The position numbers and the translations under genes were made by a program. Positions 1 through 64,000 of a DNA stretch of 64,000 nt are shown here, one piece after another. The notes beneath the pieces were generated by a model that worked only from the letters and a program-made list of their open reading frames with translations, had not been told where the DNA came from and made no database searches. Every line of letters begins with the position of its first letter. Position 1 is the first letter of the stretch. The DNA is taken from NCBI GenBank assembly GCA_905147135.1, contig LR990060.1:7704001-7768000 (forward strand), read 5' to 3'. This stretch comes from Blastobasis lacticolella. Lineage: Eukaryota; Arthropoda; Insecta; Lepidoptera; Blastobasidae.

Positions 1-824
1 CCGGCCCGGCCCACCCACGGTGGCCAGGTAAACTACGTTTGGCAACCTGAGTAGTTCTGTTTTTTTTATTTAGACCAGCGGCCTTAGCCAAGAGGTTTCG
101 TTAATCTACAATCGTTTGTTTTAGAAAAAATGTATGGGATATGACATAAGCTAACGTTATCTGACATAAGCGGTTTGTGGTAGAAATTCTTGGTCCATAG
201 ACAATTCACATATTTTCGGTGTACAAAGAGGCTGATTGGCGGATGATCCTACACAATCAGAGTCAATGTAGATGTTTGTAGAAATAGTCGAACTTCGACC
301 TGTCAATTTTCTACCATACACGCATCACGCAAGCGGAGCTGTCAAAGATGGCTAGACTGGCAGGCATTTGAATGCCATCTCACCTGGTGGTAAGTGACGA
401 TGCGGCCGATGATGGAGCATGCCTCTCTAGAAACAGCCTGTTCCCTCTAGCCTTGAAGGTATCCAGATTGTAACATAATTGTCTGTGAACTGACATTTGT
501 CATCGCCGTTGCATTCAAACGTACAGAACAATTGGATATAGATGCATAGAAGAAACCTACTCACAGCTGAAGTTACAGTCTATATTTTGGTCACTTTATA
601 AATTGTCAAATACCCCTCCATGATTACTGCTATTGTCAAATTTGGTGGCCTTGGTCACCTATTGTCCTAGCTATTTGTATGACATTGAGGTCTTCCTATA
701 AGCTGTGACAGAGTGACAGTGTACATTCTTTATAGGTCGAGACTCCTATGTCCAATATATTTAGTACAGATACATCTTACGCTAACAATCGTATGAGATC
801 TCAACTTTTATACCACAAAGGTGT

Positions 825-905
825 TAAACAAGATTACGGCCGCCTGCCTGATGGTAAGCAGTCACCGCAGCCTATGGGTGTTTGCAATACCTGGCGGCCG
901 TGGTT
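825..905 (+). mobile_element. SINE-like repeat fragment
   Basis: GCCTGCCTGATGGTAAGCAG and CACCGCAGCCTATGGGTG match the family at 3560. Confidence 0.5.
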
Positions 906-2086
906 CCTCATTTCGCCATTTCACAGATAAGTTGGTCGCATTGTAAAAGGAATTGTGTTGTTCCAGACACAGTGAAGTCCCAAGTGACACCTTTGCTACG
1001 GTGGGTCCGACGGTTAGCAGCGTCAGGCTAGGTAATTACGAATGTAAGGATCTTTTTAACGTTTATACAATATTATTAATGTTTAATTTTAAATGGTAAT
1101 TTTAAATCGATTAATATAGATAGATGATTATTGCACTACATTTCAATACGTAAATCGAATAGGTAAGGAATAATTTTAGATAATCGTGTTTGAGAGTGTG
1201 TTCCGTTGGCTGGCATGGCATTGTTTGGCTACGAATAGTCATGATGGCATTAAGAGACGAGAAGGGAACTTCGTGACGCCATTAGGATAGCACCCCAGCT
1301 TGGGAATCCCTGGACTAAGGTAATAACCAGTTTGAAAAAAACGTTGTCTATAATGTTTAGATTTACTATTTATTCACGAAAACAGTTAAATAGACAATTA
1401 GGTCATAAGTTGTTTGAAAACGTACACACGATATTGTACTTTATATCAGCACACATAAAGCTGAATGTGGAAAAACTATTTTTGAAAGTGGTCTCTAACA
1501 GCGGGATTACTCGCTTAGTAACCGTATGCCACCCAGGGCAATAAAAAAAGCCTGTTACTACGGATGGTAACCCCTAACTTACAGCCTCCCACAAACGGCC
1601 GCGGCCTGCGTCTTAACGAATTGGTCCGTAGTATTGTTCTCTTTCGTACCACGGTCCAATCTGGTCAGGTTCCTCTCTTAGCAGGGTCAAGGAGGTCGGA
1701 TGGTAGTCGCTCCACTGTAATTACCTGATCTGCCAAATCCTGGATCATGGTCAAGGCGGACCCCGGGCCCTCGCGCGCGGTACACAACCGGTTAACGCCA
1801 AGATGATTATTTATTGCTATCTTTCACATAGGTGAGTCTCTATCTATTTCTTTGTCTATCTTCTGTATGAGAATCATAGACATACCTCGGACCGAAACAG
1901 TGGGTCGAGTCTAGATAATAATAGCTTCGTAGTTATTCTATTGCGACTCAAGATCGGATCTTGTCGGCTATGTTCGGCCAGCGCTCGTAGATCTGCGTAG
2001 TACTACCAACCCGACCGAACGTCAAAATTCCGAAAGTCAATCAAAATAGAATCGCTCCAGAGCTTATCGGATTCTTGGCTAGACCA

Positions 2087-2294
2087 GGGGTTCTAAAAAG
2101 GTCACATTAGCGTTTCATATAATGATTCATATTAGAGTGCCACAAACTTATCTGATCCGGTGGCCAATACTGGAACTAAGTGACGCCATTATGAATTGTC
2201 ACGCCAATGTCAACAACAGCGACGCTGCAGACAAGTTTGTGACAATTTAATATGAATCATATTATGAAACGCTAATCTGGCCTTTTTAGACCCC
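2087..2294. mobile_element. MITE with about 46-bp inverted repeats
   Basis: Left arm GGGGTTCTAAAAAGGTCACA and right arm GGGGTCTAAAAAGGCCAGAT (complement). The interior (CTTATCTGATCCGGTGGCCA) is related to sequences at 6045-6185 and, inverted, 6485-6610. Confidence 0.5.
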
Positions 2295-2849
2295 GATTGA
2301 TCCGTCTAGGTCGCGGCTGTAAGAGGCTTAAATCAGAACATATGTTTAATTCTGAATGAATTTGAATGTTTACCCACTTCGGAGGCTTACGGACGGGCTT
2401 ACACCCGGTTCCAATTTTCAACGAATTGCCCTCGGTTAAAATACCAGCCGTCATTCGTTAACTGACATCAAATCAACAGAATAACACCCAGTCACAAGCT
2501 GTTAATCTGATTGGCTTTGTATTTTTACCGCTAACAGATCGTTGAGTGTTGGATCCGTGCGGTAGAGGCTAGCGCATCATTTTTTTATCTGTACACATGT
2601 ATATTGCTCTATGGAATATATTTTTTTATTTTGTTCAGTGCAATCATGATAATTTAATCTAGATGTAATATGTTCACACTGATTTCGATGTATTTGTGAC
2701 CTTTAACTATGTGCTGATAGAGTATCTAAAATGTTTTTCATTTTTCTATAGAAAATAATAAAACAATGTAATCTGACAAGGATAAAATGAATGTGATGTA
2801 AAAAGGAACTAATATAAAACTGATGAAAAGATCACAGATCCCCACAAGT

Positions 2850-2985
2850 ACGTTATTCATCAGCCGAAAGACGCCCACTGCTGGGTATAAAGATTCCACG
2901 GCGACTTCCACGGCGGCCGGTCCCGTGCCTTCCGCATCGGTCGTTGGTCCACCTTGTGGGAGGCCTACCCACGTACATTATTATC
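2850..2985 (+). mobile_element. SINE (AAAGACGCC family)
   Basis: AGCCGAAAGACGCCCACTGC through CACCTTGTGGGAGGCCTACC. Confidence 0.5.
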
Positions 2986-3559
2986 CTTGGAGAACTATAT
3001 TCTTTTGTCTTCTTCTATTGAAACATATTTGAATTTATTATTTTGAATCTATTTTAATTGGAAATATGGGTCCTATCCCATGATGTTCGTATTAATAAAC
3101 CATGTAATATGGAATGAAGATATTGGATATTAGGATTTTTCTAAACCTTCAATATCTGCAATCTACTATACTGTAAATGCATTTTTCTTGTTGCATTCGA
3201 ATTTTTTAATTCCAGAATTATTTTTATGGAATAGGGGGCCCTGTTTATAGATATTTAGTAAGCCATGTTAGCTAATGCGGCTTTGTAATCGTAAGAATTA
3301 TTTGAATCATTTTGTATGTTGGGTTTTAAGTATTCAATAAATGACTAATAACTATAGTAACAATGTGTTTTATTGATTATAATAAGTTTGTTACAAAATA
3401 TAGTTTTCGCGTATACTTATTTTTTGTGAGGTAAATCACATAATGATAAAAAGTAATAATATAACAAAATAGTGAATCTTATAACTAGTACGCAGGTTTA
3501 TTCTTTCAGCATTACAGATGAAGATACCAGATCCTGAAATAGGAGAAAATCAGTCATTA

Positions 3560-3900
3560 TTTTTTTTAATGTCATACGATAGGCAAACAGGCAAGGCCAC
3601 CTGATGGAAAGTGGTCACCACTGCCTATAGACATTACCAATACCGAGACTATCGCCAATGCGTTGCCTACCTCTATAACACGTTACTCTGGCAGCAAAAA
3701 GGCAAATATCCCTCCACTGCCAAAGCCACGGTTCCCCAAATCCCCACCCCATGGAGCACTGGAGACCTTACTCACCAGCAGAACACAACACTATTTAAAA
3801 GAGTATTGTTTAGCTGCGGTATTCTGTAAGGTGGAGGTACTTCCACAGTCGGGCGGCTCCAATTCGAACGAGATACCCCGCTATGCCCTACCTCGCTTAC
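3560..3900 (+). mobile_element. SINE-like repeat, long copy
   Basis: T-run, AATGTCATACGATAGGCAAA, CACCTGATGGAAAGTGGTCA, CTATAGACATTACCAATACC and AGCACTGGAGACCTTACTCA are the standard blocks of this abundant lepidopteran repeat. The 72- and 87-codon frames in it are chance. Confidence 0.5.
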
Positions 3901-4974
3901 TTATTTGTAGTTTGGATTGGGAGTAATCTCCGAAATAAATTACTGAACCGACTTTGAAAAGTCATTCGAGGACATTTTACAGTAATAAAAGGCCACATTG
4001 TTCCCCGAGTGTCATAGGGTACTTTATCCTGGAAAAGTAATAAAAAAGGAAAAAAAATACATGTCAAAGAAATAAGCGTTTGACAATGAAAAAGATAATC
4101 GTTATTGAAAAGGTGACAGTCTAAAATTTTCCTGACCACCAGCCGGCATAATGAGAGTTGTATTGGATAAAGCTTATAAAACGTGATATCCTCTCGTAAT
4201 TATTTAAATTCTTTAGCTAGCCAATTTTTTTTTATTAATGTTTAAAATATTACTAATTTGTAGAGATGTAACGGATATCCGGCCACTATCCGGTATCCGG
4301 CCTATCCGGCCATAATTTACTATCCGGCCGGATACCGGATAATGCGTTAATATCCGGCCGGATACCGGATAGTAAAAAATGTTTGAAAAGCCCCATAAAA
4401 GTGATTTTGCGCTTCGGAAATATATGCCCTTCTGTAGCAGTCGAGTAATAAGTCGTATCAAAACGTTTAAAAACCATAAATATTAATCAAAGAACTATTG
4501 ATTATGTCGGCATCGGCACGTATTCTACTCGTATCGTTCATTTGGTAGGTTAGCAAAAAATTTTAATAGTTTTCTGGTCTCTTCTTTTTGCACTATGCTT
4601 TTTCCATTAGCTGGAGTCAGCTCTCCTTGTCTGCTTCCTCCATTTCTTTCTATTTTGAGCAGTAGCAGCGTCAATAATATTGTCCTTCAGGTCCCGTTGG
4701 TCCGCCTTCAGCCAGGTGGCGTGTGGGTGTCTTCCGCGTCAGCGAGTCGTCGTCGCTAAATTTAGGGCTACTTGCACTAAGGTGATCTTTAGGGCGGAGC
4801 ACATGCTCACACCATCGCATTGAGCGTTCTTAAATTTTCTCGGGCATAGGTGTGACTTTGTAACTTCCACGAGTGTGGACATTACGTACTTTGCCCAACA
4901 GGATGACACCCGCTGATCAGCATAAATACGCATTTTTGTTGTGTGTAGTTTTGACAAGTGCTGTTTAGTATTAT

Positions 4975-5185
4975 AATGTACTTCATCATCACAGCCCGTA
5001 ACAGTCCACTGTAGGACTTAGGGCCTCTCCCACGAAAGGGGAGGTTATTGCCATAATCTCCACGCTTGGCAGGCGGGTTGGAGATCGCAGTGTTTAAATA
5101 TAACAATGGAAAATGCTGCTGCCCATTTTCCAGACTATGGAGACTCTTAATCTTTTGCCTCGAAAACATTAGTCGTCTCTACGAC
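4975..5185 (-). mobile_element. SINE (ACTCATGGGTG family), inside the hAT-like element
   Basis: Minus-strand copy with CTTCATCATCACAGCCCGTA and CCACGAAAGGGGAGGTTATT. Confidence 0.5.
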
Positions 5186-5189
5186 ACCC

Positions 5190-5660
5190 ATGGATGAGGA
5201 CTGCCGGTCCCGCCCCGTTTCTACCCCTTTCTTTCAACACACTACGCTCGTGGGTGAGCAAACACACTAATGACCAGCACAACAAGCGCTGGGAAAACAC
5301 ACCCGGATGCAGGCAGTCTAAGTTAGTGGTGAGCGAAAGATCACCTAAGCTAACTAAAAGACTGCTTGAACTAAAACGGAGAGAAATTAAGACAGTAGTT
5401 GGTGCAATTACAGGGCACCTCCCCCTGAACAAACTACTGCATACCATCGGAGCTACAGACAGTAGTCCCCTGTGCAGGGGATGTTTAGTAGCTGAGGAAA
5501 CGACAGCTCACGGACTACAGAGCCAAAGCCTCAATAGGAACAGGGTCCTTTCGAGAAGTCTGTGAACGTCTCAAAAGACTAATAGACTTCTGGAAGGAGC
5601 TGGGCTGGCTACAATAGTCGGCTCTCAGTCACGTATAAAGGACCGAATTTGAGTCCAAGT
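5190..5660 (+). pseudogene. Non-LTR retrotransposon 3' fragment nested in the hAT-like element
   Basis: The frame reads CRQSKLVVSE, ITGHLPLNKLLHTIGATD and CRGCLVAEET, the RNase H end and Cys knuckle of R1/Jockey-type ORF2. It is degenerate and short. Confidence 0.5.
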
Positions 5661-6039
5661 ACGGATAATGGGAGCCCCCAACCTATACCTACGACACCCA
5701 TGAATGTAAGGGGTTGGTGCTATTCTACTCTGCCGGCGGAATGAGGGCGGAAGAATTGTTCAGTTCAACGTTCAAATTATTCACATTAAACGAAAACTTT
5801 AAATTACATAAACACACGCAGTCGTATAAAGCCCCACGCCGTGATTACAGCTTGCACAAACTTGTTCAGAGACTATGACCTGTAAATATCCGGCCGCCGG
5901 ATATCCGGCTATCCGGCCAGGAGGCTGGCCGGATATCCGGTATCCGGTATCCGGCCAAACAACTATCCGTTTCATCTCTATAATTTGCTATGAAATGAAC
6001 GCATTTTTGGCATGAAATTATGAACACACCCGAAAAAAG

Positions 6040-6185
6040 CTATGGATGCTCAAACTTATCTGACCCGGTGGCCAAAACTAGAACCAAGTGTCGCCATTTC
6101 GAAATGTCATGTCAATGCCATTAACAGCGACGCTGTCACTGGATAAGATTAAGTTTGTGGCACTGCATAGACAGACAGGTAAAAA
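6040..6185. mobile_element. MITE-related copy
   Basis: CTTATCTGACCCGGTGGCCA and the following 100 bases match the interior of the element at 2087. It ends TTAAGTTTGTGGCA. Confidence 0.5.
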
Positions 6186-6484
6186 ATCCTAGGTTTGGAC
6201 ATTGACATTGACAGGCATGTCATTGTCTTTGTCATACACTGCTACTAATGACGAACGAAACTCCATACTCCGTTAGGAAGACCTGCCCTGTAGTTGTGAT
6301 TTCTATGGCGATGATAGGCTGTGAGCGAGTTAATTAGCCATAATAATATGTATTATGATGCTGGGGAATTCTACTTATTATGTTAGTTTCTTTTTGGCCA
6401 TATCCGTCGGCCATTTTATGTATCAAAAGGTGTGTGTCACGCATTGTACGCATTTTTGCCGTTGTGCCCCTTAAAAGGAGTTTT

Positions 6485-6610
6485 ATTACAGAGCCATAAA
6501 CTTGTCAGACCATGTGACAGCGTCGCTGTTGTTGGCATTGGCATGACATTTCAAAATGACGAGACTTAATTCCAGTTTTGGCCATTGTGTCAGATAAGTT
6601 TTTATAATGT
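6485..6610. mobile_element. MITE-related copy, inverted
   Basis: Reverse-complement relative of the copy at 6040 (GACAGCGTCGCTGTTGTTGG, then GTCAGATAAGTTTTTA). Confidence 0.5.
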
Positions 6611-6614
6611 AGTA

Positions 6615-6700
6615 AAAACCAAGGTTAAGCAATGCTAGTAATGCAAGGGAGCTGGATGGGTGACCATTTCGTATTTGAGGGTAGCCAAACGTTAGCACCG
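6615..6700 (+). pseudogene. 5S rRNA-derived sequence
   Basis: GGTTAAGCAATGCTAGTAAT and GAGCTGGATGGGTGACC match the internal control region of 5S rRNA (A-box and C-box order and spacing). The rest is diverged, so it is a 5S-derived SINE head or a pseudogene and not a working 5S gene. Confidence 0.5.
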
Positions 6701-7315
6701 CAACGAGTTGGAAACTCGTTATGTGTGCCCCCTAATACCGTTGGAGAAGCGAGGTCGACCGAGATGTTGTACATACCATGATTCTAAGGAAATGTAGTTC
6801 TTGTGCTAGTTCATTTTGGGCACATTATGGGGCTATTTTATGTAACATCAAAGGGTATGTCACGCGGCACGCCGCATTACCAGTGTTCTCTCAAAGCGAT
6901 CGCATTACACGCATTATTGAACATAATGCCCTCTCCTTTTGAAAGGAGTTTTTTCTTTCCTCATTGATTTCTCTTCGCTATGACGAAAAAAACTTCTTAC
7001 TCCGGGCGTAAAAGGAGTTTCTTCTTTCATCGTTTACTCTACGGCTTGTTCCAGTGTTGCATGAGTGTCGCGTGAGTGTTGCAGTTTTGCTAAAAATATT
7101 TAGTTTTCAAAAAATAATTGTGAAGAATTGGCTAGACTTAGATTTCTTTTTTCAACTGATATGAGTTCCGTATTTTACATACTTCCGCTTTTCATTCACT
7201 TTGTACAGGCTGGATCTTAGAAAACACCTTGTATGAACCGATAGACCGTATCCTTTCAACGTTGCGTTTTTTAAGTCAGACATTTTTTCAGACAATAATA
7301 TATTACCTACTTGTA

Positions 7316-10300
7316 TTATAAACATACTTGTATTATGAGATGTAAGTATGTACCCTTAAGCAATAATTTGGTCACCTTGTGTGCATCCAAATAGGCCAGG
7401 TCCGTATCTTTGGCGATCGCCACGGCCGCGTCCACGACAACATCCGCAGCTTTCCTCACGTTCTTGGCGAACATCGCCAGCACTTCGCTCACTGACACCT
7501 GGGTGGGGAAACATTGAGAACTTGATAAGTCTTATTTTATTTTGACAACTTCCAGCAACAATAAAAATATGATATACTTAATAATAAGGATATTCCTGAG
7601 CCCTTAACAACTTTGGAGGAACAAAATAAGATTAAATGTTGGCTAATGAAAATGTGGAGGTCATCATTATTAGCAGCAGCACTATTAGTATTAGGTCACA
7701 ACTGGACTTTAACCAGGGGGCTTACCATGAGCTCTTATAGCAGGACCTAAACAGAACTGCCCTGCTTATAACAAGACAAACTTATGTGACACGTATAGCG
7801 CTGTCTCGTTCTAATACAGGGCAGTTCTGTTTAGGTCCTGCTATAAAAGCTCGTGGTAAGCCCCCAGATTAGGGCCAATTCAAGCTTGCGCCAAATCAAA
7901 GCGTCAATCATTGTCTCTGACAGGCCAGACCACAGAGAATACAGCTTACTATTATAATTTACAGGTATTTGAAGTTTTGAGTAGTAATTAAATGATTTGA
8001 AGTGCCTAAATGCATGAGAAGATGTGCCAGGATCGTAGCTTGTGGATTTCGATAGTCTCTGCCTACCCCTATGGGATACGGGCGTGTACACACATACATA
8101 AAGCTCAAGCCTCTGTCCCACAGGTGGGGTAGGCAGAGACTATTTTGCTTTGCCCTGACACGACTCCCTAGCCTCACCTATATCCACAATTCTGCATGAG
8201 TGTGAATGTGAAGTGTTTCCTCCATCTTTTACGTATACCCACTCCGATAGCGTGATGTAGAGTTCTATGAAATCTTATTATTTATATAGACAGCTTAGAT
8301 CAGCGACATCTAGCTGCAATTGTTAGTACGTTACCGAGGTCTCGTGCTCCCGCCAGCAGTCGTAGTCGGTGACGAGCGCCACGGCCGCGTAGCTCAGCCC
8401 CGCCTCCTTCGCCAACACCACCTACACAAATCAAAGTTATAAAATTTGATCTCTACTAATATTATAAAGAGGAAAGATTTTATTGTTTGTCGGTTTGTTT
8501 GTATCGGATATACTCGAAACTGTTTAGCTAATTTTAAAAATTCTTCCACCTATAGAAAGCTATATAATCAGCGAGTAACAAATTTTATCTTTAAAAATTG
8601 CATTCATAATTTCAGAACGGCTGCACCAATATAACATTTTTGTTGTCTTTGTAATTGTCAGGGCAAGGTTTATATGAAAGAAAAAAGAGTAGCTAGGGGT
8701 GGGTTAGTGTAGGTATAGGGGTGGTGTAGGGTAGGGATAGGATATGGTAGACCCAGTAGTATTTTATATATTTGCTTGTATTGAATAAACTAACATATTA
8801 AAAGATTTTTCACTTCTCCAGCACGTAAAAAACGCTTTTGCGGCGTAATAACGATTAACGTAAATTATTTTATAACAATAGAAAATCTATTGTTCGTGAC
8901 CCCGATATGGAGTCACCTACAATAGATTCTGGTAGGCGTTTGGAAAGCGATTTCCTATTACAAGAGTGGACTCTGGCAGATTTACCGCCAGCTACTGAGT
9001 CGGAATTTACAGCTAGTATAAAGAAGGTATTACCTCTGGCACGGTGGTCATGTTGACAAGATGGCCGCCCCACTGCCGGTGCATGAGGCTCTCGGCGCGG
9101 CTCGAGAACCTGCGTCAGCAAACAGAATCATTTTAAAAACGTAAAATGCGACAACGCTATAAAATTTCATCAATATCCGTCCATCCGTTTCTTGGGTGTT
9201 TCGGTTAATTATTATTTTCTCTTCACAATTTCAACTTATCATAAACAATAAATACTGACTGACTGTGAGACTGGTGTCTGCACTAGGTTTAAAACTGTCT
9301 TACAGATCACCAGGCCGATTCTAGGATAGGCCTAGGATCGCCAGAATAATTAAATTAACATGTAGGGTAGCGAAAGAACGTTTCTCGCCCGTAGGTACCC
9401 AGACACAGTTCTATTAAACCATGACATGGGATCCTTCAAGGGGTATTCTAGGTATAATTATAGGTCTTATTGGAGGCAGGCAACGCGTAGCTGGCGCCCC
9501 TGTTATTGCTAATGTCCATAGTCGGCGGCATAGAGGACGTTTGGGTACGTCTAGTTGGGCGGCGGTGACCACAGTCCATCAGGTGGCCTACTTTCCTGAT
9601 TGCCTACCGAATAACATAAAAATGGTCTCAGTCGAAGCTCGCTCTTGGCTTCACAGGAGCTCTGCAGCGTCAGAATTAGTGGTGGGCTACGTCTGCGTCT
9701 GTTAATTTACCCACCGAAAAACGTCGGAAAACCCCCAACAAATTTAACCCAAATATTTTCTACTACTGAACCGAACCTAATGAAACAAACCTTAGACCAT
9801 CTGATTAAACTTGCTTTCAAATAAAGAAAACCGCACCGAGCCGTCCATTCGGGAGCTGCGATACCGCAGACAGATACACACGTCAAATTTAACACTTCCC
9901 TTGCTAACTCAAATACCAGAGGTGCTACAGCAGTGCTCAGCATCGTAGCGCGCGTATGTAATGGAGAGGCCAGTGCGTCGCGCGCACCCGCCGAGCGCCG
10001 ATTGCGGACGCAATGAGGAGTTTTCCAGTAGGTATTGTCAATTGGTTTCAAAAAGCATCAATAGATTGCGCTCCTACAATTTTGGTAATTTTTTACCAAA
10101 AGGTTCAACGAAATGTATTTAAATACAAACCTTTCATATTATCTGTGATTTGCATTGTCTCCATTCTTGATCCTAGTGTCCATGAAACGAATTGACTCAG
10201 ACCAATTGATGTTTGCTTTGTTTGTAATAATTTATTAAAACCTCTAAAATGGTTAAAAACTATTGATAAAAACAGTATTAACCAATACAATGTACCCAGT

Positions 10301-13300
10301 GTTTATATCCTCTATGCTAAGAACCTATTTCAAGCGATTATCAATTACCAAAATTGTCGAGGCGCCATCTAGTGAGTGGTTAGGAATGCTTTAGATACCT
10401 ATTGGAAAACTGCTCATTGCTGCGGTTTTAAAAACTTTATCTTAAAGGTTTAAAAACGATATCTTACCTGGGTCCCTGTATAACAACAGCGGTGCCGGTC
10501 TCATGATACTTGTATCCTCGAGCCTTCGCGGCCGCCACGAGTGCTCGCCGCGCGCGCTCGCAAAACGCCGGCTTCATCGGTAAATGGCAGACCCCGCGCG
10601 GCCCGCCCGCCGTGCGGTCGTGGAACGTGCATGGACGGCCCCATGTCCTGATACGGTGGAAGGCTCATTTCAATGAGGATGCTTAAATTTAAATGACAAT
10701 CATTATCTTGGCGACAATATCCCGGTTGTGATGGTGTCCGGCAGAGTAGAATAGCATCAACCCCTTACACTCATGGGTATCGTACAAGGCGACTAATGTT
10801 TACGAGGCGAAAGATCTAGAGTCTATAGACTGGAAAATGGACAGTAGCGTTTTCCATTGCTATATTTATAACACTGCGATCTCCAACCCGCCTGCCGAGC
10901 GTGGAGATTATGGCAATAACCTCCTCATTCGTGGGAATCCTCCTAAGTTCTGCAGTGGACTCATATGGGCTGTGATGATAATCATGCGCGCTACGGCCCG
11001 GGGTCCGCCTTGACCATGACCTACCTAGATTTGGCAGATAAAGACATAGTGAGTTTCGTGTGACGTCAGAATCAAGCGAGAAACAATGGTAGTAGTGTAG
11101 TAAATAAGTGAGGGTAAACGTCGAATCCGAATGAAGATGGACAGATATGTCTGTCTTAGGGGCGACTTCACACATCGACAACAGTTTACTCGCGACCATG
11201 ACGCATGCAACTGCGTCGAAATATCAAGGTAAAATAAACCCGATAACATGCGCGATAAAAGTATTTGACCGCCTGTTATAATGCTTTCCCTAATCTACAT
11301 GCTTAAATTTGAATGTGTAGGTCCAGTTACCAGTCATACAAGATTGTGGGGCTGATTTGTTAATAGTTTTAAAAGGCGTAGTTTAAGTAAAACCAACAGC
11401 AGCAATTAAAACATGAAGTAATAAATAACAACACTAGACTTAGAAGTGTTTTGTAATGAACGACACATACGAGGTATCTACTCGGCTTTCAGGTTCATAT
11501 GGTCCACTATATCCAAATGTCCACTGTGAAGGCAGTAATTTGCTCAGCCTCCTTTATCTGGCTATTGATATCTACGAATGAGACGATACGCTTTTGACGA
11601 TAATTGTCAATCAAAGAAAAGCGATCATCATACCTAAATATATCACCACCTCCTCCTCCCCAACCCAAGCCTTTCTTTGTGTAGGTAATCTACACTAATA
11701 TTATAAAGAGGAAAGATTTGTACCTATTTTTGTATGTTTGTATGTTTGTAATGAATAGGCTCAAAAAGTACTGGGCCGATTTAAAAAATTCTTTCACCAA
11801 TAGAATGCTACATTCTTCCAATTTGACATAGGCTACATTTCATTTTGAAAAAAATTAGGGATCCTTGGTAAAATTTGAACAATGTAACCAAAGGTGTAGA
11901 AAAATGAGTCTTAAAATGTCTTTCGTCGAATGCGCTGACGAAACTATTAGCGATAGAACAAAATAATGTACAACAATATTGAAGAACATCATAATGTCTA
12001 CAAAAAACTCCGCGGTAGCATATGTCCAACTATTGTAGTTATGTCACTACAACAACTTTTTTCATTTTAAACATTAATGAAAATGCTAACCAAATTCAAA
12101 CCATGCTATTTATGTGTTTATATTAATCCTTATCCAAATAAATTATTTTATGGTCAAGACCATTTAACTACCTATAAAATAGTTTTTAAATTATTTAAAT
12201 TGGACTTTCCATTCAAAAGATATTACGAATTAAAAAATTCAAACAGTAAACAAAACCGCCATAGCGCCGTGGCCGTTGTTTGCGATGCAGTCTGAAAAGC
12301 GCGCCGGGCATCGCGGCGGGCGGGGTGGAGGGGGCACTGAAATACAGGAGTGGGGCGTGCACGTCTGTAAGATAGGTAGCCGCGCGGCTCAATCGCGCGG
12401 TCGGCTCCTTACGCAGCGGACGCTACCGATATTGAACATTTAGATTTTTCCATAGAACACATTTCAGATAGAGCACATTTTCTTTCTATCGATTAGGAGT
12501 TATTTTCAAAACTGCGCATAAATTACTTGATTAAACCTTGACAGTTTATTTTTATAGCAGTGTCTCACTCTTTTTAAAGCACCTATTTAAGTATTGTATG
12601 TATTTTTTTATGAAAACTTCTATTCAATAAACTGTTCATATTAAAATCAAATTAATTCTTATTTATTTTACTTGAAAACCAAAACTTTCAAACAATTATG
12701 CCTAAAAAAAAAGGTCCCAATTATCTCAACATAGCTCCCAAGCGAGATTAGCAAAGATTCGGCGTGTTGGAGAATCATCTTCAGAATATTCTGATCGACT
12801 CGAAAGTCAAAGAGAATATGCATCACAATCACGGGCCAGAGAATCTAGCGCCGAACGCTCGCAGCGACTTGCTGAGAATAGAGAGCGAACCTCGCAAGCT
12901 CGCGCAAGGGAAAGTAGCGCCGATCGTTCGATTCGTCTTGCAAATCAAAATGTCAGATCGTCAGAGGTTCGCGAAAGACAGTCGAGCGCAGAACGCGCGC
13001 AACGCCTTGACGAAAATCGAACAAGAATTTCGCAAACACGGGCAAGAGAGTGCAGTGTCGAACGCTCACTTCGCCTTGCAGAACAAAATGAACGATCTTC
13101 TCAGATTTACGAACGAGAGTCGAGCTCCGAACGTTCACAACGCCTTGCTGGAAACAGAGATAGAGACTCGCGGGCACGTGCCAGAGAATCTAGCACCGAA
13201 CGCTCGCAGCGGCTGCTGGACTGAGAGCCAGAAACTCACAGGCACGTGCCCGAGAGTCTAGCGGTGACCGCTCGCAACGACTTACGGCACAGAGAGAGAG

Positions 13301-15549
13301 ACAACGTGCAGTAGCAATTAGAAGGCGTGATGGGATTTCAGCTCACAGCAATAGATCGGCATTCAGCTACGATCCACAAATTAACTACGCCGATCAAAAC
13401 AGCATTCAAATTGGAGCGATGGATAAGATATGCCCTAAATGTTCCGCGAAAAAATGGAGAGACGAAGCAATTGGTATGTGTTGCGCGGCTGGAAAAGTAA
13501 TACTTCCCAGTATCGTAGAGCCTCCAGAACCAATCAAAAGCCTTCTGACGAACAATAGTACACTATCCGCGCATTTTTTAAAAAACGCACGTCGTTACAA
13601 TAATCTGTTTCAGATGACATCGTTCGGGGCGAAAGAAATTAGGGAGGGGAATTTCATGCCAACCTTTAAGGTAGAGGGACAGGTTTATCACCTCATAGGC
13701 AGCCTCCTGCCGCCATCCAGACAAAGCCCACAATTTCTGCAGATATATTTTATTTCCGATGTTGACCAATCTTTGCGCTCTAACATGGCTCCTATGCTAA
13801 AACTGGATTTGATCAACGAATTGCAGACCATGTTGAATAGTCACAACGTTTACATATGAAGATTTAAACAAAGTATCGAATCGACATCTCCAGAGAATTT
13901 AAAATAAATTATTCACGCTGACCGCACACCTCAAGCAGAACACCGAGGCAGATACAACGCGCCTTCCGTCAACGAAGTGGCCGTTCTCTTGGTTGATGAA
14001 GACAAAGGCCCCAGAGATATAGTGCTGCACGGTAGAGACGGGCAGCTGAAGCGAGTGTCGGAATTGCATAGGGCTTATGATCCGTTACAATATCCGCTAA
14101 TGTTCAGTACATACTTAAGTATAATATAATTACTTCATATTATAAAACGAAGTCCCACGCCGTGTCTTACTGTCAGTCTGTACGCGATAAACTCAAGAAC
14201 TACTGACCGGATTTTCATGCGGTATTCACACACAGACTACATAGTGCGGTTTTAGACAACGTGATTCATGACGAAGGTTCAGGTGTATAATTTGTTAAGG
14301 TTTACTACCCGTGCGAAGCCGGGACGGGCCGCTAGTTTATCAATAAACTTAGGTCTCACCTGTCAATCAAGTCGTCCAGTATTACGAGGTCCCCCGGCGC
14401 ATACTGTTCCTGTAGCGAGCCGGTGGCCGTGGTGGCCAGCACGTGGCTGCAGCCGGCCTGCTTCAGCGCCCAGATGTTCGCGCGGTAGTTCACGTCACTG
14501 GAAGGGGTTCGGTTATTCATCATCGTCATCAAACAGCCGAAAGACGCCTACTGCTGGGCATAGGCCTTCCCCAGAGATCTCCACAAAGGCCGGTCTTGTG
14601 CCTTCCGCATCCAGCTGGTACCTGGCGATCTTTACCAGTCGTCGATCCACCTTGTGGGAAGCCCACCCACGCTGTCGGTTCGGTAATTCTACCAGTGCAT
14701 TATAAGTATTATCTGATTAATAGAACACAATCAAATCCAGCTGCCAAAACCTGGATCATGGTCAAGGCAGACCCCGGACGCAAGCATAACCGGGGCATTA
14801 ACGTCAAGATGATGATTATAATACTGGTTGGTTCGAGCGGGGACCCACAGATATCATTGGATGGATCAAGTTTTGAAAGACCTACAAAACTAGGTCAGAA
14901 ACGCAGGCGCTGGTGTCGGAGATCAAGATTCACTTTGGTTTCGACAATGCTGGACTCCTTGTCCACGTCCGATAATGCCAGGTAGAGACAGGCCGGCTTT
15001 AATCATTATCATTAATTTCACAGGACGCCTACTGCGACATAGGCCTCCTTCTAGGTTTTAGGGAGATCGCAGTATGGTGGAAATATAAATATACTGCCCA
15101 TTTTCTCGTTTACGGAGGGTACTAGCTGTAGGCTAAGACTATTGAAATTGTTACCTTTTGCGATTACGTATGATCGATGTAATGGAACTTTGTAAGCAAC
15201 TGAACTCATGCAAATCGATGATACGTAATTGCAAAAGTAACAATTTCAATCATTGACGTCAGAGAATTGTTGGCAACAGAGTTACGACATTAGCCGCCTT
15301 CTACGACACCTGAAAATGAAAGGGGATGGCTCTACTTTACCCTGCCGGATACTACACGAGTTATTATCCATACCTGGGCTGTATCTGGTGCTTGCGTCCA
15401 TGCCTCGCGAGCAGTACACACGGCACGCCCTTGATGCGGCCCTCTATGAGGACATCGGAGGGCGCCCCGAAAGGCGTATCCACGGCGCGCTCTACTGGCG
15501 ACTCGAACAGTGCAGGATCATCAAAGCCGGAGCCACCGATGATGCCGAT
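7316..15549 (-). CDS. Mtap: S-methyl-5'-thioadenosine phosphorylase, start exon not found
   Basis: Six minus-strand exons join in phase: 15374-15549, 14360-14497, 10468-10647, 9034-9109, 8335-8421 and 7316-7498 (stop at 7316-7318). They give 279 residues, close to the family's 280-290. Visible motifs are [12 protein letters not shown] (phosphate loop), [42 protein letters not shown] and VTDYDCW, whose acidic residues set purine specificity in the family. The enzyme phosphorolyses methylthioadenosine to adenine and methylthioribose-1-phosphate in methionine and polyamine salvage. All donors and acceptors are GT/AG. The expected short first exon was not found. The frame is open upstream of 15549 through a repeat to an ATG at 15676-15678, so an unusual start is possible. 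The acceptor at 15550 lacks a pyrimidine tract. The exact C-terminus is less certain than the core. Confidence 0.5.
7716..7865. mobile_element. Hairpin MITE in the last Mtap intron
   Basis: Two arms of about 49 bases, starting GGGGGCTTACCATGAGCTCT and ending in its near-perfect complement, enclose about 50 bases. The arms differ at only a few positions. Confidence 0.5.
8450..8640 (+). mobile_element. Helitron 5' end fragment
   Basis: It starts TCTCTACTAATATTATAAAG and resembles the first 150 bases of the Helitron at 11689. No matching 3' hairpin/CTAG end was seen, so it is truncated. It lies in an Mtap intron 28 bases from exon 8335-8421. Confidence 0.5.
9465..9625 (-). mobile_element. SINE-like repeat, minus copy
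   Basis: GTCCATAGTCGGCGGCATAG and CATCAGGTGGCCTACTTTCC are the reverse of the family at 3560. In an Mtap intron. Confidence 0.5.
10014..10421. mobile_element. MITE, family with GAGCAGTTTTCC termini
   Basis: Left end GGAGTTTTCCAGTAGGTATT and right end TACCTATTGGAAAACTGCTC form inverted repeats. The interior is about 400 bp of AT-rich DNA shared with two other copies in the window. It lies in the Mtap intron beside the exon at 10468. Confidence 0.5.
10750..10985 (+). mobile_element. SINE (ACTCATGGGTG family)
   Basis: AGAATAGCATCAACCCCTTA through TATGGGCTGTGATGATAATC, in an Mtap intron. Confidence 0.5.
11040..11270. mobile_element. MITE, family of 62400, degenerate
   Basis: The right part CAACTGCGTCGAAATATCAA and CCCGATAACATG matches the family. 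The left end is degraded. It lies in the Mtap intron. Confidence 0.5.
11689..14335 (+). mobile_element. Helitron with Rep-region fragment
   Basis: It begins A|TCTACACTAATATTATAAAG and ends with hairpin CCCGT..ACGGG and GCCGCTAG|T, the Helitron signature (TC start, CTAG end, insertion between A and T). It contains Helitron coding remnants but no helicase. It occupies the Mtap intron, its end being 24 bases from the donor of exon 14360-14497. Confidence 0.5.
12720..14120 (+). pseudogene. Helitron Rep/helicase protein, N-terminal part, broken
   Basis: A frame at 13419-13859 reads [21 protein letters not shown] and [19 protein letters not shown], the Helitron-like N-terminal (Rep) domain. After a break, [19 protein letters not shown] and [16 protein letters not shown] follow (13950-14110). 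Upstream, 12764-13260 is a degenerate repeat of about 70 bases encoding Arg/Ser/Glu-rich units ([11 protein letters not shown] type in the Helitron frame). No helicase motifs remain. Confidence 0.5.
14515..14690 (+). mobile_element. SINE of the AAAGACGCCTACTGCTGGGC family
   Basis: Full-looking copy from CATCGTCATC to CCCACGCTG. Other copies are at 2850-2985, 19975-20120, 27305-27670 (interrupted) and 50425-50900 (interrupted). It lies 17 bases upstream of an Mtap acceptor. Confidence 0.5.
15141..15253. mobile_element. Hairpin MITE of about 113 bp
   Basis: Arms ATTGAAATTGTTACCTTTTG and its near complement at 15225-15253 (CAAAAGTAACAATTTCAAT) define a short foldback element in an Mtap intron. 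Confidence 0.5.
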
Positions 15550-15555
15550 CTGGCC

Positions 15556-15700
15556 AGATATTTGTTTTTTTAATGCTATTATACGGTAGACAAACTGGTC
15601 ACATGGAAAATGATCAACTCCGCCTATGGACATCACCAACACCACGGCACTACCAAAGCATTGTCCATCTCTACACATTTAATATGCCTCTTGAACGATC
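15556..15700 (+). mobile_element. SINE-like repeat at the Mtap acceptor
   Basis: T-run, then CTATTATACGGTAGACAAAC and CCTATGGACATCACCAACAC, the family also seen at 3560-3900, 825-905, 340-440 (related) and, on minus, 9465-9625. It begins within about 10 bases of the splice acceptor of exon 15374-15549. Confidence 0.5.
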
Positions 15701-16134
15701 CCATGCCATGAAACATACATACTTACATCCGTTTTTGGCAACCGCACGAACAGCGGAAGGCGGGATATCACCCCTCATTCAACCGACGAGGCTCCACTGG
15801 TGGATCTTTATAGCTAGAAGCGGTTTACGAAATCGATGTAACATCTATGTTATCCTATAATAGATTTCAGGATTAAATACCTATATTATTATATTGGCAG
15901 TGCAGCACCACAAACTAACTAAGTGTCGCCATTTTATTTTGTACGAAGTCGAAACTAGCTGGTCTGCATTATTCACTGCATTGTGAGCGCTATGGGCACT
16001 TCACCAGGCAGACGTGGTAGCCTCCATATAGTGAACTAGTATTTTGATCACTGATGTAGTACTAATGTATGACATGCCATGGTAAAATAAAATAAAAAGT
16101 GTAAATTGTAATTGGATGAAGTAACTCAGACTGC

Positions 16135-16380
16135 GAGTCTAGCCAAGATGTAAACTAATTACTTTCGCACAGTGGAGTCGCCTAAAGTATAAGGATCATT
16201 TGACTCATAGCCAAACTCAGAACTAACATCGTCATCGAGTAAAGAATCACTTTAGACAGACAGATGGAGTTGATGTTTGATACCCACACCGTCATCCAAG
16301 TACCAAATACATGCATACCAAATGATCTTTGTAGTTCTGGAAACTTCACTCTGTGGTTAATTTGCATCTTGGCTAGGCCG
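16135..16380. mobile_element. MITE downstream of Coa7
   Basis: Inverted ends GTCTAGCCAAGATGTAAACT and complement GCCTAGCCAAGATGCAAATT enclose about 200 non-coding bases. Confidence 0.5.
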
Positions 16381-16643
16381 CGGTATTGTCTATAGCTACA
16401 GTGACAGGCGTACTAATCTGCTTTACACACACACTCCACACACATTATAGGGAACAATAAAAACAAACAAATAAATGGTAACTCTTATTACAACAATTTA
16501 TTTTCAATAAATAATTTTCCTATTCATGCTGGTTCCTATTGCAAATACTTTGTACTATTCTCATTAGTCATGATTCTATGTACAACTATTACAGCATCTA
16601 CTGTCCTCACAAATGCATCATAGGCAAGTAACTTCTACAAGTG

Positions 16644-17856
16644 TTACTTGTTTTCTAAGCCTTGTTGGAATTTTAATTCTTTTACAGTTTCATGTGCCTT
16701 TTGTAAGTCCTGTGCAATTTGGAAGTATCTCTTTGATTCTTCTTCATTTTTCTCAACTCCATCGCCTTTCTTGTACATCATACTAACATTGGCGCATGCA
16801 TACATGTTACCAAGCTCGCAGGCCTTCTTCGCAAATTGGTATGCCTGCTTCATATCAGGTTTTATAAGGTACTCAATATTTTTGTTTTTCTCTGGCCTGT
16901 GTGGATTGTACTCCTTAGGGTTTTTAGGAACTCCAGTCATGTACATTCCACATAAATAGTGACATGCCATTTCCTCGTTTGAGTCACATGCTTTCTTTAG
17001 GAAGTTGTAGCCTGAAATGATAAAAAATAATAAATAAAATAAATATTCGTGGGTACTATGGGTGCTAGATAACTAATATACTACTTATATACTTTTTAAA
17101 TACATACTTATTATACATAGAACACCCAGACCCATAACAGAAATTAAGATTCATCATTTCAATTTCTGCCTGGCCAGGATTCAAACAAATTTCAATGTGA
17201 GAATATAGTATGTTTAATAGTCTCTACAGGTCTGTCTCTCCACAATTATCAATAGTTCATAGACATAGACATAATTTGATTGGTAAATATTTATACAAGT
17301 CATTCTTAACGGTTATAAGTTAAACCACAAGTGGATTGAAATGTGTACAGTTTAAAATGACCCTAGGCTTCCACTTCGACATGTACCTAAAAATTAATGA
17401 CCTAATGTTCTTTAGTTGTACTTATTACGTTATTAGGAACCAACAAACAATGGTAGAAATGTGCTATTTACCTTTAGGTACATCTCTGGTGATACTGTTG
17501 GAGGGTCCCGTGGCTGTGAGCAACATGCCGGCATGTAGACACGACGTAGGGTCCTGCAGCTCACATCCTTTCTCGAAGTAAGGGTACGCATTGGTAGGGT
17601 CCGGCTTTTCCATGCCTTTACCCACCAACATATAATTTCCAATCTTCAAACATGACTTCCCGTACTTGTAATCAGTACAATTAGTCTTGTAAACCTTTGC
17701 CGCCTTTTCAAAATCCTTTTTGATAGTTTCCAAGTAGTCACCGAGAAGGTGACACACTTCCGGCTTTTTCTCCTTGTAGCACCCGAATCGGTACTCGATA
17801 CTTAAGTTTTCCAAGTATTCCTTCACGTCCTCTTCTTGTTTTAAGTCATAAGCCAT
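16644..17856 (-). CDS. Coa7: Cytochrome c oxidase assembly factor 7 homologue (Sel1-repeat protein)
   Basis: Two exons, 17472-17856 (ATG at 17854-17856) and 16644-17011, join in phase to 250 residues, close to the roughly 230 of vertebrate COA7. The N-terminus contains EYLENLSIEYRFGCYKEK. The rest is a chain of Sel1-like helical repeats with paired Cys residues, for example GCELQDPTSCLHAGMLL, KACDSNEEMACHYLCGMYM and KACELGNMYACANVSMMY. In family knowledge this is a Cys-rich mitochondrial intermembrane-space protein needed for respiratory complex assembly. The intron donor is AAAG|GTAAAT and the acceptor TTTCAG|G. A polyadenylation signal (AATAAA on the minus strand) lies about 16499-16504. 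The 460-bp intron contains a fragment of a tRNA-derived SINE. The gene stands alone on its strand between Mtap and the heme oxygenase pair. Confidence 0.5.
17095..17205 (-). mobile_element. tRNA-derived SINE fragment in the Coa7 intron
   Basis: CAGAAATTAAGATTCATCAT and GGCCAGGATTCAAACAA match the central part of the SINE at 54860. Confidence 0.5.
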
Positions 17857-17999
17857 CGCGTTACGTTATTTTATTAATTAATACAAATGATTTAGGTTAG
17901 ATAACACAACACAACCACGAAAGTTGACAGCTCCATTGCCTCACAAATGTCAAACTGATAAGATAACCTTTATCAATTTGTAAACAAACGTAGTCGTTA

Positions 18000-18716
18000 A
18001 ATAACTTGTAATAAAACAAAAGCCGTATGAATTCGTATTAACCAAATAATTGAATTCCGTTAATACAATAAAAGATTAACGGCATAAATAACTAATTTAA
18101 AAGTATTTCTAGGAAAATTTAGACATTTTTACCTTAATGTTAATATCGCCCATGTTACACTAACTTCGTTCTAATTTTATAAGCAAATTGAAAAATTATA
18201 AAGCGTATGGTCAAACAAAACAAAAAAATAAAATTTTGTGAAGTAATTAAAAATACTTGTAAACAATTTAATCCGGAAATGCCGGACATAAAAAAATTTG
18301 CAAGGCAACTGCCACACATAAACTCGATGGCGACTGCTCTGCTCACGTAATGTTGCCAGACCCGATTTTTAAAAATCATTTTTGTTTTGGCATGGCCGAT
18401 CCGCAGATCTACAGATATTTTAAAATTAAATCTAGCGCGCACTGCCATGTAAACACAGTGCATTAATTATTCGAAAGCGCGATAGAAAAAATTTAGATAT
18501 CGGGGCAGCTGTTAACAAAACGCGTTTTTCCAGTGTTGCCAGTTCATTTCGGTCTCTGACGACTACCATGGTAGCTGTGGGTGTGTGGCCGCTTATCGTC
18601 TAATAATGATGTCGGCAAATAATATACAAATTCTACCGAGCAGGTAGAGTAATAGTGCAGTCAATACGCCTGCACGTGAAGACCGCAGAAGCGCCGTACG
18701 CACTCACTCAATATAA
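18000..18716. other. Intergenic spacer, nothing recognised
   Basis: AT-rich DNA upstream of Coa7. A 102-codon minus frame (18155-18463) has no recognisable domain. The Coa7 promoter should be near 17860-18000. Confidence 0.5.
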
Positions 18717-19170
18717 TAAGCAGTTTTCCAGTAGGTATTGTCAGTTAGTTTCAAAAAACATTAATAGATGGCACTCCTACAATTTTGTTTTTTGTTTTTT
18801 AATCTGTGTGTTTGTGGCAGTGATGTCATGCAGCCATCCAATACTAAACTAAAAAAAATGTTTATTAATATGAACATAACTTTCAAAATTTGAACGAAAT
18901 GTACGAAGAAATATTTATATAAGTAGGCACTTAGTTCCATTTTAATACAAACCTTTCATATTTGTATTACGGTTATTCTTGATCCTAGCGTCCATGAAAC
19001 GAACTGACTCAGTCAGATTGATGTTTGTTTTGTTTGCAATAATTTATTACATCAGCTAAAATTGTTGAAAAGTATTGATAAATACAACATCATTTAATAC
19101 TATCATTGTCGGGGCGCCATCTAGTGAGTGGTTAGGAATGCTTTAGATACCTATTGGAAAACTGCTCATT
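18717..19170. mobile_element. MITE, family with GAGCAGTTTTCC termini
   Basis: Left end AAGCAGTTTTCCAGTAGGTA and right end TACCTATTGGAAAACTGCTC. The interior matches the copies at 10014 and 47040. It lies between Coa7 and the heme oxygenase paralogue. Confidence 0.5.
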
Positions 19171-19742
19171 ACTTTTAGTAAATGATGATCTGTGATCTGT
19201 GATGATGAAATGACCCCAGTTTTCAAGAGCCAAAATAAAAAATTGCGGTCTCGCTTTGGTTGCTTAATAATTCGGTTTCAGCAATTTTCTTGTTCGACTG
19301 GCAGCAACACTGCAAACCGAAAGATGTGAGTGCAACCACGACCGTGGACAGCATTAATCAATTTTAAGAAAATAATAAAAATTGTGTGTAGTGCATCCGT
19401 TTTGGTTCTTATTCCTACCGACACCGATCAAAACGGGATGTATGACGGGAGCCTGGGGATTTGAAATGCGATGCACAACGCCATTACATGATGTGTACAC
19501 ACCGGCCCAACGAACGCGAATTAATGGACTTTCGTTGAATTACGTGTGTTCTATGTTTTGGATGGATTAGCAAACGTCGTAGGGAGTAGCGGTCGTATCA
19601 TCCAATCCTTTATGCTTTTGGGAGAAATTAAAAAAGCGCATCCGGTAACCCTAAACTGGCAACAGCTGATTTTCTTTTCTTTGTTTACCAATTGTTTCGA
19701 TCGATTGGTGATACTGGTTAGCATTTCTTCCTTGCTAATTAT

Positions 19743-19747
19743 TCAGT
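19743..19747 (+). promoter_or_regulatory. Possible initiator (TCAGT) of the heme oxygenase paralogue
   Basis: An arthropod-type TCAGT initiator lies 52 bases before the ATG and is conserved in the other copy (27040-27044) within a shared upstream block of about 180 bases. No TATA box was recognised. Suggestive only. Confidence 0.5.
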
Positions 19748-19798
19748 GGAGAAGTTAATCTCCGGGTCGAATTTCTTTACTCTTAGAAGTTAATAAAG

Positions 19799-22700
19799 AT
19801 GTCTGGAAATGTGGAATTATTTACAACGCGTATAAGTATGGCTACGCGCGAAAACTATTTTGTGAGTGAGGAATTAGTTAACGGGAAATTATGTGAAGGT
19901 AAGTATTTCTATAATGGGCTGTACCTAGTTCACGTTTTTCACTAAATAAAATAATGAAAAATACATTGTTTGTACCATCATCATTATGACCATATCGACC
20001 GGAAGATGGCTACCCCCGGCGATGTCCACAAAGACTGGTCTTTTGCCATCTGCACATTCTGCACCCAGCTGGTACCTGCGACCTTTACCGGGTCATCAGT
20101 TCACCTTGTCACGGATGCCTAACCACTCTGCGTCGCTTTAAAATTAACAGTCATAAAATAAAAGCGTAGACAACAATATTTTTTACAAAGAAATAAAAGG
20201 ATATTGATCGATGTTCTTCGTGACAGTTAGGTTTCTTATCTAAACAGAGAAACTACCTACAACAGCAGGCTGTTATTTTAGTTTTAACATATTCAGGCTG
20301 TTTCCGCATTCAGACGAACTTGCGCCTATTCTGCGTGGATAAGGAGTACTCCAAGATACCCTATTGTTCCCGCCATCCCAACTCCTCCTGGAAACGTAGC
20401 AACTCTTCCAGTTTTACAACCGTCTCCGGAAGAATTTGTGGTTGTCCGAGATGCTAAAGCCTGTATGATGCCACCCATTAGCATGTCTGCAGGATGTGTG
20501 CTTCAGGGGCACTGGGGGCTATCGGTGAGACCTATGGTGAAGAGGTGTTTATTAAATTTACCGTGTCCCGTTAAGGCTCCAGTTACCAGACGGAGTTGCT
20601 TTCAGAAAGGGAGGGGTTAATTTTCGGTAGAGCCTCTTTGGCTTGTCTGTATTCTTCTAGTGATGACCAGAGTTGGTTATGTTTTATCTGGATTCTATCC
20701 ACCAGGTGTTTACGGGTCCATGCAAAAGGCATAGGTAGAATTGATTCAGGGCCTATGGGCTTCGTACTAGAGCCACTTCTGGCCAACCAAAACATAGTCA
20801 GCTGCATCGTTTCCCCATGATACGCTGTGTAATTTAATCAATTGTAGAGTTATGAAATTTGTTTTACATACCTCATTTTAACATTTGCGACAGTCGAATA
20901 AAAACCGCGACGTGTTGTTGTTTTTAAGGCCCATAAGTACTGCCCTGCAATCTGATAAGATCCTAATAGGCTGTTGTTCTACCTTCTTGTCTCGCACGGC
21001 GTATGTGGCTCCCGTGTACTCCGCTTGTAAGATCGTGTTGTACTTACCCAGTGGGGTAGCTATTTTGATGTTAAGGTCTTCAGAGAAAACTCCGCAAACT
21101 GTACCCGAGTCTGTTTTGGACTGTAAAGATCCCGTATGTTTTTACCCTCCCGCGGGTACCCTCCCTCCCTCCCCGTACAGTTGGATCTCGTACTTCTTGA
21201 CCGTATCTACCTTCTTCGATATTCGGTCGCTAATGACCTTGCTTGGTTTTAGTCCACCATACTACCGCTCCGTAGCAGAACATAGGCCTAATCACTGATT
21301 TTACCTTGATTCAATGTGGTCATTCCAGTTTAATTTGTTATCAAGTATTACTCCTAGATATTGTACCTCCATTGATTGAGTAAGTTGTGTTTTAAAGAGG
21401 CTAAGTAGTCTGTAGTTATGTAATAGCCGTTTATTTATAAACATTACCATCTCTGTCTTCATTGAATTAACTGAAAGTCCATACTCATTACATCACTGTT
21501 CCACCATTTTCAGAGCCCTCTGTGTAACTCCAGTGACGGTGTCCGCGTTGTTTCGTTGTTGAAAGTACTTCACCTGCGCGTTTCCAGCTCTCTGCGGTGG
21601 GTGTGTATGCCTCCTCGTTAGTGTCCCATTTGTTTATTTTTTTAATTTTACAACCGGGGAAGTGTGCTTGCAGCAAGGTTTCCTCCGACTCTTCAGCAGT
21701 ACTTGTTTCCATAGGTTTAGATACTTTCCTTACCCGATCTGCATTATATGTATACTGTAAAATAACTTTGTTATTTTGTTTATTTGTAGCATTGCACGAT
21801 GAAACATTGTGGGGTGCTGGTCTTTTTGTTTTCTACCACATATTTGCTTTCTTGGAAGATGCTAAAGAACGTCTGAATGATCCAGATTTTAACAAACTGT
21901 TTGTGCACACCATACTCTACAGGTATGTGAACAATAACGCAATAAAATATAAATTTTGAACTACCTAAAAAGTATTTGTGGCCAGTATACAACAGCAAAT
22001 TAAAGAAAGGGCTTGTTTTCTAAGCATGGAGAATTAACAAAAGAAATTTCCATTGTGGGAGTAATTCGATGGCGTAAATCGATAGTGTTGAAGAAATTAA
22101 TTAATACAGAAGTATAATCGTCTCATTGGCTATCAAACTGGAAAAACCTAATTAAAATCAATAAGGTATTTACAAGGTTACAGACTGATTTGTGACACTG
22201 GAAATGTATGAGTTTATATGGAAAAATATGAGTGTAATTTCTCATTTATATTAATTTTGCCTGCAAGTTCGTCCACATGGACTGATAGATATTGAGCAAG
22301 TCTTTTCAAAATACAAACCTTTATCTGCTATTTCACCTGTATATAAAATTTAAGAAGTACCGTATGTCCTTCATAAGAAATGAATTTTCAAAATCAGTTC
22401 AGTAGTATCAGAGATTGTAACCAACATCCAAAACAAACATACCTCTACGTACCTCTTTATAATATTTTTTTTTCTTTCGATAATCAGATTTAGAATCAAA
22501 ACTGGCGAACAATAATAATAATATAGATAGAGAAGCACATACTATTCAAATGTTTCAGAAAAAGAGCTTTCCAAGAAGATCTAGACCACTATCTTGGCAA
22601 GGACTGGCGGTCTCTGCACAAAAGCATATCTCTGGTGTTCTATCTCCAGCACTTGCAATACCTCGAGGTGACTTCCCCTCAGCTGCTGATGGCTTACGTA

Positions 22701-23992
22701 TATCACCTATACCTTGGCCTGCTTACTGGGGGACAGATCCTGGTTCAGAAATGGCAGATGTTTGGATACAGTGAGTTTTACATACTTGTCCTGTAGAGTG
22801 GAATAGCACCAATCCCTTAAACTCGCGGGTGTACACTAATATTGTCGGGGGCAAACCATCTAAAGTGCCCGTAGGTTGAAAAATGGGCAGCAGCATTATC
22901 CATTTTTATGTTTACAAATCTGCGATCGCCTACCCGACCGACGGCCAAGCGTGGAAATTATGGCAATAGCCTTCCTCTCGTGGGAGAAGCCCTAAGTCCT
23001 GCAGTGTTATGGCTGTAATTATGACACATACGTACCTACGTGGACACAAGTACATAGGGGTAGGCAGAGACTGTATTGTTCCACTTGCTACGGCCCAGAC
23101 ACATCTTTTTCGCTTTTCCCATATTCATCAATCAGTTTAGGGTACTCTTGACACGACAGATCTTCATCGATAGTGAAAACCACATTACACAGACAGACGC
23201 GGAAAGCAAATTTATTTCATACTATGAAGGATTAGAGCTGCTTGCCCGTGGTCTAAAACTGCATGGAGCAGAGTTTTTTTTAGTATTATTTTTCTCACCA
23301 CCGCAATATCCAACCCGCCTTATAAGCGGGAGATTATGGCAAAACCCTCCGCCAATTACAACAGTTGACTGTAATGCGAACTTCTACAATCGCAATGAGG
23401 TTGTGTGCGATTTTAAAATCCATCAGAGGGCGCTACCGAGGCGTAAGATCTGCCGTCACAATGCTGCGGGCCTATTGGACAGCTGTAAAATGACGGATCT
23501 GAGCTTTATTTTGACAGCAGACCGCAGAACCGACCGAAGTACCGCCACCTGGTGATTTTTAAATAATTGATCCATAATGATCCCATTTACGGCAAATGCT
23601 ATTCGTAACTCGACCCATTTGCGTATCGACCTACAGTCGGATCTTGTGCCATTAGCTTTTGTTATTGAAGATAAAATGTACAGTTTACTGGGTTTTTTTT
23701 TGCAGACAACGACATGCCTGATGCGTATGTCGTAAAAGTGACCGACTTCTCTGAAATCGACATAAGCCAGTTGAAGAATGATTTCCAGGCCGCAATGAAT
23801 GAGATAGCAGATAACATGAGTGACATAGAAAAGAATGCGTTCATTAACCAGAGCAAAATGGTGTATGTTATGAACGACTTTGTTGTTAATACGATAGGTG
23901 ATCAAAGCTGGGACCTAAAAAGCTTTTGGTGTAAAGCTTCTGCTATTCTAATGTTGGTATTTTTAGCAGTGCTTGCCTATAAGATGACATAA
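19799..23992 (+). CDS. Heme oxygenase-like tandem paralogue lacking the proximal His
   Basis: Exons 19799-19898, 21790-21922, 22559-22770 and 23706-23992 have the same four lengths (100, 133, 212 and 287 bases) as the canonical copy 7.3 kb downstream, with intact GT/AG sites and no stop codon, giving 243 residues. The fold motifs remain (FYHIFAFLEDAKERL, KRAFQEDLDHYLGKDW, LLTGGQIL, hydrophobic C-terminal anchor). However, ATRKIHSVSD has become ATRENYFVSE, so residue 20 is Tyr instead of the heme-ligating His. Further changes are SGGQ to TGGQ and AKKRRMFGD to VQKWQMFGY. In family knowledge, loss of the proximal His strongly weakens or abolishes activity, so a different ligand, a non-catalytic role or early decay are all possible. 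A non-LTR retrotransposon fragment sits in intron 1. AATAAA occurs near 24203. A pseudogene with coincidentally open frames is the main alternative. Confidence 0.5.
19975..20120 (+). mobile_element. SINE (AAAGACGCC family) in intron 1 of the heme oxygenase paralogue
   Basis: The CATCATTATGACCATATCGA start and CACCTTGTCACGGATGCC end match the family. The other gene copy has the same SINE at 27305-27345 and 27555-27670. Confidence 0.5.
20285..21760 (-). pseudogene. Non-LTR retrotransposon fragment in intron 1 of the heme oxygenase paralogue
   Basis: Minus-strand frames show an RNase H-end segment (IGPESILPMPFAW) and, further upstream, EESEETLLQAHFPGC, a linker typical of R1/Jockey-type ORF2. 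Frames are broken. The canonical heme oxygenase copy has nothing here, so it inserted after the duplication. Confidence 0.5.
22785..23012 (+). mobile_element. SINE (ACTCATGGGTG family) after exon 3 of the heme oxygenase paralogue
   Basis: Starts 15 bases after the donor of exon 22559-22770. The canonical copy has the same SINE at the same place (29015-29850), so it predates the duplication. Confidence 0.5.
23395..23560. mobile_element. MITE in intron 3 of the heme oxygenase paralogue
   Basis: GAGGGCGCTACCGAGGCGTA at one end and a complementary CGGTGGCGCTAC-type end at the other. Related copies lie at 30255-30420 (same intron of the other heme oxygenase copy) and 33180-33340. Confidence 0.5.
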
Positions 23993-25037
23993 ATTTTAAT
24001 ATAATTAATGTCTTTTTAAATGTAATTAGATCGGCGGTAATTTACGCCTATAAATATTTTCATGGAATCATAATATTATTTCTTTGTTCTAGTTGCAAAT
24101 ACCGTCAAAATTTCTTCAACTTGTTTGATTATAAATTAAACATACCTATTGTAAATAAGAAATGTATATGTTGTTTTAGTAATTAGTAATGCATGGTGAT
24201 ATTAAATAAATAAATAGATTAATGGTTAAAGAAAGACTAAAAATTTCATTCTGAATTATATTTAACACTACTTATGAGCATTACTTTTATACAGAGTTTT
24301 ATCATAGAGAAAAATTTTTATCTACAGAAGCAGAGAGTAGGTACATACCGAGTTTCAATTCGAGACTAAATGTCATACATATCTAAAATAACACACACAC
24401 ACTAAGGTAAGTGCAGGGACGAAACAAGGCAGTCCATCTGCAGATAAATTGTTTTTTACTACGAATTTCTATTCCGTAACGAACATAAACAAATCTGACT
24501 TGTGGGCATATTTATATTGTCATTATAATGAAACTGCAATGAAGGTGCTGACCTAATCGTTATCACCGTCATCGTCAGCCTATACACGTCTTTTCTACTA
24601 GGGAATAGATCTGTCCTCTCAGTGAGGGAGATTTTGCAGTAGTTAACCACTCAGGCCCAATGCGGATTGGCAGACTTCACAATTCGAATTAATCTCTAAC
24701 ATGCAAGTTTTTTCACGATATTTTCTTTCACTGGAAAGCCAAATAAAATATTTGAATTCATATATGAATTAGTTATATAATACAAAAACCATTTTCAAAG
24801 GTAAGGTGTCTGGGGTTCAAACCCGCGCCTTGATACCTACCACCGTCTTTTCGATCTCTCGATCCTATATACCGTGAATACCGTGCCCTCTAGAGGACAT
24901 CTTCATGAACAAAAAAAATTAATGAAAAGGTATATACATAAATATATCAAACAGGCAGCATATTCTTTATTTTCCGTAAAAATTCTGGTAGACACGACAC
25001 TAGGACAGAAGGGACTTGCGTATACTTATTCATTTGT

Positions 25038-26840
25038 TCTTTTTTTTTTTATTGTTGTAGGATGTCCAACAGCACAATTAACATTTCATGTTTAACAACA
25101 GTCTATCTTATATAAGCCAATAATAGGATATCACAACGAGTTAAAAAAAATGTAAATCAACAATTAACAAACCAGACATAAGCCGTCTTAAAGTAAAAGC
25201 TAAAATTGTAAAAACAAAAAGAAAATTGTGCTAATGTGTGGGTTTAATAGTTAATATAGGTATTAAGTATAACGCAAATAATACATACTATCAATACACA
25301 AATAATTGGATAATTGAATACCTAGATACAAAATACATAATAACATAGGTACATACCTACTTACATGTATGAGAGTAGGCATTTTCAGACACACACTTTC
25401 CGAGTGTGAACTTTATCCCTTTAGTGGATCTAACCTATGTTTTAGTATATCCATGTTATTCTTTCTGAACGTGGGCTTAGATAGTTCAAAAATATCTACC
25501 TCAGAGAACATTTCGTTGTACGTTCTTGCTACTCGTGAGAAAAATTCGTTTTGAGTATAATTAGTTCGGCTAGTGGGCACATTCAGCAGTCTGTAAGATG
25601 ATTGTTTTAAGCGACGATGTGGTGTATTTATGCAAATGAGACAAGTAAGACAGGGGCAATTTTAATTTCAGTTAATTACATCATGTAGGAACAAATTATC
25701 AAGAAGAATACGTCTATCTTTCAATGTTAGTAGTTTATAATTACTACAAGCACTTTCGTACGAGTCAAAACTATTTTTTAATTTGTAATTTAACTACTGG
25801 ATAAATATAGTTTGTATTTGTTCGATTTTCTTTATGTAAATGTTGTATTTCGGGTTTTAAATTATGCTTGCAAGTTCTAATATGCTACGAACGTATGCAT
25901 AATAAATTACTTTAATGCACAACATATTAGTAAATGGTTTGCATATCCTCATTACGATTCCTAGATGTCTATAGGCACGATTAATATATCTATTTATGTG
26001 TCTATCGAAAATCAATTAACTGTTCAGCGTTAACCCCAAATTACGCACTTCAGAGATCCTTTGAAATCCAAATGGCTGTTGATAAAGTAGGCATGAGTAA
26101 TAGGTTTTGATTTACGTGTGAACGTAACAACCACACATTTGCTGGTGTTAACGCTTGTTCTGTCATGACTATTCTACTCTGCTATCCTGTTTAAGTCCTC
26201 TTGCAAACACAATCAGTCCACTGCTGTATTTACCTTCATAAATACCTTTTTGTTATCTGCATATAAATGGTAGTTTGAATATTTAAAACATGTATCAATG
26301 TCGTAGAGATAAGCGTTGTAGAGCAGAGGACCCAAATGGGAGCCTTGGGAACGCCAGAAGGAACAGTAACAAAATTGGACTTATGACTACCTACAACGAC
26401 AGCCTACCGCCTATTGAAGACATATTATGATGTGAACCATCTGTAAAGATCTCCATGGATTCCTAGAGCTTGTAGTTTCATTAACAGAATGTCGTGATCC
26501 ACACGGTCGAAAGCTTTTTCGAAATCCGTGTATATCACGTCAATCTGCGACTGTTGATCCATATTTCTTAAAGTGTAATGTAGAAATTCACTCAGATTGG
26601 TATTAATCGACCTCTTTTCTTAAAACCTGTGTTGCTTGTCGGTAATGTTCTCCTATGTCGTAAAGTAAACTGTATCATAAACAAGTTTTTCAAATAGTTT
26701 GGCAATAGTGTTTAGTTTAGATATAGGGCGATAATTGGGTATAGCGCACTTCGAACCTTTCTTATGGATTGGGATGATATATGCCTCCTTCCATATGGTA
26801 GGAAAAACTCCCTCCTGCATTGAGTGGCGATTAAACAAAA
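25038..26840 (-). pseudogene. Jockey/CR1-like LINE, 5'-truncated, between the heme oxygenase copies
   Basis: At 26653-26838 a minus frame reads IIPIHKKGSKCAIPNYRPIS, an RT fingers motif. It is followed by the AFDRVDHD catalytic region near 26510 and a degraded PSGVPKAPI (usually QGS) near 26340. A C-terminal frame with FSRVARTYNEMFSEVDIFEL ends in a stop at 25413-25415. A T-run near 25040 is the minus-strand poly(A). The 5' break abuts the start of homology between the two gene copies. Confidence 0.5.
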
Positions 26841-27039
26841 TCGATATTGGTTCGCATTTGACGGTGTTATTTATACCCTTATACCTTTGGGAGAAATGAA
26901 AATCGCATCCGGCAACCCTAAACTGTCAAGTGTGAACTGACAACAGCTGATGATTTTCTTTTCTTTGTTTACCTATTTTTTCGATCGATGTATTATTGGT
27001 GATATTGGTATTGGTTAGCATTTCTTGCTTGCTAATAAT

Positions 27040-27044
27040 TCAGT
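27040..27044 (+). promoter_or_regulatory. Possible initiator (TCAGT) of heme oxygenase
   Basis: Same motif and position as in the paralogue, 52 bases before the ATG at 27096. Confidence 0.5.
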
Positions 27045-27095
27045 GGAGAAGTTTATCTCCGGGTCAAATTTCTCTACTCTTAGAAGTTAATGAAG

Positions 27096-30000
27096 ATGTC
27101 TGGAAATGTGGAATTATTTACAACGCGTATGAGAAAGGCTACGCGCAAAATCCATTCTGTGAGTGACGCTTTAGTTAACGCGAAATTTGCAATAGGTAAG
27201 TATTTCTATAATTTTGAGCAAATTTGTATAGAAATTGGGTGTACCTAACTTTTGCTTTTTTTCACGAAATTAAATAAAGAAAAAACGCGATTAAATAAAT
27301 TGTATCATCATCATTATCAGCCATATCAGCCGGAAGATACCCATTACATGGGCAATCTTTGGTTAGAGGATACAAAAGGGTGCAACTCAAAAAGACTTTG
27401 AAAAATCGAGAAAAGGCACCCCGGGGTAGGGGGTAAGTTAAAAGATAGTTGACTTTGCATTTCATATTATATCTTCTTATTTTAAACTTTTACTATTGTA
27501 TATTTATTTTAATTTGAATGTATTTAATTGCATATTTTAACTGTAATACTTTTTTTATAGACCTCCCCTAGAGATCTCCACACGGATTGGTCTTGTGCCA
27601 TCTACATCCAGCTGGTATCTGCAACTTTTACTAGGTTGTCAGTTCACTTTGTGGGAGGCCTACCCGTCCAGCGTCACTCTTATATTATAATTAATAATGT
27701 CTAATCATATATAATTTTCTTTTAACAAATAAATAAAATGTACTAAACACTATTCTTAAGAAATTGTCTTGTAATATTTGTTAATAAAATAAGATAGTGT
27801 CTGAAATTTCTATTTATTCATTTAATTAAACAGAAATTTTATAATTATAAACAACACAACAGACACTATCTTATTTCTATACAAAATTACTTCTAGCAGC
27901 CCATTTACATTAAATTTTTCTACCTACAACAGCAGGCCTTTATTCTAGTTTGTACATATTCAGTTTTCTGAATCTGCATTATATGTATACTGTAAAATAA
28001 CTGGTATTTTATTTATTTGTAGCATTGCAAGATGAGACAGTGTGGGGTGGTGGTCTTTTTGTTTTCTACCACATATTTGCTTTCTTGGAAGATGCTAAGG
28101 AACGGCTGAATGATCCAGATTTTAACAAACTGTTTGTGCACACCATACTCTACAGGTATGTGAACAAAAACACAATAAAATATAAATTTCGAACTATCTG
28201 AAAAGTAGCCAATATACAACAACAAATAAAAAAAGGCTTTTGAATTAAAGCTGATCTCCACCTGCATTCTATGGATGGAGAATTAGCAAAACATAACTCC
28301 CATTGTAGAAGTAATTCAATGGTGTAAATTGATTGTGTTGAAGAAATTAATTAAATACACAAGTAATCATTGTCTTATTGGCTATCAAACCGTGAAAACC
28401 TAATTAAAACTAATAAGGTATTTAAGTAGTTATAGACTGATATGTGACACTAGAAATGTATGAGAGTAAATGGAAAATTAGGGGGTAATTAGATTTACTT
28501 GCTTTTGAGTGTAGTTTATTGTTTATATTGTTTGCCCGCGCGTCCGTCCACATGGATTAATTTCATAGTGATCAAGATCCCCATACAAACCTTTCTCTGT
28601 TATTTCACCTCCATATAAAATTTAAAAAGTACAATATGTGCTTTGTAAGAAACAAATTTTCAAAATCAGTTCTGTAGGTTCAGAGATTACCACCAACATT
28701 CAAAACAAACATACAAACATACCTCTATGTACTTCTTTATAATAATAATATAGATACAGATACACATTATATTAAAATGTTTCAGAAAACGAGCTTTCCA
28801 AGAAGACCTGGACCACTATCTTGGCAAGGACTGGCACTCTCTGCCCAAAAGCATACCTCTGGAGAGCTATCTCCAGCACTTGCAAGACCTCGAGGTGGAT
28901 TCTCCTCAGCTGCTGATGGCTTACGTGTATCACCTATACCTTGGCCTGCTTAGTGGGGGACAGATCCTGGCCAAGAAACGGCGGATGTTTGGAGACAGTG
29001 AGTTTTACATACTTGTCCGGCGGAGTAGAATAGGCAGCCTCAGGTTGAGGCACGCACGGCTCGCCCATTTGCGCAAATTCGTACGTGGCTCACGCGCAGC
29101 TCGCGGCACACCGCGAGCCGCCGATTGTCGGTTTTCTGTCCATGCTCAAAGGTGCCTCGGCGTGCGTGCCTCGCGATGTTTGGACGTGACTACGAATGCG
29201 CGCGTATTGTTTATTGACACTTGACAACTTTAATATTTTCATGTCAATTAAACTGTTGGTCTTCCTAATAAATTAATAAAATAAAATATAATAAAATAAA
29301 TGATATAAAATAAAATAAAATAAATAGATTAAAATAATTAAAATAAAATATAATAAAATAAAATAAATAAATAAATAATTTAGAAAACTTATATACTAAA
29401 CAACATGGTGAGCAGAAAAAAGCGTTATGAGATCGAAAAAACTAAAATTATTTTAACAATCCCATCAATTATGATAAAAGCAGCATCAGCATTTTCTTTG
29501 TGCGGCGCATTTGTGGCTCGCCGCGAGCACGTTGCCTCAACGAACAAACAAATGCGCAACTGAGCAGCCTCGACGCGCGCGGTGAGCATCTCGCTGCGCG
29601 CGGCGAGCATGCCTCGGGCTGAGCCGCTCTAATTCGTACGCACCTTTACACTCGTGGGTGTTGTACAAGGCGACTAATATTATCAAGGCAAATGATCTAA
29701 AGTGTCCAACTGAAAAATGAGCAACAACATTATCTTTTTTATATGTACAAATCTGCGATTTCCAACCAACCTGCCAAGCGTGAAGTTTATGGCAATAGCT
29801 TCTCTTCTCTAAGTTCTGCATTGGACTGTTATGGGCTGTAATGTTGACACATATGTACGTACGTGTTGTGTACATAGGGGTAGGCAGAGACAGTATTGTT
29901 CCATGTGCTACGGTCCTGTCACATCTCACTTCTACATTCATCAACCATCAAGCTATTGGTTTAGGGTACTCTTGACCCCACCTTTCTTCAAAATATTGCA

Positions 30001-30821
30001 ATATTTAGATACTGAACCCCGCATCAAAATCCGTTGCGTGTTTTAGAAAATTTACTACTTTTAGTCCATGCAACGGATTATACAGACAGACACAGAATGA
30101 GACTTTATTTCATACTGTGTAAGAATTAGAGCTGCTTGCCCATGGTCTACAACTGCATGGAGCAGAGTTTTCTGGTGTTTTGTTTTTCTCATCACTGCAA
30201 TATATAACTTGCCTGCCCAGCCCTCCACCAAGTATAACAGTGGATTATTATAAAGTTGTTATTGCAAAATCCATCAGAGGGCGTTACCGAGCGTAAGATC
30301 TGCCGTCACAATGCTGCCGCGCTGCTGTAACCGCCGGTCATCTGTAAAATTACGGATCCATTCTAGCCAATAACGGAGCTTTATTTTGACAGTAGACCAC
30401 CTCGGTAGCGCCACCATTCGCGGCAAATGCTATTCGTAACTCGACCCATTTGCGTATCGACCCACAGTCGGATCTTGTGATCATGTGCTTTTGCTATTGA
30501 AGATAAAAGACAGCTTACTATTTTTTTATTGCAGAAAACGACAAACCTGATGCGTATGTCGACAAAGTGACCGACTTCTCTGAAATCGACATAAGCCAGT
30601 TAAAGAATGATTTCCGAGCCGCAATGAATGAGATAGCTGATAACATGAGTGAGAAAGAAAAGAATGCGTTCATTGAAGAGAGCAATATGGTGTTTGGGAT
30701 GAACAACCTCGCTGTTAATGCGATAGGTGGTCAAAATCGAGTGCTAAAAAGCTATTTCTATAAAGCCTCTGCTATTCTAGTGTTGGTATTTGGAGCAGTG
30801 CTTGCCTATAAGATGAGGTAA
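27096..30821 (+). CDS. Ho: Heme oxygenase, canonical copy
   Basis: Four exons, 27096-27195, 28023-28155, 28786-28997 and 30535-30821, have GT/AG borders and consistent phases (1, 0 and 1 after joining) and give 243 residues, the usual insect heme oxygenase length. Exon 1 carries ATRKIHSVSD, whose His20 aligns with the proximal heme ligand of the family (His25 in human HO-1). Exon 2 has FYHIFAFLEDAKERL. Exon 3 has the distal-helix motif YLGLLSGGQIL that lies over the heme. Exon 4 ends in a hydrophobic segment (ASAILVLVFGAVLAYKM) just before the stop, as expected for a tail-anchored ER membrane protein. The enzyme opens heme to biliverdin, CO and iron using P450 reductase electrons. AATAAA occurs near 31045. 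The gene lies downstream of a diverged tandem copy and converges with the apolipophorin gene. I am very sure of the family. Confidence 0.5.
27305..27670 (+). mobile_element. SINE (AAAGACGCC family) in intron 1 of heme oxygenase, interrupted
   Basis: The first part (CATCATTATCAGCCATATCA) is separated from the rest (CCCCTAGAGATCTCCACACG onward) by about 210 bases of AT-rich sequence absent from the paralogue. Confidence 0.5.
27787..27877. repeat. Hairpin element of about 90 bp in intron 1 of heme oxygenase
   Basis: Perfect 16-base arms AAATAAGATAGTGTCT and AGACACTATCTTATTT. It is absent from the other gene copy. Confidence 0.5.
29031..29638. mobile_element. GC-biased insertion splitting a SINE in heme oxygenase intron 3
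   Basis: It interrupts the SINE between 29030 and 29639. The ends (GCAGCCTCAGGTTGAGGC and complement GCGGCTCAGCCCGAGGC) are imperfect inverted repeats with CACGGCTCGCC-like neighbours, and a long AAATA-rich core lies at 29270-29380. Probably a non-autonomous DNA transposon. Confidence 0.5.
30255..30420. mobile_element. MITE in intron 3 of heme oxygenase
   Basis: Same element as at 23395 in the equivalent intron, so it predates the gene duplication. Confidence 0.5.
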
Positions 30822-31880
30822 ATTTTAATATAATTAATATGTTTTTTAAATGTTATTAGATTAGTCGTAATTTATGCTTATAAATATTTTCATGGAATCA
30901 TAATATAATTTCTTTCTTCTACTTGAAAATATCGTCGAAATTTCTTCAACTTGTTTGTATATAAATTAAACATACCTATTGTAAATAATAAGAAATGTAT
31001 ATGTTGTTTTAGTATGAATTAGTCATGCATGGTGATATTAAATGAATAAAAAGATCAATGATTAAAGAAAGACTGATAATTTCATTAAGAATTTTATTTG
31101 GCACACTATGAGCATCACTTTTATACAGAGTTTTATATAAAAAATATTATACAATATGTATTCTTAAAACTATGAATAAGCCTAATAATTTTACTAAGTG
31201 CGGTAAATATTTACACTTTTATCATTATCACATTTTTAGTTCGAGTTTTATACAGGGTGTATCACGATATGCGCTACAAGTTTAAGGGCACATTAGTTCC
31301 ACGCAAATTGCGAAATAAAAAAAATATCCCGTCACAGGGTGAATTGCAAATAATTATGGAATTATCACGAAATTTATGGTTACAAAAAGTACCATAGTAA
31401 AGTTAGTTAGTGTACAAAAAGTAATGCAATTCATAAAATGGTTCCTTACAGAGCCTACAATATGGATAGCGCGCTTCTGAACACGGCCAGGGGCCCTATT
31501 TTTGAATCGCACGCCACGATTCGAACGGTTTACAATATTGATTTTCGCCATTAAAAATTCGATACTCTGATGCATGATGCTAATTTTCCCTATTTTTGAA
31601 CCATACCCTTTCGGTGTTGCCAATGTGATTAAGAAAACATTGTGTGATTAACAAACAACACACAACAACAGCCAAAAATCAAAATTAAAAAGCGTTCTAG
31701 CCTACGTAGCAAGATGGGCTTTGTCCCGTGCAGAGCGAGACAACTCTAGCTGGTTCTTCCGATTTGCTGCCGATATCCAGACAGCGGTGGATGTTACCAA
31801 GGTCTGACGTTGGAGACCCCGGGGCTGGTTGAACAGAGCCCATTGGCAGCCTGTGACGGTATATTGTAACGAAGGTGCCT

Positions 31881-31945
31881 ATAAAATATTGTCATGGAAT
31901 CATTATTTCTTTCTTCTACTTGAAAATACCGTCTCAATTTCTTCA
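31881..31945 (+). repeat. Displaced fragment of the heme oxygenase 3' flank
   Basis: CATGGAATCATTATTTCTTT and CTACTTGAAAATACCGTC match the 3' flanks of both heme oxygenase genes (24055-24120 and 30885-30950). It lies 54 bases past the apolipophorin stop codon. Confidence 0.5.
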
Positions 31946-31998
31946 ATGTAGCGCTGACCGTGATCCACGCTGCGTGTCGAATTAAAAAGTCCCCCCGG

Positions 31999-34900
31999 TC
32001 ACCGGTAGGGGGCGCCCGGCTCCAATGCTAAGTCGAACAGCCCGTCGTAGTCTTTCGCGTTCCAGAACGACATCTCCAGCTGGAAAAGACGTCATAGTTA
32101 CACTTTTTACTCATCAACAGATGTCGGAAAACCATTAGTCTAATATTTTTCAAAATACTGGTCTGATTTGAATGAAAAGCTAAGAACTATAGGTAGGTAA
32201 GATAGGTTTTAAGACTTTCGTGGTTATTCACTACACTTTCACTGCACATTATTATTGATTTTACGTCGAAATGTCGAGGTAAAAACAAACCTAACCATGG
32301 TAACAAACCCGATAATATGTGTAGTGAAAGTGTAGCTAAGAACTATCTCGAATAAATACCAAATGACTGAATGTGTAAGCGTGAAGCACACCAGCTAGTG
32401 AGTACTATACCCACTACTACTACAGCGGGTGCTATTTAACCAGAAAATTGACCTTTCTGTTGGGTAACATTTTGATCTCCAACCTGCCTGCTAAGCGTCG
32501 AGATTATGGTAATATCCATCGCTTATGTAGAGCTCATCAGTGGACTGTTATGGGCTACTGTTAGACAACGAGTGTGCCGCGATGTATTCTTGGTCTTAAT
32601 CACAATATAGCTGTCATTGGCTGATTAGTAGTTACTCGTGTTTAATCAGCATTCTGTGTATGGATCCTATCGCACTCACCATCTTGTTCTGGTCACTCAC
32701 AGACATAGGCGTAGGAAGGGGGGGGGGGGGGGAGAGGGGGGCCGGGTGGGCCGTGCCCACCCCGAAATCGTCTGATGCCCACCCCAGGATGTACCGATTT
32801 AATCAGGCTGATCGTGTTCACTGACTGTACATTATCGATTGACTTGGCTTCATCGGCCACCTCAGGGGCCAGGCCCTGGAAAATAGCCCTAGATACGCCA
32901 ATGCTTACTGATGGCCGCGTGTGGTTTATTGGCGTTTGTGTTTTTATGAGTGTCCCTGGCATAGGATGAGTGCAGGAATGTATGTAAGTAAACTCTTTAT
33001 TGTATTAAAAATAAGTACAGTAATGAGAAAAATATCATTTTACAAAGCAAAGGCGGGCTTAACCCACAATGGGATTACTTTCATCCAACCTTAGACCCTT
33101 AAAATGGATAGGCGTGTGGCAAGCGATGACTTTATGTGTGTTTTCGACGAAACAACATTCGATTATTGAAATTACATAAGAATGAGGGTTTAAGCGATTT
33201 TAAAACTATATGGCGCTACTGAGGCGCAAGGTCTGCTGTCAAAATGTTGCCGCGCGCTAAAATGATGGATCCATTCCAGCCAATGACGACTTTATTTTGA
33301 CCTCACGTCTCAGTAGCGCTATCTGGTGGATTTTGGAATCGCAGAAATCACAATTATTAGCGGAGAGAACACAAGATGGATGATAAATAACGTCACCTCA
33401 GTATCGACGGCATGTTCGTACCTTTTTGCGGCAGGGCAATGCCCTAACATGCTGCCGATCGGGAAACTACTGATGGAAAGACACTGACGGTGTTCACGGT
33501 CCTTATTATCGTGTGTCCTATATGTTTTGACGTGATGTTGTAACATAGTTCCTTCGTGAAAAATCACAGTAAACTACCGAGACATTATTTTCCACCTATC
33601 TCTGGCATGTGTGTGTATGGCTGCGTGTGTATCCGGCACTCACCATCCGCTGCGTGTCCTGGCACGGCAGGCAGTGCAGGCGGGCGTCGCGGCACTCGCA
33701 GAGCGGCGCGGCGCGGCACGGGCCCTCGGGTCTCTGGGTGTGTGTATGGCTGCGTGTGTGTCCGGCACTCACCATCCGCTGCGTGTCCTGGCACGGCAGG
33801 CAGTGCAGGCGGGCGTCGCGGCACTCGCAGAGCGGCGCGGCGCGGCACGGGCCCTCGGGTCTCTGGGTGTGTGTATGGCTGCGTGTGTGTCCGGCACTCA
33901 CCATCCGCTGCGTGTCCTGGCACGGCAGGCAGTGCAGGCGGGCGTCGCGGCACTCGCAGAGCGGCGCGGCGCGGCACGGGCCCTCGGGTCTCTGGGTGTG
34001 TGTATGGCTGCGTGTGTGTCCGGCACTCACCATCCGCTGCGTGTCCTGGCACGGCAGGCAGTGCAGGCGGGCGTCGCGGCACTCGCAGAGCGGCGCGGCG
34101 CGGCACGGGCCCTCGGGTCTCTGGGTGTGTGTATGGCTGCGTGTGTGTCCGGCACTCACCATCCGCTGCGTGTCCTGGCACGGCAGGCAGTGCAGGCGGG
34201 CGTCGCGGCACTCGCAGAGCGGCGCGGCGCGGCACGGGCCCTCGGGTCTCTGGGTGTGTGTATGGCTGCGTGTGTGTCCGGCACTCACCATCCGCTGCGT
34301 GTCCTGGCACGGCAGGCAGTGCAGGCGGGCGTCGCGGCACTCGCAGAGCGGCGCGGCGCGGGCCCTCGGGTCTCTGGGTGTGTGTATGGCTGCGTGTGTG
34401 TCCGGCACTCACCATCCGCTGCGTGTCCTGGCACGGCAGGCAGTGCAGGCGGGCGTCGCGGCACTCGCAGAGCGGCGCGGCGCGGGCCCTCGGGTCTCTG
34501 GGTGTGTGTATGGCTGCGTGTGTGTCCGGCACTCACCATCCGCTGCGTGTCCTGGCACGGCAGGCAGTGCAGGCGGGCGTCGCGGCACTCGCAGAGCGGC
34601 GCGGCGCGGCACGGGCGGGCGGCGGCGCGCGCGCCCAGCACCGACGACACGCGGCGGGCCGTCGCGCGCGACTCGGACAGCCGGGCGCCCGCGAATATCG
34701 TGCCTGGGGACGGCGGGGTCGGGGTCATGGGTCGGTCAAGAGAAGCAGGGCATAGCCGCTTCATTCAAGAGAAGTAGGGCATAGCCGCTATGTTGCGCCA
34801 TGCCCTGCTCCATGTTAATGTAAGGGCATAAAACCTGCAGTTGTCGTCTACCACTTTTGATAACAAAGGTTGGCCGAAAGGTTGTAGGTAAGGGTAAGAA

Positions 34901-37900
34901 AAAGTAGAAGGCGGAATCTACGATGACCTCTGCCTCCAAGCCATTGGCGTAAGTTAACTCCAGGCCCACTTTTGTCGCTTTTGCTACTGGCCACAAAGAC
35001 TCCACTAGCAAGAGAGCTAAAAAGAAGGTGTATTCTCCAAAAACAGCGGCTGTAGTGCTACCATCACCACAGAGCCCTTTTCCAAAAGAGACTTATGAGA
35101 CCATCCTTAGGAAAGCAAGGAAATTTGTAAAACCTGCTGAGCTTGGCATAAACCAAGAGAAATGCCATCAAACGCAGACCGGGGCACGAATTTTTGGATT
35201 TCGTGGGAGCTAACATGGCGGCCCACGCAAATGTTTTCGCATTACAAATAAAGGAAGCCATAGCGGATATAGCTTACGTGGCCAGACCGGTCAAGAATTC
35301 GGCCATGGTGATTTCCGAGCTTGAAAACTAGGTCACCATGGCTGATGTGGTGCCTTTAAGAGGCTGTCAAGGCTGGCGAGGTACGCACTGGTCGCGGAGG
35401 TGTAGGCACTAACCGCCTGCAATTCTCCACTACTAAGTCCAAAGCTGTTCTAGAAAAGGGTCGTATTCTCGTAGGTTTTAGCTCGGGCACTAGAAGAGCA
35501 GCCTTTGTGCACTCTGTCTATGAGAAGGATAGGTCCGACCTGTGCCGTCGTTACACAGCACACTAGGACTTAAGTCTGGTAGATAAACTACGCCGTGTGT
35601 GCAGACAATGCGACGCCTGTGGGCCACCAGGTTCATGCAGACACGCGTGAGGGTGTTTTAATGTCGGAATAATGCCGCATATCTGACATGAACGGCCGAT
35701 GGCTAGGCGACCGAGAAAACCTGGTCGCAATCGTAATGCGACCCTCCACAAACTCCCCTCCCCTCTCGCTCATAGAGAGGCTCCTTAGAAAAGAGAGTCG
35801 CTATGCAGACCCACCTTCTGGGTACCGACCCCTCGTCCTGCTAGACGAAGCAGGTAAACTGTTTGAGCGCGTATTCGCCTCCCGCCTCAATAGTCACCTA
35901 TTGGGATACAGGGCTGGAACTTTCCGACCACCAATACCAATTTCGGGCCGGGCGGTCTACAATAGACGACCTCTAAGGCTGAAAAGCCTGTCGTTGGAGG
36001 CTGCGGAGAAAGGTGAGGGAGTGTTGGCTGTATAGTTCGATAAAGCCAATGCCTTTAACTTCATCCCTCACACAATTATATTAGAGGCACTCCGATATCA
36101 CGAGGTTCCCACGTATTTTATCAAGCGGCACAGGGTCGAGTCTGGAGTTTCACAGGGGTCGGTGTTGGGGCCTCTTCTGTGGAATTTGGGGTACAATTGG
36201 GTCTTGCGTGGCGTGGGCTAGGGAAGATGTCACACAAGGGTAAATGCCACACCGGCGAAATGCCATACAGGCGGAATGCCTCACAGGCTAAATGCCACAC
36301 AGGCAAAATGCCAAACAGGCGGGATGCCACACAGGCGGGATGCCACACAGGCGGGATGCCACACAGGCGGGATGCCACACAGGCGGAATGCCACAGAGGT
36401 GGGTGCCACAGAGGCGGGAGCCACAGAGGCGGGAGCCACAAAGGCAGAAGCCACACAGACAGGATAAATACATAGAAGTTATACTTTGTCAAATATAGGA
36501 TGATAATTTTGACAGTTCACAGTAGGGATGGGGTAGTGTAAAATCGTTAACGACTCTATTCGATTACCGATTATCATTGTCATAGAACTTGGAATCGATA
36601 GTTGCATGGTTATTCAGTACGTGTTATACAAAATAAACTATTTATTTTCTTTTAAATTAATAATTTATTAATGTGACATTAAAATCCTTTCACAACGGCA
36701 ATTTCGACTCGTGCGTATTAGTAATACGTGCGAGTCGAAATGTGTAATGTCTTACTGTGTAATCCAAACAAGGAATAAGAGTTATAGTTGCTAAAAATCA
36801 TTTAATTATCTAAATGTCAATTTTAAATGTTCGATTATTTAATTTAATACCGATTTTCGATTGTCTGTTGTTATTCGTTATTCGTGGCACTTCACTAAAG
36901 GGGGCCTGTCCATGAAGTACGACATTATCCGTAGAACATTTTATCGAAAAAAACACGAAACTTTATAAGCGTGCGCCAAGGACCAATAACTAGTGAGTTG
37001 TCAAAATTAACATCCTATATTAGACAAAGCATAATAAACATTGCCAACATATCAGCTCAGTGTTGTTCATTCGTCACATTTTTGAAACCGGTAGGTACTT
37101 ATAGACTAGTAATACCTCTATCTATAATATAGGGGCACCACTGTAGTAGCCGTACTTATATAACCTGTGCGAAGGTATCTACTATTAGACTATACAGGCG
37201 TCCTCATTAAAGAGGTCGGAATTGACCTCTCACTTCCGAGTGTAGTATACGCTTTACTCGGAAGTGAACGGGCCTGGAGTGGGAGTGGAGTGTGGCCATG
37301 GTCTCCTTCTGCGAAGACGTAAGGTCACAGAAGAAGGCCGCGGAGCGGGAGAGGGATACGGAGGAAGACTCTCAGGCAGATTCGCTCCGCATACGGAGAA
37401 GGGGGGAAGCAAGAATAGAATCGGTTTATTCCTAGAAGCAATACAAAATACACAGTACACACAGAGAAACAAAGTCATACATTCAATATGGAAAGTATCT
37501 TGCACTGCTCAAGGAATCGGAGCCGACTCAGCATATTGTTGCTAGTCGGTGAAACTAACAACACTGATATTCTGTCAAGCAGGCGGTTATATAACCGTAC
37601 CGGTGGAGACCAGCCGGCGACGGGTGTGGGGACACCCGCGGCGGCATTGTACCGGCCTTTGCCTCTGAGGGGTGGGAATAGCCCGCTCCTCCCGGCTATT
37701 TCCGTCGCTCCCCCACCAAGAAAGGAGCCGTGTCGTGCCCGCCACGTAAGTGAACATTCGCTTTCGATACGAGAGCCAACGTCTTACGACGTGATGATAT
37801 CGAAAACCAGGCGAAGTGGAGAAGAATAATGATGCTGTCTGAAAGGCTCTTAAAATTAACCAAAAAGCAACTCTGTATGGTAACCAGAGCATTACCGGGA

Positions 37901-40900
37901 CATGGTAATTTTAATAAACACCTCTTCACTATAGGTCTCACAGACGGACCTGTGTGCAGAGCCTGCCTGAAAGAAGAGGAGACAGCTGCCAACATCCTGC
38001 GAACATGCGAGGCAGTGGCCTCATACAGGCTTGAGCATCTCGGACGACCACAAACCCGGAGACGTTTGTAAAACCGATTTGCTACGTTTCCTGGTAGAGT
38101 GATGGCAAGAACAATAAGGTATCACATCCACGCAGAATAGGCGCGAGTTCGTCGCACTGCGAAAGCGGCCCGGATACATCTAAGCTTCTTATTTGTATCA
38201 AAATAAAAGAAGATTTTTTTTTTATTCTATTCAGTGACAAACGAGCCGACAGGCTACAATTAATAACATCTACATTTCATACATTTGCGGTCTGCCACGC
38301 AAAAGGAACCGGGTTCGATTCCCGGCCGGGCAGAAATTGAAATGATTAATTTTAATTTCTGTTACGGGTCTGGGTGTTTTATGTATAATAAGTATGTATT
38401 TAAAAGCATTTAAGTAGTTTTTCAGTTATCTAGCACCCCGACACAAGCTTTGCTTAGTTTGGGGCTAGATGGCGCTGTGTGAATTTGTCCACGAATATTT
38501 ATTTATTTATTTATGTTGCAGGTAACAAAAATACAGAACCGCAAGTGCGTTGTCACTATGAGGACTAAGATCAAAATGCCTTATGCCTGTAATTTCGCTG
38601 GCTGCCACACAACCATGCAAGCATTACATAGGTTTCAAGACTTTCGTGACACTTTCACTACACATGTTATCGGGAATCAAGCGAGTAACAATGGTAGTGG
38701 TTCGAGAATTCGAAGTAGGGTAATCGGCGAATCCGAAAGAGTGTGGACCGATATGTCTGTCCTTAGGAGCGACTTCACACAGCGGCACCAGTCAACTCGT
38801 GACCGTGACGCATGCAATTGCGTCGAAATATCGATATCATGCAAGCATCGTTGGTTAGCGGCAGAAATAGGTAAGGCGGTGGTATTCACCCAGGCGGACT
38901 CCTCAGGCTTGACAGAGTCCTCATCATCATATATTTAAGAGTACGACTCTTGTCGGTGGAGCAATCTGCCAACCTCATCATTTCTTCATAATTTCCGGCG
39001 CTCACTTTTTCCTTCACGTCCTTCCAATATTCAAATCTTGGCGTTCCTGTTCCCCCTCTTTACCTCAACTTTGGATTCTATTATCACTCTTAAAAAGTTT
39101 ACATGTCTTATTACGTGTCCTAGCATTCCCCTTTCTGTTCTCAATAACACCAGACAGAGTCCTACCACTTGATAAAATCTAATCTAATCTAATAGTGACA
39201 TAGTTTGAATCTGTTACTGGCCTATTTGCAAGTAACTTATTCTTTGTTTTCTTATAATGTAATGTGCTGTAGATTCTTGTTGAATAAAGAAATCTTAATC
39301 TTAATATATATATAAAATGCTTGTGTGGGTACGTGTGTGACCGGTTTTCTTTATCATCACCAATTCCAATCAACACCCCATTGGGGTGGTAGACACCCCT
39401 TGGGTCCTAGAAGGAAGTAAGGGAGTTTGGGCGCGGTGGGTGGAAGTGGGTGGTTGTGGGAGGCAAAAATGTAATATAAGATATATATCTGTCCTTTTCT
39501 AACTCATTAGAACTTCGGGAAAGTTCTGAAAATTTCTAGAATGATCTAGAAAGTACTGAAATTAATAATATCGGTTATTATCATTCTGGAACGTTCCAGA
39601 AAGTTCGGTGTATATTTTAACCCACGCCGGGTTTCGCAGCTAGTAATAAATAATAATATGATGTAACGATACGCATAGCGATACATACCGTTAGTCTCGA
39701 TGGCGAGCGAAGTGCAGACCCCCAGCGCGTCCTTGGGCAGCCGCACCTGCCGCCGCAGCGCCGCGTCGCCCGACAGCCGCTCGTAGTCTTTGTTCGTGTA
39801 CGCCAGGGTGCCGTCGATGCCTGGATAGGACGGGGGGATTCATTAATTAATGATTTTCTTTTTAATTTTATTATAAACAATCAAGTTCATGTGCAACTCG
39901 CAATATTTAGTATGCTTAAAGGAGCATCCACCCGCTGCCATGATTATATTACCACCTTCATGTACGTGTGATGACTGAATAAATGATTATGATTATTTAT
40001 TGCTTTAAAATGTGGTATAAAGTAGCTGTTACAATTACGATTCGCTTCTTACACTTAGCCAGAAACTGACATGCAATATTTGAAGCAAAATTAATCTAAT
40101 TAATATTAGAATTAATCTAATTAATATTAGAATAGCAACAAAATTCATAAATAATCATTAATACAAAGCTACAAAATTATTAACTTAAAAGCTACAAGAT
40201 ATTTCAAATAATAATATTAAAAGCGCTAAAACACACGCGCTAACAAGTTAAAATGTCAAAATAAGAACCAACGGAAGCAAATGCAAACTTTTACTTTACA
40301 CTGGTAACATTTCCACTGATTACTTTATGGTACTATATTACGCGCTTATTACATTTGGCTAAATTCAGTCGTCTAAATTCAGAAGCAAAAGCGGGAGACA
40401 ATCAATGTGGAATGTATTGCTCACAAAATAAGGTCTATTTTTGTATCACTTTATGTTACGCATAGCTCCGCTTTTTAAAAGGCATGATACAATTAGTTAG
40501 AGTAGGCAGTTAGCCAATAAAACGGCGTTCTTTTTGATTACGTAAGTCACTATTTTGTATTCTAATCGTTATTATTTTTCACACACAGCCTATATTAGAC
40601 ATAGTCCGGTCGTGACTTGTCCTGAGTGTCTTAGCCGCCATAATTTGGATTTCAGCCAATAAAACATCATTATTTTGATAGTGACATTTTTCAACTTTAC
40701 TGTCCTGGCAAACCATCCATCCATCAACTTTTTCATATACATGTCGTCGCGTGAAGGAAAGGGTGTATCAGGATCATTGTCATCAGGGTGGTGATATCAG
40801 TATTAGATCGTCCAGATATTTTTTATTTAGATTAAAGAAAAGGTTCACATTTACTCCACTGTATTTATTCCAATTCATTTTTGCACATCACTTATAATTT

Positions 40901-43900
40901 CGCTTGAAATCAGAGCAGTATCACAATGTAGGCAGTTGAGGTGATTAACTTTCTTATTTCAAAAGTGATTTTAAAATTACTTTATTTTCAAACGTAAATA
41001 ACACTTTCTATAAACGAAATGTGGAGACAGTTTCAAGACGCGTCACTCCTCGGCGGCGGTCGCGCCAAGAATGGCCGCCACTCGGCCCGAGTCGTGCCGT
41101 CGAGACTCTGTCAGCACGCCCCACCAGAGGGCGCACTCCCACTTCCGTTTTCGTCGTCATGAGTCCGTACTATTGACCACATGACTCCGTACTATTGACC
41201 GCATCCGTCACGGCCGTCCTGCTATACACACGTCCTCGTGTGTTATCTGAAACATGAAAACCATAGCACAGTACCATATTCGCTCGGTCACTTCTGACCA
41301 CAACACATCACCCAAGTAAGTCTTATGAACCATGTGATTGGATCTATCACGACTGCTTCAACCCACCAATACTTAAGTAACTGCTATTTGTGTACACATA
41401 AAACATACGTACATTATCATTTATCATACTAAACTTCCGAAGATTGAGAGACACTTGAGAGAACAACATCATCTCGTACACAAGTTATTCTTTCTAAGTT
41501 GCCGGCATAAATTCAGCTACGGCTTCAGTTTATGAGAGAGGCGTGACAGGACACCAGACTATGAACCGTATCACAATTACCACAAATGAAGGTTTCATCA
41601 TCATCACCAGTGTTTTCCCCTTGATGATCTTGTTGAGTGGGAAACATCACAAATCCAATCACAAAGCTCGTGTACTGTCCCCGACCTCCATTACTGTAGG
41701 TACTTAGATTTACTACAAATATGTGACATACCTACCTACATAAAATTTTCAGTACTCGGCACAAGACCCAATGTTACTTCGAGTGTCATCGAAACACTCC
41801 TTCATTAAATGCCATATGATTTTGGTCATCCGTCAGCGCCATCCTAATTTTAAAAATAAGAGTAATATTACCATACAGAAGAAATGACACGCAGGCGAAC
41901 CACCACACTGACGTACGCTATCAGACGGGCAGCCACGCAATCGGGCCGCCTCGCAACCGGGCCGGCACGCAACTGGACCTGCACAATAGCGAAATACCAC
42001 ACAGACTAGGTGCCACACAGACTGGGTGTCACTCTGGTCAGTACCACTCTAATCGTCAAACTACGAGTATATTCTATATCCTGTATCACGTCTGCCATAG
42101 CACGATACAGGTAAGATGTCACACAAGGGTAAATGGCACAGAGGCGAAATGCCACACAGAAAAATACCATACCGGCGAAATGCAATACAGGCGGAATGCC
42201 TCACAGGCTAAATGCCACACAGGTGAAATGCCAAACAGGCGGGATGCCACACAGGCAAGATGCCACACAGGCGAGATGCCACACAGGCGGGATGCCACAC
42301 AGGCGAGATGCCACACAGGCGGGATGCCACACAGGCGAAATGCCACACAGGTGGGTGCCACAGAGGCGGAAGCCACACAGGCGGGAGCCACCCAGGCGGG
42401 ATCTACACAGGCGGGAGCCACACAGGCGGGAGCCACACAGGCGGGAGCCACACAGGCGGGAGCCACACAGGCGAGAGCCACACAGGCGGGAGCCACCCAG
42501 GCGTTAATAAACATTGCCAACATATAAGCTCAGTGTTGTTCATTCGTCACATTTATTAAACCAGTAGGTACTTATAGACTCTAGTAATACCTCTTTCTAT
42601 AATATAGGGGCACCACTGTAGTAGCCGTACTTATATAGCCACTGCTAGACTATACAGTATACTTTTTAATATGAAATTGCATAAATCATGAAGTAGTAAC
42701 TTTAACACGCTTTACTTCACTAATAGCTGTCTATAGACTCTCAGCTCGTGGTCAATTCTTCGACCAAATCTGCACTAAGTCAGTAATAGGTAACACAGTC
42801 ATATCTGCTATCATAACAAGTAATAACGGTCTACCAGTTACATAACAAGTAATCGTCACAGACTCGAACAAATGTTCACGGTGATATCTCTACAAAAACA
42901 ACATTATCTCTACTGCTCAATATCAAAACTAAACCAGGAGTTTAATAATATGAAGCTCTCACGTTTATCTGTTACGCCAGTCATAGGTAAGTTGTTACCA
43001 TCCAGTTCATATGTTACCACACCAAAACTAAACAAGTTATAATCATCGTCATCAATTTTAACTGTTCGAACAAGTATACTCTATTTAGAGTTTACGTTAT
43101 GTTCTAGCCTCCCATTTTGAAACGATTTAACAATGATTGTAATATAGAAGGTGTCCCATATACAGACGCCTTCTAAAAAAAAAAATTACAACATTAAATT
43201 TGCCATCTACAGCCACAACATCGAGACTTTCGGGGCTATCACACACATGATTTCCAGGCCACTCCAAGTCAGCCAAATAAATCAGGATATTTGACCTCAA
43301 CAACAGTTCAGGTACTACTAAACTTGTACTGGCAGAAGGATATAAAATCTCACCATTGCTTACACTGCCTCATCTTACTGGTACAACAACAGAACTCGAA
43401 AAAGATACTTTATATCGGTAATCATGGAAATTTCAGTACTCGGAGCTAAAGTTAATTTAATAAACCGACTATTGAACAATCACCAAAATATCTGGACTTT
43501 CTTAACATCATTATCGTTCAACATTTTCTCACAAAGATTGAAACAACTACCTTCTATTAGCCACGCTCCCATAGCCTCCATCAGGCCGGTAAGCAACCAT
43601 AAAACTCTCCCATAGGCTCCATCAGCCCACCATCAGTGATGAAACACGATCACCTCCATCCGATGATGCGAATTACGAAATTTTAAGAAAACAAAACTAT
43701 CACATAAATCTTATAAAAACCTCGGCTCGATAGACGTCACATATTGAGTTAGCTTCTTAGATAGATCCGTCTAACAAAGTCTTTAACCAGGTCAAACTAA
43801 GTCATATTAACATAGAACAAATGTTTTTCGGTCGAATAAGTCACAGGTTTGTCTTTAGTTACTCAAAACATAAATCGAAATTATCTACCGTCAATCAGTT

Positions 43901-46900
43901 CACTTACTCGTATTTACTTTTTCTTTCGATTAATAACTTGATACCAACATAAAATTAAATTACTAACCAAACTACCCCTTTTTTTCCGTTTTGTAGTATT
44001 AAAAGAAACGTATATGAGTGATCCCATTGTTACCGAGGATATCTTCTATAACATTGGGAAACTACGACCACAATAACAAACATACTGAAATATGGAAAAG
44101 TTCGTTCGAATGTCTCCTGTTAAATGTAAACAAACACGCTAACAATTTTTCTCTTTTTTTTTCGATACATGTTGGCACCCTCCCGCTCGCATAGAAATCA
44201 CGGAGATCTTTATTGGGTCATTATTGAAATTATGCACATTCGAAGCCTATCCTATCTCTAAGATACAACATCCTAAAGTACACCAGCTAATTGTTCCACA
44301 AACTTACTGCTACGGCATCCCTGCCACACTGTTATTATCAAATATTTACTTAATCAGCAATCTGGAACGATTTATGATGACGGGAAAAGTCGAAGGCAAG
44401 AGACCCAGAGGCCGAAGTCCGAAGAGATGGGCGGACCAAATATCCGAACGATACATCCGTCAACGTCGCATTACATCAGGCGATCGATGGAGACAAACTC
44501 CGAAGATGTCACGATCCTCAGCAGTGAGGTAACGATCAAGAAGAAGAAGTCAATCAGCGGCAGTACCACCATAACGATGCTTACGTACTCAATTTATAAA
44601 AATAATAGGACTATGCTTTCAAGTATTTCTTATTCTTGTTTTCCTATAACTGACGTGATGTTGGTAATACGTTAAATCATAGCGTGTTTCAAGATGGGAA
44701 AATAATCTTAGATTAAATGTCACTTTTTTTAATTTTAACACAGTGTACTGTAACATTTAGAGGGATTTAACATAATTCTATATTTGATATAGGCAAAAGC
44801 TAATATTTATTAAACTTGGCAGTAGTTTTTGACATCTTTACCAACAGTTTGTAACACTGACCATAAATGACGTTCTTTTTGTTTCGTTTACATCCTTTCT
44901 ATTTGTAGTTTCACTAAAGGTACAAATTAACCTAATAAAATTAATAAGTAGCGCCTGTTGTGCCATTTATTACTTTGCCTGTTTTTCACGATGTATTTCC
45001 TGTGCACAATAAACTGTTAAATAAATAAATAAATAAAATAACCTGCCCTCCTCTCTAATAGTGTTTCTGTCAGAATACTTTTCTGAATTATCAAAGTAAA
45101 TAACTCTTAAAATCTGCTAGGGAGCCTCTTTTCAGCACAGGTTTTTACCAAATAATAATTATGTATAGGACTCACCAGATAAAGAGGAACTGTCAATATC
45201 ACATCATTTCTCAGTCATGTACGCAACACTCGCAGATTGTCTACCATCGTCCCATGTTGAAACAGTCACGTTGAGGCTACCAGTCTAGCGTTGCATTGCA
45301 ATGTTGTTCTCGTAGGTGAAGCAAACCGTTGTACACAAAGTGCCGTCCATAGTAAGTTTCACTCGATTTTTAATAATTGTGTCAATATCCCAATGGTGCT
45401 CTCGAAGGCCCGAGGTCTGCCTTGACCATAACCAATTGGTACAGATGATTTGTTGTTTACTTTATAAATCCCCCAATCTGTCTGACGAAGTCTTTGTCTT
45501 ATATCTCGGGGTGTTTGGACTCTTGGCTGCGCTTTGAACGTGTTTAATCATTTTATATTTTAATGTAAGCAATTCAACTGGATCGAGTAATCACTTTCCT
45601 TTTATTATTACGCTTCCACAAAGCGTTATCTGCATTTTCTTTGTCGCTTCTCATCATACCATCTCTTGGGCGTTGCGTTCGTCATCACCGCTTCTGATGT
45701 CGTCGCGTGAAGGAAAGGGTGTATCAGGATCATTGTCATCAGGGTGGTGATATCAGTATTAGATCGTCCAGATATTTTTTATTTAGATTAAAGAAAAGGT
45801 TCACATTTACTCCACTGTATTTATTCCAATTCATTTTTGCACATCACTTATAATTTCGCTTGAAATCAGAGCAGTATCACAATGTAGGCAGTTGAGGTGA
45901 TTAACTTTCTTATTTCAAAAGTGATTTTAAAATTACTTTATTTTCAAACGTAAATAACACTTTCTATAAACGAAATGTGGAGACAGTTTCAAGACGCGTC
46001 ACTCCTCGGCGGCGGTCGCGCCAAGAATGGCCGCCACTCGGCCCGAGTCGTGCCGTCGAGACTCTGTCAGCACGCCCCACCAGAGGGCGCACTCCCACTT
46101 CCGTTTTCGTCGTCATGAGTCCGTACTATTGACCACATGACTCCGTACTATTGACCGCATCCGTCATACATATTGTTTTTTAGCATTAGCGAATAGCATG
46201 AGGAAAAAGCGTGAGAATAGCGAATAGCATGAGAACATACCGAACAGCGTCTTGGCGGCCCGCTTCTTAGCGAGAGTGAACTCGCCGTCCATGATGATGT
46301 GCAGCGTCACGGAGTTCTCGAGCAGCGCGTGTTGCACCGTCGACAGACCCAGCTGGGGAATCGGGATACATTTACTTTTTATAGTGTTACCCACTATTTT
46401 TGTGTTAAAGTGTACTGTGGTCACTTTTAAGTATTTTAACACATAGCTAAAATTGTTAGTAATAACCTATGTAATGCTACATTACACATTTATGTTTCAG
46501 TGTATAAATTGTTAGTGATCATAAATAAACAGATCGGGAACATGAACAATTGAGTATATAGACTGGACTCTAATTCTCGCGTTGTGAGAATCTCGAATTC
46601 GACATTATTTCTAGCCACATATTTTTATTAATAATGACATTGAAATGTCTATTGCAGCCAAAACATATTTTCTCAACTATCTTCGACAGTCGTATATTGT
46701 CAAAGATCAATCTCAGTGACGTTTTAATACAGCTATTTGGCTAGAGAGAATGTCGAGTTTTAAGATGTCACAACGCGAGATTCGCTCCCCTGGGCAGCGA
46801 TAGCTTAGTACGTTTAGTTTAGTATTAGAGTATAGGTTTAGCTAGTGTAGTGATCACGCTCAAATGATCGTAAATTAGGCAATATAGTACAAGTAAAACA

Positions 46901-49900
46901 GGTATTGTAGGCAAGTTTGTTAAACTAGTGAGCGGTAGTGTATGTTTAGTGAGCCAGTGTGCAGGAATGCCTATGAGGGCGTATGCGTAATTGTGTCTAT
47001 GAGTGCGCATGTGTAATTGTGTCTACGACTGAGCATGTGTAATGAGCAGTTTTCCAATAGGTATCTTAAGCATTCTTAACCACTCACTAGATGGCGCCCA
47101 GACAATGTTGGTAATTGATAATCGCTTGAAATAGGTTCTTAGCAAACAGGATATAAACACTGGGTACGTTGTATTGGATAATATTGTATTTGTCAATAGT
47201 TTTCAACCATTTTAGAGGTTGTAATAATAATGGAACATAGTGCCAAGTTCTATTAATATTACTTTTTACATTTCGTTCAATGTTTAACAGTATGTTTATA
47301 TTAATAAACATTTTATTTTAAAGTTTAGTATTAATTGGCTGCATGAAATTACTGCCACCAACATACAGATTAAAAAAAGATTCTATTGATGCTTTTTAAA
47401 CCAACTATTAATACCTACTGGAAAACTCCTTATTGTGTCTATCACTGCGTATGTGTAAGTGTGTCTATAAGTGCGCATGTGTAATTGTGTCTACAACTGT
47501 GCATGGGAGAGTGTCCATGACTGCGCATGTGTGATTGTGTCCACCACTGCGCATGTGCGAGTGTCTATGACTGGGCAAGTGTAAGTGTGTCTATGACTGC
47601 GCAGCAGCAGCCGCGGCGCGGCCGGCCGCAGCGGCAGTGCGTGTATGACTGTATATGTGTGTGTGTCCACCCACCCGCATATGGTCCTGCCGGCAGCGCG
47701 AGCACGGGAACAGCAGCAGCAGCCGCGGCGCGGCCGGCCGCAGCGGCAGTGCGTCTATGACTGTATATGTGTGTGTGTCCACCCACCCGCATATGGTCCT
47801 GCCGGCAGCGCGAGCACGGGAACAGCAGCAGCAGCCGCGGCGCGGCCGGCCGCAGCGGCAGTGCGTCTATGACTGTATATGTGTGTGTGTCCACCCACCC
47901 GCATATGGTCCTGCCGGCAGCGCGAGCACGGGAACAGCAGCAGCAGCCGCGGCGCGGCCGGCCGCAGCGGCAGTGCGTCTATGACTGTATATGTGTGTGT
48001 GTCCACCCACCCGCATATGGTCCTGCCGGCAGCGCGAGCACGGGAACAGCAGCAGCAGCCGCGGCGCGGCCGGCCGCAGCGGCAGTGCGTCTATGACTGT
48101 ATATGTGTGTGTGTCCACCCACCCGCATATGGTCCTGCCGGCAGCGCGAGCACGGGAACAGCAGCAGCAGCCGCGGCGCGGCCGGCCGCAGCGGCAGTGC
48201 GTCTATGACTGTATATGTGTGTGTGTCCACCCACCCGCATATGGTCCTGCCGGCAGCGCGAGCACGGGAACAGCAGCAGCAGCCGCGGCGCGGCCGGCCG
48301 CAGCGGCAGTGCGTCTATGACTGTATATGTGTGTGTGTCCACCCACCCGCATATGGTCCTGCCGGCAGCGCGAGCACGGGAACAGCAGCAGCAGCCGCGG
48401 CGCGGCCGGCCGCAGCGGCAGTGCGTCTATGACTGTATATGTGTGTGTGTCCACCCACCCGCATATGGTCCTGCCGGCAGCGCGAGCACGGGAACAGCAG
48501 CAGCAGCCGCGGCGCGGCCGGCCGCAGCGGCAGTGCGTCTATGACTGTATATGTGTGTGTGTCCACCCACCCGCATATGGTCCTGCCGGCAGCGCGAGCA
48601 CGGGAACAGCAGCAGCAGCCGCGGCGCGGCCGGCCGCAGCGGCAGTGCGTCTATGACTGTATATGTGTGTGTGTCCACCCACCCGCATATGGTCCTGCCG
48701 GCAGCGCGAGCACGGGAACAGCAGCAGCAGCCGCGGCGCGGCCGGCCGCAGCGGCAGTGCGTCTATGACTGTATATGTGTGTGTGTCCACCCACCCGCAT
48801 ATGGTCCTGCCGGCAGCGCGAGCACGGGAACAGCAGCAGCAGCCGCGGCGCGGCCGGCCGCAGCGGCAGTGCGTCTATGACTGTATATGTGTGTGTGTCC
48901 ACCCACCCGCATATGGTCCTGCCGGCAGCGCGAGCACGGGAACAGCAGCAGCAGCCGCGGCGCGGCCGGCCGCAGCGGCAGTGCGTCTATGACTGTATAT
49001 GTGTGTGTGTCCACCCACCCGCATATGGTCCTGCCGGCAGCGCGAGCACGGGAACAGCAGCAGCAGCCGCGGCGCGGCCGGCCGCAGCGGCAGTGCGTCT
49101 ATGACTGTATATGTGTGTGTGTCCACCCACCCGCATATGGTCCTGCCGGCAGCGCGAGCACGGGAACAGCAGCAGCAGCCGCGGCGCGGCCGGCCGCAGC
49201 GGCAGTGCGTCTATGACTGTATATGTGTGTGTGTCCACCCACCCGCATATGGTCCTGCCGGCAGCGCGAGCACGGGAACAGCAGCAGCAGCCGCGGCGCG
49301 GCCGGCCGCAGCGGCAGTGCGTCTATGACTGTATATGTGTGTGTGTCCACCCACCCGCATATGGTCCTGCCGGCAGCGCGAGCACGGGAACAGCAGCAGC
49401 AGCCGCGGCGCGGCCGGCCGCAGCGGCAGTGCGTCTATGACTGTATATGTGTGTGTGTCCACCCACCCGCATATGGTCCTGCCGGCAGCGCGAGCACGGG
49501 AACAGCAGCAGCAGCCGCGGCGCGGCCGGCCGCAGCGGCAGTGCGTCTATGACTGTATATGTGTGTGTGTCCACCCACCCGCATATGGTCCTGCCGGCAG
49601 CGCGAGCACGGGAACAGCAGCAGCAGCCGCGGCGCGGCCGGCCGCAGCGGCAGTGCGTCTATGACTGTATATGTGTGTGTGTCCACCCACCCGCATATGG
49701 TCCTGCCGGCAGCGCGAGCACGGGAACAGCAGCAGCAGCCGCGGCGCGGCCGGCCGCAGCGGCAGTGCGTCTATGACTGTATATGTGTGTGTGTCCACCC
49801 ACCCGCATATGGTCCTGCCGGCAGCGCGAGCACGGGAACAGCAGCAGCAGCCGCGGCGCGGCCGGCCGCAGCGGCAGTGCGTCTATGACTGTATATGTGT

Positions 49901-52900
49901 GTGTGTCCACCCACCCGCATATGGTCCTGCCGGCAGCGCGAGCACGGGAACAGCAGCAGCAGCCGCGGCGCGGCCGGCCGCAGCGGCAGTGCGTCTATGA
50001 CTGTATATGTGTGTGTGTCCACCCACCCGCATATGGTCCTGCCGGCAGCGCGAGCACGGGAACAGCAGCAGCAGCCGCGGCGCGGCCGGCCGCAGCGGCA
50101 GTGCGTCTATGACTGTATATGTGTGTGTGTCCACCCACCCGCATATGGTCCTGCCGGCAGCGCGAGCACGGGAACAGCAGCAGCAGCCGCGGCGCGGCCG
50201 GCCGCAGCGGCAGTGCGTCTATGACTGTATATGTGTGTGTGTCCACCCACCCGCATATGGTCCTGCCGGCAGCGCGAGCACGGGAACAGCAGCAGCAGCC
50301 GCGGCGCGGCCGGCCGCAGCGGCAGGCGCGCGGCGAACGCGAGCGCCGCGAACACGTCCGCGCGCGACGACCGGTTGCCGCGACCTATCTCCGCGTTGTC
50401 TGCGATACGGGGCAGGGTGTTAGTCATCATAATCAACATCATATCAGCTGAAAGACGCCTGCTGACGACTACTGGGCATAGGCCTCCCCCAGAGATCTCC
50501 AAGGCCGGTCCAGGGGGGCGATTCTCGCGCTGTGACATCTCGAATTCGAAATTTTTACTACCCAAAAAACTATATTAAAATGTCGCTGAAATTGATCTTT
50601 GACAATATACGACTGTCGAAGATAGTTGATCACATATTTTTTGGTTGCAATAGACATTTCAATGTCATTATTAATGGAGATATGTGGCTAATATGTCGAT
50701 ATGATATATGTCGAATTCAAGATGAGAATTTGACGATTGAAAGACATATGTAATGTCCTATCCAATCAAGAAATATTGACTTAATGTCACAATGCGAAAA
50801 GAGGCCCCTGTGCCTTCCACATCCAGCCGGTACCTGCGATCTTTACCAGGTCGTTGGTCCACCTTGTGGGCGGCCTACCCGCTCTGCGTCTTAGTGCGTT
50901 GTTCTAATTGGCAATGGTCGTACGACGGACGGCACCCGACCAGTAAGTCCTCGAAACCGCCCGTCGAACGACCATGGTCACACGAGTCGCACGACCGACG
51001 TAGCCCGACCAATAAGAGACCTCAAAACCGCCCGACGCACGACCATTGCCAATTAGGACAGAGCCCATAACATGTTTATGTTTTATATACAGGATGGATT
51101 TTTGAGACGGGGCAGTAAGGGCAGGAACCTTAACCGTTGCAACTAGAGGGAAACGTTCTTAAGAGACTGTCCTTAAATTTTTGAGACAGTTTTACCCCGT
51201 TTACATATTTTGAAAAAAAATTACAGTCAGCAAGAAAAGCGACCATTTACACAAAAGCGTTTTTTTATGTCAATCGATATTGTTACTTATAAAGATCAAA
51301 AAAGTCTATGAGACCAACTGAGCTTAGAGTACTAGAAATGTCAGAAATCGCAAAAAACTTCTCCCACACATTTTGCAAAAATAAGACTCAAACTAAACAT
51401 TAAATACCTAACAAAACTTTTTACGATGCATGGATAGACTGGTCGATAAAGATGAGGTACTTACTGGTCGAAAATAATTTTGAATTTCGAATGAAATTTC
51501 TTCGAACATTTCTTAAATAGTAATCTGCTTCGAAAACAAAAAAAACTAGATTTATGATTGCTTTGCTTTGTTCTGCTAACATTCTGAGTCAAAAATGACC
51601 TCTAATTTAGAACGTTTGGACTTACTCGAAGTATATTATTTAAATAATAAAAACCCAACAACCGCTTTGGCAACCCCATACACTCATGGGTGTCGTACAA
51701 GGCGACTAATGTTTTCGAGGCAAAAGATCAAGAGTCTCCGTAGTCTGGAAAATGGGCATCAGCATTTTCCATTTTTATATTTAAACACTGCGATCTCCAA
51801 CCCGCCTGCCAAGCGTGGAGATTATGGCAATAACCTCCCCTTTCGTGGAAGAGGCCCTAAGTCCTGCAGTGGACTGTTACGGGCTGTGATGATGATGATG
51901 AACCGCTTTGGAGTGGTACAGGATCAAATATCCAATGAGAGTATTGCCAACCAGAAAGGTTATTATAAATCTTTTAAAGAATCTCGAAGAATGTGGCTCG
52001 TTCAAGAAAGTGTTTGTACGACATTCATTGGTATTGGATGAAGATATGGTGATTGCAATTTTATCATAGTAGAAGCTTATCCTAAGATATCTTCAAGACA
52101 TGTCGCTGCTGAAGTGGGTGTATCTCACTCACTTGTTTTGAAGACATGGAAGAAGTACCGATATAAATGTTACCGGCAGGGGCGAATAGTTCAGGCATTC
52201 CTCTAGATTTCTTTATGTGGGGCTATTTAAAAAATAAAAGAAGAAAAGAGGCACTAACAACGATTCTGTATGGAATTAATCCAAGTACATTATCGGCTGC
52301 TACCCACTCAGTAGAAAAGAGGGTAAACCTATGCATCCGCCAAAACGGCAACCATTTTGAGCACCTCATATCTTAAAACATAAAAAGGTACTAACTATGT
52401 AAAATTTCTCGTAATCGTACATACAAGGTGGGCCAAACGAAATCACCCTATTGAAAGATGCTCTCATTTTTGCAAATGGCCGCCAATGTCAAATCTGTTT
52501 TGACATTTGTAGACTAGACAGATGCAGGATACAAGTGAACAAGCCATGGAGCGATACACTCCCCAAGAACGCAGAATAATCGTGTCTATTTTTTTGCGTA
52601 ACAATTCGTCTGTGGTGTTGGCGCAGCACTGATTCCCCGGCCGTCTGACACCGACTGCGCAAACACTGCGCCGTTTGGCCACCAATCTTGAAGAGTATGG
52701 TACCACACGAGACGTTGCCAAGAGTGGCCGGCCCCGGAGTGGAAGTTTTTTTGACCAAAATTTCGCCTCATCTCTCGTTTTGGAGATTTGCACTGGCCTG
52801 CAAGATCGCCCGATTTAAGTGTTCCAGACTTTTTTTGTGGGGTTTTTGAAGTCCCGTGTTTACGTGAACAAGCTCGAGACTCTGGAAGCCCTCAAGGACA

Positions 52901-55900
52901 ACATTCGACACGAGTGCGAGAATCTGTCGCCCGAAGTTCTCGCCGAAGTGATGAAAAATGCCATAAAACAAGCCCGTATGGCAATCAATTGTGACGGCGC
53001 CCATCTGGCCTATATAATCTTCTCGACTTGACCAATAAAATTGTAAAGGTTCAAATAAACATAATCAAAAAACAGAATCGAAGTTTTTCATTTTGAATAA
53101 AAAAGAGAGCCAAACAACTTCGGATGACTTCTTTTGGCCCACCTTGTATTTTGCCATCTTATTTTAATACATGCCTAATCGTTTTCAATTCCTTATTTTT
53201 GTTTATTTCAGTACTTAATAGTATGTAAATATCATATCGACGACGAAGCCACAAACAAAATTTATGGGAGAAGTTTTTTTGCGATTTCTGACATTTCTTG
53301 TACTCTAAGCTTAGTTGGTCTCATAGACTTATTTGATATTTTTTGACATAAAAAAAGTTTTTGTGTAAATGGTCTATTTTCTTGCTGACTGTACCTTTTT
53401 TTTAAATCTGTAAATGGGGGTAAAACTCTCTCAAAAAGTTAAAGACAGTCTCTTAAGAACGTTTCCCTCTAGTTGCAACGGTTAAGGTACCTGCCCTTAC
53501 TGCCCCGTCTCAAAAATCCACCCTGTATTACCCACAAATATATATTTTATAGGCATGTTAGTGTAGCTTCATAATATATAATAAAGGGTTTATATTGGTT
53601 TGTTACCCTGTTACATTTAGTTACATGTGCCTATCCTGTTATATTAACTTTATTATTAATTTACCTTAGCGTTCTCAAATCTCAAAAAACTCAATAGTAA
53701 ATATCTATATCTATCTACCTACCTGTACTACATATACTACATATACTGTGTACTACATATACAGAGACAGAGCTCAGAAGCAAAAATCGACGTGTAGACC
53801 AACTGACATCTAATTATGTCTTAATGGAATAGTTAGCCCTAGCACAGGCCCTGGCCTATTTGGGCTGCTATGTTCAAATACCATTTAGCTTATACGGTTT
53901 TTAGGCACATGCTTGGACTTGAGGTATTAAAATTGTCATTATGCATTGAGAAATAATAAATAAATAAACAGTTCACTGCAGGACTTAGGGCCTCTCCCAC
54001 GAAAGGGGAGGCTATTGACATAATCTCCACGCTTGGAAGACAGGTTGGAGATCGCAGTGTTGTAATTATAATAATGGAAAACGCTGCTGCCCATATTCCA
54101 CAATATGGAGACAATAGATCATTTGCCTCGAAAACATTAGTCGCCTTGTCTGACACCCACGAGTGTAAGGGGTTGGTGCTATTCTACTCTGCCGGACACG
54201 GCCAACGGTCACGGTAACTTCACGGTCTTAGTGCGCTGTACGAATTGGCAATGGTCGCACGAGTGGCACGACCGACGTCGCCCGGCCAATAAGATACCTC
54301 AAAACCGCCTGTCGCACGACCGTTGCCAATTAAGACGCGCCTCAAGCTTAATTAGGCGTTGCTTAGCTTGTCGCCTAAATTATTTTTTCCTAACAAGAAA
54401 AAATTATGCACAAAGTCCTAACAAGAAAAAATAGCACTTGTAACATAAATAAAATAATAAACAAATAAAAAATACTCACCGATGACGAAGTTGTCCAAAT
54501 GCTGTCCGATGACGGAGGCGGTGGCGAAGGCGCGGTGGTTCACGTACAGCGCTCGCGGCGAGCGGTATGAGGATCGACCGCCGTACCCCACTATAGCGTA
54601 CCTGTAGGTGGAGATTACAGATTTTATTGGGGTTCAGTCATAGACGTCTGACCATGCCGCCCCCACCAGGCACGGGAAGGAGGCCGGCCCAAGAAGCGAT
54701 GGCTGGACGTCGTTAAGAGTGACATGTGTGCCAACGGACTCACTACTAAGAATGCCGAAGACCGAGCAAAGTGGACTGAGAAAAGCAGGAAGCAACCTTG
54801 ATTTAACGCCAAGATGATGATGATGATGAGTCACTACTAATTGGCCGTTATAAATAAATAAATATAAAATAAATATGCTTGGACTAATTCACACAGCGCC
54901 ATCTAGCCTCAAAGCAACCAACGCTTGTGTTATGGGTGTTAGATCATTGATATTTGTATTGATATGGGAGTTAGATACTAATTATATACCTTTTTTCTTT
55001 TTTTTTAATACGTACTTATTATCCATACTACACTCGAGACTCGTAGCAGAAATTAAAATACATCATTTCAATTTCTGCGCGGCCGGGAATCGAACCCAGG
55101 ACCTCTGCGTGGCATGTTAACCAACTGAACCACTCAGGCCGTCCAAGCATATAACAGGACCAAGAATAGATCCTTGCGGCATACCCATTGTCTTATAGGC
55201 GTAACAGTCTATCACGTATTGGTATTCAGTAAAGGCACTACTAATCAGCCAATGTAAGCCATATTATATATTGATCAAACGAACTTCGCGAAGTTCGATC
55301 GATATCATATGAGTCGCTTCATTCGAAGATATAAGATTATTCACAACGTAGTCCCTTTAGCCTACAAGGTAGCTTCGCACGTTTATTTAAAGTAAAATCG
55401 ATTTGTTTTCAATCGATCATTTTTTGTTTTTTCGATCCTACGTATCGATACAGCCAGCCGCCATTTTTACGTCATTCTTTTTAGAGATGCTATGCGAAAC
55501 TTCCCCACGCCTGGGAATATGGGCGGGCGGGTGTTATTTATATCTTCGAATGAAGCGACTCATATAATATCGATCGAACTTCGCGAAGTTCGTTTGATCA
55601 TATATTATATTTCGTCGCTTCATTCTTCAGATATAAGATTATTCACAGCGTAGATGTTTGGAGAGGGAAGTTTTGCAAATTTTAAACAAAATATTAATTA
55701 TTCATACATTTTAAACAATGTATTAATTATACGGTATCAACCGCAAATGAAACATATTACATAATGGAAACTGTGGTTAATTCATTATTACGAAAGCAAA
55801 CGGGTTTAACAAATCGGCCGACATCAGCGATCGGCCTGATATAATATCTGGCGAAAACGCCCCGCCGCGGAGACGCCGCCGGCCCCAGCGCCGGACACCG

Positions 55901-58900
55901 GACGCCGGGCACACCGAGCCACAGAACATGGACCCATGACACACTGCTCTTTGTTATCACCCTGCCAATCCATTGGCTAATGGTTTGGGCCGTGACTAAT
56001 TTATGGTGTTTGCACGACAGAAAGAGATACTTAGTATGTGCCAGTACTGAGTTGCTCGATTCTAATCAGATACTCCTCGAGTGTGTGTGGTACACAGGGC
56101 CAGTAATATTTCTAATGTTCTGGTTAACTTTTTATTATGTTTTATTTATTCGGACGGGACCGAATTTGAAATGTTATCCAATACACTCTCGTGGATTCCA
56201 AGTGGCAGTATACCTAGGCAAGCTTGGATTGAATTTAAAAGCTCCTTTTAGTGATCGTTTAATTCGAAGATCCTAACTGGAACCAAAATGGGATACGGAA
56301 CTGAACGATGATTGTTCAAAGTGTCAAACGAAGCATTCGTATTAAAACAATTACTTAAAATGTTATCAAAAATTCGTTAGAATCTTCATATGGATCAGTA
56401 TTATTTTGCAAACAAAATTGCAAATCGAGAGAAGTGCGGCAAGTGAGAATGCATGAGATTAATCACATTTACTGCGATAGCCTCTGAGTCCTGTTTGCCG
56501 GATAAATAGCGCTTATAGTCGGCATTGACGCGAGACATGAAATCGGTAATCTACCGATACCTCAATCCTATGAGTCTAACAGTGTGGACTATCTATCGGT
56601 AAGCCGAGTCAGAGAGTTTCCACTCTATGTCCTTTACTCTATTGAGTCCTCGTCAACCTTAATATCACATAACGAAATATGCCGCGCTAGATTCTTTGCA
56701 TGAAGGTATTCAATACTTCCTTGACAATTTACATAGTTGATAGCTGTGGTGTTATTTACTCGTACCAATATAGCACAATTATTATCGTATGATGCAACAT
56801 TTTTAGATTTAGTAAATCCAGTTAATGGGATACTTGAGTTCACATTGCTTCCAACACCCGTTGACCCAATCGTCGCCATAGACGGTTCCCCAGTCAGTAC
56901 GAGAGCCATAAATGAAGTTCTCGTTTACATAATGAAGTCCTGAGGGGACAATAAGGGGCCAATGTTTTGCGCCCATCAATTAAGATCCTCAAAGAACGTA
57001 GAACGGGAGGATATTTATGCTAAAATTTAAGTAGCTATTATATTTTTAAATACATTTTAACAATAGATAAAAAATTTTGTGTGCAATCAGCTGTATTGTA
57101 GCGCTGGACAAGCTGCTACTGACAGCGCAATAAGTTGAGCTAACTTATATTGTGCAACGGGGAAGAGACAAAATATATACACTGATTGTGCTATAATGTC
57201 GCTTTTCTCCAGTTAAAAAAAAATTAAGTGAAATTCTCAAAATTAAAACATATAAACACTAGAATTTTACACATATTTTTTTTAGGTTGCAAGTTGCTTT
57301 TGTTAACGTTGACTATGAATCCGAGACATTGAAGTAATCTGGGCCTCGTTAACATTGCTTAGACTTATCGTCTAAGTATAGCACGGATTTTGAGCCTTGA
57401 GACCTTAAAGGTAAGGTAAAGACCTTAGTCGTCACTTTAGTAAACCCTCGCGGGGCAACCGAGATAACGGTAAGGCTGAATTTGTAAATTCTGCCATCGA
57501 ATTAAAGCTTTTATGGTTCACAATTTTAAATTTATCATATTTAAAAATGTGTTTCTTGGAATTTATTTTGAAATGGTTCTGTGGTCCGATATACGTGGTC
57601 GGTATAAATTTATTTGTGATTTTAGATTTATGGTGAATCTTTTTTCCCATTCGGTTTAGGTGCCGGGAATATTTTAGATAAAAATTGATTAGGTATGTGG
57701 GGCTGCCGCCTGCCCAATGCAAGGTGTTCGGCTGAACACTCTAAAATCGCACCCAAATCTACTAACATTTTAATGGACTAGGGGAGGAGCTTCTTTTTGT
57801 CAGGAGCAAAAAGTTTGGTATCGGTCAGGAGACAGAATACTTGTCTATACCAGGGGCAACATAGATATAGTGCCACGGACTTATAGAATGGGAGTTCTAA
57901 ACCGTCCTGAATCAATGCCAACAATTAATTATAAAATAATTGTCCGCGACCAACGTGGCGCACCTGAGTCACTTAGGCGACTATGTAGGCGCGGCTGCGG
58001 CGGCCGGCGGCTTCCGCGGCGCGGGGAGGCTGCTTGGCCGACGCTCGCTGCGGCCCGGTGACGGCCGGCGCGGGGGGAGCCAGCCATTTCCCCGGGCTCG
58101 CGTGGCCGAGCAAGGGGTATGTCGATGGAGCTAATTCGCACACAGTACTTCCGAATAGCGTTTCGTTTCGGTGAGTGTTACGGACGACATTCAAGAACGC
58201 CTTATCGTTAGGCGTTATTATTATCAGCTTTATTCTCGATTTCGAGTCCATAAAACAAAGATCGCAAGAGTATGCGGCGGGCGTCACTCAGATATTTGAT
58301 GGCGATGAATATGGTATTCTCCTCGTTGGAGTAAGTGTTGCGGCGCGGATGACCGCAACGAAGGCGCCGAGTCGCCGCCGCGCCGTCGCCGCTTTCTTGT
58401 CGCGGCCGCGGGCGCTCTCGGTTATCGAGCCTAAACTTTATTATTACGAAATTTTATTTTTGAGCCTGGGGTAACTTTATGTTTTCCGGCACTAAATAAC
58501 TCTTAAGGATCTTTTCCTTGTAAGGGAGTCACAATAGACTTATATTGTTATGTATTTTGTTCCCGTGCTCGGGTTCGTTGTGGGTATTGGCTTCGAGGGC
58601 CCGCACCAGCTGTGGGTCTAACAGTGCGCGGGCGCATCGGACGGCTCCGACGAAGGCTCTTTCGCTACTCTAGCGGCGACGGCGACCTGGGGCAGGTCTG
58701 TTGACGCCTCAGTAGCAAGTAATACCTCTAGATGTCTAAAACCGCAGACAAATTCATATTATGTCCGTTTTAGAACAAACGACTTTACGAACGAGTGGTC
58801 GATTACAACCCCTACTTTACTAGTAGGTACTTAATGCCCCACTGTTTAAAGTATTATTCTCATCGTTCATCGAGTGTTCATAATATATTAAGGTGTTTGT

Positions 58901-61900
58901 ATTGATCCCCGATCAACTAAAAACCATTCCGAAGATAAAACCACGGATATGTGAAGAATGTGGGTATATCCACAAAATAAATCCGCACTGCCGATTCTCG
59001 ATCGACTCTAAATGATTCTTGATCATCAGCAGGTTGAGACACTTGGGATTATTGCACATTGCACATTGGTTCACGACCAACCTCCAGGTTCTGTGTCGAT
59101 ACCGTCGTGTTGGTTCTCGACCAACATCCGGGTGAATATGCACATTGCCTTCGTGATGGTTCACGACCAACCTCCAAGCTCTGTGTCGATACCGTCGTGT
59201 TGGTTCTCGACCAACATCCAGGTGAATATGCACATTGCCTTCGTGATGGTTCTCGACCAACCTCCAGGCTCTGTGTCGATACCGTCGTGTTGGTTCTCGA
59301 CCAACATCCGGGTGAATATGCACATTGCCTTCGTGATGGTTCACGACCAACCTCCAAGCTCTGTGTCGATACCGTCGTGTTGGTTCTCGACCAACATCCA
59401 GGTGAATATGCACATTGCCTTCGTGATGGTTCTCGACCAACCTCCAGGCTCTGTGTCGATACCGTCGTGTTGGTTCTCGACCAACATCCAGGTGAATATG
59501 CACATTGCCTTCGTGATGGTTCTCGACCAACCTCCAGGCTCTGTGTCGATACCGTCGTGTTGGTTCTCGACCAACATCCAGGTGAATATGCACATTGCCT
59601 TCGTGATGGTTCTCGACCAACCTCCAGGCTTTGTGTCGATACCGTCGTGTTGGTTCTCGACCAACATCCAGGTGTATAATTTTCCGTCGCATTGATTCTC
59701 GACCAACGTCCAGGTTTATTCCATCGTGTTGACTCACGGCCAACCCCCAGGTTTTACATTGAAACACTCGATGCATCATTACACGTATCACATTTAGCGA
59801 AAATCGCGTAAAATAGTAACTTACTTAGTTTTAATCGGAATCTAAAGTATCTAAAAACCTCGATCATCACCAGGTTGAGAAACTAGATTATTGCATATTG
59901 CCTTTGTGATGATTCACGACCAACCTCCAGGTTCTGTGTCGATACCGTCGTGTTGGTTCTCGACCAACATCCGGGTGAATATGCACATTGCCTTCGTGAT
60001 GGTTCACGACCAACCTCCAGGCTCTGTGTCGATACCGTCGTGTTGGTTCTCGACCAACATCCGGGTGAATATGCACATTGCCTTCGTGATGGTTCTCGCC
60101 CAACCTCCAGGCTTTGTGTCGATACCGTCGTGTTGGTTCTCGACCAACATCCAGGTGTATAATTTTCCGTCGCATTGATTTTCGACCAACGTCCAGGTTT
60201 TTTCCATCGTGTTGACTCACGGCCAACCCCCAGGTTTTACATTGAAACACTCGATGCATCATTACACGTATCACATTTAGCGAAAATCGCGTAAAATAGT
60301 AACTTACTTAGTTTTAATCGGAATCTAAAGTATCTAAAAACCTCGATCATCACCAGGTTGAGAAACTAGATTATTGCATATTGCCTTTGTGATGATTCAC
60401 GACCAACCCCCAGGCGGTGTATGCGTAGTTATTTGATATCGTCGTGTTGATTCTCGACCAACCTCCAGATGAAATATTAATTATATTCTTCATTTTTTAT
60501 TGTATATACAATAAAGCTAAATCACCGTCGTGTTGACTCACGGCCAACCCCCAGGTTTTGTATTAATACAATCAATGCATAAATTATAAAAGTAACTACA
60601 TTCGGCGAAAATATTGTAGGTACTTACATGAATTTTTATCGGAATCTGAAGTGTAATCCGAGAATATCGCCACTTTGTGACATCGTAGGTTTTTGCTTTT
60701 TCTTTTAAAATACCGAATCTTGTTTTGAAATAAAATTTTAACAATTTGTTGTGCACCACGTGTGCACGATGTGCTCGCTACCTCGCACGAAAAAGGAATG
60801 ACGTAAAAATGGCGGCTGGCTGTATCGATACGTAGGATCGAAAAAACAAAAAATGATCGATTGAAAACAAATCGATTTTACTTTAAATAAACGTGCGAAG
60901 CTACCTTGTAGGCTAAAGGGACTACGTTGTGAATAATCTTATATCTGAAGAATGAAGCGACGAAATATAATTACTAAAACATAGGACCAAGAACAGATCC
61001 TTGCGGCACACTCATTGATTTTGGGTCATACCCTAATATCGGGCATATGGGGATGACGGTTCCACGTTCTATTGGGATTCGGTTGACTCTGAGTCACTAG
61101 TAATCGGCCAATGAAAGGTATATTGGTATACCGAGTGCCAAGTGTGGATCCTTGCGGCATACCCTATGTACAACATCACAATAGCAGCTCACAACAGTAC
61201 ATTGCTGGACTTGATCCTCCTCCACAGGAGTTCCATAAACGCCATGCTTAGCACGCGGGTTGGATATCGCAGTGTTGAAAACACTCAACAGAAAACATTT
61301 CTGCTTATGATATGGTTTTCGAAAGTTCTAGCTTGTATGCCTCTAAGAAGTATAAAGGACACCCGTTATGGTAAATTTTTAGACAGCTACTTTAAAAGGT
61401 AAAAAGTGTAGTTCAGCGTGCCTCACTAAAAGACGCTGCTTAGAAAGGATTCTCATGTATTGAATTTGGTAACCGAAATTACTTGGAAAGGTGTAAAGGT
61501 ACTTAGTTTTAGTACCTTTTCGGAGAAGAAAGCGCAAAATGTCTAAACTTTATTACATCTAACGGTCTAGTTTTGATTTATTTTTGAAAATCAACGCCAT
61601 CTGTTACTCTGGCTCACGGAAATTCTCCCATTTCATAATACGCACACAGTCAGCGTGCGTATTATGAAAGCTATCTTACGATTTGCGTTGAAGTAAGAGA
61701 CACAAGCATTGTTACGTAGCCAGGAAAACTCACCGATTATCCGACAAGCCGGCATCCTGCAGTTTGCTATCGAAAGCTTCGATCAACAAGTCGATGTTCT
61801 TCTTCTTCCGAAGGTCCCGGTTGCATCGGGCTGCCTCCACTACTAGAATCACGTCGGCCACCGCCGGGGCGGAGTCCAGTGTTACGGACGACCCTTCTTC

Positions 61901-62763
61901 TACGGTTTGGCCCGTTGGCGTTGTGCATCTGAGGAGGGGAAGCGGAGTTTCAAGTAAAATAGACAAATTAATAGATAAAAGACAGCTGATTCCTATCGCC
62001 TATCTAGACGAGATAAAGCTATGTGTCCTCGCTAAGCTCGTTCTTTGTATATATACTCCCATTCAAAAGGTGTCTTGACAACAGACAACATCTGTCTCAT
62101 TTACGCCACCATTTATTACATGGTAATTTAATTATTTTATTTTATTTTTTCGACAAAACTGCACCAAACTATACCCAGTAAAAGACGAAATTACGAGACA
62201 GATGAAATCAAAAGCACATTTAAAGAGGGGCCAAGAATTGACCCTGCGGCACTTCTAGGGCCAAAATGTTACAATTGTCACTGAGCATAACATAATCTAA
62301 GTTGCTCACTAGTGGTAGGAGTTCGCCTGGAATGATAAATGTCAAATACCAAAATTAAAATATATGATAGTATAGCTACGTCGCACTGTGGGGCACAGCG
62401 AGCGTACACTTTCACTACACATGTTATCGGGTTCGTTACCACGGTTAGTATTGTTTTTACCTCGATATTTCGACGCAGTTGCATGCGTCATGGTCACGTA
62501 CTGCGTCGAAAAATCGAGATAAAAACAATACTAACCGCGGTAACAAGCCCGATAACATGTGTAGTGAAAGTGTAGTGAATAACCACGTCTTAAAACCTAT
62601 AAAGCGAGCGTAGTAATGACGTAGAATGATCCGCTCACCTGACGCAGTGCTCGGGGATGTGCGCGGGCGCGCTCTGGGCGGCGCACAGCTCCAGGTAGGC
62701 GCTGCTGAGCGCGCAGCCCGCCGCGCCGCGGACGCACTCGCGGTGGAACGGATCCGCGTCGAT
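31999..62763 (-). CDS. Apolipophorin-type large lipid transfer protein, C-terminal eight exons (partial)
   Basis: Eight minus-strand exons join in perfect phase, each with AG/GT borders: 62639-62763, 61734-61928, 54480-54601, 50251-50399, 46241-46352, 39689-39820, 34537-34703 and the terminal exon 31999-32079 ending in TGA. They encode 360 residues. The first exon is Cys-rich (DPFHRECV, HCVRC) like the C8-type segment that follows a von Willebrand D domain. Next comes a VWFA-like fold (ADVILVVEAARC, NRYAIVGYGG, LLLLFPCSRC, VTLHIIMDGEF), then LAYTNKDYERLSGD, an ETNGTIFAG segment and a Cys-rich tail (CECRDARLHCLPC). This order matches, from family knowledge, the C-terminus of insect apolipophorins (apoLp-II/I or the lipid transfer particle apoLTP), secreted carriers of haemolymph lipid. 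I cannot say which paralogue. Upstream exons lie beyond the window. Introns reach 7 kb and are full of transposons. Exons 4 and 7 are partly amplified in tandem into their introns. Another VWD/VWA secreted protein is the alternative. Confidence 0.5.
32200..32345. mobile_element. MITE, family of 62400
   Basis: CTACACTTTCACTGCACATT on the left and TATGTGTAGTGAAAGTGTAG on the right form the inverted repeat. It lies 120 bases upstream of the terminal apolipophorin exon. Confidence 0.5.
33180..33340. mobile_element. MITE, third copy of the family at 23395
   Basis: TGGCGCTACTGAGGCGCAAG and the complementary end TCTCAGTAGCGCTATCTGG enclose TGCTGCCGC-type interior sequence. It lies between the terminal apolipophorin exon and array A. 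Confidence 0.5.
33609..34616. repeat. Tandem array A: exon end + splice donor + intron start, 8 copies
   Basis: Donor-containing units start at 33644, 33773, 33902, 34031, 34160, 34289, 34413 and 34537. The first five steps are 129 bp and the last two 124 bp, because GCACG is missing once from the GC-rich run. Each unit holds 80 bases of the apolipophorin exon (reading CECRDARLHCLPCQDTQRM), the donor GTGAGT and a CA-rich intron piece. Because 129 is a multiple of three, long artificial open frames of about 270-400 codons appear in five of the six frames. They are products of the repeat and not genes. Confidence 0.5.
34537..34703 (-). CDS. Apolipophorin exon 7 of those in the window (Cys-rich tail), with amplified 3' end
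   Basis: This 167-base exon enters in phase after ..AAC G and reads GTIFAGARLSES and then CECRDARLHCLPCQDTQRM, followed by donor ATG|GTGAGT. Its last 80 bases (34537-34616) plus about 49 intron bases form the unit of the adjacent tandem array. The donor at 34537 is the first one met by the spliceosome in transcription order, and using it keeps the phase of the terminal exon at 32079. Confidence 0.5.
34990..36215 (+). pseudogene. R1/Jockey-like non-LTR retrotransposon fragment (ORF1 and RT pieces)
   Basis: Plus-strand frames read KKKVYSPKTAAVVLPSP and ARKFVKPAELGINQ, typical of the ORF1 gag-like protein, then after breaks a Cys-rich knuckle remnant near 35590 and reverse transcriptase motifs LLDEAGKLFERVFASRLNSH and GVSQGSVLGPLLWN near 36150. 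Frames are interrupted many times. It ends where the minisatellite begins. Confidence 0.5.
36222..36460. repeat. Second copy of the 16/15-bp minisatellite
   Basis: It has the same starting sequence and unit order as the array at 42112 but fewer copies. The sequence after it (37026-37165) also matches that after the other array (42508-42645), so both belong to one larger repeat. Confidence 0.5.
36493..37021. mobile_element. MITE inserted beside the minisatellite
   Basis: The termini TATAGGATGATAATTTTGAC and, on the opposite strand, TATAGGATGTTAATTTTGAC are inverted repeats. The interior is AT-rich and contains a perfect short hairpin (TTTCGACTCGTGCGTATTA and complement, 36706-36740). It separates the two shared blocks 36222-36460 and 37026-37165. 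Confidence 0.5.
37800..38215 (+). pseudogene. Non-LTR retrotransposon 3' end
   Basis: The frame reads RALPGHGNFNKHLFTIGLTD and then CRACLKEEETAANILRTCE, the Cys-rich region after RNase H in R1/Jockey-type ORF2. The end resembles the minus-strand fragment at 20285-20620. An A-rich tail follows near 38205. Confidence 0.5.
38290..38520 (+). mobile_element. tRNA-derived SINE
   Basis: B box GGTTCGATTCC at about 38313, then the same body as the copy at 54860 and an ATTTATTTATTT tail. The A-box half is missing or diverged, so this is not a tRNA gene. Confidence 0.5.
38636..38835. mobile_element. MITE, family of 62400
   Basis: Shares GACACTTTCACTACACATGT at the left and CAATTGCGTCGAAATATCGA at the right, but has a longer interior than the copy at 62400. 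Confidence 0.5.
38890..39130 (-). pseudogene. LINE 3' coding tail
   Basis: Minus frames contain HVIRHVNFLRVIIESKVEVK and EEMMRLADCSTDKS, similar to non-LTR ORF2 C-termini. It is broken by frameshifts. Confidence 0.5.
39299..39643 (+). mobile_element. Short non-autonomous Helitron
   Basis: The 345-bp element starts A|TCTTAATATATATATAAAAT and ends with hairpin AACCCACGCCGGGTT and GCTAG|T. It lies 45 bases from the donor of apolipophorin exon 39689-39820. Confidence 0.5.
40742..41210. repeat. Left LTR
   Basis: This is a 469-bp direct repeat with TG...CA ends, flanked on the left by TACA. The second half is GC-rich and contains a short internal repeat, GAGTCCGTACTATTGACC then GACTCCGTACTATTGACC. 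Confidence 0.5.
42112..42505. repeat. Minisatellite of 16- then 15-bp units (CACACAGGCGGGATGC type)
   Basis: Units of CAGGCGGGATGCCACA (16 bp) change to CAGGCGGGAGCCACA (15 bp) toward the right end. The two unit lengths give periodic open frames in several frames, which I treat as artefacts. The array begins with AGATGTCACACAAGGGTAAA and lies inside the LTR element. Confidence 0.5.
43000..44360. other. Non-coding interior of the LTR element
   Basis: No frame longer than about 65 codons and no gag, protease, RT or integrase motif was seen in any frame. Confidence 0.5.
44370..44545 (+). pseudogene. LINE 3' coding tail
   Basis: The frame reads MTGKVEGKRPRGRSPKRWAD, the C-terminal motif of a common lepidopteran non-LTR family. 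It lies inside the LTR element. Confidence 0.5.
45698..46166. repeat. Right LTR
   Basis: This is the same 469-bp sequence as the left LTR, followed by TACA. The near-identity of the pair implies a recent insertion. Confidence 0.5.
46560..46805. mobile_element. MITE with AATCTCGCGTTGTGAC-type ends
   Basis: The ends ATTCTCGCGTTGTGAGAATC and complement GAATCTCGCGTTGTGACATC are inverted. The interior CATTGAAATGTCTATTGCA and TCTTCGACAGTCGTATATTG recurs, inverted, at 50508-50803. Confidence 0.5.
46920..47602. repeat. TG-rich minisatellite of about 28-30 bp, split by a MITE
   Basis: Degenerate copies of TGTGTCTATGACTGCGCATG occur at 46990-47040 and 47437-47602. They are separated by a MITE at 47040-47436. 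The same motif (CTATGACTGTATATGTGTGT) forms the intron part of array B, so this intron was probably a minisatellite before the exon end was drawn in. Confidence 0.5.
47040..47436. mobile_element. MITE, family with GAGCAGTTTTCC termini
   Basis: Terminal inverted repeats start GAGCAGTTTTCCAATAGGTA on the left, with TACCTACTGGAAAACTCCTT on the right. The inner sequence (GATGGCGCC, TTGATAATCGCTTG) matches the copies at 10014-10421 and 18717-19170. No coding capacity. Confidence 0.5.
47603..50325. repeat. Tandem array B: exon end + splice donor + intron start, about 24 copies of 112 bp
   Basis: The 112-bp unit contains 75 bases of apolipophorin exon (CSRCRQDHMR end), the donor GTGGGT and 37 bases of TG/CA-rich intron. 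Donors recur every 112 bp from 47675 to 50251. I see no difference between units over most of the array; the outermost unit at 47640 differs slightly (GTGTATGACTG). The many 83- and 109-codon open frames here are repeat artefacts. Confidence 0.5.
50251..50399 (-). CDS. Apolipophorin exon 4 of those in the window (VWFA-like core strand), with amplified 3' end
   Basis: This 149-base exon follows acceptor TATCGCAG and reads DNAEIGRGNRSSRADVFAAL and then LLLLFPCSRCRQDHMR, ending at donor CGG|GTGGGT. Its last 75 bases (25 codons) plus 37 intron bases are the 112-bp unit repeated about 24 times downstream in the intron. The phase matches both neighbouring exons (54480-54601 and 46241-46352). Confidence 0.5.
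50508..50803. mobile_element. MITE, family of 46560, inserted into a SINE
   Basis: It splits a SINE into 50425-50507 and 50804-50900. The ends GGCGATTCTCGCGCTGTGAC and complement CCTCTTTTCGCATTGTGACA are inverted. Confidence 0.5.
50905..51055. mobile_element. Small MITE, TAATTGGCAATGGTCG ends
   Basis: Inverted ends TAATTGGCAATGGTCGTACG and complement TAATTGGCAATGGTCGTGCG. The interior is a roughly 70-bp duplication (CGACC..AAACCGCCCG). A one-unit copy lies at 54243-54332. Confidence 0.5.
51670..51905 (+). mobile_element. SINE of the ACTCATGGGTGTCGTACAAG family
   Basis: It runs from CACTCATGGGTGTCGTACAA to GGGCTGTGATGATGATGATG. Other copies are 10750-10985, 22785-23012, 29640-29850 (with its start at 29015-29030), a fragment at 32450-32560 and, on minus, 4975-5185 and 53960-54190. 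This copy is nested in a mariner-like element. Confidence 0.5.
52422..53148 (+). mobile_element. Mariner-like element nested in another, internally deleted
   Basis: Termini TACAAGGTGGGCCAAACGAA and complement TACAAGGTGGGCCAAAAGAA, consistent with TA insertion. A transposase frame starts at 52546 (MERYTPQERRIIVSIFL) and breaks at an in-frame stop near 52627. A C-terminal piece with HWPARSPDLSVPDFF and LSPEVLAEVMKNAIKQAR ends at 53031. The catalytic centre is deleted. Confidence 0.5.
53960..54190 (-). mobile_element. SINE (ACTCATGGGTG family)
   Basis: Minus-strand copy from CAGTTCACTGCAGGACTTAG to CACGAGTGTAAGGGGTTGGT. Confidence 0.5.
54243..54332. mobile_element. Small MITE, one-unit copy of 50905
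   Basis: AATTGGCAATGGTCGCACGA and the complement of its end enclose a single AAACCGCCTG core. Confidence 0.5.
54625..54835 (+). pseudogene. RTE-like LINE 3' tail
   Basis: The plus frame reads GRPKKRWLDVVKSDMCANGL and DRAKWTEKSRK, then the tail AACGCCAAGATGATGATGAT. Related shorter tails occur at 1735-1810, 14744-14825 and, on minus, 10985-11035 and 45400-45430. Confidence 0.5.
54860..55150 (-). mobile_element. tRNA-derived SINE, best copy
   Basis: On the minus strand it has A box TGGTTCAGTTGGTTAACAT and B box GGTTCGATTCC, then AGAAATTGAAATGAT and a body ending GCTAGATGGCGCTGTGTGAA and an ATTTA-rich tail. Other copies are 38290-38520 (plus) and a fragment at 17095-17205 in the Coa7 intron. 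Confidence 0.5.
55155..55260 (-). pseudogene. LINE reverse transcriptase fragment
   Basis: The minus frame reads MGMPQGSILGPV, the conserved RT region ahead of the catalytic YxDD box. The fragment abuts a tRNA-type SINE at 54860-55150. Comparable fragments lie at 60985-61165. Confidence 0.5.
55262..55612. mobile_element. MITE with about 70-bp inverted repeats
   Basis: The left arm ATCAAACGAACTTCGCGAAG.. (55262-55335) is mirrored on the right (55538-55612). The interior (55335-55480) also occurs inverted at 60785-60975. Confidence 0.5.
56634..56960 (-). pseudogene. DIRS-like retroelement RNase H fragment
   Basis: The frame 56634-56909 contains AILVRVNNTTAINYVNCQGS and EYLHAKNLARHIS. An adjacent frame reads TDWGTVYGDDWVNGCW. 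Together they resemble the RNase H region of DIRS-type elements (GWGAV..., RxDNTTAxxYIN). A frameshift separates the pieces. It lies in an apolipophorin intron. The family call is from pattern memory and is moderately sure. Confidence 0.5.
57000..57930. other. Apolipophorin intron sequence, nothing recognised
   Basis: AT-rich. A 96-codon minus frame (57432-57722) is Lys/Asn/Ile-rich without any known motif and is probably chance or transposon debris. Confidence 0.5.
57940..58450. other. GC-rich, CpG-rich stretch of unknown nature
   Basis: Two blocks (about 57950-58120 and 58325-58440) are far richer in G, C and CpG than the AT-rich surroundings, with CGGCGGCGC-type runs. Open frames of 60-100 codons occur on both strands but none shows a recognisable domain. 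A third milder block lies at 58560-58710. It could be a transposon part, a CpG-rich exon I do not recognise, or a regulatory region. Confidence 0.5.
59060..60530. repeat. 90-bp tandem repeat with higher-order duplication
   Basis: Seven units start near 59071, 59161, 59251, 59341, 59431, 59521 and 59611. Each 90-bp unit is two diverged 45-bp halves that share TCTCGACCAAC and end in TCGTGTTGGT or TCGTGATGGT. Units alternate between two types over 59071-59430, suggesting a 180-bp step. A second, shorter array (59910-60150) and its flanks repeat a block of about 480 bp (59690-59930 versus 60170-60410). Open frames of up to 292 codons here come from the period being a multiple of three. Confidence 0.5.
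60775..60980. mobile_element. Inverted partial copy of the 55262 MITE
   Basis: The stretch with TGGCGGCTGGCTGTATCGAT and CGATTTTACTTTAAATAAAC is the reverse complement of 55300-55480. One arm only is present. Confidence 0.5.
60985..61165 (-). pseudogene. LINE reverse transcriptase fragments, two adjacent
   Basis: The minus strand shows SVPQGSVLGPMF-type coding near 60990-61015 and a second GMPQGS match near 61140-61165, with about 110 bases of related sequence between. Probably two truncated copies or a duplicated piece. Confidence 0.5.
62400..62580. mobile_element. Hairpin MITE with about 70-bp arms
   Basis: The arms start ACACTTTCACTACACATGTT and end in the complement AACATGTGTAGTGAAAGTGT. 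Each arm contains TTAGTATTGTTTTTACCTCG-type sequence. Relatives occur at 11040-11270, 32200-32345 and 38636-38835. Confidence 0.5.
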
Positions 62764-62879
62764 CTGGGATTGGAACGGGGGCGGTATTTAGACAAGTGGA
62801 TCCACCACCCTTTTATGTGTGAGTATGGGGAGTGTCTTAGGCGTTGATTACACCACCGGCCACCCTTTATAGTGAAGGA

Positions 62880-64000
62880 CTCTATCTCATTCAGAGAGCA
62901 AGAACATAGTGGATTGTATAACGCTTAGAAGAGGGTCAAATTTTGTATGACGTCGTTTGGAAAGCAGAGCGTCGCGTAACATAGGTATATAAGTAAGTGA
63001 TAAAGGGGTACCAACGACTCAGGTTACTTTGACTGATTGCGGAAAATAAGTGTGCTAAACTTATTTTACTGGCAATAATAAATTATATACAGGATATATA
63101 ACTCAAAGCTATATGTTATTTAATTCTTGTTTTAAACTTCCTTCCTGTTTGACCCATGTATATTTTAGCACACGTGTCACATGTCAGACTATAGATTCCA
63201 CTTTGATTTTCAATGGGTATCTTATCCTTATTGTTAGGACCCCAGCGATTTTATGCTATAAAATGCAGTCTTTTGCTGATCGCTATTGCAAATGTTCCTC
63301 AATTTGTGTGTCATAGGTCCAACATAGGGAATTGTTGCCCATCTTTTCGTAGGTTTGTTAATTTCTAAAGCCGTGGGTGCCTCTATGCGCTGACATTTAC
63401 ATGGACAGTTTTGAAAGAGATATTTTCAATTCGAGATTCCGTGAACACATCAATATTGGTACGAATATGTCGATGATATATTGTGTCTGTGGACTGGAAA
63501 TAACTTTTATGTTGACATACTGTACATTTCTCTGCACTGTGACGTCCTAACATTATTGTATACTGTCGGTACCCACGTCAATTTAAATTATTATTTGTCG
63601 GTACCTACATATAGCTTGTAAATAAAATATAAAATCATTGCCTGAAGATGAGTAATTCGAAACCGGGTGCAATTTAATAAAATTTGTATAATAAAGTGGA
63701 ACTAGTGTTCAAAAAGTGATTTAATTTATAACTATTATTGCATTACTTTCTATTATTGTAGGTATATTTTCATTTAAATTTTAAATTTTAATGTTTTGTA
63801 GACTGTTCGGTATGCTTAACTTAGTAAAGTATGTATTTGTTTATCTAGATTCTATCGGTGGAAACCTGTAATTGGCTGCCAGTATTACTTTATATTGTAA
63901 TCATTGATGTTGGTTTACCTAAGTAAATTAAATAAAAAAAGAACATCATTGTTCTGATTTCACAACAGGGTTGTGTTTCTTTGTCCATGTTAGTTTCTTT
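62880..64000. other. Apolipophorin intron, no feature recognised
   Basis: No exon, repeat pair or known transposon end was identified here. TGAAGATG followed by TCGAAACCGGGTGCAA near 63640 resembles some retroelement 3' ends but is too weak to call. Confidence 0.5.

What the first reader, a model, noticed from the sequence alone, without database searches (positions are those of the whole stretch)
47603..50325. An exon end with its splice donor is amplified about 24 times inside an apolipophorin intron
The 112-bp unit is 75 bases of coding exon (25 codons ending CRQDHMR), the donor CGG|GTGGGT and 37 bases of intron. Donors recur every 112 bp from 50251 down to 47675. The units look identical, implying strong homogenisation or very recent growth. 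The pre-mRNA would carry about 24 equal 5' splice sites in a row. Only the first (50251) keeps frame with the next exon. Read-through beyond it runs into a stop after about 45 codons. I know of no described case quite like this, but I could not search.
Basis: partly seen in the sequence, partly recalled or inferred. Interest (0 to 1): 0.88.

Follow-up and report, generated by a model that had tools for sequence, protein, structure and literature searches.

The report
Exon ends repeated with splice sites
In what is likely a moth's lipid-transport gene (Apoltp), the tail of one predicted exon together with its predicted splice site is repeated 24 times in a row and that of another exon 8 times, and predicted proteins of two other moths carry repeats that stop at the matching places, so these exon ends are likely spots where such repeats arise again and again.

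Summary
On the minus strand, 24 donors CGG|GTGGGT recur exactly every 112 bp from 50251 to 47675; 23 of 24 units are identical. Eight predicted exons join in frame into a 360-residue C-terminus. By the names of its relatives it is lepidopteran Apoltp, the lipid transfer particle apolipoprotein. In each array only the first donor gives an open, in-frame product. Single cases of this kind are in print: human CBS (31-bp unit, 24 exonic + 7 intronic bases, 16-21 copies) and ABCA7 (25-bp unit starting with the donor). New here are two arrays in one gene, long mostly coding units, and recurrence: Apoltp gene models of Arctia plantaginis and Phthorimaea operculella carry repeats stopping at the same two exon ends. 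Best reading: donor-spanning minisatellites grown from a CA-rich 26-bp repeat beside GC-rich exons, with splicing predicted to use the first donor. Independent origin is likely, not proven; nothing was tested at RNA level.

The parts
47638..50325 (-). Array 1: 24 full units of 112 bp, each 75 nt of exon end, donor CGG|GTGGGT and 37 nt of intron start
47601..47637 (-). Truncated 25th copy of array 1, 37 nt of exon sequence joined to the older minisatellite
47434..47603 (-). Older, diverged 26-bp minisatellite (75% matches, 6.7 copies) directly beyond array 1; further copies at 46971-47043
50251..50399 (-). Predicted exon C of Apoltp, 149 nt; its end is the first copy of array 1
   Evidence: tblastn with relatives; phases
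33609..34616 (-). Array 2: 8 donors ATG|GTGAGT, donor spacings 124, 124, 129, 129, 129, 129, 129; in the 129-bp unit about 80 nt of exon end plus about 49 nt of intron start and junction
34537..34703 (-). Predicted exon F of Apoltp, 167 nt; its end is the first copy of array 2
62639..62763 (-). Predicted Apoltp exon A, single donor
61734..61928 (-). Predicted Apoltp exon B, single donor
54480..54601 (-). Predicted Apoltp exon B2, single donor
46241..46352 (-). Predicted Apoltp exon D, single donor; follows array 1
39689..39820 (-). Predicted Apoltp exon E, single donor
31999..32079 (-). Predicted last coding exon G with the stop codon; follows array 2

Best explanation
Two predicted exon ends of what is likely a moth Apoltp gene, each with its predicted 5' splice site, stand in tandem arrays of 24 and 8 copies, and these arrays are likely minisatellites that grew when a CA-rich repeat just inside the intron duplicated outwards over the splice site into a GC-rich exon. 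Steps: (1) shown: the arrays, their units, and a stretch like a CA-rich 26-bp minisatellite right after both array donors but not after the other five. (2) Inferred: a first duplication joined a break in the minisatellite to one in the exon; unequal exchange or replication slippage then multiplied and evened out the unit. (3) Inferred: the splicing machinery pairs the upstream acceptor with the first donor, giving exons of 149 and 167 nt, and removes the array with the intron; slips to the second donor would add 112 or 124 nt, lose the frame and lower Apoltp output. (4) Likely: the same exon ends have gone through this independently in other moths.
For: Arrays and unit identity. All eight exons join in frame with canonical AG and GT sites and one terminal stop; each is matched by relatives. 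Only the first donor works: array 1, 1 of 24 donors is in frame without a stop; array 2, 1 of 8 keeps the frame. The window's array donors pair well with the U1 5' end (-11.8 and -10.3 kcal/mol, among the best 1.2% of 3778 minus-strand GT sites, a count that includes the array copies themselves). 26-bp minisatellite score in the first 60 intronic bases: 45 after exon C (0 of 5924 background stretches and 0 of 1000 shuffles as good), 32 after exon F (2 of 5924 and 1 of 1000), 10-12 after the other five. Exons C and F have the highest GC of the eight, 0.758 and 0.802. Recurrence: 2 of 42 relatives carry repeat blocks that stop at these exon ends. Arctia has a 106-nt unit, every base fixed by its three-frame read-through, with CTG|GTACGT at the exon F end, 11 copies of it. 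Phthorimaea has three blocks, one of them stopping at the exon C end.
Against: No RNA or read data: exons, donors and copy number rest on one assembly and on homology. The two array introns compared directly are only weakly alike (45 of 2000 shuffled pairs as good). One unit of each array, folded as single-stranded DNA, is no more stable than shuffles (z 0.08 and +1.80), so there is no sign of a hairpin cause. Exon A is almost as GC-rich (0.752) and has no array. The Arctia donor pairs only moderately with U1 (-6.0), and the Arctia gene model reads through it instead of splicing there. The Phthorimaea blocks come from a gene model only. The coincidence of sites has a rough chance of 0.4 to 3%, depending on the assumed exon number, so it is suggestive only.
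Confidence: 0.72

Rival explanations
1. One ancient array at each exon end, kept and re-homogenised in many moths, rather than separate origins. Concerted evolution would hide the common start.
For: The same exon ends are affected in different families. Relatives with correctly spliced models could hide arrays in introns, so absence from proteins is weak evidence.
Against: Units at the exon F end differ in length and breakpoint: about 80 nt of exon in a 129-nt unit here, 42 nt of exon in a 106-nt unit in Arctia. The window is placed with neither species in the tree, though its long branch makes its place unsure.
Confidence: 0.15
2. Functional decoy: the donor array tunes Apoltp output by sending a share of transcripts to out-of-frame donors and decay, or by drawing U1 to the intron start.
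For: Every copy keeps a donor-like site. In ABCA7, retention of one repeat unit and exon 19 skipping are seen, and array length is reported to affect splicing.
Against: Units and lengths differ between species, and near-identity of units is what recent growth gives anyway. Nothing was measured.
Confidence: 0.08
3. The copies are used as extra coding exons: read-through or splicing between units adds repeats to the protein, a route to intron gain.
For: The Phthorimaea and Arctia gene models are written that way.
Against: In the window, read-through meets a stop from donor 3 on in array 1 and from donor 4 on in array 2, and the frame is lost at the second donor in both. The intron part of unit 1 is 37 nt, too short for an ordinary intron (general knowledge).
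Confidence: 0.05
4. Assembly artefact: copy number or the whole array is false.
For: Near-identical units are hard to assemble; no reads were available.
Against: Two separate arrays with different units, variant units, truncated edges and diverged flanks, plus similar blocks at the same exon ends in gene models from other assemblies.
Confidence: 0.05

Closest known systems
Human CBS 31-bp VNTR, c.1444_1467+7(16_21) (PMC2630376, passages read)
   Same: By its name the unit is 24 exonic bases plus 7 intronic bases, so exon end and donor are repeated 16-21 times
   Different: Short unit, one such array in the gene; copy number varies between people, which is untested here
Human ABCA7 intron 18 VNTR (PMC5954066, passages read)
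   Same: 25-bp unit whose first two bases are the exon 18 donor, 12 to about 427 copies; retention of one unit by a later donor is seen
   Different: The repeat lies in the intron from the donor on, one array; here 75-80 coding bases are in each unit and two exons are hit
Internal tandem repeats at exon-intron boundaries of human duplicated genes (PMC2812944, passages read)
   Same: Minisatellite growth at exon-intron boundaries changes splicing
   Different: On average 30-bp units repeated four times, in recent paralogues; the passages seen do not describe repeated donors at orthologous exons of several species
[quoted passage not shown]
   Same: A tandem duplication crosses an intron-exon boundary
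   Different: One duplication that makes a new intron at an acceptor; here many copies of a donor, and no new intron is predicted in the window

Membership tests
Exon-intron-boundary VNTR with the 5' splice site in the unit (as CBS, ABCA7) | Head-to-tail units starting at or within the exon end | tested here: met
   for both arrays
Exon-intron-boundary VNTR with the 5' splice site in the unit (as CBS, ABCA7) | Each unit holds the 5' splice site of the exon | tested here: met
   24 and 8 copies of the donor sequence at the exon end, by sequence and phase; use of the site not tested
Exon-intron-boundary VNTR with the 5' splice site in the unit (as CBS, ABCA7) | Copy number varies between individuals | not testable with these tools
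   one assembly only
Exon-intron-boundary VNTR with the 5' splice site in the unit (as CBS, ABCA7) | Array length affects splicing | not testable with these tools
   no RNA data
Intron gain by tandem duplication | A new intron bounded by duplicated splice sites | tested here: inconclusive
   in silico only: later donors lose the frame or meet a stop, and the intron part of unit 1 is 37 nt; no RNA. The Phthorimaea gene model splices between copies
Apoltp (lipid transfer particle apolipoprotein) | Sequence relationship of the C-terminal region | tested here: met
   35 hits, best E 4.5e-149; three are named Apoltp, two 'apolipoprotein lipid transfer particle', one 'Apolipoprotein of lipid transfer particle-I/II'; others are labelled apolipophorins. 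No apolipophorin control was run
Apoltp (lipid transfer particle apolipoprotein) | Lipid transport N-terminal domain and VWD domain upstream | not tested
   would lie beyond 64000, outside the window; Pfam gave no match for the C-terminal exons

The most novel reading that the evidence does not exclude
Ends of GC-rich exons with their splice donors are recurrent amplification hotspots in Lepidoptera: the same exon ends of Apoltp have sprouted donor arrays independently in at least three moth lineages, seeded by CA-rich repeats at the intron start, making moth genomes a natural experiment on how the spliceosome picks one of many equal donors.
Probability: 0.5. Interest if true: 0.78.

Novelty: new variant of a known kind. 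Interest (0 to 1): 0.62.

Why it matters
Up to 24 equal 5' splice sites in a row, all with the same 75 exonic bases upstream, would be a natural test of exon definition: local sequence is held constant and only position differs. Recurrence at the same exon ends would point to a mutational hotspot that ties exon composition and intron-start repeats to repeat growth, and could explain odd gene models such as those of Arctia and Phthorimaea. In Drosophila, lipophorin takes up most of its lipid at the gut via LTP (PMC3406001, abstract), so splicing noise here could have an effect on physiology.

Tried and rejected
Hairpin cause: single-strand DNA folds of one unit of each array are no better than shuffles (z 0.08 and +1.80). 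Pfam and solved structures gave no useful match for the Apoltp exons. The search for shorter relatives gave one protein, P0042, with no internal repeat. P0038 (Spodoptera exigua) has a two-copy 29-residue repeat elsewhere in the protein, not at the array exons, and is not counted. The other 39 of 42 relatives show no internal repeat; this is weak evidence of absence, since a correctly spliced model hides an array. Literature searches for donor arrays at boundaries, for recurrence, or for Lepidoptera (listed of found: 15 of 15, 4 of 4, 10 of 10, 12 of 367, 3 of 3, 12 of 18) showed no recurrent case in the titles and abstract starts seen; they cover the held open-licence papers only. The search of the window's own genome did not complete, so whether other genes of this genome carry such arrays is open.
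Full report
What is there. On the minus strand a 112-bp unit is repeated head to tail from 50325 to 47638, followed by a 37-nt truncated copy to 47601. Each unit is 75 nt of exon end, the donor CGG|GTGGGT and 37 nt of intron start. There are 24 donors, spaced exactly 112 bp. 23 of 24 units are identical; the one farthest from the exon has one substitution.

A second array. Tandem Repeats Finder on the whole window shows another array at 33609-34616. It has the same build: 8 donors ATG|GTGAGT (last exonic bases 34537 to 33644) at spacings 124, 124 and five times 129. Read by eye against the unrepeated exon and the intron past the last copy, about 80 nt of the 129-bp unit are exon end and about 49 nt are intron start and junction, including about 7 bases that match neither flank. 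So two exon ends of one gene are affected.

The gene. Relatives found by protein search are one family of moth and butterfly proteins of about 4,170 residues when complete: 8 hits, 35 (32 with lepidopteran species names as I know them, the unnamed P0020, and 2 beetles), 1; 42 distinct proteins in all. Three hits (Plodia, Epargyreus, Battus) are named Apoltp, two (Anticarsia, Aphomia) apolipoprotein lipid transfer particle; Operophtera is 'Apolipoprotein of lipid transfer particle-I/II'. Others are called apolipophorins or uncharacterised, and I compared no true apolipophorin. tblastn of the first eight relatives against the window located the exons. Eight predicted exons join with canonical sites, in consistent phase, into 360 residues and one stop. 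In a tree of 31 rows the window sits on a long branch (0.68), next to Ostrinia with weak support (86/46), and is placed with neither Phthorimaea nor Arctia; its place is unsure. The species is not identified; its own protein was not among the hits (best identity 63-64%).

Splicing consequences. I spliced every donor to the following exons in silico. Array 1: donor 1 gives the normal product; donor 2 loses the frame; from donor 3 on a stop lies in the read-through, 47 codons past the exon end; 8 of 24 donors keep the frame by length but only the first is free of a stop. Array 2: donor 1 is normal; donors 2 and 3 lose the frame; from donor 4 on a stop lies in the read-through; no later donor keeps the frame. 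The window's array donors are good by U1 pairing energy, -11.8 and -10.3 kcal/mol; the five other donors range from -5.5 to -11.3. That the first donor is the one used is inference from exon definition and from ABCA7, where the first GT of the repeat is the canonical donor and retention of one repeat unit is an alternative isoform.

How it may have arisen. Directly beyond array 1 lies an older, diverged 26-bp minisatellite. The intron start of unit 1 matches its consensus, and so, less strongly, does that of unit 2: alignment scores 45 and 32 against 10-12 for the other five donors, with 0 and 2 of 5924 background stretches, and 0 and 1 of 1000 shuffles, as good. The intron past the last donor of array 2 scores 39. 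A 16-base probe of the motif has 40 matches with up to 3 mismatches, 39 of them in the arrays or the minisatellite and 1 elsewhere (9866), against 0.43 expected in the window. Compared directly, the two introns are only weakly alike (45 of 2000 shuffled pairs as good). Exons C and F are the most GC-rich of the eight (0.758, 0.802); exon A is close (0.752) and has no array. At the far edge of array 1, CTGCTGC of the exon is joined to the minisatellite's GCAGTC, with TGC shared (read). I infer a CA-rich repeat at the intron start that duplicated outwards into a GC-rich exon, then growth and evening-out by slippage or unequal exchange. Single-strand folding gives no support for a hairpin cause.

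Recurrence. All 41 proteins were scanned for internal repeats, P0042. Three of 42 have any; one (P0038) is a two-copy repeat elsewhere. Arctia plantaginis (Erebidae) has a 383-residue block in which a 106-nt unit is read through in all three frames; this fixes every base: 42 nt of exon end, then GTACGT and the rest of a 64-nt intron part, 11 copies of the donor, at the exon F end. The Arctia gene model reads through these sites, and the donor pairs only moderately with U1 (-6.0). Its two nearest relatives in the tree, P0020 and P0042, show no block, which a spliced transcript would not show in any case. Phthorimaea operculella (Gelechiidae) has three blocks: one stops at the exon C end, one at the boundary just before exon A, one farther upstream where I do not know the exon structure. 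In the first two, the residue after the exon end is not valine, so the gene model does not simply read through a GT (inference). Unit lengths and breakpoints at the exon F end differ between Arctia and the window, which favours separate origins. If arrays fell on donors at random, both coincidences together would have a chance of about 0.4 to 3% for 92 to 30 assumed donors; the true exon number is unknown, so this is only a guide.

Comparison with what is known. Human CBS has a 31-bp VNTR named c.1444_1467+7(16_21), that is 24 exonic plus 7 intronic bases, 16 to 21 copies (PMC2630376, passages). Human ABCA7 has a 25-bp VNTR whose first two bases are the exon 18 donor, 12 to about 427 copies, with effects on splicing (PMC5954066, passages). 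Repeats at exon-intron boundaries of human duplicated genes are known to change splicing (PMC2812944, passages). So an array of donors is a known kind. The variant here has long, mostly coding units, two arrays in one gene, and likely repeated origin at orthologous exon ends. Searches of the held papers showed no such recurrence in the titles and abstract starts listed; one search listed only 12 of 367 and only 12 of 18.

Limits. There are no reads and no RNA; the own-genome search did not complete, so how common such arrays are in this genome is open.

Noticed in passing
36244-36458 and 42114-42503: Two arrays of the same 16-bp minisatellite (ATGCCACACAGGCGGG), both inside introns of the same gene, about 6 kb apart.
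   Followed up: no
59067-60415: 90-bp repeats with a 483-bp higher-order period in the intron between exons B and B2.
   Followed up: no
41158-41204 and 46114-46160: The same 22-bp tandem doublet CATGACTCCGTACTATTGACCA at two places, perhaps parts of a mobile element.
   Followed up: no
16644-17072 and 17464-17865, minus strand: Reading frames with Sel1-repeat similarity (the second is below Pfam's cut-off), perhaps a separate gene downstream of Apoltp.
   Followed up: partly
12706-13859, plus strand: Reading frames with repeated [17 protein letters not shown] stretches; they resemble Helitron proteins from memory, untested.
   Followed up: no
P0001, residues 787-907 and 1317-1598: The Phthorimaea operculella Apoltp model has two further repeat blocks besides the one at the exon C end; one stops at the boundary before exon A, the other at a place whose exon structure is not known here.
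   Followed up: partly
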